From Volutella citrinella (lineage: Eukaryota; Ascomycota; Sordariomycetes; Hypocreales; Nectriaceae): a stretch of DNA of 64,000 bases. Location: assembly GCA_034401135.1 (NCBI GenBank), contig JAWZSP010000007.1, positions 62,001 to 126,000 on the forward strand. The letters run 5' to 3'. How positions within the stretch are numbered: the first letter of the stretch is position 1; every line of letters starts with the position of its first letter. The notes under the pieces are model-generated. The model was not told the DNA's origin, did no database searches, and was given only the letters and a program-made list of their open reading frames with translations. Both the position numbers and the translations under genes were made by a program. Shown here piece by piece: positions 1 through 64,000 of the stretch.

Positions 1-2101
1 CCGAAGACGGAGACTTCCAGACCTCGTTTGTTGAGCGACATCGCCGCGAGTTCAACTTTACCTTTGACCGACCTGTTCTGGTCGATGATGTCCGCGTTCG
101 GACCATGGCTTCCGCGAACAAGATCATCGAGAAGAGCCCCCTGCAGCAGCTCAAGTCGGCCGATATTCAGAAGGCTGGCGAGCCTAGCCACTACACCGAC
201 GTGTACTTTGACTCGGAGGCTGGCTTCCGAAAGACGCCCGTCCACCTGCTGCGTCATCTTGGCTCCAATGTCACGCTGCACGGCCCTGCCATCATCATCG
301 ACGAAACCCAGACAATCGTTGTCAACCCCAACGCGACCGTGAGCGTTCTCGAGACGTGCGTCGTGGTAGACTTGGAATCTGCGCCTCGCGAGGCCACCTA
401 CTCGGCCCAGGTCGACCCCGTCCGGCTGTCCATCTTTGGCCACAGGTTCATGTCCGTGGCAGAGCAGATGGGGCGCACCCTCCAGAAGACGGCCGTGTCC
501 ACCAACATCAAGGAGCGCCTCGACTTTTCCTGTGCCCTGTTTTCACCTGATGGCGGCCTCGTGGCAAACGCACCCCATGTGCCTGTGCATCTTGGGTCTA
601 TGCAGTTTGCTGTCCGTTATCAGCACCAGCGCTGGTTGGGACACCTCAAGGACGGCGATGTCCTCGTCTCGAACCACCCCGTCTCTGGCGGAACCCATCT
701 TCCCGATGTGACGGTAGTTACCCCCGTTTTTAAGCTGGGTACCGATGAGATCATCTTCTACGTGGCTTCACGCGGCCACCATGCCGACAGTAAGTACAGT
801 TCCACAGTTTGTCATTAAATCAACGACTGACCTTATCAGTTGGTGGGATCTTGCCCGGCTCCATGCCTCCCAACTCGACCGAGCTTTGGCAGGAAGGTGC
901 AGCCATTGAGTCGGAAAAGGTCGTGTCCAACGGTGTTTTCAACGAGGACCGCATGCGCGACCTCTTCTTGGATGTGCCCTCCAAGTATGAGGGCTGCTCG
1001 GGCAGCCGCAACATCAGCGACAACATCTCGGACCTCAAAGCCCAGATTGCGGCCAATTCTCGAGGCATCTCCTTGATCCAGAACCTCATCGAGGAGTACG
1101 GACTCAGCACAGTGCAGATGTACATGTACGAGATCCAGCGGACTGCCGAGCTGGCCGTGCGCAATCTGCTGAAGGATATGTACCATCGGTATGGCGGCGA
1201 GCCTCTGGAGGCATTGGATTTTATGGACGATGGTACCCCAATCAAGCTGAAGATTACAATCTCCGAGGACGGCTCTGCTGTCTTTGACTTTGCTGGTACT
1301 GGGGCGGAAGTCCGCGGCAACATCAACGCACCCGAGGCCATCACCCATTCGGCCATCATCTATGCGCTGCGCTGCATGATCAAGTCCGACATCCCCCTCA
1401 ACCAGGGTTGTCTCAGCCCCGTTGACATCCGAATTCCTAAGCCTAGCATTCTGAGCCCGACTGGCGCAGCCGCTGTGGTGGGAGGCAACGTCACGACGAG
1501 CCAGCGTGTGACTGACGTCGTCCTTAAGGCTCTCCATGCCTGTGCTGCCTCGCAGGGCTGTCTGAACAACCTGACCTTTGGCATAGACACCAAGGTCGAT
1601 GAGGCCACTGGCGACAAGATTCCCGGCTTCGGCTACTACGAGACCATTGCGGGAGGTGCTGGTGCCGGCGACGGCTGGGTCGGCGAGAGCGGCGTCCACG
1701 TACACATGACCAACACGCGCATCACCGACCCGGAGATTCTGGAGAAGCGATACCCGTGCATCCTGCGCCGCTTCGAGCTCCGTCCCAACACCGGCGGCGA
1801 GGGCCGAAACAGGGGAGGTGACGGCGTCGCCCGCGAGATTGAGTTCCTGACGCCGGTGCAGTGCTCGATCCTCTCGGAGCGCCGAGTGCACCGGCCCTAC
1901 GGCATGGAAGGCGGCGAGGCTGGAGCGACGGGCGTCAACTACTGGCTCACCAAGGACAAGTACACGGGCTTGGACAGGAAGGTGAACATGGGCGGCAAGG
2001 GAAGCATTCCGATGAAGACGGGCGATAGGGTCGTTATCAACACTCCTGGCGGAGGTGGCTTTGGTATCAAGGCGGGACTTCAGAATGGATTCAAGGATTG
2101 A
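1..2101 (+). CDS. 5-oxoprolinase, C-terminal half (5' end outside window)
   Basis: ATP-dependent 5-oxoprolinase converts 5-oxo-L-proline to glutamate in glutathione turnover (family knowledge). The frame is open from base 3, is cut by one intron (790-839, GTAAGT...TATCAG) and ends with TGA at 2099-2101. The visible part is 682 residues; family proteins are about 1,250-1,300, so roughly the N-terminal half (most of the HyuA-type ATPase domain) is off the left edge. The first ~120 residues are the end of the HyuA part. From '[15 protein letters not shown]' on it is the HyuB/hydantoinase-B domain, with the conserved NHP, GGTHLPD and 'RGHHAD' segments and the C-terminal '[16 protein letters not shown]' and 'NTPGGGGFG' motifs. 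The splice joins HHAD to IGG without losing conserved residues. It converges on the next gene, with 111 bp between the stops. Confidence 0.93.
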
Positions 2102-2212
2102 TTTAGTTTAGCTAAAAATGTTTGATTGGTTTGTCTTTTCCCCCCCCTTTTTACAGGAATCACAAGATCAAGATCAAGGTCAGAACATAATTCATCATTC
2201 ATTGGCATTGCA

Positions 2213-4292
2213 TCACATTTCACTCCCCTCAAACTGCTGCCCCCGCAACAGCGCCGTCTCTACCCACTGCCGATCCATATCTATGTCGATAGAGTCCAGC
2301 ACCTCCTCCCACAAGCCGGGGTCCCCTTCGAAGCCCAAGTTGAAAGAGGGGTCTGGTTGCTGCGGGATTTCGGCTATGACAGCGCCGGCCTGGATGCACC
2401 CACTTTGCGGGGGGTTTCTATCTCGAATCTGACCACCGTTGGCAGCATCGGGAGCTTCCTTGGGTTTCATAGTGCCCTTGATCTTGGTGAGGAGGGAATG
2501 GCACGCTTGGATGTATTTGTTGCCCTTCTCGGCCATGGTTTGCAAGACGTCCAACGCCATGTACATGGCTGATGCATCGGTTTCCTGGTATGGAAAGGCG
2601 ATGTTGACCATGACAAGGAGCATGGCCGCGGAGAAGGCCTGCTCTCCGTCGATGAAGCCGTACGTTGCTAAGTTCAACCGTTAGAACCAGCCAGCCGAAT
2701 TACCTCAAGTTCATGGCTTACCGACGAGGTTGTATTTTGAAGCAGCATTGAGGATTGCCGCACTGGATCTGGCTGCCGAGATGGCAGTATCAATGACGTG
2801 GACAATATCGGGCGGCAGTCCCTCCTCCCATCGCGCCGCCGTCGGACGCTGCGCGTTGGCAACCAGCTGCCTTTGTACAGCGTAGAGTAAAATCGGGCGT
2901 GCCGTCATGTTGATGCAGTGATAGTAGTGCAGGTACGTGGAAACAATGTCCCTATTCGGCGGAGTACCCCATTCGGAGGGGTCCATACGCACGTTTTCTG
3001 GCAGACGATCGAACCAGGCCGATAGACTCTTCATAATGTGCTGCACACAGACGGACAAATCACCGCCCGACTTTTGCTTTTTTCGATAAATCTTCTGCCC
3101 TATTATCCCCTGTATCCGAGAAAGCTCCGTGTATGAGGCCAGTACGGAGGCAGCCCGGTTGTCCTCGCCTGCTCGCGGGGACGGAGGCAGCAGGTCGATG
3201 TCCTCGTCCTGGATTGATATCGGGTTGCCCGACGTGACACACAGCAGCCTTTCCATGCTGTACGTCGACCACCACACCCTCCGCCGGTACTCTTTGGTGT
3301 CCGAGTCGTGGTCCGACGTCTCCTGGTGCAAGCCGAGAGAGATGGCCATTCGCAGGGCGATGCCAATGTACAGGTAGGCCGCATCCCTCCGATTGATCGT
3401 CTGCATGAAATACGCCACGTAGCTCAAGACTTCGATGAAGAGTATCGAGCCATCCTCGTACACGTTTGGCAGGAATTCGAGAGCATTCTTAAAGTAGACA
3501 AAGCCAGGCGGGCCGTCGTTGCCCACCCACTGGTTGATGGAGTACATCTGGCCAAAGGCAAACACGAGCAGTATCTGGCAGTATACGAGGCAGTCCTCTT
3601 TGTCTTCGGTATCGAGACGGCGCGCATATACGCGCTCGAGCCGCCCCTCAAAGGCCGACTCGGTTAGGAAGGAGAAGATGGTGCCAATGTAGGCGTGCTG
3701 CGCCCGATACAGGCGCTTGGCAAGTTCATATGGCGGCAGCTGTGGGATTTCCGGGCAGCTTGAGCGTCTTATCCAGCTGGTGTCCTCGTAATGGGGATAC
3801 ATGTGCCAGGCCAGCGTCTCCGTCGTGGGATTTAGTCGATTGGCAATATATGTGGAGGAGGAATTGCCCATGAAGTCTACGAGAATCAGTCCACAAGCCG
3901 TGCCTGGCCAGGATGTAATGCAACGTACGATACTGCCCAGAGTTGCCTAGCACCCAGTTGTCTGTGCTTGTAAACTCCAACTCAATGTCCTGGCTGCAGG
4001 CTCGCGTCGCGACGGAGCTGGCGTCCTCCCTGTCGTCCCTAGCATTGGCAGCCCTGCGTGCCTGGGACTGAAGCTCAATGAGATAGCTCTCAGGGACATT
4101 GACCCTCTTCTCAGACTCGGAATAGATGCAGGTATGGCCAGCGTCTCTACATGCGATGCACGGGTACGGCGGATCTCCAGCACACTTGGTTCGCCTCTTC
4201 CGACAGCGATTGCACGCCTTGGCGGATCGCTTCAGGACATCCATCGGGGCAGCAGCGTGTTGCCTTCGTGAGAAAGCCTTGCTGGCCTGCAT
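2213..4292 (-). CDS. Zn2Cys6 fungal-specific transcription factor
   Basis: Model complement(2213-2667, 2722-3876, 3929-4292), 657 aa, introns of 54 and 52 bp with good donors (GTAAGC, GTACGT). The N-terminus has a binuclear zinc cluster, C27-x2-C30-x6-C37-x7-C45-x2-C48-x6-C55, preceded by basic residues. The middle carries the fungal-specific transcription factor domain with the typical 'RRRVWWSTYSMERLL' segment and 'GNPISIQDEDIDLLPP'. It should be a nuclear DNA-binding regulator. It is transcribed away from the P450 at 4752 over a 459-bp shared intergenic region, so control of that P450 is plausible but only inferred from position. The start at 4292 is the first ATG before the zinc cluster; a second Met at residue 17 is also possible. 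Confidence 0.9.
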
Positions 4293-4751
4293 CTCGATTT
4301 CGATATCGACTGTCGGCCTTGCGGAGGCTCTGGGATGCCCCGGGATGATGGAAGCGAGTAGGACGTTGCCACTGTCGGCCGGTCCGAGCAGCCCCGCGCC
4401 TTGCCCCGACTGATTCCCTATCTGGCCCCGATTGATTCCCCACTAAAGTAGCGTTAGTTGACTTGGGTTTAGGGCCGTTGGCCATTCCGCATGGATCGTC
4501 CCTTGTCAATGATCGGGCTCCACCTCCCGATCAGAAGCTTTCCGATGCAAACAGACTCACTGACTGGGGACATCCGATCCGTCGGGCGTAAGACGCAACA
4601 TCGACACCATGATTCGGGCGAGGTCGTCTGTGGGGCGCCGGACCTGGAGACTTGATGCTTGCAAGGCGAATTATGGCTCAGTCGGTGCTCTTTGCAGTAT
4701 ACATAAGCAAGTGATTCTTTTTAGCTCCTGATTGCCCATGGAATCATCGGA
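4293..4751. promoter_or_regulatory. Divergent promoter between Zn2Cys6 regulator and P450
   Basis: This 459-bp gap separates the two divergent start codons. A TATA-like element, TATACATAA at 4698-4706, lies 46 bp before the P450 ATG. Several CGG/CCG triplets occur around 4568-4585 and 4615-4640, but I see no clean symmetrical zinc-cluster site. No gene is supported here; short reading frames on both strands are out of phase with anything conserved. Confidence 0.45.
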
Positions 4752-6306
4752 ATGAGGTCCAACAGCGCCATGTCTGCGAGCATTCTTCTGACCCTGGCCT
4801 TCGGGGCTTTCTTCCTCGCCTCACGTCTTCTCATCTCCTACCTTCGTCTGAGAACCATCCCCGGCCCCGCCTTGGCCAAGTTCACTGACCTTTGGCGCTT
4901 CTGGTCTCAGAATGCCAAAGGCCACAGCGCAAGGCTCGTCGACCTGCACAGCAAACACGGGAATCTTGTACGCCTGGGTCCCAACCACATAAGCGTCAGC
5001 GACCCGGCGGCCATCCCCATCGTCTACAGCACCAACCCGACATGGCTGAAGGGCCCTTCCTACTATGGCGCCGTGCCGGTGAGTAAGAAGCGAGCTGTGC
5101 CCAGCGTCATCGCAATGAACGAGTCGCAGCACACCGCGGTGCGCAAGTCTGTGGGCCGAGCCTTTACGACAAACTCGCTACTTGACTACGAAGATTCCAT
5201 TGAGGCGACGGGCCAGGAGCTGGTTGAGATTCTGAGAAAGCAGAATGAAACCGACATGGGCATGTGGCTTCAGTTCTTCGCCATGGACATGCTGATTCGC
5301 ATTGCCTTCAGCGACTCACTGGGTCTCTTGGCCAATGGCGACGACATTGACGGAACCCTCGCTGCTGTCATGGCGCGATTCGATCACTGGGGCCAATGGG
5401 GCGCAATGCCGGGTGCCGACTATCTCCTCAACAAGAGCCGCTTGGCCACGATGCTGCGTGGTGTGGGCGACAGTCCGCTAGCCAGGATCGGCATGAGCAA
5501 GTTGCAGGCCAAGAAGAACTCAATGGATGCCTCCAAGTCCAAGGATCTGTGCTCCAAGTTTCTTGAAGGCCAAGCCAAGTACCCTGATCTTGTCAAAGAA
5601 GACGAGATTCTCGGCATCATCATGTCAACCATTGGTGCCGGTGCCGATACCACGGCTGGCACACTGACCTATACGCTCTACTTCCTCTCCAAGAGTCCCG
5701 AGACCAAGAAGAAGCTCCTGGCCGAAATCGAAGACGGGTTGCGCGCTGGCTCACTGTCTAACCCGCCCAAGTGGACAGAGGTCAGCAAAATGCCCTATCT
5801 CGAAGCTGTTCTCAAGGAGGCCATGAGAACTCTTCCAATCGCATCCTGGGGCCTCGACCGGGTAGTTCCACCTGCCGGCGCAACCATTGCGGGCAAGTTC
5901 ATTCCCGGAGGCACCGTTGTCGGATGCCAGATCGAGTCCATTCATCAGAACCAGCAAGTGTTCGGCAAGGACGCCACTGTTTTCAGGCCCGAGAGGTGGC
6001 TCGAGGCCACCGAGGACCAGCGCAGGCAGATGGACCGCTGCTTCTTGTCCTTCAGCACGGGCAAGAGAATCTGCACCGGCATTCACATTGCGTGGCTGGA
6101 GATGAAGAAGACTTTGCCATTGCTGCTGATGAACTTTGACGTGAGTAGGCCCCCCATATTCCTCATGTCGAGCGACTGGCTAACGACGGTAGTTTGATCT
6201 TGTCAACCCGGACGAGGACATTCTCGGCGGCATTAGAATTAGTGCGGTTAAGTACGCGCCGCCAGTCATGATGAAGGTTACCAAAAGGGATATCGCGGGA
6301 TTCTAA
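4752..6306 (+). CDS. Cytochrome P450 monooxygenase (pisatin-demethylase-like)
   Basis: Model 4752-6140 + 6193-6306, 500 aa, one 52-bp intron (GTGAGT...GGTAG) near the 3' end. An N-terminal membrane anchor (residues ~8-28) is followed by a proline-rich hinge 'IPGPALAKFTDLWRFW'. The I-helix oxygen-binding motif AGADTT is at ~297-302, the K-helix ExxR (EAMR) at ~356-359, PERW in the meander region, and the haem-binding FSTGKRICTG at ~434-443 with Cys441 as the thiolate ligand. The 'LGPNHISVSDPAAI' and 'FSTGKRIC' segments resemble microsomal P450s of the pisatin demethylase type; the true substrate is not deducible. All key residues are present, so it is probably active. A second Met at residue 7 is an alternative start. 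Confidence 0.9.
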
Positions 6307-6999
6307 CTAGTAGCCGGCACAACTAGAACAAGACACTGGAAGAGAGGGGGTTTGGGCCAATGTACGGGGAGAATAAGGTGTCTGATTGTGCACATTGGGC
6401 ATGGAACTACGTAGATGAATGCAGTATTGTTTCAAGACTTCAACTTGCCGTCGCCATAACAGAAATCAGTTTCACCATTTCGGCCACTTGTGAGCCAAGT
6501 CAACCGGGTGACTGTGAAATCCGTGATGCAAACACCAGCGTTAATTCCACCATTTCCGCACCGCCACTTCTTCATCAAGAGGTACCCAGACCCAAGACCT
6601 GTGAGACAGCAGTTAATTACGGCTCACAGTAAGTTGCCAGCCACCAACCCGAGAATCGCGGGCGGGCAGCCCGGCCAATGGCGTTGCATCGGGACCCACA
6701 ACCCGATCTTATCTCCAGCCCGTGGTAATCTGTAGACCAATAACTAATAACTAGTCTACCTCCGGGCCTCAATCTCCGCGATGCAAGGATTGACTCCACC
6801 GGTACACCCGTCGGAAGACAGACTCCTTGGATTCTACCGAGCTAGTCCATGCGGGCTCTTGGCTCCGCGAGATCCATCTTGCCAGACAGGCCCACCAGCC
6901 TTCGACACTAGCAGAAGTAGACCTTGATATATGATATCTGAGACTGCCGCTGCAGCTACTAGTAGAAGTCAAGCTGAGCATACTCTATTCCTCGCGAAA
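6307..6999. other. Intergenic region, no gene seen
   Basis: A 693-bp spacer between the P450 stop and the RidA start. Short frames on both strands show no recognisable family, no signal peptide and no consistent splice structure. It holds the P450 3' untranslated region and the RidA promoter. Confidence 0.5.
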
Positions 7000-7534
7000 A
7001 TGTCCGCCCTGACCAAGACAGAAGTTCGGTCCGACCTAGCGCCGGCACCAAATCCTTTGTTCTCCCAGGCTGTTGTCGTCGGGGGCATGGTGTACGTGTC
7101 GGGAAGCACGGGTGTTGACCCCGTCACCGGAAAGTTCGCTGAGGGAACCGTTTCGGACCGATCAGTGGGTTTTTCTCACTGATGCGCCGAATCCTTCTAA
7201 CTGTCTTAGACTCAAATACTGAACAACGTTTCCAACATCCTCGAGGCTGCGGGAAGTCACATCGACAAGACGGTAGGCACAAATGATGCAATCCCACGCC
7301 TCATGTTTGATGGCTGAACAAGTATAGGTCAAGGTGAACATCTTCTTGACTGACATGGCCGACTATGCGCTTATGAATGAGGCGTACGCCAAGGTGTTTA
7401 ACAATGGAGTCAAACCAGTGAGTTTTCTTCTTCGCCTAAGACCCCTGCTGATATTGTAGGTTCGCACCTGTGTAGCTGTGAAACAGCTGCCGCGAGGCAC
7501 TGATGTCGAAATGGAAGTAATAGCTATTCTTTAA
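7000..7534 (+). CDS. RidA/YjgF/Tdrgn-family enamine/imine deaminase
   Basis: Model 7000-7164, 7210-7272, 7328-7417, 7460-7534, 130 aa, with introns of 45, 55 and 42 bp; all junctions keep phase. RidA-type proteins hydrolyse reactive enamines and imines released by PLP enzymes (family knowledge). The sequence shows 'PLFSQAVVVGGMVYVSG', 'NNVSNILEAAGSHIDKTVKV', 'FLTDMADYALMNEAYAKVF' and the C-terminal 'VRTCVAVKQLPRGTDVEMEVIAI', which contains the conserved substrate-binding Arg. Full family length is about 125-135 aa, so it looks intact. The chosen ATG lies 23 codons inside a longer open frame; starting there gives the usual RidA N-terminus. It converges on the FUSC-like gene, with 170 bp between the stops. 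Confidence 0.9.
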
Positions 7535-7704
7535 AGAAAGTTTAGAAATATCTAATGCTGGGATGCTTGAAGCTGTGTTTTTATACAGATTCAGCTACTC
7601 CAGTTGCTGCTGATCAAGCCATGGCCGTATAGTAGAGATGCGAGCAGGTTGTAGAATAAGAGGAAATTGGATTCATGCCGCGTCTGTTCCATACTAAATA
7701 ATAC

Positions 7705-10700
7705 CTAGGCTAGCGGCTTTTCACCTATCACACCCACCCTACGATCCCTACCGCCCACGTCGACGGGCAAGCTGAAGTCCACGACACCTACAAGCCCGCT
7801 CACTGCCCGCACCAACCCCTCAAGGTCGTCGCATACCAGTGTGCTACATACCTGGGTCATAACGAACTCTGCGTAGCCGCGTAGCTCCAGGGTTGCATCC
7901 AAAGTTTTGGTGTTTGTAGCGAAGGCCACGTCTGCTTGTTTTCCATGGGGCTGTGGGTTGCGTCTGGGGGGTCTCTCCGCGACGTGAGAGGGGGCTCCCT
8001 GGCTCAAATAGATTGTAGTCAGTCCCGAGTTTTCGCGTCTTTGCGGCAAGTCCCGATAGGGAAGCGGTGTTTGATCTGATTCGGCCGCCGTGGCATCTTC
8101 CGGGAGCTTAATCAGTCTCCTCATCATGTCGTAGGGCTGAGGTAGAGGTAGGAAGGGTGGCAAGCTCCGTCCTGAAAGCATCGAGTTTGACAACAAGGTC
8201 AGTGTCGACAGAATAGTATGGTTCACCGATTTTTCTCCTGGGAGGACCTCTACGATCGCTCGCCACCAGCCAACATCTTGCGCGTCTGTGGCGGTATCTG
8301 ATGCAGCAGCTTCTTGGCCGTCAACTTGCTCATTGTCCGAGTCCTTCGTCTTATGCGTTCGCGGCGTTTGTGTCAAGGCATAACTCATCAGCGTTAGATA
8401 GCTCATGATACGCGCGGTGCGCTTGATGATCTCTTGGTATATCTCGATGGGAAAGCGGCCGCCTATATTGGGCTCCCACCGCTGCCACACGACATGAGAT
8501 TCAATAGAGGACATGAGACGCATAACCTTGCCAAAAGTCTTGCGCTGAGCTCTTCGAAGGTGGTAAGCAGGCGATCTTGCTGAATCGATATCGCCAGCTG
8601 TCCCTTCAAACTGCCCTTCCATAGCTGAAGTCATGACGCTGAAGTAGTTAGCGAGCAGGTATATGGTCGCGGATAAATCCTGTCGAAGCCAAGTCCGATC
8701 AGTTAGAGGAGACGGGAAAATTGTCCAGAAGAATGCAACCAAACTGCCTGCCGCGACAGTAGCGAGCCGGTATGGAGCCAGAAGATAGGTTCTACACCCA
8801 TTGTATTAGCCGGTGGCGATCGAGACGAAAGAGAAAAGGATGGGTAGGGCTTACGGGTAGTAGGGCTGTCCGGACTTGGTAGCTACAGCTTCGCCAAGCC
8901 GCCTTACCTGTAACTCGTAACCGACAATAACAATCTGAGTAATAATGGTAATCATGACAGCGACAAGAACCTTCGGAAATTTGAAAAAGTACTGTTCAAT
9001 AAAGATGAACAACCACAAGAAAACAATAACACCGGGGGTTTTCTGGTCGACGATATACCAGATAACCAGTGAGAAGATCATGCCTAGACACGTGCCCCCG
9101 GTTCGACAGAGGAAGCCGAAAATCGATTGGCCAGAAGCTTTGGAGAATGAGTACATTTCAAGTCAAACTGTGAGGCAAAGACCTACTAATCGTCATTCCC
9201 AGAGCAATAGTAATCATTGCCCAATCTAGCCTCTGATCATGGAAGAATTGTTGGGTTTGTTCCAAGAATGCCAAAACCCCGATCGTCATCGTAGCGGAGG
9301 CGACTCGAAAGCCGAAGACGGACTCCTTGGATCCCAATACTGACGAGATCCGACGAAGCCCGTTCCCAAAATGCTGCCAGGTATTAGTAGCAGGAAGATG
9401 CTCTAGATCTCTCTGAGGGTTGAAGCTATCTCCGTAGTTGACATTGTTCGTCTCGAGAATATCCGGGTTTTGCTTCGTGCTCGAGTCCTGTTTTTTGAAG
9501 AGGCTCGCCAACCACTTCCATAGCATGTATTGAGTAGGCAAGATCAGGCGGCTCTGCTTCATTTTACCGTCCCCCACTTTCTCGTCCGCGAAGGCGACAA
9601 GGGCTTGGAGCGATTCCCCAGCAGCATGCATCAGCTGTTGCACGTAAAGAGTTGCGTAAAATTGTGCGTCGCCAGGCGTCAAGTGCTCCGATTGGGTGAG
9701 TTTTGCCTCGTCCCCAACGACCGTTCGCTCCCTAGCCCAGATCCGAGGGATATCGCCTTCCTGTGAATAGAGTTGACGGACTTTCTCATCCACGAGGCTA
9801 CCAAAGCCTTGGTCGCCTGAGTTCATCGTGTTGCCGTGGGCCTCAACATCGTCGTATCCGCTTCTCTTTGATCTCATGGATGCACTTGGTTTCGGCAGAA
9901 TCTCCAAGCAGATGCCAGCATGTTCGAGTCCTTGATCGATTGCTTCCGCTAGAATCAGGAATGGCATGTGCATTTGTTTCATCAAGCCATCCCACACTCG
10001 TTTCTCCCGATTCTTCGCTGTCTCGGCATCGACATTCCACCCTTGACGCTCCGAGACTCGGTGGAAGATATCCACAAGTGAATTTATCGCCACTCTAAAG
10101 GCAGTCAGCCGCGTTTCCGTCCAGAAGTGAGAGATGGCAACTCGCATTGGAATCGTGACGTTTCGAAGCAGTGCGAACGTCTCGCCGATATCTTTCGCGT
10201 CAAGCTTTCCCCAAGCCATATCCCTCTTCGCAAATGTCATATTTCCGTGGATTTTGCCTACTATAACTCTTATTGCACCTACTGTCTCTTTCAAGCACTC
10301 GATTTCTTTCGTTTCCTTGGCCACGCCCTCATTTTTCACCCTCTTCACCTTCCTCGACTTCAGTTTCTTGTCCCCAGAAGCTCTTCGCCCTTCGCAATCC
10401 CTAATCTCAATAGCATGACTGTCCTTTGCTAAGGCCGCTAGATGTTGCTTTTGTAAACTTACTAACTTTCTAAGCAGGCCAATAAGACCTCTCAACTCTG
10501 CGATGACTACCATGCGGCTACTATAAGGGAAGATGAAGAGCGACACGCCTGCCGCTAGGCCCAAACCAAAGAGCATTGCTAGCAACTGCTCTTTGACAAA
10601 GGCCTCCGCCGCCTCAGTCGTGGCAAGCATGGGCCCGAAGGTCGTGCTACTGTTGATCAAGATACAATAGAAGATCACAGGTAGGCCGAAGCTGGGCAAC

Positions 10701-11289
10701 TTTGCCCGCACAAGGTTTGCGAACCAGATATTGGCGAATAGCCATACTGCACAGACGGCAGACTGAGACGAATTGTACGGCGGTTGCGCCATCGCGGTAT
10801 CCTGAGGTGTGGGAGGGGAGGTATGAGTGCGTGCTTGAATAGAGGACCAGATGGCAAGCAAGGACATGGCTGACCCAACGCAGACGGCAAGGATGTTCAA
10901 GATGAGGTTCTGGAAAAATCGGTCGCGCGGCAGGACCACGGCGGCGAGGATGGAGGCTATTGGGATTAAATAGCCCATCGTCGTGAAGTAATTATATATT
11001 GGTGCCGATTGGTACATCGATATGCCAATAATGGGCGGCATGGAGCCTCTGCACAAGCAAGAATACGTTAGGGCAAAGTCCTACAAGAAGCAAAGGAAAG
11101 TGGATTGCGTTCTGACTTGAGCATCAGGACCAAGGTTAGAGTATCTAGCCCGGCTTTGTCCATGAGACGTTTCAATGTGGTGGGCTTCGACTTCGGATGT
11201 TCGTCCGCATTGTCGCCGGCAGCGGTCGGTTCCTCCTTCTCCAAAGTCTGTCTCGAGGAACCATTGTGCTGCTTTGCTGGGCTCGCCAT
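7705..11289 (-). CDS. FUSC/ArAE-type membrane protein (ArAE_2_N + DUF2421), putative aromatic-acid/fusaric-acid efflux
   Basis: Model complement(7705-8791, 8855-9137, 9187-11048, 11117-11289), 1,134 aa; introns of 63, 49 and 68 bp keep phase. The order matches the fungal family: a cytosolic N-terminus (~55 aa), a first six-helix bundle beginning 'LKGSMPPIIGISMYQ', a long charged central segment, a second bundle with 'TSGQSIFGFLCRTGGTCLG', and a C-terminal DUF2421-like region with 'FPSPLTDRTWLR'. The 49-bp intron ends in AAAG: reading through it would meet a stop, while splicing there restores the conserved TSGQS motif. The first intron has a weak GTCAGA donor. By family this is an integral membrane exporter of aromatic or weak acids; the substrate is unknown. 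Confidence 0.88.
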
Positions 11290-13176
11290 GAGTTGTAATA
11301 AATCAGATGCTTGTGGCAGGATATGAAGGGAGGTGAGGGCGGTATAAACGCGCGAGCGGGTTCATAAATGTCCAAATTCGGGCATTATAACGAAGTGTGC
11401 GTCTGGCCTACCAAGCAGCCATTTTTGACAATGAGATGTAGATGCCGAACGATAAGAGTTAGCCGATGCTGTCACTCCCAGTTCCCCCCTTTTTCGTATC
11501 GTTGCGCAATCACAGTGTCAATCCTCCGTAGGTGGCTGGCCCAGGAGGGTGCTGTCAAGTGTCAACGGTCCACGCGAGACGCGGAACTTGCCGCCCCTAA
11601 CAAGCTGAGATGGATGCTTCGTCGGCGCAAGTGTAACCAACGCAAGGGTAAACGGGCGACCCTGAGCTGATGTAGGATTCGGGGCGCACGACAGCGATGT
11701 AAAAATTAGATGGCCGTACCAGCCCCCTTGCTCGCGAATCGTCGATCACCCGTGGTGATTTTCGTCGACTTAGACCCATGTTCGCATGCATGCAAGGGTT
11801 TATTTCTGTGGGTACTCTGCCCATGAGCACATTCTCTTCTTCTTCAATAGCCTGTTCCGCATCAGAATACGAGGGCGGCTGTGCCGCAGCCATGGACACC
11901 ATGTCCTTGGTATACATGGCCCCACGGTATCTGCCCGTGCAGCCGGCCCGATTTGGGGGCTTTTTTACCTGGTCAAAGCTTGCGGCGCCCATGATTTGAG
12001 CCGAAGGCATCTGTTCGAGTTGTGTTCTCTATGGTTCATATCGATGCGGAGCCAGGCCTTTATTCCCTATATGACAGAGGGCATTCCACATGCAGATGCC
12101 GATGGATTCATTTCTTTGGGTTATTAGGAAGTGAATTAATGTTCTAAGCTGGTTTCACCATACCACACTGGCTTGAGTTGGCAATAAACTGTGTTATTGC
12201 CGCCGCGTTCATCCACTGGTGGTATTACTTAAAACCTCACGCTTCAGCCGCGCGACTTTCAGGTGAGGTACAGATGCGAGTGGATCCTGATCATGTGCGA
12301 CCGCTATAGTCTACCTACTATACGATACGATACGAGTACTGTACTTACTTAGTACCAGCGGGTTGCAGTGCATCAGCCCTCATGCCAGCCACGTCACGTC
12401 ACAGTCCGTGCCAACTTGCCCTGCCCTGCCCTAAAATCTGGGGCAGTGCACTTTACATTCTGACGAATAGCAAGAGAGCAGCTTGTCGAGGTGGAACGTG
12501 GTCCAACCAGATGTAACGATCCGGGTTGTGTGGAGAAGTTTCGAATAGAAACCAACAGCAGCAAGTGGCCGCCCAGCATTGACCTGCGAGAATCCGACAG
12601 CATCGTCCACAGAAGAGCTCTAGGCAGTGTTTGACGGACCATGATGACCAGGGAGAGATGAAAACATGCCTGACGAGAGCCGTTCCGCAAATAAACACCA
12701 CTCAGCCACCACACCTGTGAAAAATACGCCTCCGTGTAAGCCTGGTGACCGGCATGATCCCCGCAAATTTGGCCACTCGCCACCTACAACGGACGCAGTG
12801 AGCATCCTCTTTGCTGTTGAAACATCCAGCCCCCGTGCATCCACCACCTAGACGTCTATAGCCGACTATCCACATTCGTCCAAGTATCTGCCTGCTCAGC
12901 TTCTGTAGCTTCTCTCCTGGCATCAGCTTCTGTCTCTCCATATCATTAATCCAGAGTCTGTGGCCATTAGGGTATAAAGAGCTGTCGATCACCCACCTCA
13001 AAACGACAATTCAGCAATGAGCAACAAGATCATCTTCCCACTAGACCAACCTCTCCAACAGCAGAACGACGTCGATCAAGACGCCAATCGGTCAGAGTCC
13101 TTTATCACAGCTCTCATTATTGTACTCTTCATTAGAAACATTATTCCCTTTGCTTGCTCGCTTCTCCTCGCCCAAG
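11290..13176. other. Long intergenic region with TATA box of the next gene
   Basis: About 1.9 kb with no gene I can support. A run of TACGA/TACGATACGA units sits near 12315-12340 and short GTCAC and CCCTG repeats near 12385-12435. A clear TATAAAGA is at 12973-12980, about 200 bp before the secreted-protein start at 13177. An ATG at 13017 opens a 99-codon frame that overlaps the real start out of frame and could act as an upstream ORF. Confidence 0.4.
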
Positions 13177-14013
13177 ATGAAGTTCTCCGCCATGACAATC
13201 TTTTACTCTTCAATGTTGTTGCTCTCACCTGTCTGCTCGGCAGCCGTCTTGGAGCGCGGTGTGACTGCGGCCGAGATGCCCAACATCCACGCCCGATACA
13301 ACCTCGAGGACTTTGAAGAGGGCGGCAACGGTGGTATTCACAAGCGAACGAACGTAAAGGTGAGCAAATAACATTTGAGCAATTTAGAACGGCCCGAGCT
13401 AACGCGGCGACTCTCAAGATTTGCGGCACCACCCTCCAGGGCTTTATGCAGTGCTATGGCCTCTACAGCGCTGTCAAGGTGAGCCTACCCCATACGATTT
13501 GATACCATGGGTGAGAGGCGTTGTTAACTTTAACTCAGAATTTGGCCCAGGATCTTTGTATGTAGAAAAAAAGGCATGCCTTGTTGCAACTTTGCTAACC
13601 AGCTCATAGCCTCTCTCATCAAGTCATTCTCCGACAACAAGGACTGCAAAGAGCACACTGGATACTGGGGTAATGATAATGAGATCAAATACGTCTACCA
13701 TGTCGGTCCCGTGTTCCATTCGATCAGCATTGAATCATACACTGACACACTCAAGGCCTCGAGCAGCAAAGGTGACGATGCCGCCTGCGACACCACTGCG
13801 CAGAAGAAGACGATCGAGGGAGCCCTTACCAACCACTTTGACGGTCGCGATGCCACCCTCTGTGGAACCCAATGTCTAGAGCTCACCCACGGCGGCACCT
13901 GGCACGGATACTTACTGGTCGGCCCTACCCGGGATTTCCGTGACAACAAGTACTGCGGCCCCAAGCTGGAGAAGGCTAAGTGCACCGAAGGTGGTGAGGA
14001 CAATCGCCTGTAA
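13177..14013 (+). CDS. Secreted cysteine-rich protein with Kex2 site (effector candidate)
   Basis: Model 13177-13359, 13419-13478, 13539-13557, 13610-14013, 221 aa. The third exon is only 19 nt; including it uses two introns with good donors (GTGAGC, GTATGT) and branch sites (TTAAC, CTAAC) and gives the continuous peptide 'VKNLAQDLSSLIKSF'. Residues 1-22 are a signal peptide. A propeptide-like stretch then ends at 'IHKR' (residue ~57), a typical Kex2 cleavage site. The mature part carries eight cysteines (ICGTT, QCYG, DCKE, ACDT, LCGTQC, YCGP, KCTE), consistent with four disulfides, in a ~165-aa domain. I do not recognise the family. Secretion, processing and even cysteine number suggest an extracellular protein or effector; that role is inferred. 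Confidence 0.72.
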
Positions 14014-14310
14014 AAATGACGGTCAGTCAGTGTCCATAGTTATGAGCATTTGCCTATAAGGAGATGGTAGGCTTGTGACGGAACAGAAAGGAGACAGATG
14101 CAAGATGCAAGATTGAAACAGAATAATTCAGCTTTATATCTGCACCCACGCAATATCTTGGGCTCCTTTCTCTACTTTACAATATTTGTTTTTTAGATAT
14201 ATACTTATTTCTTTAGTATATTATCAATTAAATACTTTAGTTCCAAAGTCCTAGTTAATTCGTCTTGACAGATTATGTCTCCTGCAATTGGGATTGAGAG
14301 CTTATATATA

Positions 14311-15010
14311 TATCAGAACTTGACGCTAATACACGGTGCGGGGCAGCCGCACGTATGCGAAACATGGTTTGGATTATTCGACGGACCGAACATAGCCCAG
14401 GAAGGAAAACACTAATCAGCGAGATCGTTATATAGGAATTTACTGCAATCACTGTGATAAGAAAGTTATTACTAATAATAATTATTACTAAAAGGTAATA
14501 AAAAGGAAATATAATTAACTTAGTATATATATACCTAACTATAATATAATAAAGAGGACCAGTGTATAGCAACTAGATTATATTAGTAGTATATAGTAGT
14601 TATATAATAACCGGGCTAGTTCTAACTATATAAATAGTAGTAATTATACTAAGGTTTATATTAGTAATTATATTAGGGTATAATACTAAGCATTGATTAG
14701 TATATAAGATAAATATATTATTATATTTAGTAATAAGTAAGTAGATTATAATAACTAAGTTATATTAATAGCTAAAGAGGCTAGTCCTCTTTATTATACT
14801 ATAGTAGTTCTATATATACTTAAGCTAGTTACTATTTTCTATTATCACTTCTTAGTAATAGTTATTACTAATAATAACCTTTTTATTATAGTGATTGTCT
14901 TTAATCTGTATATAATAACTATCCTGATTAGTAGGTAACAGTCCTTCTTTCCACTGCTCCCCGGTCCGTCCTTATTCTGGTTCGTGGGTTAGTGTATATA
15001 CTTTTTATTA
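14311..15010. repeat. Degenerate inverted-repeat element
   Basis: The left part (14311-14580) begins with a degenerate copy (22 of 24 bases) of the terminus seen at 15157. It is roughly matched by the reverse complement of 14740-15010: both carry GACGGACCG, GGAAGGA/GAAAGAAGGA, CTAATCAG, CAATCACT and GTTATTA in the same order. The central part, about 14580-14700, also resembles 15019-15120 in direct orientation ('TAGTTCTAACTATATAAA'). Boundaries are approximate because of heavy C-to-T decay. Confidence 0.5.
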
Positions 15011-15018
15011 TACACTGT

Positions 15019-15143
15019 GTGACAATCGGGTAGGTTCTAACTATATAAACCTAGTATGATATACTGGGGGTTTATATTAGCAGTTCTAACGTAGTGTATA
15101 CTGAGCTTGAGTAGTTGGTAGTGATCCCAGTCGCGGCGATCAC
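15019..15143. repeat. Inverted repeat arm A (pairs with 15498-15622)
   Basis: This 125-bp arm is the near-exact reverse complement of 15498-15622. Most differences are transitions, and arm A carries the A/T state at each of them (for example TATATAAACC against TGTGTAAACC), so arm A looks more RIP-mutated than arm B. The two arms flank about 355 bp. Confidence 0.85.
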
Positions 15144-15156
15144 TATATTATGTTAG

Positions 15157-15902
15157 TGTCAGAACCTGACGCTAATACACCGTGCCCATGCAGGGCGCAT
15201 GGAACGGAAGAACCTGAACAAGAGAAACCGCAACCAATCAACGACAGATCACCAGGATCACGTAGTGATCCCCGTGATCTGCGCTAAGCGAACCAATCAG
15301 GAACGGATCACTAGGATTACCACCGTGATCCTTATGATCCAGGACAAACAAAGGACAGGCAATAGGCTACATAATAAAGGGATTAGACTACTATATAGAC
15401 TAGTGAAGAGTGCATATCTAGCAAGAGCAGCTCTTCAGCTATTAATAAAACCTGGTTACCTCAATCACCTCGATTAACTATCACTAAACGTGATACTGTG
15501 ATCGCTACGCCTGGGATCACAACCAACTTGTTCAAGCTCAGTATACGCCACGTTGGACTGCTAATATAAACCCCCAGTATATCGTACTAGGTTTACACAG
15601 TTAGAACCTACCCGATCGTCACAGTTAGGTAATAGTTAATCAGGGTGATTAAGGTAACTAAGTTATATTAATAGCTAAGGAGCTGCTTATCTTAGATATG
15701 CACTTCCTTAATAGTTTATATACTAATTCGTGATCACTTAGATTACTTAGTAATCGAGTGATCGGTGATTATTATAGTTATTCCGTGATTATAGTAATTG
15801 CTTTTAATTAGTTGATCCCTTGTTATTTTTATATAACCGGGGTTACGTAGTTCCGCTCTGTCGCATAGTTCGCGTACTGTGTATTAGCGTCAGGTTCTAA
15901 CA
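15157..15902. mobile_element. 746-bp element with 24-bp terminal inverted repeats and probable 5-bp target duplication
   Basis: The left end TGTCAGAACCTGACGCTAAT (continuing ACAC, 15157-15180) and the reverse complement of the right end (15879-15902) agree at 23 of 24 bases; the single difference is C/T. The element begins TG and ends CA. The flanking pentamers GTTAG (15152-15156) and GTTTG (15903-15907) agree at four of five positions, as for a target-site duplication. Inside is a 92-codon open frame (15199-15477) with no recognisable motif, and the inner arm B at 15498-15622. It may be a solo LTR-like or non-autonomous foldback element; class is uncertain. Confidence 0.6.
15498..15622. repeat. 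Inverted repeat arm B (pairs with 15019-15143)
   Basis: Reverse complement of arm A over about 125 bp. It keeps more G and C than arm A and so may be closer to the original sequence. Confidence 0.85.
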
Positions 15903-16153
15903 GTTTGCTTAGTGCTTTAGATTAATAAGAATTTTCCCCCTTTTTTAATCTTTTTTTATTTAGGGACTCCTTTATTTCTGTCTAATTAGATCGCTAGTTA
16001 ATTCAGATTTTATTTATTTTATAAGGTTCTTTTACTAAAAGTTATATAAAATTTCGCTTTTTGCCTAAGTTTGGTTACCTTATAATAGGTTTTTATAAGA
16101 GATACTGATAATTATTAGTATTTATTTAGGCTTATTATTCTTATTAATAAACT
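15903..16153. repeat. Direct repeat copy 1 (less mutated)
   Basis: About 250 bp that recur at 16680-16922 in the same orientation, beginning GTTTGCTTAGTGCTTTAGAT here and GTTTACTTAGTATTTTAAAT there. Copy 1 keeps C and G where copy 2 has T and A, on both strands. Confidence 0.8.
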
Positions 16154-16679
16154 AGCTTTTTTAATTATTAATTATAATAGTTATTATAATCTACTTACTT
16201 ATTATTAAATATAATAATATATCTATTTTATATATTAATAAATACTTAGTATTATATTTAATTATAAATAAAAATAATATTAATAAAAAAATTTAAAAAA
16301 AAAAATTTTTAAAAAATATTATTATAAAAACTATTTTAAAAAAGTATAAAAATAATATTTATATATTATTAATATACTTATATATTATATACTTTATTTT
16401 AAAATTATAAAAAATTAAAAATATAATTAATATTATTATATATAAAATACTTAAAATATTATAATAATAAAGCTAAAAGTTATAAATAAAAGTTATTATA
16501 ATTATATTTTAGTTTTAATTTATTTTTATAAATATATTTATCTTAATATACTTATATAAAAAAGCTATTATTTATATAATAAATATTATAATATATAATA
16601 ATAAAATTATATTAATAATATATAATAGTTAAACTAAATTAATAATTAAATATTTAAATTAATAACTTAAAAAAAATAA

Positions 16680-16922
16680 GTTTACTTAGTATTTTAAATT
16701 AATAAGAATTTTCTTTTTTTAATCTTTTTTTATTTAAAAACTCTTTTTTTTATTTAATTAAACTATTAATTAATTTAGATTTTCTATATTTTATAAAATT
16801 CTTTTATTAAAAATTATATAATTTTTTACTTTTTATTTAAAATTAATTACCTTATAATAAGTTTTTATAAAAAATATTAATAATTATTAGTATTTATTTA
16901 AACTTATTATTTTTATTAATAA
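16680..16922. repeat. Direct repeat copy 2 (heavily RIP-mutated)
   Basis: Same-orientation copy of 15903-16153. Almost all C:G pairs of copy 1 are T:A here. The two copies flank about 525 bp of A/T-only sequence, so they could be remnants of long terminal repeats or of a tandem duplication. Confidence 0.8.
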
Positions 16923-17538
16923 AATAATTATATTAAAAAATAAAATAAATAAAAAAATAATAAAAATAATAAACTAGTTTATTAAGCTATATAAAAATAT
17001 ATAAATAGTATACTATTTATAAAATAAGGATATTTTATTAATATTCTAAAATAATACTATTAGATATATAAAAAGAGATAGAACTTTAAGCTAAGTAAAC
17101 TATACCTTAAGTAAGATATTCTAGCAAGGGCAGCTATCTACTTCCTGCACTTTACTTAAACTTTGGTACTTGCCTCGACCCAGGAGTCCCTACCTAAAGC
17201 TTACCAAAGTGGGGGCGAAGTTCCTAGGGTAAGGGCTCTAGATCTTTCTAACTACAGGGAATCTCGATAAACTGTGGCCAAGCTCACGATTAGGTGATGA
17301 ATGTTGCACACAGGCATGCGTCGAGCTTCTCAAGATCGAGGACAGGGCGAGCGCCTTGGACTCTGAGCAAGGACATGTTGTTTTAAGCACGATTCGTATT
17401 TATCAAGGTGCATACGTCGCCTTTGTTGAATAATATTCTACTTTCAATTTCGAGTGAAAAATTATGCATCATCGTCGCTTTTCAACACCACTACCTTCGT
17501 CCAAGTCTTGCACGTCCTATGCCTCCTAATGCGCCACC

Positions 17539-19799
17539 TTAGCACTGCTCCCCAGCTGATGCCTCCTTTTCTGCCAATAACGATTCCCGTAGCCTAGCAA
17601 TCAGACTGCCCAGAATCCACTCGCTCTCTCCCCGGCTGCCTATCAAAGGGCTGCGATTTCCTACCCACGACCATTTTAGGCTCCCATCTAAGCCCTCATC
17701 GGTAGCATCCTGGTGTTTTTCCTTGAGTTTGACTTTGCAGTGTGTCTGTGGGTCGTGTTCATCTTCACCGATGAGTCTGAGGTACCAGGCCCATTGGTCG
17801 AAAGTGTAGCGATGCGGCTTGGATTCCTCAAGGTGGGTGGCGATAAACTGGATCTCGGAGATGAGGAGGAAGTGGAAGTCGGTGCCTGTGGGGAGTTGAT
17901 CGTGGTGATTGAAGAGAACTCTGGAGGTGAAGGTTGATGGAGCACCAGTGCGTGGTGGGCCACTGTTTTGTGGAACACCTTGGTTGACAATAGAGGCACT
18001 GTGGCAGCCTCTGTAAGTGTCCCGGAGAGTTTGTTCGTATGGCTCAGTCATGGTTCCAGGTAATCGTTTATCGATGTTCTTCGACGATACCGCCAGCTCT
18101 GGAGATGAAGAGTTTCGATAGCGTGGGAAGACCTTCCCGAATGTAATCTTGCTAATAATAAGATTCATGTTCCCGACGAAGCCTCCTTTATTCGGCAGGA
18201 TCGTGACATTCCCAAGTAGAATGGTACCGTCTCGGATGATCCTAACTACCGTAGTACTAGCATGTGAGATAAGCACCGTCATAGTGGGCAAGGCTAGAAG
18301 AGACCAAAAGACGTAGAAAGATCTGCCTGCATTGGATATAGGGGCGAAATCACCATATCCAATAGTCGTCCAGGCCTCGAAGCAGAAGTAGACAGCATCA
18401 AAGTATGACCAGCTTTGATAGGGCTTCTCAGCCTTCTCAAAGACAACAGCACCCACTAGCCATAGAATAAGCCATGAGAGTGTAGAGATGGTCATAGCGA
18501 CCCATCTTCTACGAGAGGAGGATTTGGTCTGGATCTTGCGCATTAGAGTGAACTCGGCCCTGCGACGCTCAAACTCGTTTGCTGGGGCATTGCTTGACTG
18601 TGTGGGAGAGATTTCAAACTCTTGGTGGATGGGCTCAAGGGTCTTATCGTCACCACTGCGGAGTAGAGCCCGTATCATCTTGCGTCGCTTCTTGTCGTCC
18701 ATCCGGGCCACGATGCAGCGTTTTCCGTACTCGAGAACCAGGCTTCTAACTGAGGTAATAACCAAACCAAAAGTTATGATACCGATGAGGGCGTATGGGA
18801 TCAAGAGAGCTCTTCCAAGGTCAGTCGTAGGATAATAGTCACCAAATCCAACAGTAAAGAGAGTAACAGTGGTCCAATATACAGAATCGAGGTAGTTCCA
18901 TGATTCGATCTCGGAAAATAAAAAGGCGCCAAGGAGGAGGTATACAAGGAGCATAATGGTTTGTAACATTAAGGTGCGTTGACTCGCGGTGAGCACAAAG
19001 TCCTTCCGGTAGTGACCCGTCGAAGCACCCCAGAAGGTAATAGCTAGGAGTGAAGCGTCGAAGAAATAGAGGATGGCTGCCCACATGCCATAGTAAAATG
19101 ATTGAGACCAGATCAGCTCGTTCTGAGGGAACTCAATGTGTTTGAGGAGAGGCCTAGCGGCAGTGGCGCTTAGAGAGACGCGGCACAGAGCAGAGGCATA
19201 CCTGTTGGTCCTATGTTAGCAACGTACACCAATTGAACGGTGGTTTGGTGTTTTACCACCCAATTATTGTCACAGGGATAGCGAGACTAAATCGGAGTCG
19301 TCTCGCCATGTTGAGGAGAAGAAATAGGTTCGAGGTGATGCCGACAAGAAGTTGGATGGCACCGACGATGGTCAACCTTTAGTAGCATCATCAGAGCAGG
19401 CCCTCTGTTTCCATTCATCGAACTCATGCGCATGGCGTACCATGATGGGTTGGGGACTGCAGTGGCGTCCTGGATATCTTCCCCGGGAACCAGGTGCTGT
19501 CGCCATGGCCCAACCAAGGCACAGACACTAAACGCCGAAGCCACGGGACCTAGAGTGCCTGCGATCATAGGGAATGCCGAGGAGAAGAACCACCACCGGC
19601 TGTGATGCAAGAAATGGCATATGTCAGCGCTGGCTCATCGGCTCATACATCCTCCCAGGGATTTGGGTTCTTTGGCTTACCTAGGTTCTGGGTGAGTATC
19701 ATCATTTTGAAACCTTCTCTCACGGGTGGCACAACTCCCGACGACCCCGGCTTCTTGATCGATGTTTTCAGCCAAATTTACGTCGTCCTCAAGGGCCAT
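17539..19799 (-). CDS. TOK-type two-pore outward-rectifier K+ channel
   Basis: Model complement(17539-19201, 19257-19376, 19441-19599, 19681-19799), 686 aa; introns of 55, 64 and 81 bp keep phase. Yeast Tok1 is 691 aa. The N-terminus has 'RWWFFSSAFPMIAGTLGP' and 'LFLLLNMARRLRFS...TIIGW', typical of TOK channels. Two pore loops carry K+ selectivity filters: TVGFGD at ~249-254 and TIGYGD at ~412-417, each between transmembrane helices (2P/8TM topology). A charged cytosolic C-terminus of ~230 residues follows. The spliced N-terminal exons restore the conserved 'NPSWLTIVGAIQLLVG'. It should sit in the plasma membrane and release K+ on depolarisation (family knowledge). Its 3' end lies about 450 bp from the A+T-rich island, yet it looks intact. 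Confidence 0.92.
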
Positions 19800-20200
19800 T
19801 GTGGCTCATCCGTTGGCGACCATGCAGAAGCTCAGCAAGGATAATTTCTTATGTCTCGGCCCGAAAGGTCAAATAGGCCGCGCGATGAGAGGAACAGCCG
19901 TGATAAATCCATGTGTTATAAGGGCATCACACCATGATGGCTACGCTGGCGATGAACTTTACACACACGTGCCGGGGGTGGCGTCATATCGTGGATTCTG
20001 TGCGGGACAGAGACTAATAAACTCAGTTGCTTTAGGGTGGGGGATGCTAGCTGGCACCGTTGGCAAGCGCGGTGCTTGACAACCAGGGTAGTCTACTAAT
20101 TTTTTTTTTCATTCGGCTGTCATCCGTTTTTGAGTTTATATTGTCTCGTGCATCGATCGGTCGAGACCATCAAGCTTGAGATCCCAGTTTCTTGTGTACT

Positions 20201-20248
20201 ACCTGCCGGCTAATGTCCAGAGCGCAACCCACAAGCTTTCCGGCAGGT
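20201..20248. repeat. Perfect 9-bp inverted repeat
   Basis: ACCTGCCGG at 20201-20209 and its complement CCGGCAGGT at 20240-20248, separated by 30 bp. It could form a hairpin or be a protein-binding site; no function is evident. Confidence 0.6.
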
Positions 20249-20379
20249 CCGAGATCTCGCATCTCTGCTCTCTCTTCTTGATTCCCTTATAAAAGAACCC
20301 CTAGTCTAAGGGATTGGAAAAGATCCACAGTTAGGTCTGAGATCTTATTTCTCCGCTGTCTCTGCTTGATTCACTTATA
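20246..20379. repeat. Imperfect direct repeat of about 46 bp
   Basis: GGTCCGAGATCTCGCATCTC... (20246-20292) recurs as GGTCTGAGATCTTATTTCTC... (20334-20379), both running on to CTTGATTC(C/A)CTTATA. Several differences are C/T. It may be another decayed repeat fragment. Confidence 0.6.
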
Positions 20380-20519
20380 GTGAATGTTCCTTGATGGATT
20401 TGTGCCTGGCTTGCGCCCGGCGTTTTGCTATAGCTAATTAAATCACTTTGGAATAGCACTGTCATTCCACGTCCGATTTACTCAAAGTTCAACAACAGCA
20501 GTAATAAACCCATTCCCGA

Positions 20520-21226
20520 CTAGACGTTCATAGTACCGTGCTCGCCAGCGGGAATATTAGTCTTGTCCTCCGTCCTCTGGCGATGCGACTGCGTCGACTT
20601 GCGCGGCGTGTTCTCGATATGGCTGACCACGACGGGGACCTTGGGCCGCTCCTCGTCGAAGCTGCCCTTGTCTGCGTTCCGAGCCCCAGTGGCAAGCATG
20701 CGCTCGCGGCCCACCTTTTGAAAGTCTTTGTAGGGAACCTTGTCGCGGAACAGCTGGTCGATGACCTCGAGGGACAGGCCCTTGCACTCGGGGATGCAGA
20801 ACAGGTAGAAGATGACGGCCAGGACGGCGACCGACCCAAAGATGAAGCCGACCTTGGACTGGAGCTTGCCGTAGGGCTTCCAGAGCATGTACGGCAGGGA
20901 GAAGGTGGTGACGAACCTGCTCGCAGTTAGCTCCGGTCGCTGGGGAGGAGGAGGGGCGCGTGGTGATGGGTGGTTCAACTTACTGTGTTAAGAGGAGGCA
21001 CACGTTGGCGAAACGGTAGGTGATATCGCGCAGGTGAGGGCTGAGGACTTCGACGCTGGTGATGTGGACGATGGGGGCCCAGCCGGAGGAGTAGGCGGCG
21101 ATGCAGATCTGCATCTTGGAGATGATGCCGGCCTTGACGCCATCGCTTGGGTGCTCGATTGTTCCCAGGCCGGCCATGGTAAACAAGGCACACATCTGGA
21201 TGGCTGCGCAGCCCACGGGAATCCAC
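20520..21226 (-). pseudogene. MFS sugar transporter, 5'-truncated (C-terminal third only)
   Basis: Exons complement(20520-20916, 20984-21226) joined across a 67-bp intron (GTAAGT...GCTAAC...GCAG). They encode about 213 residues of a maltose/glucoside-type sugar porter: the last transmembrane helices ('SGWAPIVHITSVEVLSPHLRD', 'FVTTFSLPYMLWKPYG'), the 'IPECKGLSLEVIDQLF' signature and a hydrophilic tail. Upstream, a proper intron acceptor (TACAG|G at 21227-21229, with GCTAAC branch at 21238-21243) leads into what should be the preceding intron, but from about 21245 the sequence is the coding strand of another gene. The N-terminal two thirds are missing, so this is a fragment left by a rearrangement. 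No start codon or promoter fits. Confidence 0.85.
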
Positions 21227-21241
21227 CTGTACATTGGTTAG

Positions 21242-23004
21242 CATGTTTGGATCTACATCCCACTCAGCTTCTCCTTCGCAACCATTGGCCACGTCCCGGA
21301 GGCCAGTAGCCTGTACGACTTCGTCATCCATCCCCCCATCTACGCGCTTCTCGGCTCATGCTCTCTCATGGTTGTCGGCCCGGAGGCCACAGGATCTCTT
21401 CTCGTTGGCGCCGCTATCCTTGGCCTCCATCTCCAGAGGGGCAACGACATCGATGCGGCCGTGGTTGCAGGCACGTCGACAGCCCTCGCCGGGCTTATGC
21501 TCATGGCTGCAAAGCTGGCAGGCCTGAGTTTCCTCGATAATGTGCTCAACCGACCTCTCCTGAAGGGTTTTATCAGCGGCATTGGCCTCATTCTGATCAT
21601 CGACCAAGCCGTGCCAGCCTTGGGGCTTGACGAAAAATTGGGCAGCTCCAGCAAGCATGGCGCGCTATTAAAGCTCTTCAATCTCCCCCATCACGTATCT
21701 CAAGTTCACTTACCCTCGGCAGCCATGTCAGTCTGCTCTCTGGGATTTGTCCTTACTTCTGAGTAAGTGCATTGTTGTGCCTTCAATCTTACATGATGAT
21801 TAGCCCATCTTGGAGCTTTCTGAAGGCCAAACTCGGCCAAAGGTCATCTTGGCTCGCTCTGTTCCCCGACCGGCTAGGTGTCATTGTCATTATGGCTTGT
21901 TTTACATACTTCCTCGACTTGGAAGACCACGGGCTAGCCATTGTTGGCTCAATTGGTTCCAGTGGACTCATCCTACCAACCGTGATCTGGCCTTTTAAAA
22001 GTCTATCCCTTCTCAAAGAAATCGCAGGCACATCGCTAATGATGGCTCTGCTCGGTTACTTCGAATCATCTGCGACGGCCAAGTGCCTGAAAGACTCAAC
22101 GGCAGTCACTGATTCTAGCCCCAAGCGCCCCGACCCAGACAGCGAACTCATCGCCCTAGGCATCGCAAACATGGTAGGGGGTTGCTTTGCTACCCTTCCA
22201 GCATTTGGGGGCTTTGGGCGAAGCAAGCTAGGCGCGCAAGTTGGTGGCCAAACCCCGATGAGCAATGCCTTTCTGAGCCTGATCAGCCTCTGCCGCGCGC
22301 TCCTCATCACAAAGCTGCTCTATTTCGGTCCGAAGCCGACTCTGGCAGCTATGAGTTGCGCAGTGGGCATCTCCATGATCAAGGAGTGTGTGCACGACAT
22401 CAAGTTCTTCTTCCGCATGCAGGCGTGGTCTGAACTCGCACATATAGGGACTGTGTCTAGAACACCCGCGTTTGTGTTAGCGGTGGTTTGCGCGGTAATT
22501 GTCTCATTCTCCATGCCTCTCGGCATTGTGGTCGGGCTCAGCTGGACGCTGCTCAAGATTGTGCGAAGATCCACAAGAGCTCGATTTCTTTCATCATCTA
22601 GTCAATCGACCGTTGGCGGTGCACGCGAAAATGAAGCCAGCTCGCAAACCCGCAAGACCACAGTCGTCTCGTTCAAGTTCACAGAGGATCTATCCTTTAC
22701 CAACAGCGCCGAGCTAGTTCGGCAGCTCGATCAAGCCCTGTACGCTGATAGCCCCGGCGCTGAGCATCTGATACTTGACTTCCAGCACAGAAGCCACGTG
22801 GACGCTTCTAGTATACAGGATCTGTGGGAAATACTAACAGCTCTAACGGGAAAGGGGTCATTGTGGTACTATGCCTCCCAACGCGAGGATCGGCATATCA
22901 GATACTACAACCTGGGGGAATTTTCGAATGGTGTAGAGTTACAACAGACTCTTATAAGGAAGTGCGAGCGAGTATTGACACCGTTGACCCCGTGTATTAA
23001 TTGA
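21242..23004 (+). pseudogene. SulP sulfate permease-family gene, 5'-truncated
   Basis: Coding homology is open from 21242 (an in-frame TAG lies at 21239-21241), with exons to 21762 and 21804-23004 and a 41-bp intron. The first visible residues, 'IPLSFSFATIGHVPEAS', fall inside the conserved early SulP transmembrane region, so the cytosolic N-terminus and the first helix or helices are absent. The rest is complete: 'YALLGSCSLMVVGPEATGSLL', the later helices, and a C-terminal STAS-type domain ('LDFQHRSHVDASSIQDLW'). It resembles fungal SulP proteins of the type with 'MVVGPEA'. The first in-frame Met is at 21368, inside the core, so a functional transporter is unlikely. It is joined head to head with the truncated sugar transporter. 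Confidence 0.82.
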
Positions 23005-23374
23005 ATTTTAATAGCTGTCTATCAATCTTGGTCAAGTTTTCTTTAAAATGTGGAACTTAAGATGTCGAACTTGTCAGTTACTTCAGGCAGATAATAAAAG
23101 TTTGCGCCCTTACCGAAGAATATTCAAAAGAGTTGTTGTGAAGACGGCAATACTAGAAGAAATTGATGCAAACTCGAAGTACTATTCAGCTGAAACCAAA
23201 TTGCTGCTTAAGACAAGTTAAGGAAAAATGCATCCAGTGGCGGTCCGATTTTCTATCACGAATATAGAGATGAGGTGAGTTCCAATTAGTAAGATACAGT
23301 TAAAATAATTCGATATATTCCTATTACCGCACCCTATGCTATATATAGAGTATAAGACTATAACGACATTTTCT
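23005..23374. other. Intergenic region, no gene seen
   Basis: 370 bp between the SulP fragment and the 3' end of the unknown gene. It is moderately A+T-rich and no coding signal is seen. Confidence 0.5.
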
Positions 23375-24182
23375 CTATTTAAACTCAATATGTCCTTGGG
23401 GAGGCTGTTGACCATCATCTCCTAGTACGAAAATGGTAAGGAATGCGCGAGCAACGTAATGATTGGTCAGCCGGCCGTCTCTATCAAGGAGAGGGAGTGC
23501 GAAGGCGTATTTCGCATATAGGAATCCCTGGTGTATCACGTCGTAAAAGATCGTGCTGAGCATTGCGTCAAGTTCGAACACCGAAGGGTGGATGGGGTCT
23601 CTAGTCAAGTCCCTGAACTGGGCCCAGTTTGCCCCTTCCCATTCAGTAGGCAACTCCAGTTGCGAGTCGATACTGATTCCTCGATTCTTAAGTAATGTAG
23701 CCATAATCAGATCGCCTACGTTTGTAGGGTCGATCGTCCCCGCCAATTCAGCAATCCCCAAGTCAGGTCCTTGAGCCCTGATTATGGTGGAAAACCTGGC
23801 GGCTGCATCTGCGGCCAACTTGTTGACCTCGTTCACGACGGAAGTTGCCAAAGAATGTGCCCCGAGCACGATTGGATCCTGCCCAGTCAAAGGATTTGGA
23901 TCCATCGGTCCTGTAGCCCCCAACCTGGTGATCTTTAATGCACTCTTGAAGGCGGCATCGGTGAATCCTGGGATCTGAAGTAGGAACTGAGAAGCTGGGA
24001 TGAGCGCCCCAGGCCGAGGGCGGCCGGATCGCTTCAGCATGTTGTTTATCCCAGACCTAGGCAATCTATCATGTTGAGGTTAGATATGTGGATTTAAGCA
24101 TCTTGAGCTATTCTGAATACCCACTCTGTTCCTTGAATAGTACTGCTAGAGGCATCGCTATACTAGAGCTCATGAGCCTCAT
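23375..24182 (-). CDS. Hypothetical protein, family not recognised
   Basis: The main exon is open on the minus strand; an ATG at 24040 gives 221 aa. A two-exon model, complement(23375-24056, 24121-24182), keeps phase and gives 247 aa with a 64-bp intron that has a CTAAC branch and CTAG acceptor but a weak GTATTC donor. The protein is mixed in character, with Ala-rich helices ('LATSVVNEVNKLAADAAARF') and a hydrophobic C-terminal part, and has no signal peptide or motif I know. Coding is supported by length and amino-acid composition only. It stands between a broken transporter and a secreted-protein gene. Confidence 0.5.
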
Positions 24183-24998
24183 CCAGCGGTGCTGCGTTCA
24201 CAGAAACTGCTGCTTGGCATAGTAATGCATAGTAAAAGACGGAGAATATTATTATGGTTGAGAGAGAGGAGAAGGGTTTCAAATAAGCCTAATAGGTGTG
24301 AGAATGGGATATTAGATAATGTAGTGTAATTGAGACCTTTATAAATATTTCTTGACTCCCGGTCCACTTCCACAACAGTTTATTATATTCGAGTTGATTT
24401 CCCTGTGTGTAAACTTCGCCCTCGGCCGCCTACTAGATCCTCTGGCGGGATCCTTTGACAGAGAATCCCGCTTGTCGGATTTTTTTTAGTATGGGCAAAT
24501 AATCCCTCCAAACTAACAGTTCGCCCCCGTGGAGCTCCGGCTCTAGTGCCCATAGGATTGCGTCACACATACATCCCGGGCAGCGACTCAATGCGGGCCG
24601 AGATCCTCCCTCGAGTAGTAAAGTCCACTAGGGAATCATCCTTGGTAGCGTGCACCGTTTCAGAAGGCGCGATTGGCTGGCCTTGGTTTTTTTCCTTTTT
24701 CTAGAAGCGATGGAGCCACTTGGGCTGAGCGAATTTCTTAAATTTTTACGCCACCCGCTGTCTAAATGGAGCCCAAGGATCAGGATGAGGAGAAGGAAGC
24801 AAAGCTAATCCTATAGATAGATGTTGTGCGCGGCAAAGCTTCCAAGTTCGAGACGCAGGTCTCTAAAAGCAGGCAGTTTCACACTGGTTTATTAAGGCTT
24901 TGCTATTACCATCTATCCCACTATTCGAGCTTGGGCAAGCACTTTTCTTTCTATTATTATTATAACTACTATAAATCGACCTCATCGCACCCTGAATA
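24183..24998. promoter_or_regulatory. Intergenic region with TATA box for the secreted 14-Cys protein
   Basis: 816 bp between divergent genes. TATAAAT at 24970-24976 lies about 23-29 bp before the ATG at 24999, so the leader must be very short if this box is used. No other gene is seen. Confidence 0.45.
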
Positions 24999-25436
24999 AT
25001 GCAGCTAAATAAGCCTTTGTCACTACTTGCGGCCTTGCTGCTGGCGTCTCTTCCAGCAGTAACTGCACAAAACAAGCCATTTTGCAACGACCCTAATACG
25101 AAATGTAACGGAGTACATTCGGTAGCTGGGCTGGACGGCCAATGCCTGTTCGGCAAACTCAGGGGCGCCCTGTGTAAGAGCAATTGTCCTAGTTATAAGC
25201 GGGCTTGCACTGCCGAAGGCTGCGGAGGAACAGAAGACACGCCAGGCATTTGTCCAATCGGGAAAGAGGAGCAACCTAATATATTTGCGGGGTGTCCTTG
25301 CAGTGATGAGTGGGATGATTACAACTTGGGGCTGTGTTCAGAAAATGGCTGTGCTGGGCAGGCATTTCCCCAGGTCCCGTCTTTGGGAATGTGTATGGGG
25401 GGGGCGTACAAAAACACTATATGTGCTGTATATTAG
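24999..25436 (+). CDS. Small secreted 14-cysteine protein (effector candidate)
   Basis: Single exon, 145 aa. Residues 1-23 are a signal peptide (charged start, Leu/Ala core, 'PAVTAQ' cleavage region). The mature ~120 residues contain 14 cysteines. Three stretches share the pattern G-x(0-1)-C-x2-G followed by a cysteine 7-12 residues later: 'GQCLFGKLRGALC', 'GICPIGKEEQPNIFAGC' and 'GMCMGGAYKNTIC'. The first two copies are each followed by another cysteine. This suggests an internally repeated disulfide-rich fold. I recognise no named family. Size, secretion and cysteine content fit a fungal secreted effector or wall-associated protein (inference). The stop is only 127 bp from the 3' end of the convergent peptidase gene. 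Confidence 0.72.
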   Translation: MQLNKPLSLLAALLLASLPAVTAQNKPFCNDPNTKCNGVHSVAGLDGQCLFGKLRGALCKSNCPSYKRACTAEGCGGTEDTPGICPIGKEEQPNIFAGCPCSDEWDDYNLGLCSENGCAGQAFPQVPSLGMCMGGAYKNTICAVY

Positions 25437-25563
25437 AGGCATCATGGTGCACAGGGTATTATTAAATAAAACTGGGCTGTTTTAGGGTGCTCGGCATTTG
25501 ACGCTCTAGGGCTGAAAAAAATATAAAGTGGCTGGGGTTGGACGTGACTTGTCTTTGCAAATC

Positions 25564-26967
25564 CTACCAATTGAGTCCTTCAAAGCCCGGGCTTTGCAAT
25601 CTGACTTGAAGCCACACGCCATATGCTGCAAACAGCCCGACATGCTTCCACTCGTCACAAACCGCAGCCAGAGCCTGGTATCTCTCCTTGATATACAGCC
25701 GCTGCTTTTCCTCGTTGCCGCCTAGGAGCTCGCCAGCGATGGCGGATTTAACCTTGGTCAAGCATACCGGGCAGAGGTATGGTGGCTGACAGACGTCCTC
25801 GTGCATGTTGGCCGTGCCTTGCATCATACACGCAAAGTAGACGCAGTGATCTATCCCAAAACAATGCCCCAGCTCGTGCGCGACAGTGCGGGCGAGGCGC
25901 GAGAACCACAGCCCATGTAATACCTTGGCTGTTGGTGTCATTGCCACAGAAGCAGCCACGTCGACCGCTGCCCGAACTGGTGCGCCGTACCGCGCAGAAC
26001 TGAGCATCTCGGGAGTGTCTTTTGGTTCCAACACCGAAGGGTGTACCTCGGCGTCAACCAGCACTTGGGTAATGTACTTTTTGCAATGTGACGACGGCCA
26101 CATGTGCAAGCGGTCAATATTACACAGCTCATCGAGAGCCGGATCATACCTCGCTGCCGATACCACAGACACTCGACTTCCGCCGTATGCCCGTCCACAG
26201 CAAAAGTCATCTTCTTCGTCCTCATAGAGATCATGATCGGTGAGAATGACCATGGCATAGGCGTCCTGTGGCAGCATCTCTAATTCAGCGTCCAGAATGT
26301 CGGAGAGATTCAGCTGGCCCTTGAAGACACCGTCTGGAGACGGGCGGGCTCGGATCCGAACACACTCGTTGGCTGATTCGAGTCCGATGTACTGTTGTGC
26401 ATCCTTCTGTTTCCTCTCTTCCCAGGATACGAACCTGAGCTCCTCGGGGAAATGCTTGACCTGCATGCCGTGGTAGAACGCGGAGAGATATTCGATAATG
26501 TCGCTGGTGCGCGGTGGGCCCGGTCGTTGCGTATCCGACCTCTTCCGCTTCTTTCCCACCGGCTTGCTCTCCTCGATGGTAGGCTCGGCCCATGCCTTCA
26601 TAAAACTGACCTCGGCTGTAATTGTAGGAGCACCAGCAACATAGAGCACATTTCGTCTTTTGGTAGGCTTGTTGCGCTGCTTCAACACAAGCCAGGACCG
26701 GACACTTTGCGTTGGGTATCTCGGGTCCAAGGCCAGGTCGTAATCCGGCAGAACGAGAGGTCCCGGGAATGCAGCAGCAACATCATTCTCTAGATTGGCG
26801 AGTTCGGCGCTGTTCTCCTCCATGCTGGGGACAGGATTCCGCCCAGTTCGAGTCGTCGCTGCTAGTCGTTTGGCGAAGGCCACTGGGTAGAAGCATGTTT
26901 CTTGAGCATACGGTGACGACTCCAGCTCCAGCTCATCGTGTTTGCAGACCTGCTTTCTGGCTGCCAT
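25564..26967 (-). CDS. Archaemetzincin-family zinc metallopeptidase
   Basis: Single exon, 467 aa. The extended zinc motif HELGHCFGIDHCVYFACMM (residues ~364-382) matches the archaemetzincin signature HExxHxxGxxHCx4CxM, and the CxxC of 'LCPVC' follows about 20 residues later, giving the family's second structural zinc site. The fold upstream ('AYAMVILTDHDLY') is also typical. The N-terminal ~150 residues contain a basic stretch, KKRKRSDTQRP, which could be a nuclear localisation signal. No signal peptide, so it is intracellular. Biological substrates of this family are poorly known. It is intronless, unlike most neighbours. Confidence 0.9.
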   Translation of the reverse strand: MAARKQVCKHDELELESSPYAQETCFYPVAFAKRLAATTRTGRNPVPSMEENSAELANLENDVAAAFPGPLVLPDYDLALDPRYPTQSVRSWLVLKQRNKPTKRRNVLYVAGAPTITAEVSFMKAWAEPTIEESKPVGKKRKRSDTQRPGPPRTSDIIEYLSAFYHGMQVKHFPEELRFVSWEERKQKDAQQYIGLESANECVRIRARPSPDGVFKGQLNLSDILDAELEMLPQDAYAMVILTDHDLYEDEEDDFCCGRAYGGSRVSVVSAARYDPALDELCNIDRLHMWPSSHCKKYITQVLVDAEVHPSVLEPKDTPEMLSSARYGAPVRAAVDVAASVAMTPTAKVLHGLWFSRLARTVAHELGHCFGIDHCVYFACMMQGTANMHEDVCQPPYLCPVCLTKVKSAIAGELLGGNEEKQRLYIKERYQALAAVCDEWKHVGLFAAYGVWLQVRLQSPGFEGLNW

Positions 26968-27389
26968 TGTGAGTAGCTACACAATCGGCTATAGCAGGCA
27001 AGATGATTGATGAATCTTCCCAACTGGTATAGAGTGTTGTCGGGTGGAGGAAACGCGTTTAAAAGACACGATTAAAGGCCAATTGGCAAATTAGGCAGTC
27101 ACTCAGTCTCACACAAAAACAGCCTAGCGCTTATGGGCTGTGGGTCATTTCAATCTATCCTATTGGCTCTTTTTCTTGGCTCAGGTGGGTACATCTGAAG
27201 TTCTGAAGTGGGCTGTCATGAAACTCACACGACCACTCTGCAGGCAACAGGGGCTTTGGTCCTCATAAACTACTCGTGGATGATGACTTTCAAATTATTG
27301 GCACCATCTATGGGATTTAAACGACAGAAGTGCCAGTATGAATTCTCCCAGGGATCAAAAAGAGTGGACTCCCTTTCAAGGATCTGGGA
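26968..27389. other. Intergenic region, no gene seen
   Basis: 422 bp between the start of the archaemetzincin gene and the 3' end of the broken amidase. No coding signal seen. Confidence 0.5.
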
Positions 27390-29361
27390 TTACAATTTGT
27401 ACGCTACCTTGCCGGGCAGCACTTCTTGAATAAGCCCCTTTTCCTTCAGCAAGTCAACCAACTTGAACAAAGTCTCTTCGCAGCCCTTTGACGCCCCGAA
27501 TGCCACTGTCATCGGCTGCCACTCCATTTTCCGCGTGTAAGGACTGAAGTATTGCAGCTGTCTAATGGGCACAACGACCTCAGGGGATCCTCCGTGGTTA
27601 AGTACGAGGCGAGGCCCTTAGGGTTCACGCGCTCAGCATATTTCTCGGTCCCGGGGGATGCGTGCAAAGAGTGCATGAGGAAAGTCTCGGAGCATGTGGT
27701 GTTGGAATGCTGGAGAACGTGGTTCCCCCACCATGTCTCAAAGTGCCGCCCTCGGGCGTTAGACTCCTCGTAGCGATTCACGTTGGTTGAGTTCTGGCCG
27801 TTGGAGAGTGTCGCGTTGATGGGAGGGTCGGCTGGTGGCCAGGCTCCGTCATGCTGGGCCTGGAATCGCGAAACAAAGTCTTTTCCAGGGCTATTCCACA
27901 GCTGTGCAGCGTTCATATCGATGAACACGTTCGCCATGTACATCGAGGTGTTCGTATCGATGCCGCTGTGGTCGATCCACTTCTTGGTGATGTTGAGGTC
28001 CACGATGGGGAGGTTGAGAGCTTCTGAGACTTTGCTGAAGAATTCCAGCTTCATCCGTTCCGCCTCGGGCTGCTCAGTAGCTCAGATACCTCGGAATCTC
28101 AGCCTGGAGGGACGCAAGCGAAGGGTTGCTCAACATATAGCGGGCGACTCTTGTGAATACCTCGGGCGATCGAGCAAGAAGGCCGACGGTGTCGAGCTCC
28201 TTGATGGCCGGTATAATGCCTTCTGTGCTGATGGCGCCCCAAGTTGGCTTGTAACCGTAGACACCACCGAAGCGGGCGGGGAACCGGACGCTTCCGCCGG
28301 TGTCAGTCCCCAGGGTGAAGTCAACCCAATCGTATGCCGTGACGGCCGAGCCGCTGCCGCTGCTACTTACGCCTGTCGTCTGGTAGCCGTCTGCACGGGC
28401 GTTCCAAGGGTTGAGGAAGTCGATTTCAGCACCATTGTTGACCGGCCGGACCTAGGGCGAAAGCGACCGTACGGGTTTTGCCAATAAGATCGGCACCTCC
28501 ATCGAGAAAATGCTGAATGGAGGGCGCCGTGACGTTTTGCGGTCCGTATACCTCATAAAAGGCGCGGCTGCCGGCAGATGTCCTCACCCCCTTGACGTGG
28601 AAGATGTCCTTGGCCCCAAACCGGAGACCTGCGAGAGGATGTGTCGATGACCGCTTCCTAGAAAGCCTTGGGGGCAAAATAAGGGACGGCTGTCGTGTGC
28701 CCGGGGTGACCATGTTGAGATACATGTAGCTACCTGGGTCTGACGAGTTGACGAACGTGCCGCCCGTGAATGACTGGTAGTAGTCCTTCCGCAAGCCAAA
28801 CGCCGGACTTATACGCATCCCGTCGAAGCTGTTTCTAGAAACAAAGTGGGGACCCTGAGGGATGGGTGATTCCGCCGAGAAAGAGTAGAGCGCGAACTCG
28901 CCGAGGCCGTCGACTCCTCTCAAGTCAAAAGCCTCTGCCAGAAACAAATATCTGGAGTCGTAGGTCTGGATGAAACTCTTTAGGCCCTCCTTGTCCAGCT
29001 TGATGTCAGATTCACTGCCGTCATACTGCAGGAATAGGCACTGGAGAAATCCGTGGTTCCATATGTCGTCTTCTCTTTCAAATCCTTGCGCTATGGCTGA
29101 GAGTGTGCCGGGGAGGGTTGCGATAGTGTCGTTCAGGGTCATGACTGTGCATGGAACTGGTGTCGACAACTTGTACGTGAACTTGCTTGCGCAGGAACCG
29201 GAGTAGTGGATACCGATCTCAAGGGGTCTTGACTTCTCGAGGTGCAGAGGTGTCTAAAAGTTGTTACCGCCATCGGACCAGACATAGGACTGATATGCTG
29301 CCAGCGTGGCCGGAAGCATTGCCATGGCCATGGCGGCGATGAGGACCTTGAGATGCCTCAT
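27390..29361 (-). pseudogene. Secreted amidase-signature-family gene, inactivated by nonsense and frameshifts
   Basis: From an ATG at 29361 the protein starts with a good signal peptide ('MRHLKVLIAAMAMAML'). The frame is then interrupted by an in-frame TAG at 29254-29256, before 'TPLHLEKSRPLEIG'. After that the family is clear: 'HPLAGLRFGAKDIFHVKGV' with the catalytic Lys of the Ser-cisSer-Lys triad, the Gly/Ser-rich 'SSSGSGSAVTAYDW' and 'TDTGGSVR' with the two active-site serines, and the C-terminal 'GGSPEVVVPI'. The conserved parts lie in different frames: shifts occur near 28441-28452, near 28074-28082 and near 27597-27605. None of the gaps can be an intron of plausible size. It is therefore a recent, still recognisable pseudogene. 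Confidence 0.85.
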
Positions 29362-29887
29362 CGTAACTCACAGTGCTATAGCCCAAATTAAGAAATAGGG
29401 CTTTAAATCCTCGTCCTTGTGACACGAAACCCACCACGACTTGGCCTTGGAATCTAGTTATATGTCTACGTTCATCTTAACCTCGTCGGCTTATCTGACT
29501 ACCTGGTCTCAAGCTATCTGTGAAAGCTGAACAACTTGACTGTTGACTAACTAATAACGCTTACGTCACACACGCCTTATCTTCTAAGAAGGATAATGAA
29601 CTTTCTAGTCTGTACAATATCTGCAGAGGGTCTAGCAATCTCGAGACGGCGAGTGTCCACGGCGAGTGCCCGAGGAGCTACCCGCCCAGTGGGCCTGATA
29701 AGAACCGGGACTCAGGCCATATCTATGGCCACTACTAGATTACGGGTACTTTTAGCGATATCAAACACAAGTGGCCAGGTGGTCCATAATGACACCTTAG
29801 AGGTGTTGATAGTGCAGTGGTTCGGCTAAAGAAGATAGTTTGATAAGCAAGTTCAATTTAGTCACTCGCATCAACGCAATCAAGTAA
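29362..29887. other. Intergenic region, no gene seen
   Basis: 526 bp between the amidase remnant and the catalase 3' end. A 77-codon frame on the plus strand (29596-29829) has no homology I recognise and is not called. Confidence 0.5.
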
Positions 29888-31747
29888 TCACTGAGCAAGT
29901 CCTTGCTCTAGGACATTTTTCAAGTTCGGGTCAACGCGCCCGAAATAGTCTGCACCAAATTAGCACCAGCATAGACCGGGAACAGGGCCGAGGTGACTTA
30001 CCCAGAACTTCTCGCTTTAGATTATCGGGAATGCCTCCCAGGGTCGGGAGAATGTTGTGCAAGAATTGCTTCTCTCCATCTGGCTCCTTGCAAATGATCT
30101 GCCAAAGCTTCCGAGCTTGCACAAAGTCCTTGTCTGTAACAGAGGTTGAGAATGCCGTGACGTGTCCATTCCAGGCCTCACGAACGGGCATCGTGAGTCG
30201 TTGGCTCTGTGTGACTGGTCGAAGTTCCGAAAAGACGTAGTCGGGGTCACTGCCGTAGTTTCCATTCATGGTTCCAGGGCCATCCCGTACATACGGTGCG
30301 TACACGGGATTGGTTGGTCTGTTGGGGGGGAGCTGGAAATAGTTGGGGCCGACGCGATAACGATGGGCGTCTGGGTAGCTGAACATCCTAGCTTGCAAGA
30401 CTAGATTATCCCAATTAGCAACGATATCTCTAATGGCGAGGTGATAACATCACAAACCTGGGTCGGCAGAAGGTCCGATGCCTGGAACCATGTTCGAGGG
30501 CGAGAAGCAGGCCTGTTCGATGTCCTGGAAGTAGTTGTAGGGCTAATTTCATTAGTAAATATTATATCAATGTTAAGTTTGAACAATGAAATAAACTGAC
30601 ATTCTTGTTGAGGGTCAATCGGCCAATACGTCGCAGGGGGTACTGTTCAAAAGGCCAAGTGTACGTATCGTCGAAAATGTCAATCGGGGCCTTTTGGACG
30701 TCTTCGGGCCTCATGACTTGGACCCACACCGACCACTTCGGGAAGTCTCCCTTCTCGATGGCGTTGAAGAGATCTTTGACGTGATAGTCCGGCTCAGTTC
30801 CGGCCAGACGGACAGCCGTATCAGAGTCCATAGTCTTGATGCCCTCGTCGGGCCTGAAATGCCACTTGACGTACACATAACTTCCATCCTGCCTCGTGTC
30901 AGCAAATGAAAAACAGTCGATCGTGCGAGGGAGAACGTACAGCTTTGTTCAAGGTGTACGTGTGGACGCCAAAGCCATTGATGTTTCGCAAGGAAGCCGG
31001 AATACCGCGCTGTCCAAACAAGTGCATCAAAGCGTGAATCCCCTCGGGATTATTCACGTGAAAGTCCCAAAACATGGTGTTGTCCGGCACATTGGTCTGA
31101 GGGTGTCGCTTGTGGCTGCGGTTCATGGACGGAAACTTGATCGGGTCACGAATGAAGAAGACGGGAAGGTCGTTGAAGACAAAGTCTTGGATACCATCCT
31201 CGGTATAAAACTTTGTCGCCCAGCCTCGAACATCGCGAACCGTGTCACTCGACCCTTTTTCGCCGCCGACAGTCGAGATGCGAGTCAAGATGTTCGTCTT
31301 CTTTCCAACTCCAGTGAGGAACTTTGCATCAGTCAAATCTGAGATGTCGTCGGTCACTTCGAATTCGCCAAATGCGCCAGCGGCTTTTGCGTGAACGCTC
31401 CTACAAGGGAATGATGAGTATCACATGGAGAAGTCGGGAGCCGGGACGAAGCATGTCTGAATTACCGTTCGGGAATGCGTTCACGTGCAAAGTGAGCAAG
31501 AATCTCAATTGTTTGTGTGTCGCTCAAGACGACTAGGCCGCCGTTGCTTTCGCCATAGCGAACCTGTTGGACGGAGCCCAATTTGCCTGGCTGCCCTGTT
31601 GATGGTGGTTAGATCAGGTATCCGTCACGACAAATGTGCAGCACTGTCCTTACCATTCGCAAGGGTGTATAGAGGGTTGTTCGAATCAGACTATACGTAA
31701 GCCATGAGTCATTCTTTCTCTCCATATCAATAATGATAACTGACCAT
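29888..31747 (-). CDS. Haem catalase (small-subunit type)
   Basis: Model complement(29888-29949, 30002-30400, 30458-30542, 30601-30888, 30941-31400, 31466-31595, 31654-31690, 31745-31747), 487 aa, eight exons, phase kept at every junction. It breaks down H2O2 to water and O2. The catalytic His is His60 in '[18 protein letters not shown]', followed by '[20 protein letters not shown]' and '[12 protein letters not shown]'. The proximal haem Tyr is Tyr343 in '[17 protein letters not shown]'. Length fits the ~480-500 aa small-subunit class. The first coding exon is the ATG alone, followed by a 54-bp intron. The C-terminus GLAQ is not a peroxisomal signal, so a cytosolic enzyme is likely. A TATAAAC element at 31841-31847 lies about 95 bp upstream. 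Confidence 0.92.
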
Positions 31748-33160
31748 GATTTCCGATATGTAGTCAATCGAGTTGTCTCGGTGACAAAAGGTTAGGATGC
31801 GTGTCCATTTTTGCACTCCCAGATGGAACAAAACTGGCGTTTATAAACTTCCGTCTTTCACGGACCTTTCCTTCAAGGGGCTAATACACCCCCAAAGCAG
31901 TGGACAGCTCAGCTGGACCGCACACGAAACAACCCCGCAACAGTGTTGCGTTATATTGCCACCGATGTCATACATCCCGAACCCCGCAATTACATACATC
32001 CGCCACTGATATCAGGCTGAAGATATGATGCAGCATCCGGGAGATCCGTTTAAACGAGCTTGCATTCGTTTGAATTCAGCCAGTCATGTCGCCCGCGATT
32101 GTCATAGCAGCACATCGCATCATGCGGGAACGGGGAGAGGGATGTAGCTACCAACTTAAAGCAACAAGCCGAGAGTTTAACTGGTTCTGGCCCTGAAAGA
32201 TACGCAATTGATTGGCTATTGCGCGAGATCGATGCTATTGGCATTCATGCTAATCCAGTCTCGGCTAGATGATTTGATGGCTGAACTAAGTTCATCATCA
32301 TGATGAAGTCGATTGTCATTGACACAACACCTGCGGCAGCAGCTAACCAGTCGAGCTTTCGTCCTGCAAACACTGATGGCATTTTTCCAATCACCCCTTC
32401 GAACGAATTGGCCTTCCGCCCCTACCTCTTCATAGCTAGTGCATCTGTACACATGCCCCAAAACATCCACCAAATACCCAGAACGGTACGTCTCATTCAT
32501 CGTGATGGAGACCTTCGATCGCCTTGGTGGGTAAAAAGTCTAGCAGGGGCTGTCTGGAGCTGTACTACCAGTCCTTAACATGACTGGCCCCTGACGCTAT
32601 TGAATGCGACAAACAATATCGTTCCCACTTACCCCTCACCAGCGGGCGTTGTTTCGGGTAACAGTGGGATAGATGAAGCTCTTAGTTGGCCCGATCGTAT
32701 AGCTGGCTCCGCCATATGAGCATGAACTTAATTACTCGCTTAGAGAGTGATACTTGATCTCCAGGTGGAGAGTGTTATGCAGACCGTGGTTGGTCTGACA
32801 ATGTTTTTGCCAATCGATACACAATATTGATGTCAACCCATTTGATATCTGAAGCATCCTTTACTCTTGCATCATGAGTGAGTGAATATTTGCGTCACGT
32901 TTATGGCCTCCTTGACTTGGAGCTACGTGAAAGCTGCGTCTGGGGTTCTTGGGTGGCATCACAATCAGGTCATAATGTAAGTTATCATTGCGGGGAGCAA
33001 ATGGGCGCTTAAGAGATCGGAGCGTAGAGTCTTTCGTGGAGGGAAGACTTGGGGGTCCAAGATATAAGGGGGGGGGATATCGTTGCCTCCTTGTACTAAA
33101 TCTATTACATCTGTCTACTCATTTACGCACTGCAGAATTTGCTGCTCACGAGTACCAACC
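31748..33160. other. Long intergenic region between divergent genes
   Basis: 1.4 kb between the catalase start and the GMC gene. Small frames on both strands show no family and no splice-supported extension. A TATA-like GATATAAGG at 33060-33068 precedes a G run and lies ~95 bp before the GMC ATG. Confidence 0.45.
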
Positions 33161-34900
33161 ATGGCCCCCAAAAACGGCTCTCGCTTCGACTTCATTGTCG
33201 TCGGCGGCGGCACCGCCGGTAACGTTGTTGCCGGCCGCCTTGCTGAGAACAAGAATGCTACCATCCTCATCGTCGAAGCAGGCGTTGGTGACCCTGAGAA
33301 ACACGATCAGATCACAACACCCGCCCACGCCATGACCCTTCGTGGCAGCGAGCATGACTGGGGCTACAAGACTACAATGGTCAAGCGTGACGACTATGAG
33401 CGCATTTAGAAGCCGAACACCAGAGGAAAGGTTCTCGGCGGCAGCTCGTCCCTGAATTACTTCACCTGGGTCCCCGGCTGCAAGCCAACCTTTGACAGGT
33501 GGGCAGAGTATGGTGGGAAGGAGTGGACATGGGAGCCCCTAGTTCCCTATTTCCGCAAGCCTGCCACATATCACGACGACAAAGGCCTGTATTCCAAGGA
33601 TCTCAAGAAGTTGGGCTCAGGTGGGCCTCTTCCCATCTCCCATTCTGAGCTTCTCGACGAGCTTGCGCCCTTCCGGGAGCGTCTCACCAAGGCCTGGCAA
33701 TCCCGAGGTCACAAGTTGACAGAAAACATCTACGATGGAGAAATGACTGGCCTCGTTCATTGCATCGACACTATTTACCATGGCAAACGATCTGGCTCTT
33801 ATCTCTTCGTCAAAAACAAGCCCAACATTACGATCCTTCCCCAAGTCCATTCCAAGAAGCTCATCATTGACGAAGCTAGCCTTGAGGCCAAGGGCGTCAC
33901 CGTTATTGAAGCTTCCGGGAATGAATTGAGTTTCTATGCGACTCGCGAGGTTATTGTTTCCGAGGGCGTTTTCGAGTCTCCAAAGTTGCTCATGCTATCT
34001 GGAATCGGGCCAAAGGACGAGTTATCTCGACACGGAATCCAGACTCTTGTCGAATCTCGTCACGTCGGTCAGAACTTGTTGGATCATCCTGGTGTCCCGT
34101 TTGTACTCCAGGTGAAGGACGGGTTCTGCATGGATGACCACCTCCTTCGTCAAGGCCCCAAGTTCAACGCGACGGCAGAGCAATATAAAAAGGGCAGCAA
34201 TGGACCCATGGGCTCAGGCTTGCTTGAAGTTGTGGGATTCCCCCGAATCGATGAATATTTTGAGAAGGACAAGACCTATCGCGAGCGCAAGGCTGCAAAT
34301 GGTGGAAAGGACCCGTTCTCTCCCGAAGGCCAGCCTCATTTTGAGCTGGACTTTGTCTCCATGTTTGGTAGTGCCTTCCAGTGGCATTATCCCACTCCCA
34401 AGAAGGGATGTTACGTGAGCGTTGTCGTCGACCTTGTCCGCCCTGTCTCTCCTGCTGGAGAGGTCAAGCTCAACAGTGCCGATCCTTTGATGCAGCCAAA
34501 CATCAATCTCAACTTTTTCGCTGATGATCTCGACATTATTGGCATGCGCGAAGGTATTCGGTTCAGCTACGACGTCCTAACCAAGGGAGAGGGCTTCAAA
34601 GATATCGTCGTCGCCGAGTTCCCTTGGGAGATGGATCTGGATGACGAAGAAGCTATGATTCGCGCTGTGCTGGACCGATGTCAGACGGCGTTCCATCCCT
34701 GTGGCACAGCCCGGCTGTCGAAAGACATCAAGCAGGGCGTTGTCGACTCCGCTCTCAAGGTCCACGGAGTCAAGAACCTTCGGGTCATCGATGCTTCCAT
34801 CATTCCGGTCATTCCCGATTGTCGCATTCAGAATTCTGTCTACATGATTGCTGAGAAGGGTGCCGATCTGATCAAGGCTGCCCACAAGGATCTATATTAA
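33161..34900 (+). pseudogene. GMC-family FAD oxidoreductase with one in-frame stop codon
   Basis: A single uninterrupted frame of 580 codons from ATG 33161 to TAA 34898-34900, apart from one TAG at 33407-33409 (codon 83). Upstream is the FAD-binding 'FIVVGGGTAGNVVAGRLAE' with GxGxxG. Downstream is the GMC signature 'RGKVLGGSSSLNYFTWV', a second signature 'GVFESPKLLMLSGIG', and the C-terminal active-site 'FHPCGTARLS' with the catalytic His. Family members have an acidic or polar residue at codon 83, so a one-base change explains the stop. I found no plausible intron that removes it. There is no signal peptide. Except for this codon the gene looks intact, so inactivation is recent, strain-specific, or the base is an error. 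Confidence 0.8.
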
Positions 34901-35573
34901 GTGAGCAAGCTGCCCTGGAACCCGTATTGGCAAATGCGATCCTAGAAAGCTGAGGTGGCAAATTGGCAATGTCTTGGCAGTTAGTATGAGTAGTAATGGC
35001 TGACAGATTGGTATCCAGACTTGCCTTAAATCGAAATACTATACATGTCTTCATTTCCACTGAATTCTCAACTTCGTGTAGATGTCGCACAGTCGCTGTT
35101 AGGAGAGCGATTAGGGGACCGGTCACTATAGTGTGATGTGGCAGCCCATGAGAACATGGAGAAGTGCGAGGGGGTTTTATCTAGCCGCGCTAGGGTGCTT
35201 AGGATTTAGCGAGTATGGAGCGGAAGTTGGATGGGCAGTCCAAGCCGTGGTAGGAATCGGCTATCCAGGGGGGGGCTTCGAGGCCATGATGGCTTGAAGG
35301 TATTCGAAACCCTTGGCCTCTATATGGCTGGCAATGGTTGTTTTTATGTCTGCTATGCTTGAGTTTCTAATTATTGGTTGCATAGCGGAACAAATCCATT
35401 CGATTCACAGAAGGGTTAGAAAAGATGGAGACAGAAGACCTTTTTGAACACTGGCTACCGAACCCTGACTACCCTCTCTCCTGCTCTACCCCTTATTCTT
35501 ACCCGGACCCCAACCGTCAGTTCGCCGTCTACAATACCAGACTGTGCGGCTCAGTCTGTACTATTATATTTGT
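34901..35573. other. Intergenic region, no gene seen
   Basis: 673 bp between convergent 3' ends. Nothing recognisable. Confidence 0.5.
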
Positions 35574-37057
35574 CTATGCGTCGACGCCAAGGCTCCTTCG
35601 TGCCAGTCGCGAGATCAGGGAACGCCTTCGGTCACGGCGAGCGCTCTGGGTATCACGGGCGGCATTTCCATTTCCATTTCCGCCCCTGTTGCCAGCATTG
35701 TTGCCACCAGCGTTGCCCGCGTTGTTTCCGCCATTGTTTCCAGCATTGTTGCCAGCATTGTTGCCGCCCCTGTTGCCAGCGTTGTTGCCACCAGCGTTGC
35801 CCGCGTTATTTCCAGCGTTGTTGTTGCCGCCGGCGTTGCCACCAGCGTTGTTTCCAGCGTTGTTCCCGCCATTGTTGCCACGGTTGTTGCCAGCGTTGTT
35901 TCCGCCATTGCCAGCGTTGTTGTTCCCACCAGCGTTGCCACCAGCGTTTCCACCAGCGTTGCCACCGTTGTTTCCGCCTCGGTTGTTGCCGGCATTGCCG
36001 TTGTTGCCAGCATTGCCATTGTTGCCGGCATTACCGCCATTGTTCCCGCCACGGTTGTTGCCATTTCCTTGACCATTGCCGGCCGGAGGAGTAGCGACGA
36101 CGGGCGCCGCAGTGGGCGTGACCTGAGGAAACGCAACAGTAGTTGGGTTAATGTTGAGCAAGGCGTTCACTGCCGCGACGTTCTGGAGGGCTTCCTCCGA
36201 ACCAGCATTGGCATTGGCCTGGATGGCCTTAGGCAGGTCCTTCTGGTTCGAAGCAACTTGAGCCAATGTGAGATCAATGTCTTGCGCACTTTGGATAGTA
36301 GCGGGATCATTGACAGTAGGCTTGACATCGGTCTGCTGGATAGGGAAGCAGCCGCCAAAAGGACCGGCAAGGGCAGCATTGCGGCAACGAACGGTGCACA
36401 CATTGCCGGTAGAAGCTGTAGAACCCTGTTAGCGACACCGTGTTTCGGAGTGTGGATTCACGTTGGTTGCTCGTACCTCCAACACAAGCCAGGTCCTTGG
36501 GCAACTCCACAGTCATGTTGAAAGCCTGGGCCTTGGCCTGGGAGAATCCGTTGACACCAGGAACGTTGTTCTTGACAACCAGAGGCACCTGGCCAACAAG
36601 ACGCTTGCCATTAGACGTGACATCGAGGTCACACGTATAGGGACCCGCCCCATCGGCATTGACCTGGTGCACGGTGACCTGGATCGAGCTACCCTTAGTG
36701 ACCTGGGTAACGGCACCTGCAGCAATGGCGTTCTCAGTCTCCTCTCCAATGTCGATGTTGCCCGTCAGCTCAGTGCGACCGCACTCGTTGACAATGTTGG
36801 CTTCGATCTCGGCCGTCCGGATGAGGGTGGCGTCTTGCTGGCAGGGGCTGATTGTGGTGCAGTTCCTGGCAAGTTCCGGGTTGACTAGAAGATACGATTA
36901 TTAGAGTCAAGATTCTGAGGATTGGAGTGGCAAGATGCTTACCTCGGAAGCCTACGCTGGGCGGCCCGGCTGGACCCTGGGCGCCGATGATGACACCATG
37001 GGCATTAGCGACAGCCAGCACCGCTGAGTAGGCGAAAAGTTCAGTGAATCGGTTCAT
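35574..37057 (-). CDS. Egh16/GAS1-type secreted appressorium protein with Gly/Asn-rich repeat tail
   Basis: Model complement(35574-36415, 36477-36884, 36943-37057), 454 aa; introns of 61 and 58 bp keep phase. Residues 1-19 are a signal peptide ('MNRFTELFAYSAVLAVANA') followed by 'HGVIIGAQGPAGPPSVGF', the typical Egh16 start. The domain continues with 'CGRTELTGNIDIGEETE', 'VHQVNADGAGPYTCDLD' and 'CTVRCRNAALAGPFGGCFP', with paired cysteines. After residue ~290 comes a low-complexity region of ~130 residues made of GGN/AGN/NNAGN units, ending in an Arg-rich tail ('RRDRRRSLISRLARRS'). Homologues in rusts, mildews and rice blast are expressed in penetration structures (family knowledge). The tail length probably varies between strains. 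Confidence 0.87.
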
Positions 37058-38650
37058 AATGTCTCCAAGATAAATTTTAATAAAAGGTACTGAGCCAGCA
37101 GTAATAGAAGCGAAGGGAAAAGGATGAGAAAGGAAATAAAACAGGCGAAGGAATGCTTGAGGTTGGTTGGGTAGAATGAGCAGAAGCAAGAGCCGTCTCG
37201 ACTCGACATCTTATACAACAATGTGATCCATTGGAAGGCATCGCCAATTATGTCGCGCAATAAGCTGCAACAAGGGTTGCGCCAAGTGACTGGGGCCCAG
37301 GAGTCATCTCCGTTTGGATCTGCCGCTTCGGAATTGGTATGAACACGGCACAGCGACTCTCGTTGTCGTATGTGAAGCGCGTGTCGCATGTGAGGCGCGT
37401 TTGACGCGATTCAGACACAGTCTCCGCGGTGATGAAACATCCCTACCCATGTGCGACGGAAACTGGACAGGGCAGGGCACGGGACAGGGCACGGTGCAGT
37501 GAGCGGAGTTGTCCGAAGCAACCTGGTCTGGACGGCATCTCCGAACACCTGCTGCGCTTCGGCATTGGGCGATATGCTTGGCAGCCAACCTTATTCGTTA
37601 AGTTTAAATGGTGTTGGAGCCTGCAATTATCATGATAGTAAACGTTGCAATACATAGTTTTATCAGCTCTTGAAGGTTCGACTAAAACGGCCGGCGCAGA
37701 TCAATTGAGGTGGCTGAAGATGATGTTTCTCCTTGGATGCTGATCGCATTGGCGCCGGCTATTGACAGGTCGTATTCCAAATGCCGCCATTTCGCTGCAA
37801 GAAACAGGCTTACACTGCTCTTCTCTAGACCCAAACACTTACTGACTTGTATCTGTGTGATCACCGGATTGCAACGCCTCAAGATTTGGGTGGGTTTCAC
37901 CAGGGTCACTTTAGCGCCATTCTGACGCAAAACACGTAACAGCCACCTCACTGTTTGACACCTGATGCATCCCTGGTTACACTGAGCCATTGAACGGCGG
38001 GTGGTATTTTTATCGCTGTTTTATCAGTAGGTGCCATCATAGGCGGCTCAATCCAATCTTCCTTTTTGCCGAACTACTAGCCGAAGTTGTATCAAACCCT
38101 TGGTCTCGAACCCGGTCGCCCTATTAGTGATGCTGATTGATCTGATTGTCTTGCCAACCCTGCCCCGCCGTGATAAAACGCGGCTCCGAAATGGGAATAG
38201 TGGACAGTGGCGGCCACGAGGCGGCTCCGCAAGGAAGGCCCAAGGGCCAGTGAGAGTATCACCTGTATATTGTGAGGGCCCTTGTCGACTCCCGCACCGG
38301 CAGGTGGCGTTACTCAATTCTCCGATCCTTGAACCCCTGCTTTGTATATAAGACTGGCAAGAGACACCGTCGATTGCTGCTCTGGGTGGCGGCCATAGCA
38401 TCTCCCTCTCGAGCCTGCAAGCATGTATGTGCTCCTGCGAGATTACGGGGTAGTTGCAGCTGCATTTGCCTTTGAAGTAAGTGATCGACTTTTACAACCC
38501 TATTGTCGAACTAGCACTGATGTACTTGCAGCTGGTGACCCTCGGTCAAACCCGACTTGTTTAAGATGGTTGCGTATGACTACGTCTCATTAGCCTGGAT
38601 CCATCGACCAGAAGCCCGACCCTCTACTTGATTGTCCCTGGCTCCCGCGA
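37058..38650. other. Long intergenic region with a duplicated gene fragment
   Basis: 1.6 kb between the Egh16-like start and the 3' end of the CapA-like gene. The only recognisable content is the short copy of the CapA-like 3' end listed next. Other open frames (for example 37682-37990 minus) have no family match and are not called. Confidence 0.45.
37543..37590 (-). repeat. Decayed copy of part of the CapA-like gene's 3' end
   Basis: GCTGCGCTTCGGCATTGGGC... at 37551-37590 matches GCTGCGCTTCCGTCTTGGGC... at 38743-38782, inside the last codons of the CapA-like gene. About four of five bases match over 48 bp, including a shared CTTGGCAGCCAAC. The copies are about 1.19 kb apart in the same orientation. 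Confidence 0.55.
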
Positions 38651-40000
38651 CTAGTCCTTCAGAACCACGTAGCCGACACTGCCACGAATCTTGATGGTAG
38701 TGCCAAACGGCGCAGAAACCTTCTGGAGGTGCTGGAGAATCCGCTGCGCTTCCGTCTTGGGCGCTATTCTTGGCAGCCAACTCTCCGCGTCGTTTGTCGC
38801 CCTCAGCTGGCCGTGGATCACCGGGTGCAGCTCAATCTGCTTCACCTTGCCGTGTTGAACCCGCACCATGGCCACGATGCTGTCATCCCACTCCACCGGG
38901 AGAGTCACACCCATGAACTTCCGACCCAGACTGTACGTGAAGCTGTTGAGACTGTAGAAGATGGGTTGTCCGTTGTAAATCTCTATTCCACGAAGGTGGT
39001 GGGGGCCGTGGCCAAGGACAACACTTGCCCCTGCATCAATGGCAGAGCGAGTCATGTTGGTGATGTAGCTCGCTGGGACCATTGCACCCTCGGGTATGGG
39101 AGATTGCGAGTCGTCCTCCCCACGTATGGACTCGTGGCCGTGAATGGAGAAGAAGACCGTGTCCGTCTTGGAACGTGCGGCTTTGACTTCAGCGAGAATC
39201 CCTGCATAGTCGACACGGTTGGTGTCCCATGCGAGGCCTGGTTTGCCATCCGGAGATAGCCGCCAGTGGGACCATGTGTAGGGAATCTGGCCCGTGTAGA
39301 GAGTGATGTCAGTGGTGTCGTCGGTGATAACCTGGCCCTGGGCTTCTGCCACGGAGCGGATGGCCCGGAATGCCTCGGGGGTGACCAAGGTCACGACTTG
39401 AGATCGCAAGACACTGATGCCGGGGCGCGCTCTGACCCCATCACTGGCTGGACCTGCCACGGAGGCAGGCAGGTGGCTCCCTGCAACTGAAACGAGACCA
39501 GCTGTGACCTTGTTCTCGGTGCGGAAAGCTGCGGTACGAGCCGCTTGCAGTGATTCACCCCCTCCGGCGACTGTGATATTTGATGCCCGCAAGTTGTCGT
39601 GGGTGGCAAACATGCCGGCCTCCATCCAGTCAAAGCCGTGATTGTTTGCATGAGAGGCCATGTTCATGCCGACTTGGGCCAGCACCTTGGCCTGGGCAGC
39701 AGGATACTGGGCGCCACCACCAGCGTTGCCGTAGCCACTTTCCTTGCCATTTTCAGAACCCCGATGGCCGCTAAAGCTGTCGAGGTCGAAGAGATTACCT
39801 TCCATGTTGAAGAAGCGAAAGTCGGCCGACCGGAGCAGGTCCCAGACAGCCTGGACGTCAGGGTCGTTGCTCGGTGCAATGCTGCCCAGATAATCGCCCA
39901 TCGCGGCGAGTGTGTAGGTTTGCCCATCGACGAGGCTTAGAAAGTGACTGAGTAGATAGATGACCCATAGCCGAGGGACAACTGTGTTAAGGCCCTTCAT
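38651..40000 (-). CDS. Secreted CapA-like metallophosphatase-fold protein
   Basis: Single exon, 449 aa. Residues 1-26 are a signal peptide (hydrophobic 'LWVIYLLSHFLSLVDG', cleavage before QTYTLA). The domain is the PGA_cap (CapA) type of the calcineurin-like fold: 'AAMGDYLGS', 'FFNMEGNLFD', 'SHANNHGFDWMEAGMFATHDNL', 'FFSIHGHES' and 'VVLGHGPHHLRGIEIYNGQPIFYSLNSF' carry the metal-binding Asp, Glu, Asn and His residues. Bacterial CapA proteins belong to poly-gamma-glutamate capsule systems, but fungal members lack the partner genes and none is visible here, so the function is unknown. It is intronless and divergent from a secreted M61 peptidase. Confidence 0.87.
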   Translation of the reverse strand: MKGLNTVVPRLWVIYLLSHFLSLVDGQTYTLAAMGDYLGSIAPSNDPDVQAVWDLLRSADFRFFNMEGNLFDLDSFSGHRGSENGKESGYGNAGGGAQYPAAQAKVLAQVGMNMASHANNHGFDWMEAGMFATHDNLRASNITVAGGGESLQAARTAAFRTENKVTAGLVSVAGSHLPASVAGPASDGVRARPGISVLRSQVVTLVTPEAFRAIRSVAEAQGQVITDDTTDITLYTGQIPYTWSHWRLSPDGKPGLAWDTNRVDYAGILAEVKAARSKTDTVFFSIHGHESIRGEDDSQSPIPEGAMVPASYITNMTRSAIDAGASVVLGHGPHHLRGIEIYNGQPIFYSLNSFTYSLGRKFMGVTLPVEWDDSIVAMVRVQHGKVKQIELHPVIHGQLRATNDAESWLPRIAPKTEAQRILQHLQKVSAPFGTTIKIRGSVGYVVLKD

Positions 40001-40814
40001 TGTGGTTGGCTAAGAGTGGAATGTATGCTATGTTCAAGGTGTGTCAACTGACAGAGATGACGGCGAACCGATGCCAATATGATGAATCAAACAATGGGCT
40101 TGCATCGTACAAATACAGCAGCCAAGAGGGCTAAGCCAACAGTCTGCAACCTCCTTTAGGGTAGAGGATAGGCCTGACTTTGTCTGATTGGGTTTTGTCG
40201 ATTGGTGTTATCGAGGCTCGTATCGAGTTATCGGCTCAGCAGGGTGCACGAATCCCCCGGCTGACGGCAAGAATACCTAAAACGGTGATTGGGAGCACCC
40301 GTACCCAAATAGTGCAGGTGGTCTGCGATTTGAGGGTCATAGCGAGCCTTGGGATGCCTGAGAGCTGCTGGGTTATTCACCGTGGATTCAAATGCGCGTG
40401 CTCTCAATTACCGAAAGGGGGTTGAGCGGTCCCGTTTGCCAAATCTGGCTATGTTACCGCCTTCGGCTAGTGACGCGTTAGGCTAAACCTATTACGGATA
40501 GATCGCCGTGCCTTCGAGTGCAGATATCGCGGCCACTGGCTGGCTGCTATCGGAGTAGCAATCCAAGGACTTTCAGAGGGACTATCAAAGGACCATCAGA
40601 GAACTGATCATAGACAAGGAGCTTGAAATTGGTGTGCATAATCTCGTAAAAAAGTCAAATTCGACTGACGCTATCCAAGAGACAAATACTTAGTCCATAC
40701 CGACCCACCCAGTTCAGGCATGTAGAAGTGTTCATGTTTTTTAACTCAAGAAGTCCTTTCGAACTGGCTCGTCTAGAGAAAACCACCCATTTTCATCTAG
40801 TATATTTATTAACA
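40001..40814. promoter_or_regulatory. Divergent promoter region between CapA-like and M61 peptidase genes
   Basis: 814 bp separate the two start codons. A TATATTTATT run at 40801-40810 lies just before the peptidase ATG. No other gene is supported. The arrangement allows shared control of two secreted proteins. Confidence 0.4.
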
Positions 40815-42359
40815 ATGATCATCTCGACTAAGGTCGGGTCCCTGGCTGTACTTGCCCTCGCAGACCTCATCGGCAGTACCGTGGCGGGTCGCACCACCAG
40901 CCCCAGGTTCCAACTTACCCTAAAGCCCGATTTTGACCCCCGTGGCTACAAGCTTCATGGCAAAGTCCGCGTCAGTGGTTCATTTGCAGCAAACGAAACC
41001 TTGGCCGTCTTACCGATGACCATTGCAAGCGTCAAAACCGCACAGTACGCTGCTGACGGGATTATCGCGACTGACGCCGAGGGACGGGTCCCACTCTCCG
41101 TGCGGGACGTCGACACGGGCCCATTTGGACAGCCGAGTCGCTACTGGGTGTCTAAAAGGGCAACGCGGGGCCATGTATCCCTCTCATTCACCGCCAAGCC
41201 CGTCGTCGCCAATGTCAGCTCGCATGCCGGCCCTCGCTTCGACATCAGAAGCGGCACTGGCGGCCTCACTGGCTCCATGTGGGCTCTAGTCCCTGTGCCT
41301 GATCCGATGTCTGCTGCTGAGTACAACATGACCGTCTCATGGGACATGCCCAAGACGCAGTCGGCAGCTTTCACATGGGCTGACAGCAGAGGAACACATA
41401 GCCACAGCTTCACCGGCCCCATTACCGACCTGCTACAAACCTTCTTTATTGTGGGTGATGTTGCATCCGTGCCAACCATTTCCAGAGGCAAGTCCAGTGA
41501 TAAGTTTGGATTGTACTGGCTCAAGGGGCAGCAGCCATTCTTCAACACTGATAGGGTGGCTGCCTTTGCGGAAGGGCTGTTGGAGTACTCGACCAAGTTC
41601 TGGGAGGACGATTCGAACAAGCCCTACCGCATCTTCATTCGCGTAGAGGAGGAGCAGGCTGCCAGTAGTGGCAAACCCGGCGCCGGTGGCACGGCGCTCC
41701 TCCGCTCCTTCATGATAGGGTACAACCGCGACGCTGCCGTCCCGGAGCAACAGCTCAACACACTCCTAGCGCACGAGATGACACATAACTGGACGCCCTG
41801 GGCTGGCGACGGGTCGACAGAGCAGTCGAGGTACAATGAGGGATCTGCCGAGTACTGGTCCCTCAGGCTCCTGTGGCGCGCCGGACTATTGACTGCGCAA
41901 CAATACCTTGACGAGATGAACAGCCGGGCTTACAGCTACTACACCAACAGTGCCGTCAATCTGTCGGACTCGGACGCCCAGGACAGTGCTTGGAAGATTC
42001 CGGATGCACAGAGAATCCCGTACGGCCGGGGCATGCTGCATCTTACCAACATTGACGCGCAGATGAGGGCCGCTAGCAACGGCACCAAGAGCCTTGACAT
42101 CATGGCCAAGAAATTCGTCAAGGAGTGTCGCGTAAATACTCTCTGTGGATCTGAGGAGTGGTTTGCGATTCTCGGCGACGCTCTCGGCCAGGAGGCCGTG
42201 GACGAGTGGAAAAGGGTATCTACGGGGGCTACCATCAAGCCGTTTGAGGGCAGTCTTGGGCCGTGCTTCGAAGTTGTCCAGAACAGCACCACTCCTGCGA
42301 TCTGGACATGGCAGGCAAAGGAAGGCGTCAACATCTCCAGCCCATCATGTGTGATTTGA
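40815..42359 (+). CDS. Secreted M61-type (glycyl aminopeptidase-like) metallopeptidase
   Basis: Single exon, 514 aa from ATG 40815. The frame is open 29 codons further up, but this Met starts a clear signal peptide ('MIISTKVGSLAVLALADLIG', cleavage near VAG/RT). The zinc site is HEMTHNW at ~320-326, matching the HExxHxW form of clan MA family M61, with the third ligand Glu in 'NEGSAEYW' at ~341-348. The N-terminal half is a beta-rich domain. Several N-glycosylation sequons occur (NET, NMT, NLS, NGT, NST). It should be an extracellular aminopeptidase; substrate preference is not deducible. Confidence 0.87.
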   Translation: MIISTKVGSLAVLALADLIGSTVAGRTTSPRFQLTLKPDFDPRGYKLHGKVRVSGSFAANETLAVLPMTIASVKTAQYAADGIIATDAEGRVPLSVRDVDTGPFGQPSRYWVSKRATRGHVSLSFTAKPVVANVSSHAGPRFDIRSGTGGLTGSMWALVPVPDPMSAAEYNMTVSWDMPKTQSAAFTWADSRGTHSHSFTGPITDLLQTFFIVGDVASVPTISRGKSSDKFGLYWLKGQQPFFNTDRVAAFAEGLLEYSTKFWEDDSNKPYRIFIRVEEEQAASSGKPGAGGTALLRSFMIGYNRDAAVPEQQLNTLLAHEMTHNWTPWAGDGSTEQSRYNEGSAEYWSLRLLWRAGLLTAQQYLDEMNSRAYSYYTNSAVNLSDSDAQDSAWKIPDAQRIPYGRGMLHLTNIDAQMRAASNGTKSLDIMAKKFVKECRVNTLCGSEEWFAILGDALGQEAVDEWKRVSTGATIKPFEGSLGPCFEVVQNSTTPAIWTWQAKEGVNISSPSCVI

Positions 42360-42740
42360 GGTTTGTTGCCGGAAAGGATGTCGCTTCGCTCTAGTTTAGG
42401 TTCCGTGGGGAAGGGAGCAGTAACAGTGTCTTCAGGTTTCGGCCATCTAAATACAGACCAGGGGTCGTCAGTAGAGGGGAAACTGTTATCCGAACCGTGT
42501 ACGGCCAAGGATGTGCTGATAGATTAGCCCACAAGTCACGGTTTCATAATAGAGTAGCAATTCGGAGCGAGTATGTGGTTTGGATTGGGTGAGCAGCCCT
42601 AAATAACCATATTGATAGATTCGAGTCTACTTCGATAACAAAAAGCCTGCTGACACAGAGCGCCCAGTGGCTGCGATTGACCAAGCGCTGCGTTGCCATC
42701 TCGGTCTTCAAGTCAGGAAGTCGACATTATAGAAGTATAT
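42360..42740. other. Intergenic region between convergent genes
   Basis: 381 bp between the M61 stop and the permease stop. No coding signal seen. Confidence 0.5.
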
Positions 42741-45180
42741 TTATCCTGAATAGCGGAAGTGCTTGTTTCCTTTATCGGTCTCATTCCTAGAGTAAAGGTC
42801 AGTTTCATATAAATTGAACGAGGGAAATAAAAGAGTCGGCTTCAACAAGTGCGATGTGTACTCTTGTAAGGGATTGTGTACTTACTTGAGCGCAGTGAGA
42901 TCGTCTGCATCGTCGTGGTCGACAGCATACGCGGGATTCGTTTTCGCCTTCTTGTCTCGTCTGGCATTCTCAAGCCTCATAGCCATCCAGGTGGAAAGAG
43001 TAAGCGCAATGAAGGTGGAGAGAAATCTGAACGGAAATATGTTAGCTTCTTTCCTTTCAATACACTGTGGTGGAGCTGAGTAGCACTCACGCTAGCACAA
43101 AGGTCATGCCAGTGTTGTAGCGAGGGGACTCAGTTCCCAAGAAGGTCTGTGGCGTGATGATATTGACGACGCAGTAAAGGAAGAAGGCTGCTGAGGTGGT
43201 GATTTGCTTTTTGGTGTAGCCAACAATGTTAGCGCCGATCACGGACATGATGACGGTATAGTTGACGCCAGAGCACGAAATAATGATACAAGCGGCGAGG
43301 CGACGATTCTGGTACTGTTCTTCAGCCGGCGTGACATGCAGCAAAGCGATGCCGGCAAGAGCAATAATACTGGCAGCGGCGGTGAGGGGCTGCTTCATGT
43401 TCCGGAACCGAGGTGAGAAGGTCGGCAGAGCAGACACGATCAATTGAGAAAATCCCTAGATGATCGGTTAGCCATCGTCTTCTTCATTCCGGCACAGCAT
43501 CATGGGCATTGATCGTACCTGGACGGCATAATTTGGTGCTGTGAAGAGTTGAGCTTTGAGCTTTGAGTATCCAAAACCCTGCGAGTTGGAGTGTACTCAG
43601 TTAGCGACGGCTCATAAGCTAGGGGACACTCTATTGTGCTTCATTGCTCACTTTAATAATGATGCCTAGGAAATTGGTTGTGACATTTCCAGCGGCCTGG
43701 GAGAAGAACATTTGAAACACAATCATCCAGACCCGGTAGTCGGACACAGCTTCGCGAAGCTGCTCCCACTTGAACTCGGCTAAACCATGTTAGTGTATTG
43801 TGTAACAAATTTCTTTTCCGTGAGCTGTAAGTAGCCACTTACTATCTTTGACGCCAAGCTTGCTGTCCGCAACTCGCTTGATAGCGATGAGTCTCTCGCG
43901 CTCAGTGAGCCATTCGGCGTTCTCAGGGGAGTCGGGCATGATGAAGTACTAATAATATTGTCATTAGCTCTCTGTGTAACGTTGTATGTAAAGCTCAGTC
44001 ACTTTGGCTTACCAGAAGCACGCCCGTGATGCAGCTGAGAATTCCGAGCAGCAAGAAAATGAGTTTCCAGGATTTCTATGACAACGGTCAGGAGACGATA
44101 GATGTGATCCAAATCAGATAAAAGACATACCACTGGGCCGTCTTCGATGTGACCGAGACCTGCAAGAGTACGGTGTCAGAAAATCGCCGCGGCAGCCCAA
44201 GAGCAACAGTACCATCAACTCACCGTAGTAGATGACAAGGAATGGGACCGGCAGGAATCCGTTCAGAACGGTCCACAGACCAAAGCGAAAGGGTTGCTCT
44301 GTTTGAGTGTACCAGCAGCTTGTACTGTTGAATAGCGAGTCAGAAATACTATCAAGCCTCCATGTGATAGAAGACATACATGAGGAGCAGCCCCGGAACA
44401 AGGCATGATTCAAGCAAACTATGAGTCAAGTCAGCATTAGCTGCGGTAAGAATTCGGAGTATTCACATACCCCAGGAGGAATCTCAAGACCATGAGTGAG
44501 GCATAGCCACTGGCCCCCATACAGCCAAGCAAGGTTGCTCCCCAGAGGAGAAAAGCAACGCCAATAAACTTGCCAGCGTGGAAGTACTGAAGGCCGCGAC
44601 CAGAGACGAAAGACCCGGCGAGGTAACCAAAATAAAAGATCTTTCAATGAATCATTGTTAGACTGCCAATTCACCAAGTTCCCACGGTCGTCTGTCCTCT
44701 TCGTGCACTTACAGAAACACACCAAGAGTACTCCTGGCCGACAAGGCCCAAGTCCTCACGAAGACCATAGGTGGCAGCAGCTCCAAGAGCAGACTGTTCA
44801 CGAGCGAATTGTTAGTTCAACCTTTATTCCCCCTTTTGTGAAGGAAATACCTGACAACCATGGAACCTTACCTTATCGACAAACTGCAGACCGCATGCCC
44901 AGGAAGCCAGCGGCATGATACGCCAGTCGATCTTGACGCGGACCTTGCGCTTCTCTTCTCCAAGTGTCAGCCAAACTACTCGTCCAAAGCATGAGCATAA
45001 GTTCATCACAGTCGTCTAACCTTCTTCGCTGAATTGGACAGTTTGAATGTTCAGTTCCTTGGCGTCAACATCGCTGGGCCTGTCCAAGTGGGACTTGGAC
45101 GGGGAAGCAATGACGGCATTCTCCACATTCTCAGTGGTGCCCGCATCGCCAGTCTCCTTGGACTGCTGAGGGGAAGGCAT
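42741..45180 (-). CDS. MFS permease of the DAL5/anion:cation symporter type
   Basis: Model of 14 exons, complement(42741-42786, 42886-43026, 43091-43455, 43519-43578, 43652-43779, 43843-43948, 44013-44075, 44131-44159, 44224-44324, 44380-44418, 44471-44640, 44713-44793, 44872-44957, 45021-45180), 524 aa. All 13 introns are GT-AG and keep phase. The product has 12 predicted membrane helices and DAL5-family segments: 'DWRIMPLASWACGLQFVDK', 'YFGYLAGSFVSGRGLQYF', 'LESCLVPGLLL', 'WYTQTEQPFRFGLW', 'FFSQAAGNVTTNFLGI' and a C-terminal 'NKHFRYSG', found only if the last small exon is added. This family imports allantoate, nicotinate, pantothenate and other carboxylates (family knowledge). Divergent from the flavoprotein at 46100, with two copies of the cluster motif between them, so it is probably the uptake system of the cluster. 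Confidence 0.88.
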
Positions 45181-45608
45181 GGTTGCTGGTATGCAATCTT
45201 GAGCAATGAGAGCGGCAGCTGTAAATGTTGGGGCGCGCAATCGTCGGTGTCATGGAGAGTAAGAAAAAGCAAAAAAGCAGGAGCTTCAGGATGGAGGAGG
45301 CTGTCCGTGTTATGTGTTTTTCGTTTGTATTGGCAGGGCACTAATTCGCTGTTATCTCCCTCAGAGGGATATTGGGCTAGCAAGGATAGGAAGCCCTCCC
45401 CCGCAATCGCCAAGAATTAGACACGTAACTTTACCCCAGACTCCCAGGGCAACGGAACATGAATTGTGCCTCAGGACTGGTGATTGAAGGGGTGATTCCC
45501 CGCAGGTGGGCCGAGGTGGCAGCACTCATTTTCTGTTCCCCCAGGAGCTAAGTCCTTGGGCTGCGGAGCTAGCATGGATTGGGGACGCCGGCGCCTCCTG
45601 GACCCCAA

Positions 45609-45632
45609 CCGGTCACTTTTTTTAACCGCCGG
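45609..45632. promoter_or_regulatory. Cluster motif site 1: CCGG-N16-CCGG
   Basis: CCGG at 45609 and 45629, 20 bp apart, with TTTAA in the spacer (TCACTTTTTTTAACCG). It lies 429 bp before the permease ATG and about 470 bp before the flavoprotein ATG. Same geometry as five other sites in this cluster. Confidence 0.6.
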
Positions 45633-45874
45633 TCCAAGGGCCGAGGCCTCTTGGGTTTGCTGACTGGTCATTCAAGGTCTCGCCATGATAACGGCCTAAG
45701 CTTGGAAGGGGTGAGCTGAGCAGGCGATAGCCCTTGGTGGTGAACGCCCCCGTCTTGGCCTTCCTTCAAATTCCCACGTGGGTCATGGGCTCGGAGCCGT
45801 ATGATGCGGGTGAAGTGAGGTGACCTGTTCTGTATCGCCCTCCAATTGTGGTTGGTTGGGAGCATTCCGCTCGC

Positions 45875-45898
45875 CCGGCCATTAAAATAAATCACCGG
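45875..45898. promoter_or_regulatory. Cluster motif site 2: CCGG-N16-CCGG
   Basis: CCGG at 45875 and 45895. On the minus strand the spacer reads TGATTTATTTTAATGG. It lies about 200 bp before the flavoprotein ATG at 46100. Confidence 0.62.
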
Positions 45899-46099
45899 TC
45901 CGTATCAGCGAACCGAACAACGACAGTACTGAAGACTTGACGGCGGATTGCACTCGAGTTTGTTACCGAGCGTAGATACTACTTATGATACAATTGCACG
46001 GGATTAGCCGATTTGATGAAGAGGCTCAACTGTTTGTCCTTACCAATTCCTCGTGACGATTCTGACCACTGGCGAAAAGCTTCACCACGAAACGCCCCT

Positions 46100-47909
46100 A
46101 TGCCCAAAATGGAGACAGTAGTGGTAGATGTTCTTGTATGTGGAGGCGGCATGTCTGGCATGGCCTGTGCGGCCGCTGCTGCAGAGTCCGGAGCCAAGGT
46201 ATTGGTGGTTGAGAAGCAAGCCCATTTGGGGGGATCTTCAGCCTACTCCGCAGGCATGTTGTACGTGTTCATACCATTCAGAAACCCCAAAGGAACACTC
46301 CAAGTCTTTTGATGCTAATTTGTTATTCTAGCTGGGCCCCCAAGACGTACGAAAGTCTTCGGTCGTGGGTTCCGGAGGGCGATGCTGATTTGCAGCGGGC
46401 ATGGATGAACGACTATCTCCCAGCTGTGGAGTGGATGCGGCAGAGTGGTATTCCAACTGCTGACAGGTTCGGTCCGATCATGACCATTGGTATGAGCGAC
46501 TCTGGCCTCGGCTTCGCATTCCTATACTAAGTGGTGACAATAGGTATTGGTTATCCCATCAAGATTTCTGAGCTGTACAAGCTTCACAACAAGAAGATCA
46601 GTGGCGGTGACACCAATTCGGCCATCTGGACTAATACCAAGGTCGTCAAGTTGCTTCAGCAAAGCCCAGAATGTGCCGGGTCTCGGGTCACTGGCGCCAT
46701 TGTCCAGCGCACTCTTCCTGGGTCGAAAGATGTCAAGCTTGTCGAGGTCAAGTCCAAGTTTGTCGTTTTAGCCACGGGAGGGTTCCAGGGTTCGCCTGAC
46801 CTAACAGCCACGTATCTTGGGCAAGGGCAAGACAATGTGTTTGTGCGGTCCAACTACGGCTCTGTTGGCGATGGCCTGAAACTCGCAATCTCTGCTGGTG
46901 CCGGGACGAGTCGCGGGATGGATACTTATTATGGACATCTGCTCGCATCGCCTCTCGACCACAAGCAGGTCGACCCGAAGGATTATCTGCCGCTGGCTCA
47001 ATATCGTATGTTTCACAGTTTTTTGTTACTCTCTATAACACGTTTCACGTCTAACCTGAATATCCAGAGAGCAAGTACTGTCTCTTGATCAACAAGGGCG
47101 GCAAGAGATTCACAGACGAAACTCTTGGTGATGAGATTGTGAACCAGGACTTGGCCAAACAGCCCGACCGCAAGGGTTATCTCATTTTCAGGTACGTCAT
47201 TTAGTTTTCACCTGCAGTAGCCAAGGAATACAATTGACACGGGTGCTAACACGTTCCTACAGCGAAGAGACAAGGGCAAAGTACTGTGTCTCTTCCATGT
47301 TCCCACACGCTGGTGATGTTGACCGACTGGCGAAAGCTCGCTCTCACGGAGCTCGGGTGGGAGAAGCAACTACTATTGCGGAGCTTGTGCAGACCCTGGG
47401 GGCATGGGGCGTTGACAAACTTCAGGCCCAGCAAACAATTGACCAGTATCATCGCGTCGTCGCACTTGGGGACAAGCCCATCTCCCTAGATGCGCCAGTT
47501 GGTCTTACTGGCCCGCCACCGGCACCACTTGTGGAGGGCAAGGGTCCTTTCTTCGCCATGGAAGTTCAGCCTTCGTAAGTTTGGCCTTTTGATTTTTCTT
47601 TTGATTTTTCTTTTAGGACGAACTATACTAAAATTCATCGACAGTATCACCTTTACGTATGGTGGCGTCTCCATTGACCCCAACGGCCATGCATTGACAC
47701 CTGACAAGACTGTTATCGATGGTCTACTCGTCTCCGGCGTCGATGGCGGCGGCTTCAGTAACCGTGGATACGCTGGAGGTCTCGCGCTGGCCTTCGTGAC
47801 TGGTATCTGGTCTGCTCGTACCGTGGCAAAGGAGCTAGGGTTGCCAGTCCCGTCTCTCCCACCAGCTGCCGCAAAGGATCTGGTGGTTCGTGAAGGAAGT
47901 CACCTGTAA
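46100..47909 (+). CDS. FAD_binding_2 flavoprotein dehydrogenase (fumarate reductase/3-ketosteroid dehydrogenase type)
   Basis: Model 46100-46260, 46332-46489, 46544-47005, 47068-47191, 47263-47574, 47645-47909, 493 aa, five introns of 54-71 bp, phase kept. The N-terminal dinucleotide-binding motif is 'VLVCGGGMSGMACAAAAAE' (GxGxxG at ~15-20) followed by 'VLVVEK', then 'LGGSSAYSAGMFWAP'. The FAD-contact segment 'VVLATGGF' lies in the middle and the C-terminal 'GLLVSGVDGGGFSNRGYAGGLALA' closes the FAD site. This family includes fumarate reductase, 3-ketosteroid delta-1-dehydrogenase and tricarballylate dehydrogenase, enzymes that insert or reduce a C=C next to a carbonyl or carboxyl. The exact reaction cannot be named. 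It is paired divergently with the permease. A Met at residue 4 is an alternative start. Confidence 0.88.
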
Positions 47910-48050
47910 AATACTGAGGGAATGTGAGATAGCGTAACTAGCACCGGTGGAAAAAAATGAGATAGATGTGATCTCATGTTTTAAATCCCTTGACGTAAAC
48001 TTGGAATGGAACAGATGCAACTCATTTGATGTCTCTCTCAATCCTGTAAG

Positions 48051-49178
48051 CTACAACTCCACCGGATGGCCATTACCAGAATCAAGGGCTTGAATAATAG
48101 CCTCACAAACTCTTACGGCAGCCAAGCCGTCTTCGCCAGAGCAAACCGGAGTCCCTCCACCTCGTGCTAGCTCACCAAGATGTTCAATCTGCCGCTCATA
48201 AGGATCACCGTGCTCAGACAGTACTGCCTCGTGAGATATGGGGCAGCTCCAACCAGCTTCAAGTCCACTCTTTGCAACATCTTCTTGACGGTAGGTCCAT
48301 AACAGACCGTCTGGAACACTCAAACTCCCACGTGACCCAAATAGACGGTAGCTGTCCACAGGCAGTCCAGCTTTGGCAATCATGACATTTTCTCCCGTAG
48401 CCGCCTCCCAGCCGTAGGGGCTAGGGACATTGTCACAAACGATGAGGGTTCCCACCACGCCATTCTCAAAATGTAGCATCACAGACGCACCCTCCTCTAC
48501 CAGATCATCGTCTGCCACAGAAGGATGCTCTCGACGGCGTATGATGTTCTGGGCCCACAAGCGTGTGATCTTGGATCCAACAAGGTAGTGCAACACATCA
48601 ATATCATGCACTAGGTTTGTCCACACCGGCCCGCCCCCTTGAGACCGGGCAGCCCGCCAAGGGGCTGTCGCGTAGTATCCATCCGGCTTTTTGCATGTCC
48701 ACAGACTGGAGACGGCGGTGAGATTGCCCACCGTGCCGGCTGTGAGGGCACGCTTCGCTGCGACAATTGGCGGCTGGAACCGTCGATGATGGCCGACCGT
48801 AATCGTACATTGTCTGTCCCTCGCAAGGGATAGCAGAGCGGCTGCGGACTTGGACTCGGTCGACAAGGGCTTTTCAACCATTATGACTTTTGGTTTGGCT
48901 GAGTCGAGGATCTCAGTCGCAACTTGTACGTGCAAACTGGACGGGACGCAGACAAGGTATACATCAGGCTGATACACAGCCAACAGGGCAGCCAAACTTT
49001 CAAAGTATGGCACCGAGAATTCGTCTGCTAGCTGTTTTCCCGATGGAAATGGGTCAACGATAGCTTGCAAAGTGCAAGTTGAGGAGTTGAGGAGCGTTTT
49101 CAAGTGCTCTCGGGCTATCGTGCCGCCCCCGACAATGGCAAAAGGCGACTTAGTATTGTTGGGTTCCACACTGTTCAT
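48051..49178 (-). CDS. Gfo/Idh/MocA-family NAD(P)-dependent oxidoreductase
   Basis: Single exon, 375 aa. The N-terminal Rossmann domain has 'FAIVGGGTIAREH' (nucleotide-binding glycines at 17-19), and the conserved dihydrodipicolinate-reductase-type 'EKP' is at 102-104. The C-terminal domain contains 'GGGPVWTNLVHDIDVLHYLVG', with the His/Asp pair typical of this family's active site. Members oxidise sugars, inositol and related cyclic polyols, so a cyclitol-like or sugar-acid substrate is possible. Its 3' end lies 141 bp from the flavoprotein gene's 3' end. The nearest cluster motif is about 600 bp upstream and may serve the next gene instead. Confidence 0.9.
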   Translation of the reverse strand: MNSVEPNNTKSPFAIVGGGTIAREHLKTLLNSSTCTLQAIVDPFPSGKQLADEFSVPYFESLAALLAVYQPDVYLVCVPSSLHVQVATEILDSAKPKVIMVEKPLSTESKSAAALLSLARDRQCTITVGHHRRFQPPIVAAKRALTAGTVGNLTAVSSLWTCKKPDGYYATAPWRAARSQGGGPVWTNLVHDIDVLHYLVGSKITRLWAQNIIRRREHPSVADDDLVEEGASVMLHFENGVVGTLIVCDNVPSPYGWEAATGENVMIAKAGLPVDSYRLFGSRGSLSVPDGLLWTYRQEDVAKSGLEAGWSCPISHEAVLSEHGDPYERQIEHLGELARGGGTPVCSGEDGLAAVRVCEAIIQALDSGNGHPVEL

Positions 49179-50064
49179 TTTGGGCTTGGTGTGGTTGGCA
49201 GATTGTCTGGTTGGTCTCGGTCAAGTCAAGGGTTGATGGAGTGACAGAGCATGCGGCGGATGTGAAGAGCAGAAAAGTAGGCACGGACACCAATCCCGGC
49301 AAGTTTTGGCGAGCCAATTTATCACGCACGAGAAAGCTGATGGGCTAATGATGACTCGCGCATCTTCAGCCATACCTATTGGATGGCAATGGAGACATGG
49401 TGACGCCGGGCCTGGCATCTATTGTCTGACGACCGGCCGGTCACTTAATCTAGATCTGAAAACATGCACTCGGAGCATGGCATCTCTGTATGGGGTTTCG
49501 CATTGATAGCAGAGCTAACCAGTAAGCTAGCTACCCAGGGATCATCCACTCACTGTCAAATTAGTGGCTTGTAGCTGCATCATCCACGGCCCACGTAGTT
49601 GCTGCGGGACACGGCCAAGATTGGGCTGGGGTAGCCCATCCTGGGGTCCGGGGAAGGAGTGAATTAGCCTTTTTGGGCTCAGAGAGCAATAAGGCAGTCA
49701 CTGATTACTGCTACCGGGGTATTGGAAATGCGGCTTGTGGGGCCCCAGGCGATTATCACACCCCTCTCACGCCCTCGGCATATTATTTAAAGCCCCGGGT
49801 GGCACAGAGCAATCACACCGACCCCGCAACCGGTCAGGCCTGGACTAGGGACTTGGTTCCAAGACTCTGGTACTCTTCTCATGCCGAGCAATTTGGAGTA
49901 GGATAATCTGCACATAAGTGCTGAAAATCAGGCCACGTGCTGGGCTCACAATAGCAGATTGCCTTGACAACTGGCAATCCTAGAGCCTCATCCCTTGCGC
50001 AGTCACCTTGTCTTGACCAATCATTGAATTGCCACTCCGTATTTTGCTTCTATTTGACGACATC
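49179..50064. promoter_or_regulatory. Divergent promoter region, Gfo/Idh and flavin oxidoreductase genes
   Basis: 886 bp without a gene. A G+C-rich stretch at 49610-49660 and 49735-49830 contains several CCGG and CCCC blocks, including the motif copy at 49775-49798. Confidence 0.5.
49775..49798. promoter_or_regulatory. Cluster motif site 3: TCGG-N16-CCGG
   Basis: TCGG at 49775 and CCGG at 49795, with spacer CATATTATTTAAAGCC. It lies 267 bp before the flavin oxidoreductase ATG. Confidence 0.6.
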
Positions 50065-51709
50065 ATGGCACCTGTCTCTTCAACATCCCGGACATTGGCC
50101 CAGGTGCGTGCTCGAAAATCATGACATAGCGAGAGAGACTTTGAATAACAATCGCCCCGAATAAATTAGCCCATCACGCTTAAGCTCTCGGGAAAGGTCA
50201 TCAAGAACCGACTCTATCGCACCCCTCTGAGCGAATACGCATCTACCTATGATGAAAACGACCCCGACAACACTGGTAGACCGCTTGACAAGTACCGGGA
50301 GCTCTATCAAGGTCAGTTGGCTACGTTGTTCCTAATCACGAGCCCCAAGTTCCATGTTAGCCATAATCTATGCCATTTCTCATGTTCTGCTGACGCCGTG
50401 AACTCACAGAAATTGCGGATGGTGGCGCTGGCCTCATCTGCTTCGGCAACATCCCGATTGACCGCAACAACCTCGAAAACTACAACAACGCAGTTCTCGA
50501 TCCCCGAAACCCGTGGGACCCTGTGGCTGCATTTGCTCCAGCCATAAAGGCCGCCAAATCCCGCGGCGCCGTCTGTCTTCCACAACTTCAGTTCCCCGGT
50601 CGCCAGGTGCCCGAATTCTTGAACCAGAATCCCCGATCTGCATCCAACGTGCAGCTGAAGCCATGTCTGAACAAGAAATATGGCAAGCCAACTCCTTTTA
50701 CATTGGATGAGATTGAAGAAATCACACGTCGCTATGTTTGGGCTGCTGAGGTTCTTGCCAAAGCCGGTGCCGATGGAATCATTGTGAGTGGACACCTGCG
50801 GTTCCCTCTTGCTTGAGACTTGGTAGCGTGTGCAGCTAACAGTGAGGCTCACTTAGATTCATGCCTCGCATGGTTACATTATGAACCAGTTTCTCTCTCC
50901 TCTCACCAATAAGCGTACAGACAAGGTAATGCTCCGATAGGATTATCACCTCAAGAGGCGATGAACTTGGCCAACAGCCGAAGGTTGACTCGGCTAACAT
51001 AACTTAGTATGGAGGAAGCCTCGAGAACCGCGCCCGCTTCATTCTTGGGATAGTCAATGCTATCAAGGCGAAGCTGCCCTCGGAAAAATTTGTCATCGCG
51101 GCCAAGTTCAACTGCCAGGATTGTGAGTCCAACTCGACCCACGTACGGCGGCCGTCTGCCGACCCCATCGGTTTCAGTTCAGCTTTCTAACCAGTTTCAA
51201 TTCTTTGCCTTAAATAGTCATCGAGGGGGGACAAAGCTTCGCCGAGCAATGTGTTGTGATGAAATGGCTCGAAGATGCTGGTGTCGACTTTTTTGACATC
51301 TCAGGCGGCACATACGAATCTCCTGCGTGGCGGGGCAACATCATGACGGAGCTTGCAGAGCGTCCTTCGCAAAAGGAGCGCGGAAGGTGAGGAGATAAAT
51401 GCCTAAATCTTGTTTCTAAAAATTTAGCGCTAATTCTTGGTTCTCGATAGCTATTTCATCGAATGGGCTCAAGAAATGAAGAAGGTCTTGGTAAGTGCTC
51501 ACGCAAATTTCGAGGGTTGGGCTCAGGCTAACTCAAGACAGTCGCGAGCTGTGATCGGGACTACAGGCGGATGGAGAGATGAAAACAAGATGGCGGAAGC
51601 GGTCTGGAAGAATGACATCGACATGTGTGGCTTGGGTCGTCCGTTGAGAGAGGATCCCGAGTTTGTGAACATGGTTCTCAAGGGAAAGACAACGCTGGCA
51701 AAGCTGTAA
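50065..51709 (+). CDS. Old-yellow-enzyme-type NADH:flavin oxidoreductase
   Basis: Model 50065-50103, 50170-50311, 50410-50783, 50857-50925, 51008-51122, 51218-51386, 51451-51490, 51542-51709, 371 aa, seven introns. The last intron (51491-51541, 51 bp) is a multiple of three and free of stops, so it could be missed; removing it joins 'MKKVL' to 'SRAVIGTTGGWR' as the family needs. FMN TIM-barrel features: 'NRLYRTPLSEYAS', 'HASHGYIMNQFLSP' (His187 and His190 contact the substrate carbonyl), 'KYGGSLENRARF', and the phosphate-binding 'TTGGW' and 'GLGRPLREDPEF'. Such enzymes reduce activated C=C bonds or oxidise enoyl-CoA-like and steroid-like substrates. The start ATG lies 13 codons before the first intron. 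Confidence 0.88.
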
Positions 51710-51925
51710 GATGCATAAGCTTGGCAATAAGTTAGGCGCAGAATACTCATAGCGTTGTCTGACTTGTTTGCACACTTGAATTGACTACTACTCTGAAGCT
51801 TCACTTGTTCTTCGTGATTTCGACTCCGAGCTGGAAGAGACCTAGCCGACACACAGCAGAAAGACTAGCACATCCAGGCAAATGAACCGATCGTGAAAAA
51901 TTTCAATATTTATCGCTGGCTCATG

Positions 51926-54703
51926 CTAAAATATATTGGCCACGCTCTCAAACGTACAGTCCAAGCCTTGTCCGTACCACTCTCGCATCATGTCAGCAAA
52001 CGCCTCCTGTGCCAGATCCTCGCCCCCAGGTGGCGTTAGACCATTGGATAACAGCGCATCAAAAGAGTAAGACGCAAGGTCGCCGTCCATATTTCCAAAT
52101 TGGGGAGGTTCCATCTCCAATAGCTGGTTTAGTTGTTCAGATGCTGTTGCTTGAGGATCTTGCATGGGTGCGCCGTTTCCAAGACCTGTTACGAGATCAG
52201 CCGTCTGCCTCAAGACGTTGATCCTCGTACGAAGGATACGAAACAGATGCTGGCCCAGAAGCGCAGCAATGCCGAATCGATGTGTTGGAACTGTCCCAGC
52301 CTTCTCAAGTTGCAGAGCAACCTCGGCCAAAAGCGCAAGGAGCTCGACCTCTTGTCCTGGACGATCGCCGTAGAGCTGGGGAAATAGCTTCAAAGCCAAG
52401 ATGGCTGAGTAGGAGATCATTGTCCAGGACGGTACTAGCATGCAGTACATGGGTTCTCCAATATCAGCCAAGTCTTTGACAGCCATTTCACAGCAGTTGA
52501 CGGCAGCTTCAAAGCAGTCCTCTCTAGTCGCGTCTGCATCGCTCTGCTGGACACTGCCCGTTCGGTCTCTGAGGGCAAAGCAGAGAGTCAACAGCCTTCC
52601 GTGCATGTAGACATAATGAAGATAGACGTAACGAATGGCAGCTCCTGTTGACATGTGGACTTCCGTTGGTTCCAGTGTCGTTAGAGATGCTACAGCGAGT
52701 GATAGTTGTGACTCTGAAACCCAGGTGCGTCGCCACGGATCCAGGACTGAATCAACCAGATCCCGTACCCAGTGCTTCTCACCGTGCTTGGTTGTCACGC
52801 CAGACTTGAGTTGGTGGTGCAAATTCGCCAAGTGACGACGGAGAAGGACGAGGGCGCATGTGTAGACATCGTTGGTGTCGGCCAGGGGATGCTTCCACCA
52901 ATCATCTATTCCGAGAGTTAGGTCTGCCTCTGGAAAAGGCCGTACTCTCCCGCAGGCCGCGCTGTGTGCCTGTTCCCAGAGAAGCATTCGAAGCCAAGTA
53001 CGCTCACGATTCCGTGCCAATCTGTCTTGGAACTCAGGTACCGTCCATTGGGTGCTGTTGGCAATTTGGGTTGCCCCGGGTGCCATTGATGCGGGAAATG
53101 GTGTAGAATCTGGATCCGCGGCGAGCTGATACTCTGGTTGGCAATAAAGCACATCATTTGCAGTAGCACTGGCGCGGGTTTGCTTTCGGTCAAGACCTAG
53201 AGCTGACGCCATGCCAAAAGCATATGCGGTGTAGACCCAGGATCGCTCGTCAGCCAACGTGTTTGTTGGAACGGCAGAGAGAAGGGAGATGTAATAGCCT
53301 TGTACGATTTCAACAGATTTGTATCCGTGTGTATGGACATGCTTGGAGAGCTTCTCGCCATGCAGGCGCAGTCTCTTGGCCACCGCGCCGGAAGCATGGT
53401 CGAATTGTGCGGATATTGCCAGTATCCAAGTGAAGAGGAGCGCTGATCGAGACCGCACAAACTCTGGAGTATGCATTGCGGCATCGAGAATTCCGTTCAA
53501 TGCGTGTAGGCGTTCGTAGTATCTAGACAAGGCGATTAGATGGATCAGATTAACGTGGAATATGTCAGATTGACAAATCTCAGCTTACATGGGAAAGAGA
53601 TGCTGAGCCTCTTCCATTGTTACCAGGCCCAGGTCAATAGGATCAACATCAGGGCCAACATCAAGTGCCTGGTTGACTGGCTGTGGCTTGAAGTAGTTCT
53701 TTGCATGTGGACTCATCTGGCTCCGTTTAGTCAACAATGAGCCCAGGGCGTGTTGTAGCGTCTTCCTGTCGAGTGAGAGTCCGAGGGAAACATAGCCGGG
53801 CCTCCCAAGGAGAGACGAAGCCACATCCAAGGGGCCTATCACGCCGGATACAAATGTGGAAGTGTTCCCTTGTGCAGATAGCGCGATTGATGAAGGGGAT
53901 GAAATGGAGTCTTCTTGGTCTAAATTATCGTCCATGGCCTGAGCCTCCCCGGATGCGTCTGCCAACAGTCCGAGGGGGTCGCTGACGGAGTTGTCGGTTT
54001 TCCATTGAGCAGTACTTTTGTGAGAATTGTTCTCTGCTAATGGAATTTCTGGACAATGCCCTGATATTGATACGGTCGCCGTCATCGAAGGATCCGGTGA
54101 TGTTGATGTCAGCATTGGAGAGCACGGTATTAGGTCGGTGTGCTCAGATGCTTCCACATCCATCGGCCCAGAGACCTCGGCAGGTAGCACCTCAGCTTCA
54201 ATAGTTGGCTCCAAGGAAGCCGACGGCGTGGCTAGGATTAATTCGAGAATCTGGCTCTCGATGGCTGACGGGCTGGAGGCGGATAGGACCTGCAACGTTT
54301 GCTGCTCCTCCTGGTTACCCCCGGCGCGAGCCTTGCGGACTTCTTTCTGCATCTGCCGTACGGCCTTGCTGAGGCCGCGATGACGACCTAGGGAGCCCGG
54401 TTTACGGCCGAGAGGGCGCTTCTGGGGTGTGTGGCACGGCCGATTGTTTCGTTGGCAGCGATCGCAGGGACGGTTTGCAGGGTCGGTCTCGGTCTCGGTC
54501 TCATTTTCGCTGCCACCGCTGCCTTGCCCCGGTCCTTGCTCTTGTGACTTTCCCATCCCGACACGGGTACATCGCATCTTGAGACGTCGACACGCCTCGC
54601 AAGCGGCGGGCATCGCGCTGCGAGACTCGGCTCGTGCGTCCACCATGATGAGGCGGGCCAGGAGTGTGTTGGATTTACCAATTTGTTGAAGTCGACCCAC
54701 CAA
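51926..54703 (-). CDS. Zn2Cys6 transcription factor with long zinc-cluster loop, candidate cluster regulator
   Basis: Model complement(51926-53522, 53589-54703), 903 aa, one 66-bp intron that joins 'HLFP' to 'IYYERLHALNGILD'. The zinc cluster is C35-x2-C38-x6-C45-x34-C80-x2-C83-x6-C90. The spacing on both sides is standard, but the loop between Cys45 and Cys80 is 34 residues, rich in Gly, Glu and Thr, where most members have about 5-12. A basic linker follows ('KRPLGRKPGSLGRHRGLSK'). The C-terminal half is a fungal-specific transcription factor domain ('RNRERTWLRMLLWEQAHS'). It should be nuclear. It sits in the middle of the cluster and is the natural candidate to bind the CGG-N16-CCGG sites (inference). 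A Met at residue 20 is an alternative start. Confidence 0.88.
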
Positions 54704-55467
54704 CGGACGAAACTCGGGAGGCCTAGAGGGCTTGAGACCTTGGGAGGCGTCTGCTACAGCGGCACACTCGGAAGTTCAAGGCGAAATGAATGAGTTGTAA
54801 CCCCTGATCAGACCAGGGTATAGCGACAAGGAGAAGTTGGCAGTCAAGAAGCCGCACAATTCAGGCAAGTGATGAGGGGGATGCCAAAAAGAAGGAGAAG
54901 AGATTCTGCAGTCTGGGGGCGCGGTAGCACTGGGGTGGAGAGATGAAGAGCGAGTGGAGTTTTCTACGGCAAGACTCGGTTATGTGGGCTACATGGGGTG
55001 CGGGGAATCCCTGAATAGCGGCCTGGGCCCATCAGCTAGCGCGGTGCGGGGCATGTGATGTTGATGCGGTTTATTCTTTTCGCTCTCAGCGTCACATTTA
55101 CCCACTGCTTTGTCTGCAAAGTTGGTCATGCGGCGTGGGCAGATCTGCCAATCGGTATCGATCGGGCGGCAGAGTTTGAGATGAGACCCATTGAGAGAGA
55201 TAAGACCCATGCCAGACCCCTGCAATTGCGACACCATGCTCACACTTGAGTATGCTGCCTCAGGGAGTCTGTGTGGGGGTCCGATGCCCGGAGTGACTGA
55301 GCGAGACTTCAGAACCACTGCTCGTCACTTTGGAGTTACAGCTCAGGCAGAAAAACAGCAAAATGCTTGTGGCTCCAGCAGTCAATTTATGAGCACCTTT
55401 CATCAAGGTCTACATTTACGTCATGGCCATTTATTCAGAGAGAACAAGTCCTTGCCGTTGACTCAAG
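54704..55467. other. Intergenic region, promoter of the regulator
   Basis: 764 bp between the regulator start and the dehydrogenase 3' end. No gene, and I see no copy of the cluster motif here. Confidence 0.5.
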
Positions 55468-56624
55468 CTAAACTCCTCGTCCCCCGTCTACAGCAATAGT
55501 AGTCCCAGTGATAAACGAGCTCTGGTCTGTGGCCAGAAACCACGCTGCATTGGCAATATCTGATGGTTGCGTAAGCCGTCTCATCGGCAGCATGTCTTGT
55601 ATTCTACGCTTCTTCTCTTCAGATTGCTCGTCATTGCCGATGCTCATCCGTAGCCTGTTTCGTGGTTAGGGAGATGCCTCGGTTCAACACAGCTCATCTA
55701 CTCACATAGAAGTCTCACCAACTGCAGGACAAATGCAATTGAAACGGACTGCGGGTGCATACTCGAGTGCCAGGGTTTTTGTAGCAACCTACAGGTCATT
55801 AGAGATGGAGTCTACCAAAGTGTAGAATCGTTAATGTACCTCAACGGCCGCCTTGGAGGCATTGTAAAAAGCGAATCCTGGTCGAGGGCGGGTGCATCCC
55901 GTGCTTTTTTAAATATCTGTCAGTGGACTGGTGCCCTTGGACCTCTGCTTTACTGCTCATACTGCAACTCACCTGGTAAGATTGATGAAAACTCCGTTGC
56001 CCTGCTTGAGCATGTGTTGGCCCACGATTTGGGCACTCAGAAATACGGGCTAACCATCATCAGTATCATCGTCTCCAGCTCCAGCTGACAGGTTGGAGTG
56101 ATACCTTGAGATTGACATTAAACACCTTGTCGTACTCTTGCATGCTCTTCTCCCAAAGTGGCTGCAAAATTCTCGGATTAGCACCACCTTCAAAAGTCAC
56201 GCAAGGCATTTACTCGTGGGTGCACAAACCGCTTGAGGATAAGTGAGGCCTGAGTACTTTAGCTGCTAATCCTTCAAGAGATCCATCACGAGGTATCTCC
56301 AGGACTCACCGGCATTGTTGATAACTACATCAAGCCTGCCATAGCTCGACTCGGCAAGGGACAACACTCGCTCCCAGGTTGCCTGACTGGAGACGTCTCC
56401 TTGCATGAATAGCAGTCTTTTGCTAGCTGCAGCTTTCGCTTTTTCGTTGCCTTTAGCCTCGTTGAGATCAATAAACACAACGAACCAGCCTTCATCGTGG
56501 AATCTGTCGACGATGGCAGCTCCAAAGCCATCAGCGCCACCTACGGACAATAATTAGTTGTTGGGGAAAATGGAGACATTTTGCAGGCAGGCATACCAGT
56601 GACGACAACAACCTTTGGCTCCAT
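55468..56624 (-). CDS. Short-chain dehydrogenase/reductase (SDR)
   Basis: Model complement(55468-55654, 55706-55788, 55840-55903, 55973-56049, 56105-56161, 56290-56540, 56597-56624), 248 aa, six introns. Classical SDR: cofactor motif T9-G10-G-A-D-G-F-G16, 'NNAG' at 84-87, catalytic Ser138, Tyr151 and Lys155 ('YNASK'), and the C-terminal 'SSFITGTTIAVDGGRG'. The intron at 56162-56289 has a weak GTGATG donor, but using it restores the exact family spacing between NNAG and 'DKVFNVN'. NAD(P)-dependent oxidation or reduction of a hydroxyl/keto group is expected. It shares a 417-bp promoter region and a motif copy with the TIM-barrel gene. Confidence 0.88.
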
Positions 56625-57041
56625 TTGTTTGACCGTGTTCTCGGATGCAGTGAGTTTGAGTTCCAATATCGTAAGGACTTTGTTGCCGATGAATCAGCAC
56701 CCAGGCGATAACGCTTCGATCTTCAATGCAACTTCGGCGTGCACTGTACTAGTTTATGGCTTACCTCCCTCCTCACTAACGTAGTACTTCCCCAGCTTCT
56801 AGCCCGACGCTATATTCTTGGCATAATTGCGGGGTTGCACCACATGATAGCCCGGCTCCTTTTTTAATGCCCCGGAACCCCCCAAGAACGCCACAGCCCG
56901 CAAAGCCCGGTTTGCTTCTTGTCGATGCGACATCTAATGACCCGATTAGTAGTGATTTAGCCAACTTGTGATAGATAGATTAGATAGCGCGTGTTATGCT
57001 GCCCAGCAAGAGACTCCCAATCACCCGCCACAGCCATTACC
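56625..57041. promoter_or_regulatory. Divergent promoter, SDR and TIM-barrel genes
   Basis: 417 bp containing one cluster motif copy (56852-56875). No gene. Confidence 0.55.
56852..56875. promoter_or_regulatory. Cluster motif site 4: CCGG-N16-CCGG
   Basis: CCGG at 56852 and 56872, with spacer CTCCTTTTTTAATGCC. It lies 167 bp before the TIM-barrel ATG and 228 bp before the SDR ATG, so it may serve both. Confidence 0.65.
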
Positions 57042-58245
57042 ATGACGACAGCCGAACCCTCCCGTATCCGCATTGCCATATGCACTAACTCGCTGGGAAA
57101 ATCTCAAGCCGGCCATGGTCTTGACAAAAAAATCAAGATCGCGAAGACGCACGGCTTTGATGGGGTAGAAGTTGCTATGGAATGCCTTGAGATCTACGCA
57201 GCATCGCCAGCATTTGCTCACTGCGGCTCCAGGCCCAATCGTCTGCGGGCGGCCGCAAAAGACATACACAACAAGGCTTCTGCTCTGCAATTGGAAATAA
57301 TTGCATTGAATCCATTGGGCGGGCTCGATGGCCTTGCCAAGCAAGAGGACCTCGAGGAGCGGCTCCAAGAAGCTGATCTGTGGCTCCAACTTTGCGAGTT
57401 GTTGGACGCACCAATTCTCCAGGTAACCACTTGTTTCATTCGAGACCCCAGACAGATTGGATGAATGAATCAGATACGAAAGGATGTATGTGGGTTCTAA
57501 TCATTATCACAGGTGACTTCATGTATGTATCCAATTCAGAAGACGCTCACAGCAGATCCCCAAAAAATCGCCGAGAATCTCAAGAAACTGAGCATTCTTG
57601 CCATGAAATACAATAAAATTGTGGCATATGAGGCCGTTTCCTGGGGTACCAACACCAACACGTGGCGGCAAATGCGAGAGCTCCTTCGTCTGGTCAATCT
57701 CCCCAACTTCCGTTACTGTATGGACACTTTCCACATCGGAGCTACAGAAGTGGGCGATCCTTTCAACAAGGAATCCGCTGTTCGACCCATGAGCCGTGAG
57801 ATCATAAAAGAGAGCATCCACGAATTGAAAAATACCATCAAAGAAAGCGACATCGGCTACATACAGTTGAGTGATGCCACTGTTGCCGACGAGCGACAGC
57901 AAGGGTATCCGTTCGCAGACTTGAAGCAACCTCCATTCATGACACAATCGCGAAACTGTCGAATTTTCCCATGCGAGCCGCAGCATGGCGGTACACTACC
58001 AGTTGAAGAAATCTTTCGGGCCTTTTATGAGCTTGGATACAGAGGCTGGGTGTCTATGGAGGTCTTTCACACCGACTTGTGGAAGGAAGACGCATCGTGA
58101 GTTCTACGTGTAAAACCGTCTTGATACGTGCGACTTACCAGAACTTGGACCTAGGATTCCCTCTATTTGGGCTAGCCGCGGAATGAGATCCTGGGAGACT
58201 CTGATCAAAAGATGCGTTGAGAAGGCTCCACGAGCCCGCATTTGA
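57042..58245 (+). CDS. 3-dehydroshikimate dehydratase-like TIM-barrel protein
   Basis: Model 57042-57422, 57513-58096, 58155-58245, 351 aa; introns of 90 and 58 bp keep phase. It belongs to the xylose isomerase-like TIM-barrel superfamily and looks closest to fungal 3-dehydroshikimate dehydratases (about 350 aa): 'SLGKSQAGHGLDKKIKIAKTHGFDGVEV' at the start, and metal-ligand strands 'VAYEAVSWG', 'RYCMDTFHI', 'GYIQLSDA' and 'WVSMEVFH'. Those enzymes form protocatechuate from 3-dehydroshikimate, but other members are isomerases, so the reaction here is open. It ends in Ala-Arg-Ile, a possible weak peroxisomal targeting tripeptide. It is divergent from the SDR, and the thioesterase gene converges on it. 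Confidence 0.85.
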
Positions 58246-58503
58246 TGGTATTATTTGCATTATCCTCCAGGAGCATTGGAAAGACGTTGAAAATTGAGTC
58301 ATCACTTTGAGGCCCGAATACGATTTAGCTTGTAGCCAGTTCAGTCATTTTGAAACACTCCTTTGTACTATCAATGACCTATTTTGTGCCTGAACGCGCT
58401 AATCAGCCGCAAGCTACAGGCGACTACACCCGCGAGATGGTGCTGCTGTTTTGTTCTGCTTCTCATTTGCGAGTCGGACGACGCCCTGTTTAATTCATCA
58501 GAC

Positions 58504-59679
58504 CTAGAATCGGAGGTGTATCACGATGATTCGGTACGTTACCTCTTGTGTGCATGTTGCTAGTAATGTCCCTTGCTTGGACCAAATCTTCTGCGTAATT
58601 ACTCCGCGACCGTTTCCTGACCATTGACTTTGCAGTTCCCCTAGCATCCACTCATCCGCCTTTGTTTCTTCGGGACACAAGAACTGCATGGAATGACTCA
58701 AGGTAACCATCATGTCTATCTGATGCCCATTGGCAGATACCTGCCCAGGCTCTCCGGACCCTGGAATACGCTCATGCACAGCAGACTTCTCCCATAGATT
58801 GGCGCCTCCAGCATCAAACTCAGTCAACGGGGGCCGTTTAAAGTCCCATATTCCGTGAACATGCGGAACAAGCCCAACCATGTAGCTGTCGCACATGTAC
58901 GCCATGGCAGCAAGTTGTGCCGCTTGTGTTGCGGACGGCGACATGGCTTGACTCGCCCTGAACCAATGATGAGCCTTCTTATCATGAGGATGTTTGCTCT
59001 CCGAGTTTGCAATGCCAACTTTTTTATTGACATAAGGTGCAGAGTCGTCAACTCGTTGTCGCGATCGATCGTCATCAGGTCTCGGGACTCTTTCGGGGAA
59101 GGATTCGGCATGCTTGACTTGAGGCCCCCGTCGTTGGCTTTTTCGCGCGAAGCCGATAGTGGCTATGAAGATGATCTTTGCATTTTGAAGCGTCTTTACA
59201 ACACGCGTCGCGAAGCTCCGGCCATCAGATATAACCTCGACATGGTAATAAAGGGTAGACAGAGGGTTGCCAGCGTTGACGAAGCGACAGTCCATGGAAT
59301 GCGCCAGAAAATCATCGGGGACTGTCTTTTGTGCAGCTTGTAGACACTGGCCGAGGAAAATGCCACCAAAGATACCACGAGCCTCTGGGGGAAGCCAGAG
59401 TGGGTTCTCATTGGCAAAGACATTGGGCTGGGTCGTGGATATTACGTGACATGATGACTCGAGGATAGAGATTGTCTGGGTAGTATTCGGTTTGTTTGGC
59501 ATGCATATGCCAATATCGTTCGATCCCATGGCGCTAGGAGCGATCGATCTGGGGAGATCTGGTGCGACCATTGGAAACAAGCGGGTGGTCAATATTGGAC
59601 AAGTCAGGAAATAGAGAGCAATAGAGAAAAACAAGGGCCAAGGAATAAGCTGGAGATTGCTAATTAGCTGTACCAGCAA
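58504..59679 (-). CDS. Acyl-CoA thioesterase II (TesB-type double hotdog)
   Basis: Single exon, up to 391 aa from Met at 59679. Mets at 59571 and 59529 are alternative starts, and the first ~35 residues are hydrophobic and could be an anchor or leader read-through. The N-terminal hotdog shows 'RGIFGGIFLGQCLQAAQKTVPDDFLAHSMDCRFV' and 'YHVEVISDGRSFATRVVKTLQ'. The C-terminal hotdog shows 'HSMQFLCPEETKADEWMLGELQSQWSGNGRGVITQKIWSKQGTLLA', with the usual Asp and Gln of the active site. It hydrolyses acyl-CoA to free acid and CoA. It is divergent from the acyl-CoA ligase over 368 bp with one motif copy, so activation and release are likely controlled together. The C-terminus has no peroxisomal signal. 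Confidence 0.87.
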   Translation of the reverse strand: MLVQLISNLQLIPWPLFFSIALYFLTCPILTTRLFPMVAPDLPRSIAPSAMGSNDIGICMPNKPNTTQTISILESSCHVISTTQPNVFANENPLWLPPEARGIFGGIFLGQCLQAAQKTVPDDFLAHSMDCRFVNAGNPLSTLYYHVEVISDGRSFATRVVKTLQNAKIIFIATIGFARKSQRRGPQVKHAESFPERVPRPDDDRSRQRVDDSAPYVNKKVGIANSESKHPHDKKAHHWFRASQAMSPSATQAAQLAAMAYMCDSYMVGLVPHVHGIWDFKRPPLTEFDAGGANLWEKSAVHERIPGSGEPGQVSANGHQIDMMVTLSHSMQFLCPEETKADEWMLGELQSQWSGNGRGVITQKIWSKQGTLLATCTQEVTYRIIVIHLRF

Positions 59680-60047
59680 TGAATGAGTGATCTGATGAGT
59701 CGTGGTCGTGGGATGGTAGGTGCGAATTCACTTCAGGTCCAAACTCTCTAGCACAGTCTCTCACTGTCAATGAGGGTTCTTGCCAATAGCCGGCTATCCT
59801 TGGAGCAAAGTCTCCGTTGCGGGGTCGGATGAGGTCCGTATTCCGGCTCCCAGAATAAATACCCGGGCTGCCGGGTGCCGGGCTCTGGCTTTAGTCCGTT
59901 CCAGCAGGCTCTCAAGGGCAATGTTGCACCGATATACAAAACTAGAAATCCGGGGTACCGTAGTAGCCAAGTAGTTGAGAGTCCCAGAATCCAACTAGTC
60001 ATTGCTTGCGTGTTCAAATTACCTTACCAGCAGACGTCATCGAAGCA
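59680..60047. promoter_or_regulatory. Divergent promoter, thioesterase and acyl-CoA ligase
   Basis: 368 bp containing one cluster motif copy (59843-59866) in a CCGG-rich block at 59840-59890. No gene. Confidence 0.55.
59843..59866. promoter_or_regulatory. Cluster motif site 5: CCGG-N16-CCGG
   Basis: CCGG at 59843 and 59863, with spacer CTCCCAGAATAAATAC; the first four spacer bases match site 4. It lies 182 bp before the ligase ATG and 164 bp before the earliest thioesterase ATG. Confidence 0.65.
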
Positions 60048-62291
60048 ATGGCCCCAATCTACGCCAAGCACAAAGTCCACTTGAGGCCGGACAGATCTGT
60101 GACTCAGTTTATGCTGGAAAATGTGTCGAATACTGATCCAGCAAAGATCATCTCTGAAGATACTCTTACGAGTAAATCTCTGACGTACGGGGGTCTGCGT
60201 GAAGATGCCTTCAAACTGGCCAACTCATTCAGGATGCGTCATGGGCTCGGTCGGGGAGACATCGTTAGCATCATTTCACGAAGCTGTGTAAGTTGCGGTC
60301 CCTCAAGCCTGGCACTTGTAGGTGAGATGGAAAGCTGACTGGCACTCACAGGTCGACTACATCCTTGCCACCCATGCTATTTGGGCGGCCGGCGGAGTCG
60401 TTAGGTAGAAAATCCTGGCCGTGAAATCACCTCAACTTGGCCAACTAACCGTATTGATACAGTCCAATCAACTTTGCCAACAGCACCGAAGAAATCAGCG
60501 CTGCTATCAAAACGATCAAGCCCAAATTTTTCCTGGTCGATGCTTCAGTCAAAGGAAAACTCCAAGATGCAATCATGTTGAGTGACTTCCACTACCAGCC
60601 TGACTCAATCTTGACCATGATCTCGCGAGTTGACGACCACGTTTTGGTGCGTAATAGCCACTCGTACATCATGGAAGATGATCTGACAAGAAGAATACAT
60701 ACAGTTCCCAGAAGATCTGATGGTCGGTGCAACCCGTATACCGGCAGAGGCGTATGTCCTTGACGGCCGGGATGCTCACAAGGAGTGCGCGGCCATCGTT
60801 CTATCCAGTGGCACGACCGGCCTGCCAAAAGCCGTGATGCTGTCGCACTACAACCTCTGTGCCATCGCAGAGGGCTTGAGAGGACACAATGGCGATAACT
60901 GGAGGGGCAAAGACCGAGAGATTTTCTTCCCAGTGAGTTGTCCTTTCGTCTTACAGAGTTTGATCAAGTTAGTATACTGACAAAGCTTTCTCAGCCTTGT
61001 AAGCTTACCATTGACCGTTTTAAAATTGCATCGATTGACAGGATCAGTATCACACATATACGGCTTATATGTATGCGCATTGCTAGGTCCGTGGATTGGG
61101 TCATACATCTGCCTGATGCATGCGTTCAATATGGATCAGTTCTGCATGGTAAGCCAGTTGATACTTGACGCGAGGTAAATTTGCTAACTATGGTGTTTTC
61201 AACGCGCAGCTCATGCAGAACAAACAAGCCACTCTTGCTCGACTTGTTCCCACTGTTGCGCAGGCATTGGCAAGGTCTGACATTGTTGGTCGGTACAAAT
61301 ACCCTAACCTAGAGTATTTTTCTTGTGCCGGGGCCGTTCTGAAGGTAAATACAACCGATATTCAACCATCCTCTGTGACAAGCGTCTAACACTCCTGTTC
61401 ACAAGCCTACCACTGCTTCGAGTCTTCGGGCCAAGTTTCCAGGCGTGAGCCTATGTCAAAGTGAGTGGATAGCCGTGGCTCAATCATTTGAGAAGAAAGC
61501 TGATAAGGTCTAGCTTATGGGTGCACTGAGCTGTCCTCTTGTGTCTCGCAGAGCGGCATCCGAGATGCCGGGGCTCCGTTGGTCGCTACAGGAACACTTT
61601 TGGCCAATATCGGAATCGTCTTTGTTGATGACCAGCTCAAAGAAGTGCCCGCTGGGAAGTCTGGTGAGATCTGTGTTTCCACACCAAGCATGATGATGTA
61701 AGTCTTTCGTTCATGGCTTGTTTGCATTTTGGGGGGCTAGCTCGCTAACAGTCGGGGCACAGGGGCTACAAGGACAACGAGGAAGCGACTCTGGAAAGCA
61801 TGCTAGCCCCTGGGTGGTATCGCACCGGTGACATTGGCTACTTGGATGCCAACGGATATTTGATCATTGTCGATCGGATCAAAGATGTCATCAAGTACAA
61901 GGGGTGAGTAGATCTCTTTGTCCCGGGTCCATGTCTGGTAGAGATATGCTAACTCCATACCAGATTCCAAGTCAGCCCCACAGAGCTGGAAGAGTTGATT
62001 GGCAGACATGAACAAGTACAAGACGTCGGAGTTGCCTCGGTTTGGTACGAGGATGAAGCCACAGAAGTGCCTCGTGCATATGTCAAGGCGGCCTCTTCTG
62101 TTCCAGTTGGCGAGTATAGTCGCCTGGCTAAAGAGATTGAGGACTTGGTGGCTGAGAAGGCCGCAGGCTATAAGAAGCTGCGAGGAGGTGTCAAGTTTGT
62201 CGACGGGCTCCCGCGAAATCCGACTGGAAAGCTTTTGAGAAGGGTGTTGAAGAAGATGGAAGAGGATGCACCCCTAAGAGCCAGGATCTAA
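60048..62291 (+). CDS. Acyl-CoA ligase (4-coumarate-CoA-ligase-like, AMP-forming)
   Basis: Model 60048-60287, 60352-60404, 60463-60646, 60705-60932, 60995-60998, 61048-61148, 61210-61344, 61406-61460, 61514-61697, 61763-61903, 61964-62291, 550 aa, phase kept throughout. Exon 5 is only 4 nt (CCTT); without it the next exon is out of frame, with it the conserved 'PPLSHIYGL' appears. ANL-superfamily motifs: P-loop SSGTTGLPK at 193-201, 'YGCTELSS', 'GWYRTGD' at 412-418, '[16 protein letters not shown]', and the catalytic Lys ~531 in 'NPTGKLLRR'. It activates a carboxylic acid to acyl-AMP and then acyl-CoA. It ends in Ala-Arg-Ile, like the TIM-barrel protein, a possible peroxisomal signal. The substrate is unknown. 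Confidence 0.87.
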
Positions 62292-62950
62292 TTAGTTTCT
62301 TTTCTGTCGCATCGTTTGATAGACCAAAGACAATTCAGGACTTCGGTGCAAGCACTTAGCGGGCTTCGGTGTGAACGTTCACTTTCTTTCGACTCCACTA
62401 ACTACTAACTAGTACTTGTACGAGTACGTTTCTACGTGATTTGAAAGAATCACCCATTTTTAGTTGAATTATAGTCAATTATGAGTTACCTCATCCCTCT
62501 CCTGAAATTTTTCAAAGTTGCACGATCGTATTTTGCTTATCTTTGGTTCTCCTTCCGCTTACCTCATGATGCGCGCCGCAAGAAGACAGTCTCCTGCGGT
62601 TGCTCCCCAGGGAACATGTCGGAAATTCCCAGCCCAGAAACGAGCCCAAGCGGATTGCCAAGTTGAGTATAGGCCTCCGGTCTGTTTGTGGCCCGGTGGC
62701 GGGGCTGGAGCCAGTTTAGGGTAGCAACATTCCCTCACAAGTTGGACGGGCAATTATTTAATGGCCCGGTTTCGGCTCTCCCATCTCAAACTACCGCGGC
62801 AATTCTCATGCGATTCAATAAGGAACCGCCAGCGACTTAAACGTATTCATTTATGATCTCGTCGATCATTGTTCTTTGTCTTCACCTCATCACCTCCACG
62901 TGCTCATCAAGTCAACCCAAAACAGCGTCACAACCCTAAACACCACCACT
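62292..62950. promoter_or_regulatory. Intergenic region, promoter of the racemase-like gene
   Basis: 659 bp with one cluster motif copy (62746-62769). No gene supported. Confidence 0.55.
62746..62769. promoter_or_regulatory. Cluster motif site 6: ACGG-N16-CCGG
   Basis: ACGG at 62746 and CCGG at 62766, with spacer GCAATTATTTAATGGC; a further TCGG follows at 62772. It lies 182 bp before the ATG at 62951, the same distance as site 5 from the ligase ATG. Confidence 0.6.
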
Positions 62951-64000
62951 ATGGGCGTTCTCAATGGCATCCATGTGCTTGAGTTGGCCGGCCTTGCCCC
63001 AGGCCCCTTTGCTGGACTCATGTTGGCAGACTACGGGGCCAGCGTACTTCGGGTGGACAGATTTACCCCCCCAGCAACTCCAAGCCCTGACACCCTGGTC
63101 AGAGGAAAGTCCTCCATCACAATCGATTTGAAAGAAGCCAAAGGAAGAGACCTATTTCTCCAGTTGGCCTGCAAGGCCGATGTGCTTATTGACCCGTTTC
63201 GTCCCGGCGTGTTGGAGAGACTGGGACTGGACCCAGAAACGGTGCTGCTCAAGTTGAATCCTCGGCTCATTGTGGCTCGCCTGACTGGTTATCGCCGAGA
63301 CGGAAAGTATGCAACTATGGCTGGCCATGACATTAACTACCTTGCGGTCAGCGGCGTTCTGGACATGCTCGGACCAGCTGATCGCGTTGAGCCAGCCGGT
63401 CGGCCACTGCCACCAAGTCCACCGGGCAACATTTTGGGAGACTTTGCTGGCGGTGGGCTCATGTGCGTGGTTGGAATATTGCTTGCACTTGTCCATCGTG
63501 GTCGAACGGGCCAGGGCCAGGTTGTAGGAGCCAACATGGTCGATGGTGTATCCTACCTGGCGACGGCACCGCGACAATCGCAGAAAATACCTGGTCAGTG
63601 GGACATGCCACGAGGTCAGAATCTCACAGATGGAGGATGCCCTTACTATCGAGTCTACGAATGTCGCAATGACGGGAAATACATGGCCGTTGCTTCACTG
63701 GAGCCTCAATTCTTCGCCGCTCTATGCAAGGGTCTGGAGATAAGCCCCAAGGATTGGGATGGCATTGCCAGGGACGACCGAAAAGCCTGGCCCAAGTTGA
63801 AGCGAGTTCTGGAGACGAAGTTCAGATCCAAGACCCGCGAAGAGTGGGAGCGCATCTTTGATGGCACAGATGCCTGTTGTACTCCGGTGCTATCTCACGC
63901 CGAACTCGAAGCTTTTGGGGACGAACAGCGTTCAGCTGTGCAACTGAGCAAAACCCCAGGCGCCAGGATTGGGTTCCCTGAACCTATTGTCACCTTACCT
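62951..64000 (+). CDS. Alpha-methylacyl-CoA racemase/CaiB-BaiF type III CoA-transferase family (3' end outside window)
   Basis: Open from ATG 62951 to the window end, 350 codons, no stop. The N-terminus '[33 protein letters not shown]' is the family's Rossmann start. The active-site region '[14 protein letters not shown]' puts His at residue 126, and '[24 protein letters not shown]' supplies Asp164; these match the His/Asp pair of alpha-methylacyl-CoA racemase rather than the lone Asp of formyl-CoA transferases. '[11 protein letters not shown]' follows. Racemases of this type interconvert 2-methylacyl-CoA epimers; close relatives move CoA between acids. Family length is about 380-400, so only a short C-terminal part, perhaps with a targeting signal, is missing. 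Confidence 0.88.

What the first reader, a model, noticed from the sequence alone, without database searches (positions are those of the whole stretch)
45609..62769. Six copies of a fixed-spacing motif, (Y/A)CGG-N16-CCGG, in cluster promoters
Sites at 45609, 45875, 49775, 56852, 59843 and 62746 each have a CGG-type half-site and a CCGG exactly 20 bp apart (start to start). The 16-bp spacers are A+T-rich: five of six contain TTTAA, the sixth AATAAAT. All lie in intergenic DNA between 164 and about 470 bp from a start codon, and two sit in divergent promoters where one site can serve two genes. Paired CGG/CCG triplets at fixed spacing are the usual form of Zn2Cys6 dimer sites (Gal4: CGG-N11-CCG), but N16 is not a spacing I know for a characterised factor. 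By rough base-frequency reasoning only about two such matches would be expected by chance in 64 kb, so six in 18 kb of promoters stands out. I could not scan the rest of the window exhaustively.
Basis: partly seen in the sequence, partly recalled or inferred. Interest (0 to 1): 0.86.

Follow-up and report, generated by a model that had tools for sequence, protein, structure and literature searches.

The report
Shared control site of fungal cluster
A fungal gene cluster, probably for breaking down an organic acid, carries the same two-part DNA tag in every promoter except that of its own regulator gene; the tag is very rare elsewhere in the genome, so it is probably where the cluster's own switch protein binds, which remains to be tested.

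Summary
The six sites are real and at the stated positions. The A/T-rich spacer is decisive. CGG-N7-W6-N3-CCGG (spacing 16) has 34 matches in the 45.1-Mb genome, 7 of them (the six sites) in this 17 kb; spacings 15 and 17 give 19 and 27, none in the cluster. A shared orientation gives CCGG-NN-C-WTTAAAWAA-N4-CCGG; at up to 2 mismatches, 5 of 7 genome matches are here, but site 59843 does not fit it.

By my gene models the sites lie in all five promoter regions of nine structural genes and are absent from the regulator's own promoter. Three have a second element, TTGCGGGGTYG, 17-23 nt away and pointing at the site. The regulator's finger-to-helix linker has invariant length and Gly/Arg positions in 39 of 39 aligned sequences.

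Best reading: pathway-specific Zn2Cys6 dimer sites. N16 is not unprecedented: the yeast oleate element allows N14-18. Binding, and conservation in orthologous promoters, could not be tested here.

The parts
45609..45632 (-). N16 site 1, CCGGCGGTTAAAAAAAGTGACCGG (minus strand), MFS/FAD divergent promoter
   Evidence: fits the oleate-element consensus on the minus strand
45875..45898 (+). N16 site 2, CCGGCCATTAAAATAAATCACCGG, same divergent promoter, 201 bp before the FAD gene
   Evidence: fits the oleate-element consensus on the plus strand
49775..49798 (-). N16 site 3, CCGGGGCTTTAAATAATATGCCGA (minus strand), Gfo/OYE divergent promoter
56852..56875 (-). N16 site 4, CCGGGGCATTAAAAAAGGAGCCGG (minus strand), SDR/TIM divergent promoter
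59843..59866 (-). N16 site 5, CCGGGTATTTATTCTGGGAGCCGG (minus strand), thioesterase/ligase divergent promoter; weakest core, not found by the consensus search at 3 mismatches
62746..62769 (-). N16 site 6, CCGGGCCATTAAATAATTGCCCGT (minus strand), promoter of the racemase-like gene
49819..49829 (-). second element TTGCGGGGTCG, 23 nt from site 3 and pointing at it
56827..56837 (+). second element TTGCGGGGTTG, 17 nt from site 4 and pointing at it
59817..59827 (+). second element TTGCGGGGTCG, 18 nt from site 5 and pointing at it
51926..54646 (-). candidate regulator: Zn2Cys6 protein, two exons 51926-53522 and 53589-54646 in my model; no N16 site in its own promoter
   Evidence: Fungal_trans 20 bits, below its cut-off of 23
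42741..45180 (-). MFS transporter, rough gene model with 13 exons; 3' end uncertain
   Evidence: MFS_1 53.1 bits
46100..47909 (+). FAD_binding_2 oxidoreductase (fumarate reductase / 3-ketosteroid dehydrogenase superfamily)
48051..49178 (-). Gfo/Idh/MocA dehydrogenase; relatives labelled QutH by some sources
50065..51709 (+). old-yellow-enzyme-type NADH:flavin oxidoreductase
55468..56624 (-). short-chain dehydrogenase; exon structure only roughly modelled
57042..58100 (+). xylose-isomerase-like TIM barrel, distant to 3-dehydroshikimate dehydratase
58504..59571 (-). acyl-CoA thioesterase (4HBT_3/4HBT_3C)
60048..62291 (+). AMP-binding acyl-CoA ligase
62951..64000 (+). alpha-methylacyl-CoA racemase-like CoA-transferase family III gene, runs off the window

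Best explanation
The six sites are binding sites of a dimeric, pathway-specific Zn2Cys6 regulator, most likely the cluster's own gene product at 51926-54646. Each subunit would read one CGG in the inverted pair CGG-N16-CCG, and the A/T-rich core would be read or bent between them, so that one site switches on the genes on both sides of a divergent promoter. Shown: presence, spacing specificity, near-exclusivity to this cluster in the genome, placement in all five structural-gene promoters (by my gene models) and not in the regulator's promoter. Inferred: that a protein binds them, that it is this regulator, that it acts as a dimer and as an activator, and that the half-sites are read as an inverted repeat.
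For: Spacing-specific and cluster-specific: 7 of 34 genome matches (six sites) in 17 kb at N16, 0 of 19 at N15, 0 of 27 at N17; outside counts are alike (27, 19, 27), so there is no general genome-wide motif to explain it. Consensus CCGGNNCWTTAAAWAANNNNCCGG: 5 of 7 genome matches with up to 2 mismatches are here. Sites 166-467 bp before a start codon in five of five structural-gene promoter regions, none in the 0.8 kb before the regulator. A Zn2Cys6 gene lies in the middle of the cluster. Its neighbourhood is old: of 17 named species that I found by eye in both the regulator list and the Gfo list, 14 show the same longest-contig length for the two proteins, and in 9 the locus numbers differ by only 2-3 (2 in the window); two Penicillium records fuse the same SDR to the regulator. 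Finger-to-helix linker of one length (24 letters from last Cys to Lys) with invariant Gly/Arg positions in 39 of 39 aligned sequences, as expected of a DNA-touching part with fixed geometry.
Against: No binding or expression data. No orthologous promoter could be read. Direct CGG-N17-CGG is equally frequent in the five promoters. Site 59843 fits the spacing and the W6 block but not the finer consensus. 27 matches of the strict N16 pattern lie outside the cluster, one of them (C2:4383930) a close look-alike beside unrelated genes. The looser CGG-N16-CCG with any A/T run of 6 also occurs once in each of L001 (2643) and L003 (7212), next to the cluster. The regulator's zinc-cluster half has a long loop of 34 residues, gave no Pfam Zn_clus hit, no relative in the PDB, and its Fungal_trans match is below the cut-off. 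In 3 of the 17 species the two genes were on contigs of different length.
Confidence: 0.78

Rival explanations
1. The sites bind a different zinc-cluster factor encoded elsewhere (for example a carbon-source or fatty-acid regulator), which controls the cluster from outside; the in-cluster gene has another site or role.
For: The in-cluster regulator was never shown to bind them, and its own promoter has none. The yeast oleate element, bound by Pip2p-Oaf1p, covers N14-18 and 2 of 6 sites fit its full consensus. The cluster has a CoA ligase, a thioesterase and a racemase-like gene, compatible with acyl-CoA metabolism.
Against: A global factor should have many targets, but strict N16 matches outside the cluster (27) are no more numerous than N15 (19) or N17 (27) matches. 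4 of 6 sites fail the oleate consensus.
Confidence: 0.12
2. The A/T core is a core-promoter (TATA-like) or nucleosome-excluding element, and the flanking CGG/CCG pairs are incidental.
For: Cores such as TATTTAAA and AATAAATA look TATA-like and lie 166-467 bp before start codons.
Against: Does not explain exact 16-bp spacing of the GC ends in six of six sites, nor why other spacings around A/T runs are absent. One element could not serve as TATA box for both arms of four divergent promoters.
Confidence: 0.04
3. Chance or common descent by sequence duplication.
For: The bare pattern is only about twice the shuffle mean in the window, and the sites were chosen by eye.
Against: Flanks of the six sites are unlike each other, so they are not copies of a repeat; six sites where 0.010 are expected at the outside genome rate, although post hoc.
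Confidence: 0.03

Closest known systems
Oleate response element (ORE) of Saccharomyces cerevisiae, bound by Pip2p-Oaf1p
   Same: Inverted CGG/CCG with 14-18 bases between, so 16 is inside its range; acts in both directions; next to a second, GC-type element (Adr1 site) in the SPS19 promoter (passages of PMC2784042).
   Different: Only 2 of 6 sites fit CGGN3TN(A/R)N8-12CCG; here the spacing is exactly 16 in all six and the core is A/T-rich in all six; confined to one cluster rather than spread over peroxisomal genes (spread: recall).
qa-1F site of Neurospora crassa and Otf1p site of Candida parapsilosis (quinate / hydroxyaromatic clusters)
   Same: Pathway-specific Gal4-type regulator of a carbon-acid catabolic cluster with an inverted site and A/T-rich interior: GGATAATCGATTATCC; GGRN10WCC (passage of PMC8929692).
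   Different: GGA/TCC half-sites and a 10-bp spacer instead of CGG/CCG and 16.
Gal4-type sites in general (Gal4 CGG-N11-CCG, AmyR CGGN8(C/A)GG)
   Same: Two CGG-type triplets at a spacing fixed per factor (AmyR motif: passage of PMC8419926; Gal4: recall).
   Different: Spacing 16; palindromic CCGG ends in four of six sites; A/T core in six of six.

Membership tests
Zn2Cys6 dimer site (inverted CGG) | two CGG triplets, inverted, at one fixed spacing | tested here: met
   six of six CGG-N16-CCG; but the direct reading CGG-N17-CGG is equally met
Zn2Cys6 dimer site (inverted CGG) | site recurs in co-regulated promoters beyond chance | tested here: met
   7 of 34 genome matches in the cluster; neighbouring spacings none
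Zn2Cys6 dimer site (inverted CGG) | bound by a zinc-cluster protein | not testable with these tools
   no binding data; a Zn2Cys6 gene is in the cluster
Zn2Cys6 dimer site (inverted CGG) | half-sites and spacing conserved in orthologous clusters | not testable with these tools
   no fungal DNA collection; only proteins could be compared
Oleate response element (Oaf1/Pip2) | CGGN3TN(A/R)N8-12CCG | tested here: not met
   2 of 6 sites fit
Zn2Cys6 regulator (for the protein at 51926-54646) | CX2CX6C...CX2CX6C zinc cluster | tested here: met
   CEACRRLKMRC ... CDRCQRNNRPC read from the window and aligned with 38 relatives; loop of 34 residues is long, no Pfam Zn_clus hit for the window protein and 20.4 against a cut-off of 21 for P0001
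Zn2Cys6 regulator (for the protein at 51926-54646) | Fungal_trans middle homology region | tested here: inconclusive
   20 bits against a cut-off of 23
CreA/Mig1-type repressor site (second element) | SYGGRG core (recalled) | tested here: met
   TTGCGGGGTYG contains GCGGGG; the hexamer is too short to assign the factor

The most novel reading that the evidence does not exclude
The regulator founds a long-spacer class of zinc-cluster proteins: its fixed-length Gly/Arg-rich linker (GR[KR]xGxxGRYxGxEK) lies in the minor groove of an obligatory A/T core and so sets the 16-bp spacing, with a second factor at TTGCGGGGTYG completing a composite, bidirectional control element that has governed this cluster since before Eurotiomycetes and Sordariomycetes parted.
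Probability: 0.25. Interest if true: 0.68.

Novelty: new member of a known kind. Interest (0 to 1): 0.5.

Why it matters
It gives a precise, testable binding site for a widespread but uncharacterised fungal regulator and so a handle on a conserved catabolic cluster whose substrate is unknown. If the A/T core and the invariant linker prove to go together, it would bear on an old question: how zinc-cluster proteins that all read CGG triplets choose their spacing.

Tried and rejected
(1) The bare pattern as evidence: rejected. (2) An unlinked regulon: the best outside look-alike (C2:4383930, L004:4931) lies just behind an MFS gene and before an unrelated Zn2Cys6 gene; I take it as chance among 27 outside matches, not proven. 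Two further matches of the oriented pattern (C2:123496, C8:572447) were fetched as L005 and L006 but their genes were not annotated. (3) A second copy of the regulator in the genome: none, only three partial weak matches, best 36% over 225 residues. (4) Structure: AlphaFold model of the relative P0001, mean pLDDT 54.1 with the linker region below 50, so only the helix at 77-88 was noted; Foldseek against the PDB gave no match with E up to 0.001, best 0.085 to a CBF3 subunit. (5) Substrate of the pathway: family searches point to a carboxylic acid handled as CoA thioester, with weak hydroaromatic hints; no paper describing this cluster turned up in searches, and exact strings for CGG-N15/16/17-CCG gave no paper. 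The library holds open-licence papers only. (6) A broad motif hunt in the five promoters gave TTGCGGGG in four of five (shuffle mean for 8-mers shared by four: 0.01); several other 8-mers shared by three are at chance level (5 against 2.7).
Full report
What is there. The window is C7:62001-126000 of a 45.1-Mb, 26-contig genome with intron-bearing genes; the nearest relative of the regulator is from Sarocladium strictum (50% identity), so it is a filamentous ascomycete, species unknown. The right-hand 20 kb hold, in my own gene models (none checked against transcripts), an MFS transporter (-), a FAD_binding_2 oxidoreductase (+), a Gfo/Idh dehydrogenase (-), an OYE-type reductase (+), the Zn2Cys6 gene (-), an SDR (-), a TIM-barrel protein (+), an acyl-CoA thioesterase (-), an AMP-binding ligase (+) and an alpha-methylacyl-CoA racemase-like gene (+) (families).

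The sites. All six are as described. The bare pattern is not impressive: 12 matches against 6.3, and 6341 genome-wide, half of its backwards control. What sets the six apart is the A/T spacer. In the window, CGG-N16-CCG with an A/T run of at least 6 occurs exactly six times; no other spacing from 4 to 27 exceeds 2. Genome-wide, CGG-N7-W6-N3-CCGG has 34 matches, 7 of them in the cluster (45875 counts on both strands); the backwards control has 63, so the pattern is not enriched as such. The same pattern with spacing 15 has 19 and with spacing 17 has 27, none in the cluster. With only CGG and CCG required the count is 119 (listing capped at 100; nine of the listed ones are the six sites). The outside rate predicts 0.010 sites in 17.2 kb. 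I chose the W6 position after seeing the sites, so the formal Poisson value should not be quoted as a probability; the 1000 simulations, maximised over spacings and with the A/T run anywhere, never exceeded 3 against 6 observed.

Orientation and core. If five sites are read on the minus strand and 45875 on the plus strand they align as CCGG-NN-C-WTTAAAWAA-N4-CCGG. Columns 1-4, 9, 11 and 21-23 are invariant. At up to 2 mismatches 5 of 7 genome matches are these sites; at 3 there are 35, against 76 for the backwards control; 59843 is not found. The A/T core floats by about a base while the ends do not, which speaks for the ends being the fixed contacts. Since CCGG is its own reverse complement, inverted N16 and direct N17 are both present in five of five promoters, everted N18 in four.

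Placement. Distances to start codons are 428/467, 694/201, 596/266, 227/166, 271/181 and 181 bp. All nine structural genes share or own at least one site; the regulator's promoter has none, even with one half-site mismatch and an A/T run of 5. This is the pattern expected if the regulator is made at a basal level and acts on the rest.

Second element. The 8-mer TTGCGGGG is in four of five promoters. The longer TTGCGGGGTYG has 59 matches in the genome (46 in the backwards control, so no general enrichment), 3 of them beside sites 49775, 56852 and 59843, at gaps of 23, 17 and 18 nt and always pointing at the site. A fourth window match is at about 31930, outside the cluster. Sites 45609, 45875 and 62746 lack it nearby. 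It contains the CreA core SYGGRG (recalled), which would suit catabolite repression, but that is inference; GCGGGG occurs 8 times in the cluster's intergenic DNA against 1.8 expected from the window, two of them before the regulator.

Regulator. 136 relatives at E up to 0.001, 120 listed. I aligned 38 of the 120, chosen for near-full length, with the window's exon 1. Four of the 38 lack the first half of the zinc cluster. From the last cysteine to a conserved lysine all 39 have 24 letters, and G65, R66, G69, G72, G76 and K79 (P0001 numbering) never vary. The mean column entropy of the linker core (0.68) is close to that of the middle homology region (0.61) and far from the loop inside the zinc cluster (2.68). 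A conserved linker of fixed length is a natural candidate for what sets the 16-bp distance and touches the A/T core; no structure supports this yet.

Conservation of the cluster. Reading the lists by eye, 17 named species occur in both; in 14 the two proteins share the same longest-contig length, in 9 of these the locus numbers differ by 2 or 3; in Aspergillus ambiguus, A. floccosus and A. insuetus the contig lengths differ, and A. nanangensis has one linked and one unlinked pair. Two Penicillium records are fusions of the SDR and the regulator. So the neighbourhood is old, but whether the sites are old could not be asked: no collection with fungal DNA was at hand.

Comparison. The Pip2p-Oaf1p element allows 14-18 bases (passage of PMC2784042), so 16 is not a new spacing as such; 2 of 6 sites meet its full consensus. 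Otf1p and qa-1F show that regulators of hydroaromatic catabolic clusters use inverted sites with A/T-rich interiors (passage of PMC8929692), with other half-sites and spacing.

Verdict. A well-supported, cluster-specific regulatory site of a known kind, with an unusual combination of long fixed spacing and A/T core, next to a regulator whose linker invites a structural test.

Noticed in passing
window 14200-17100: Very A+T-rich stretch (GC 0.27-0.35) with repeated LTR-like motifs (GTGTATTAGCGTCAGGTTCTAAC and its complement); looks like a transposon decayed by RIP.
   Followed up: no
L001:759-2116, 2699-4500, 4938-6845 (C7 just right of the window): Directly beyond the cluster lie a sugar transporter, another Zn2Cys6-type gene and an alpha-L-rhamnosidase, perhaps a second, glycoside-related cluster.
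   Followed up: partly
L001:2643-2664 and L003:7212-7233: Looser CGG-N16-CCG matches with an A/T run of 6 but without CCGG ends, one on each flank of the window; the first is about 35 bp before the neighbouring Zn2Cys6 gene.
   Followed up: no
L004:4931-4952 (C2:4383931): CCGGGCATTAAATATACTGGCCGG, the best look-alike outside the cluster, between an MFS gene and an unrelated Zn2Cys6 gene, followed by TTGCGGGG pointing away from it.
   Followed up: partly
C1:4449719 and C1:5165375: The same 22-mer CGGCCATTTATTTTTCGACCCG occurs twice on one contig, possibly a repeat.
   Followed up: no
regulator, residues between third and fourth cysteine: The window protein has 34 residues in the zinc-cluster loop, rich in Gly, Gln, Glu and Thr, where P0001 has 15.
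   Followed up: no
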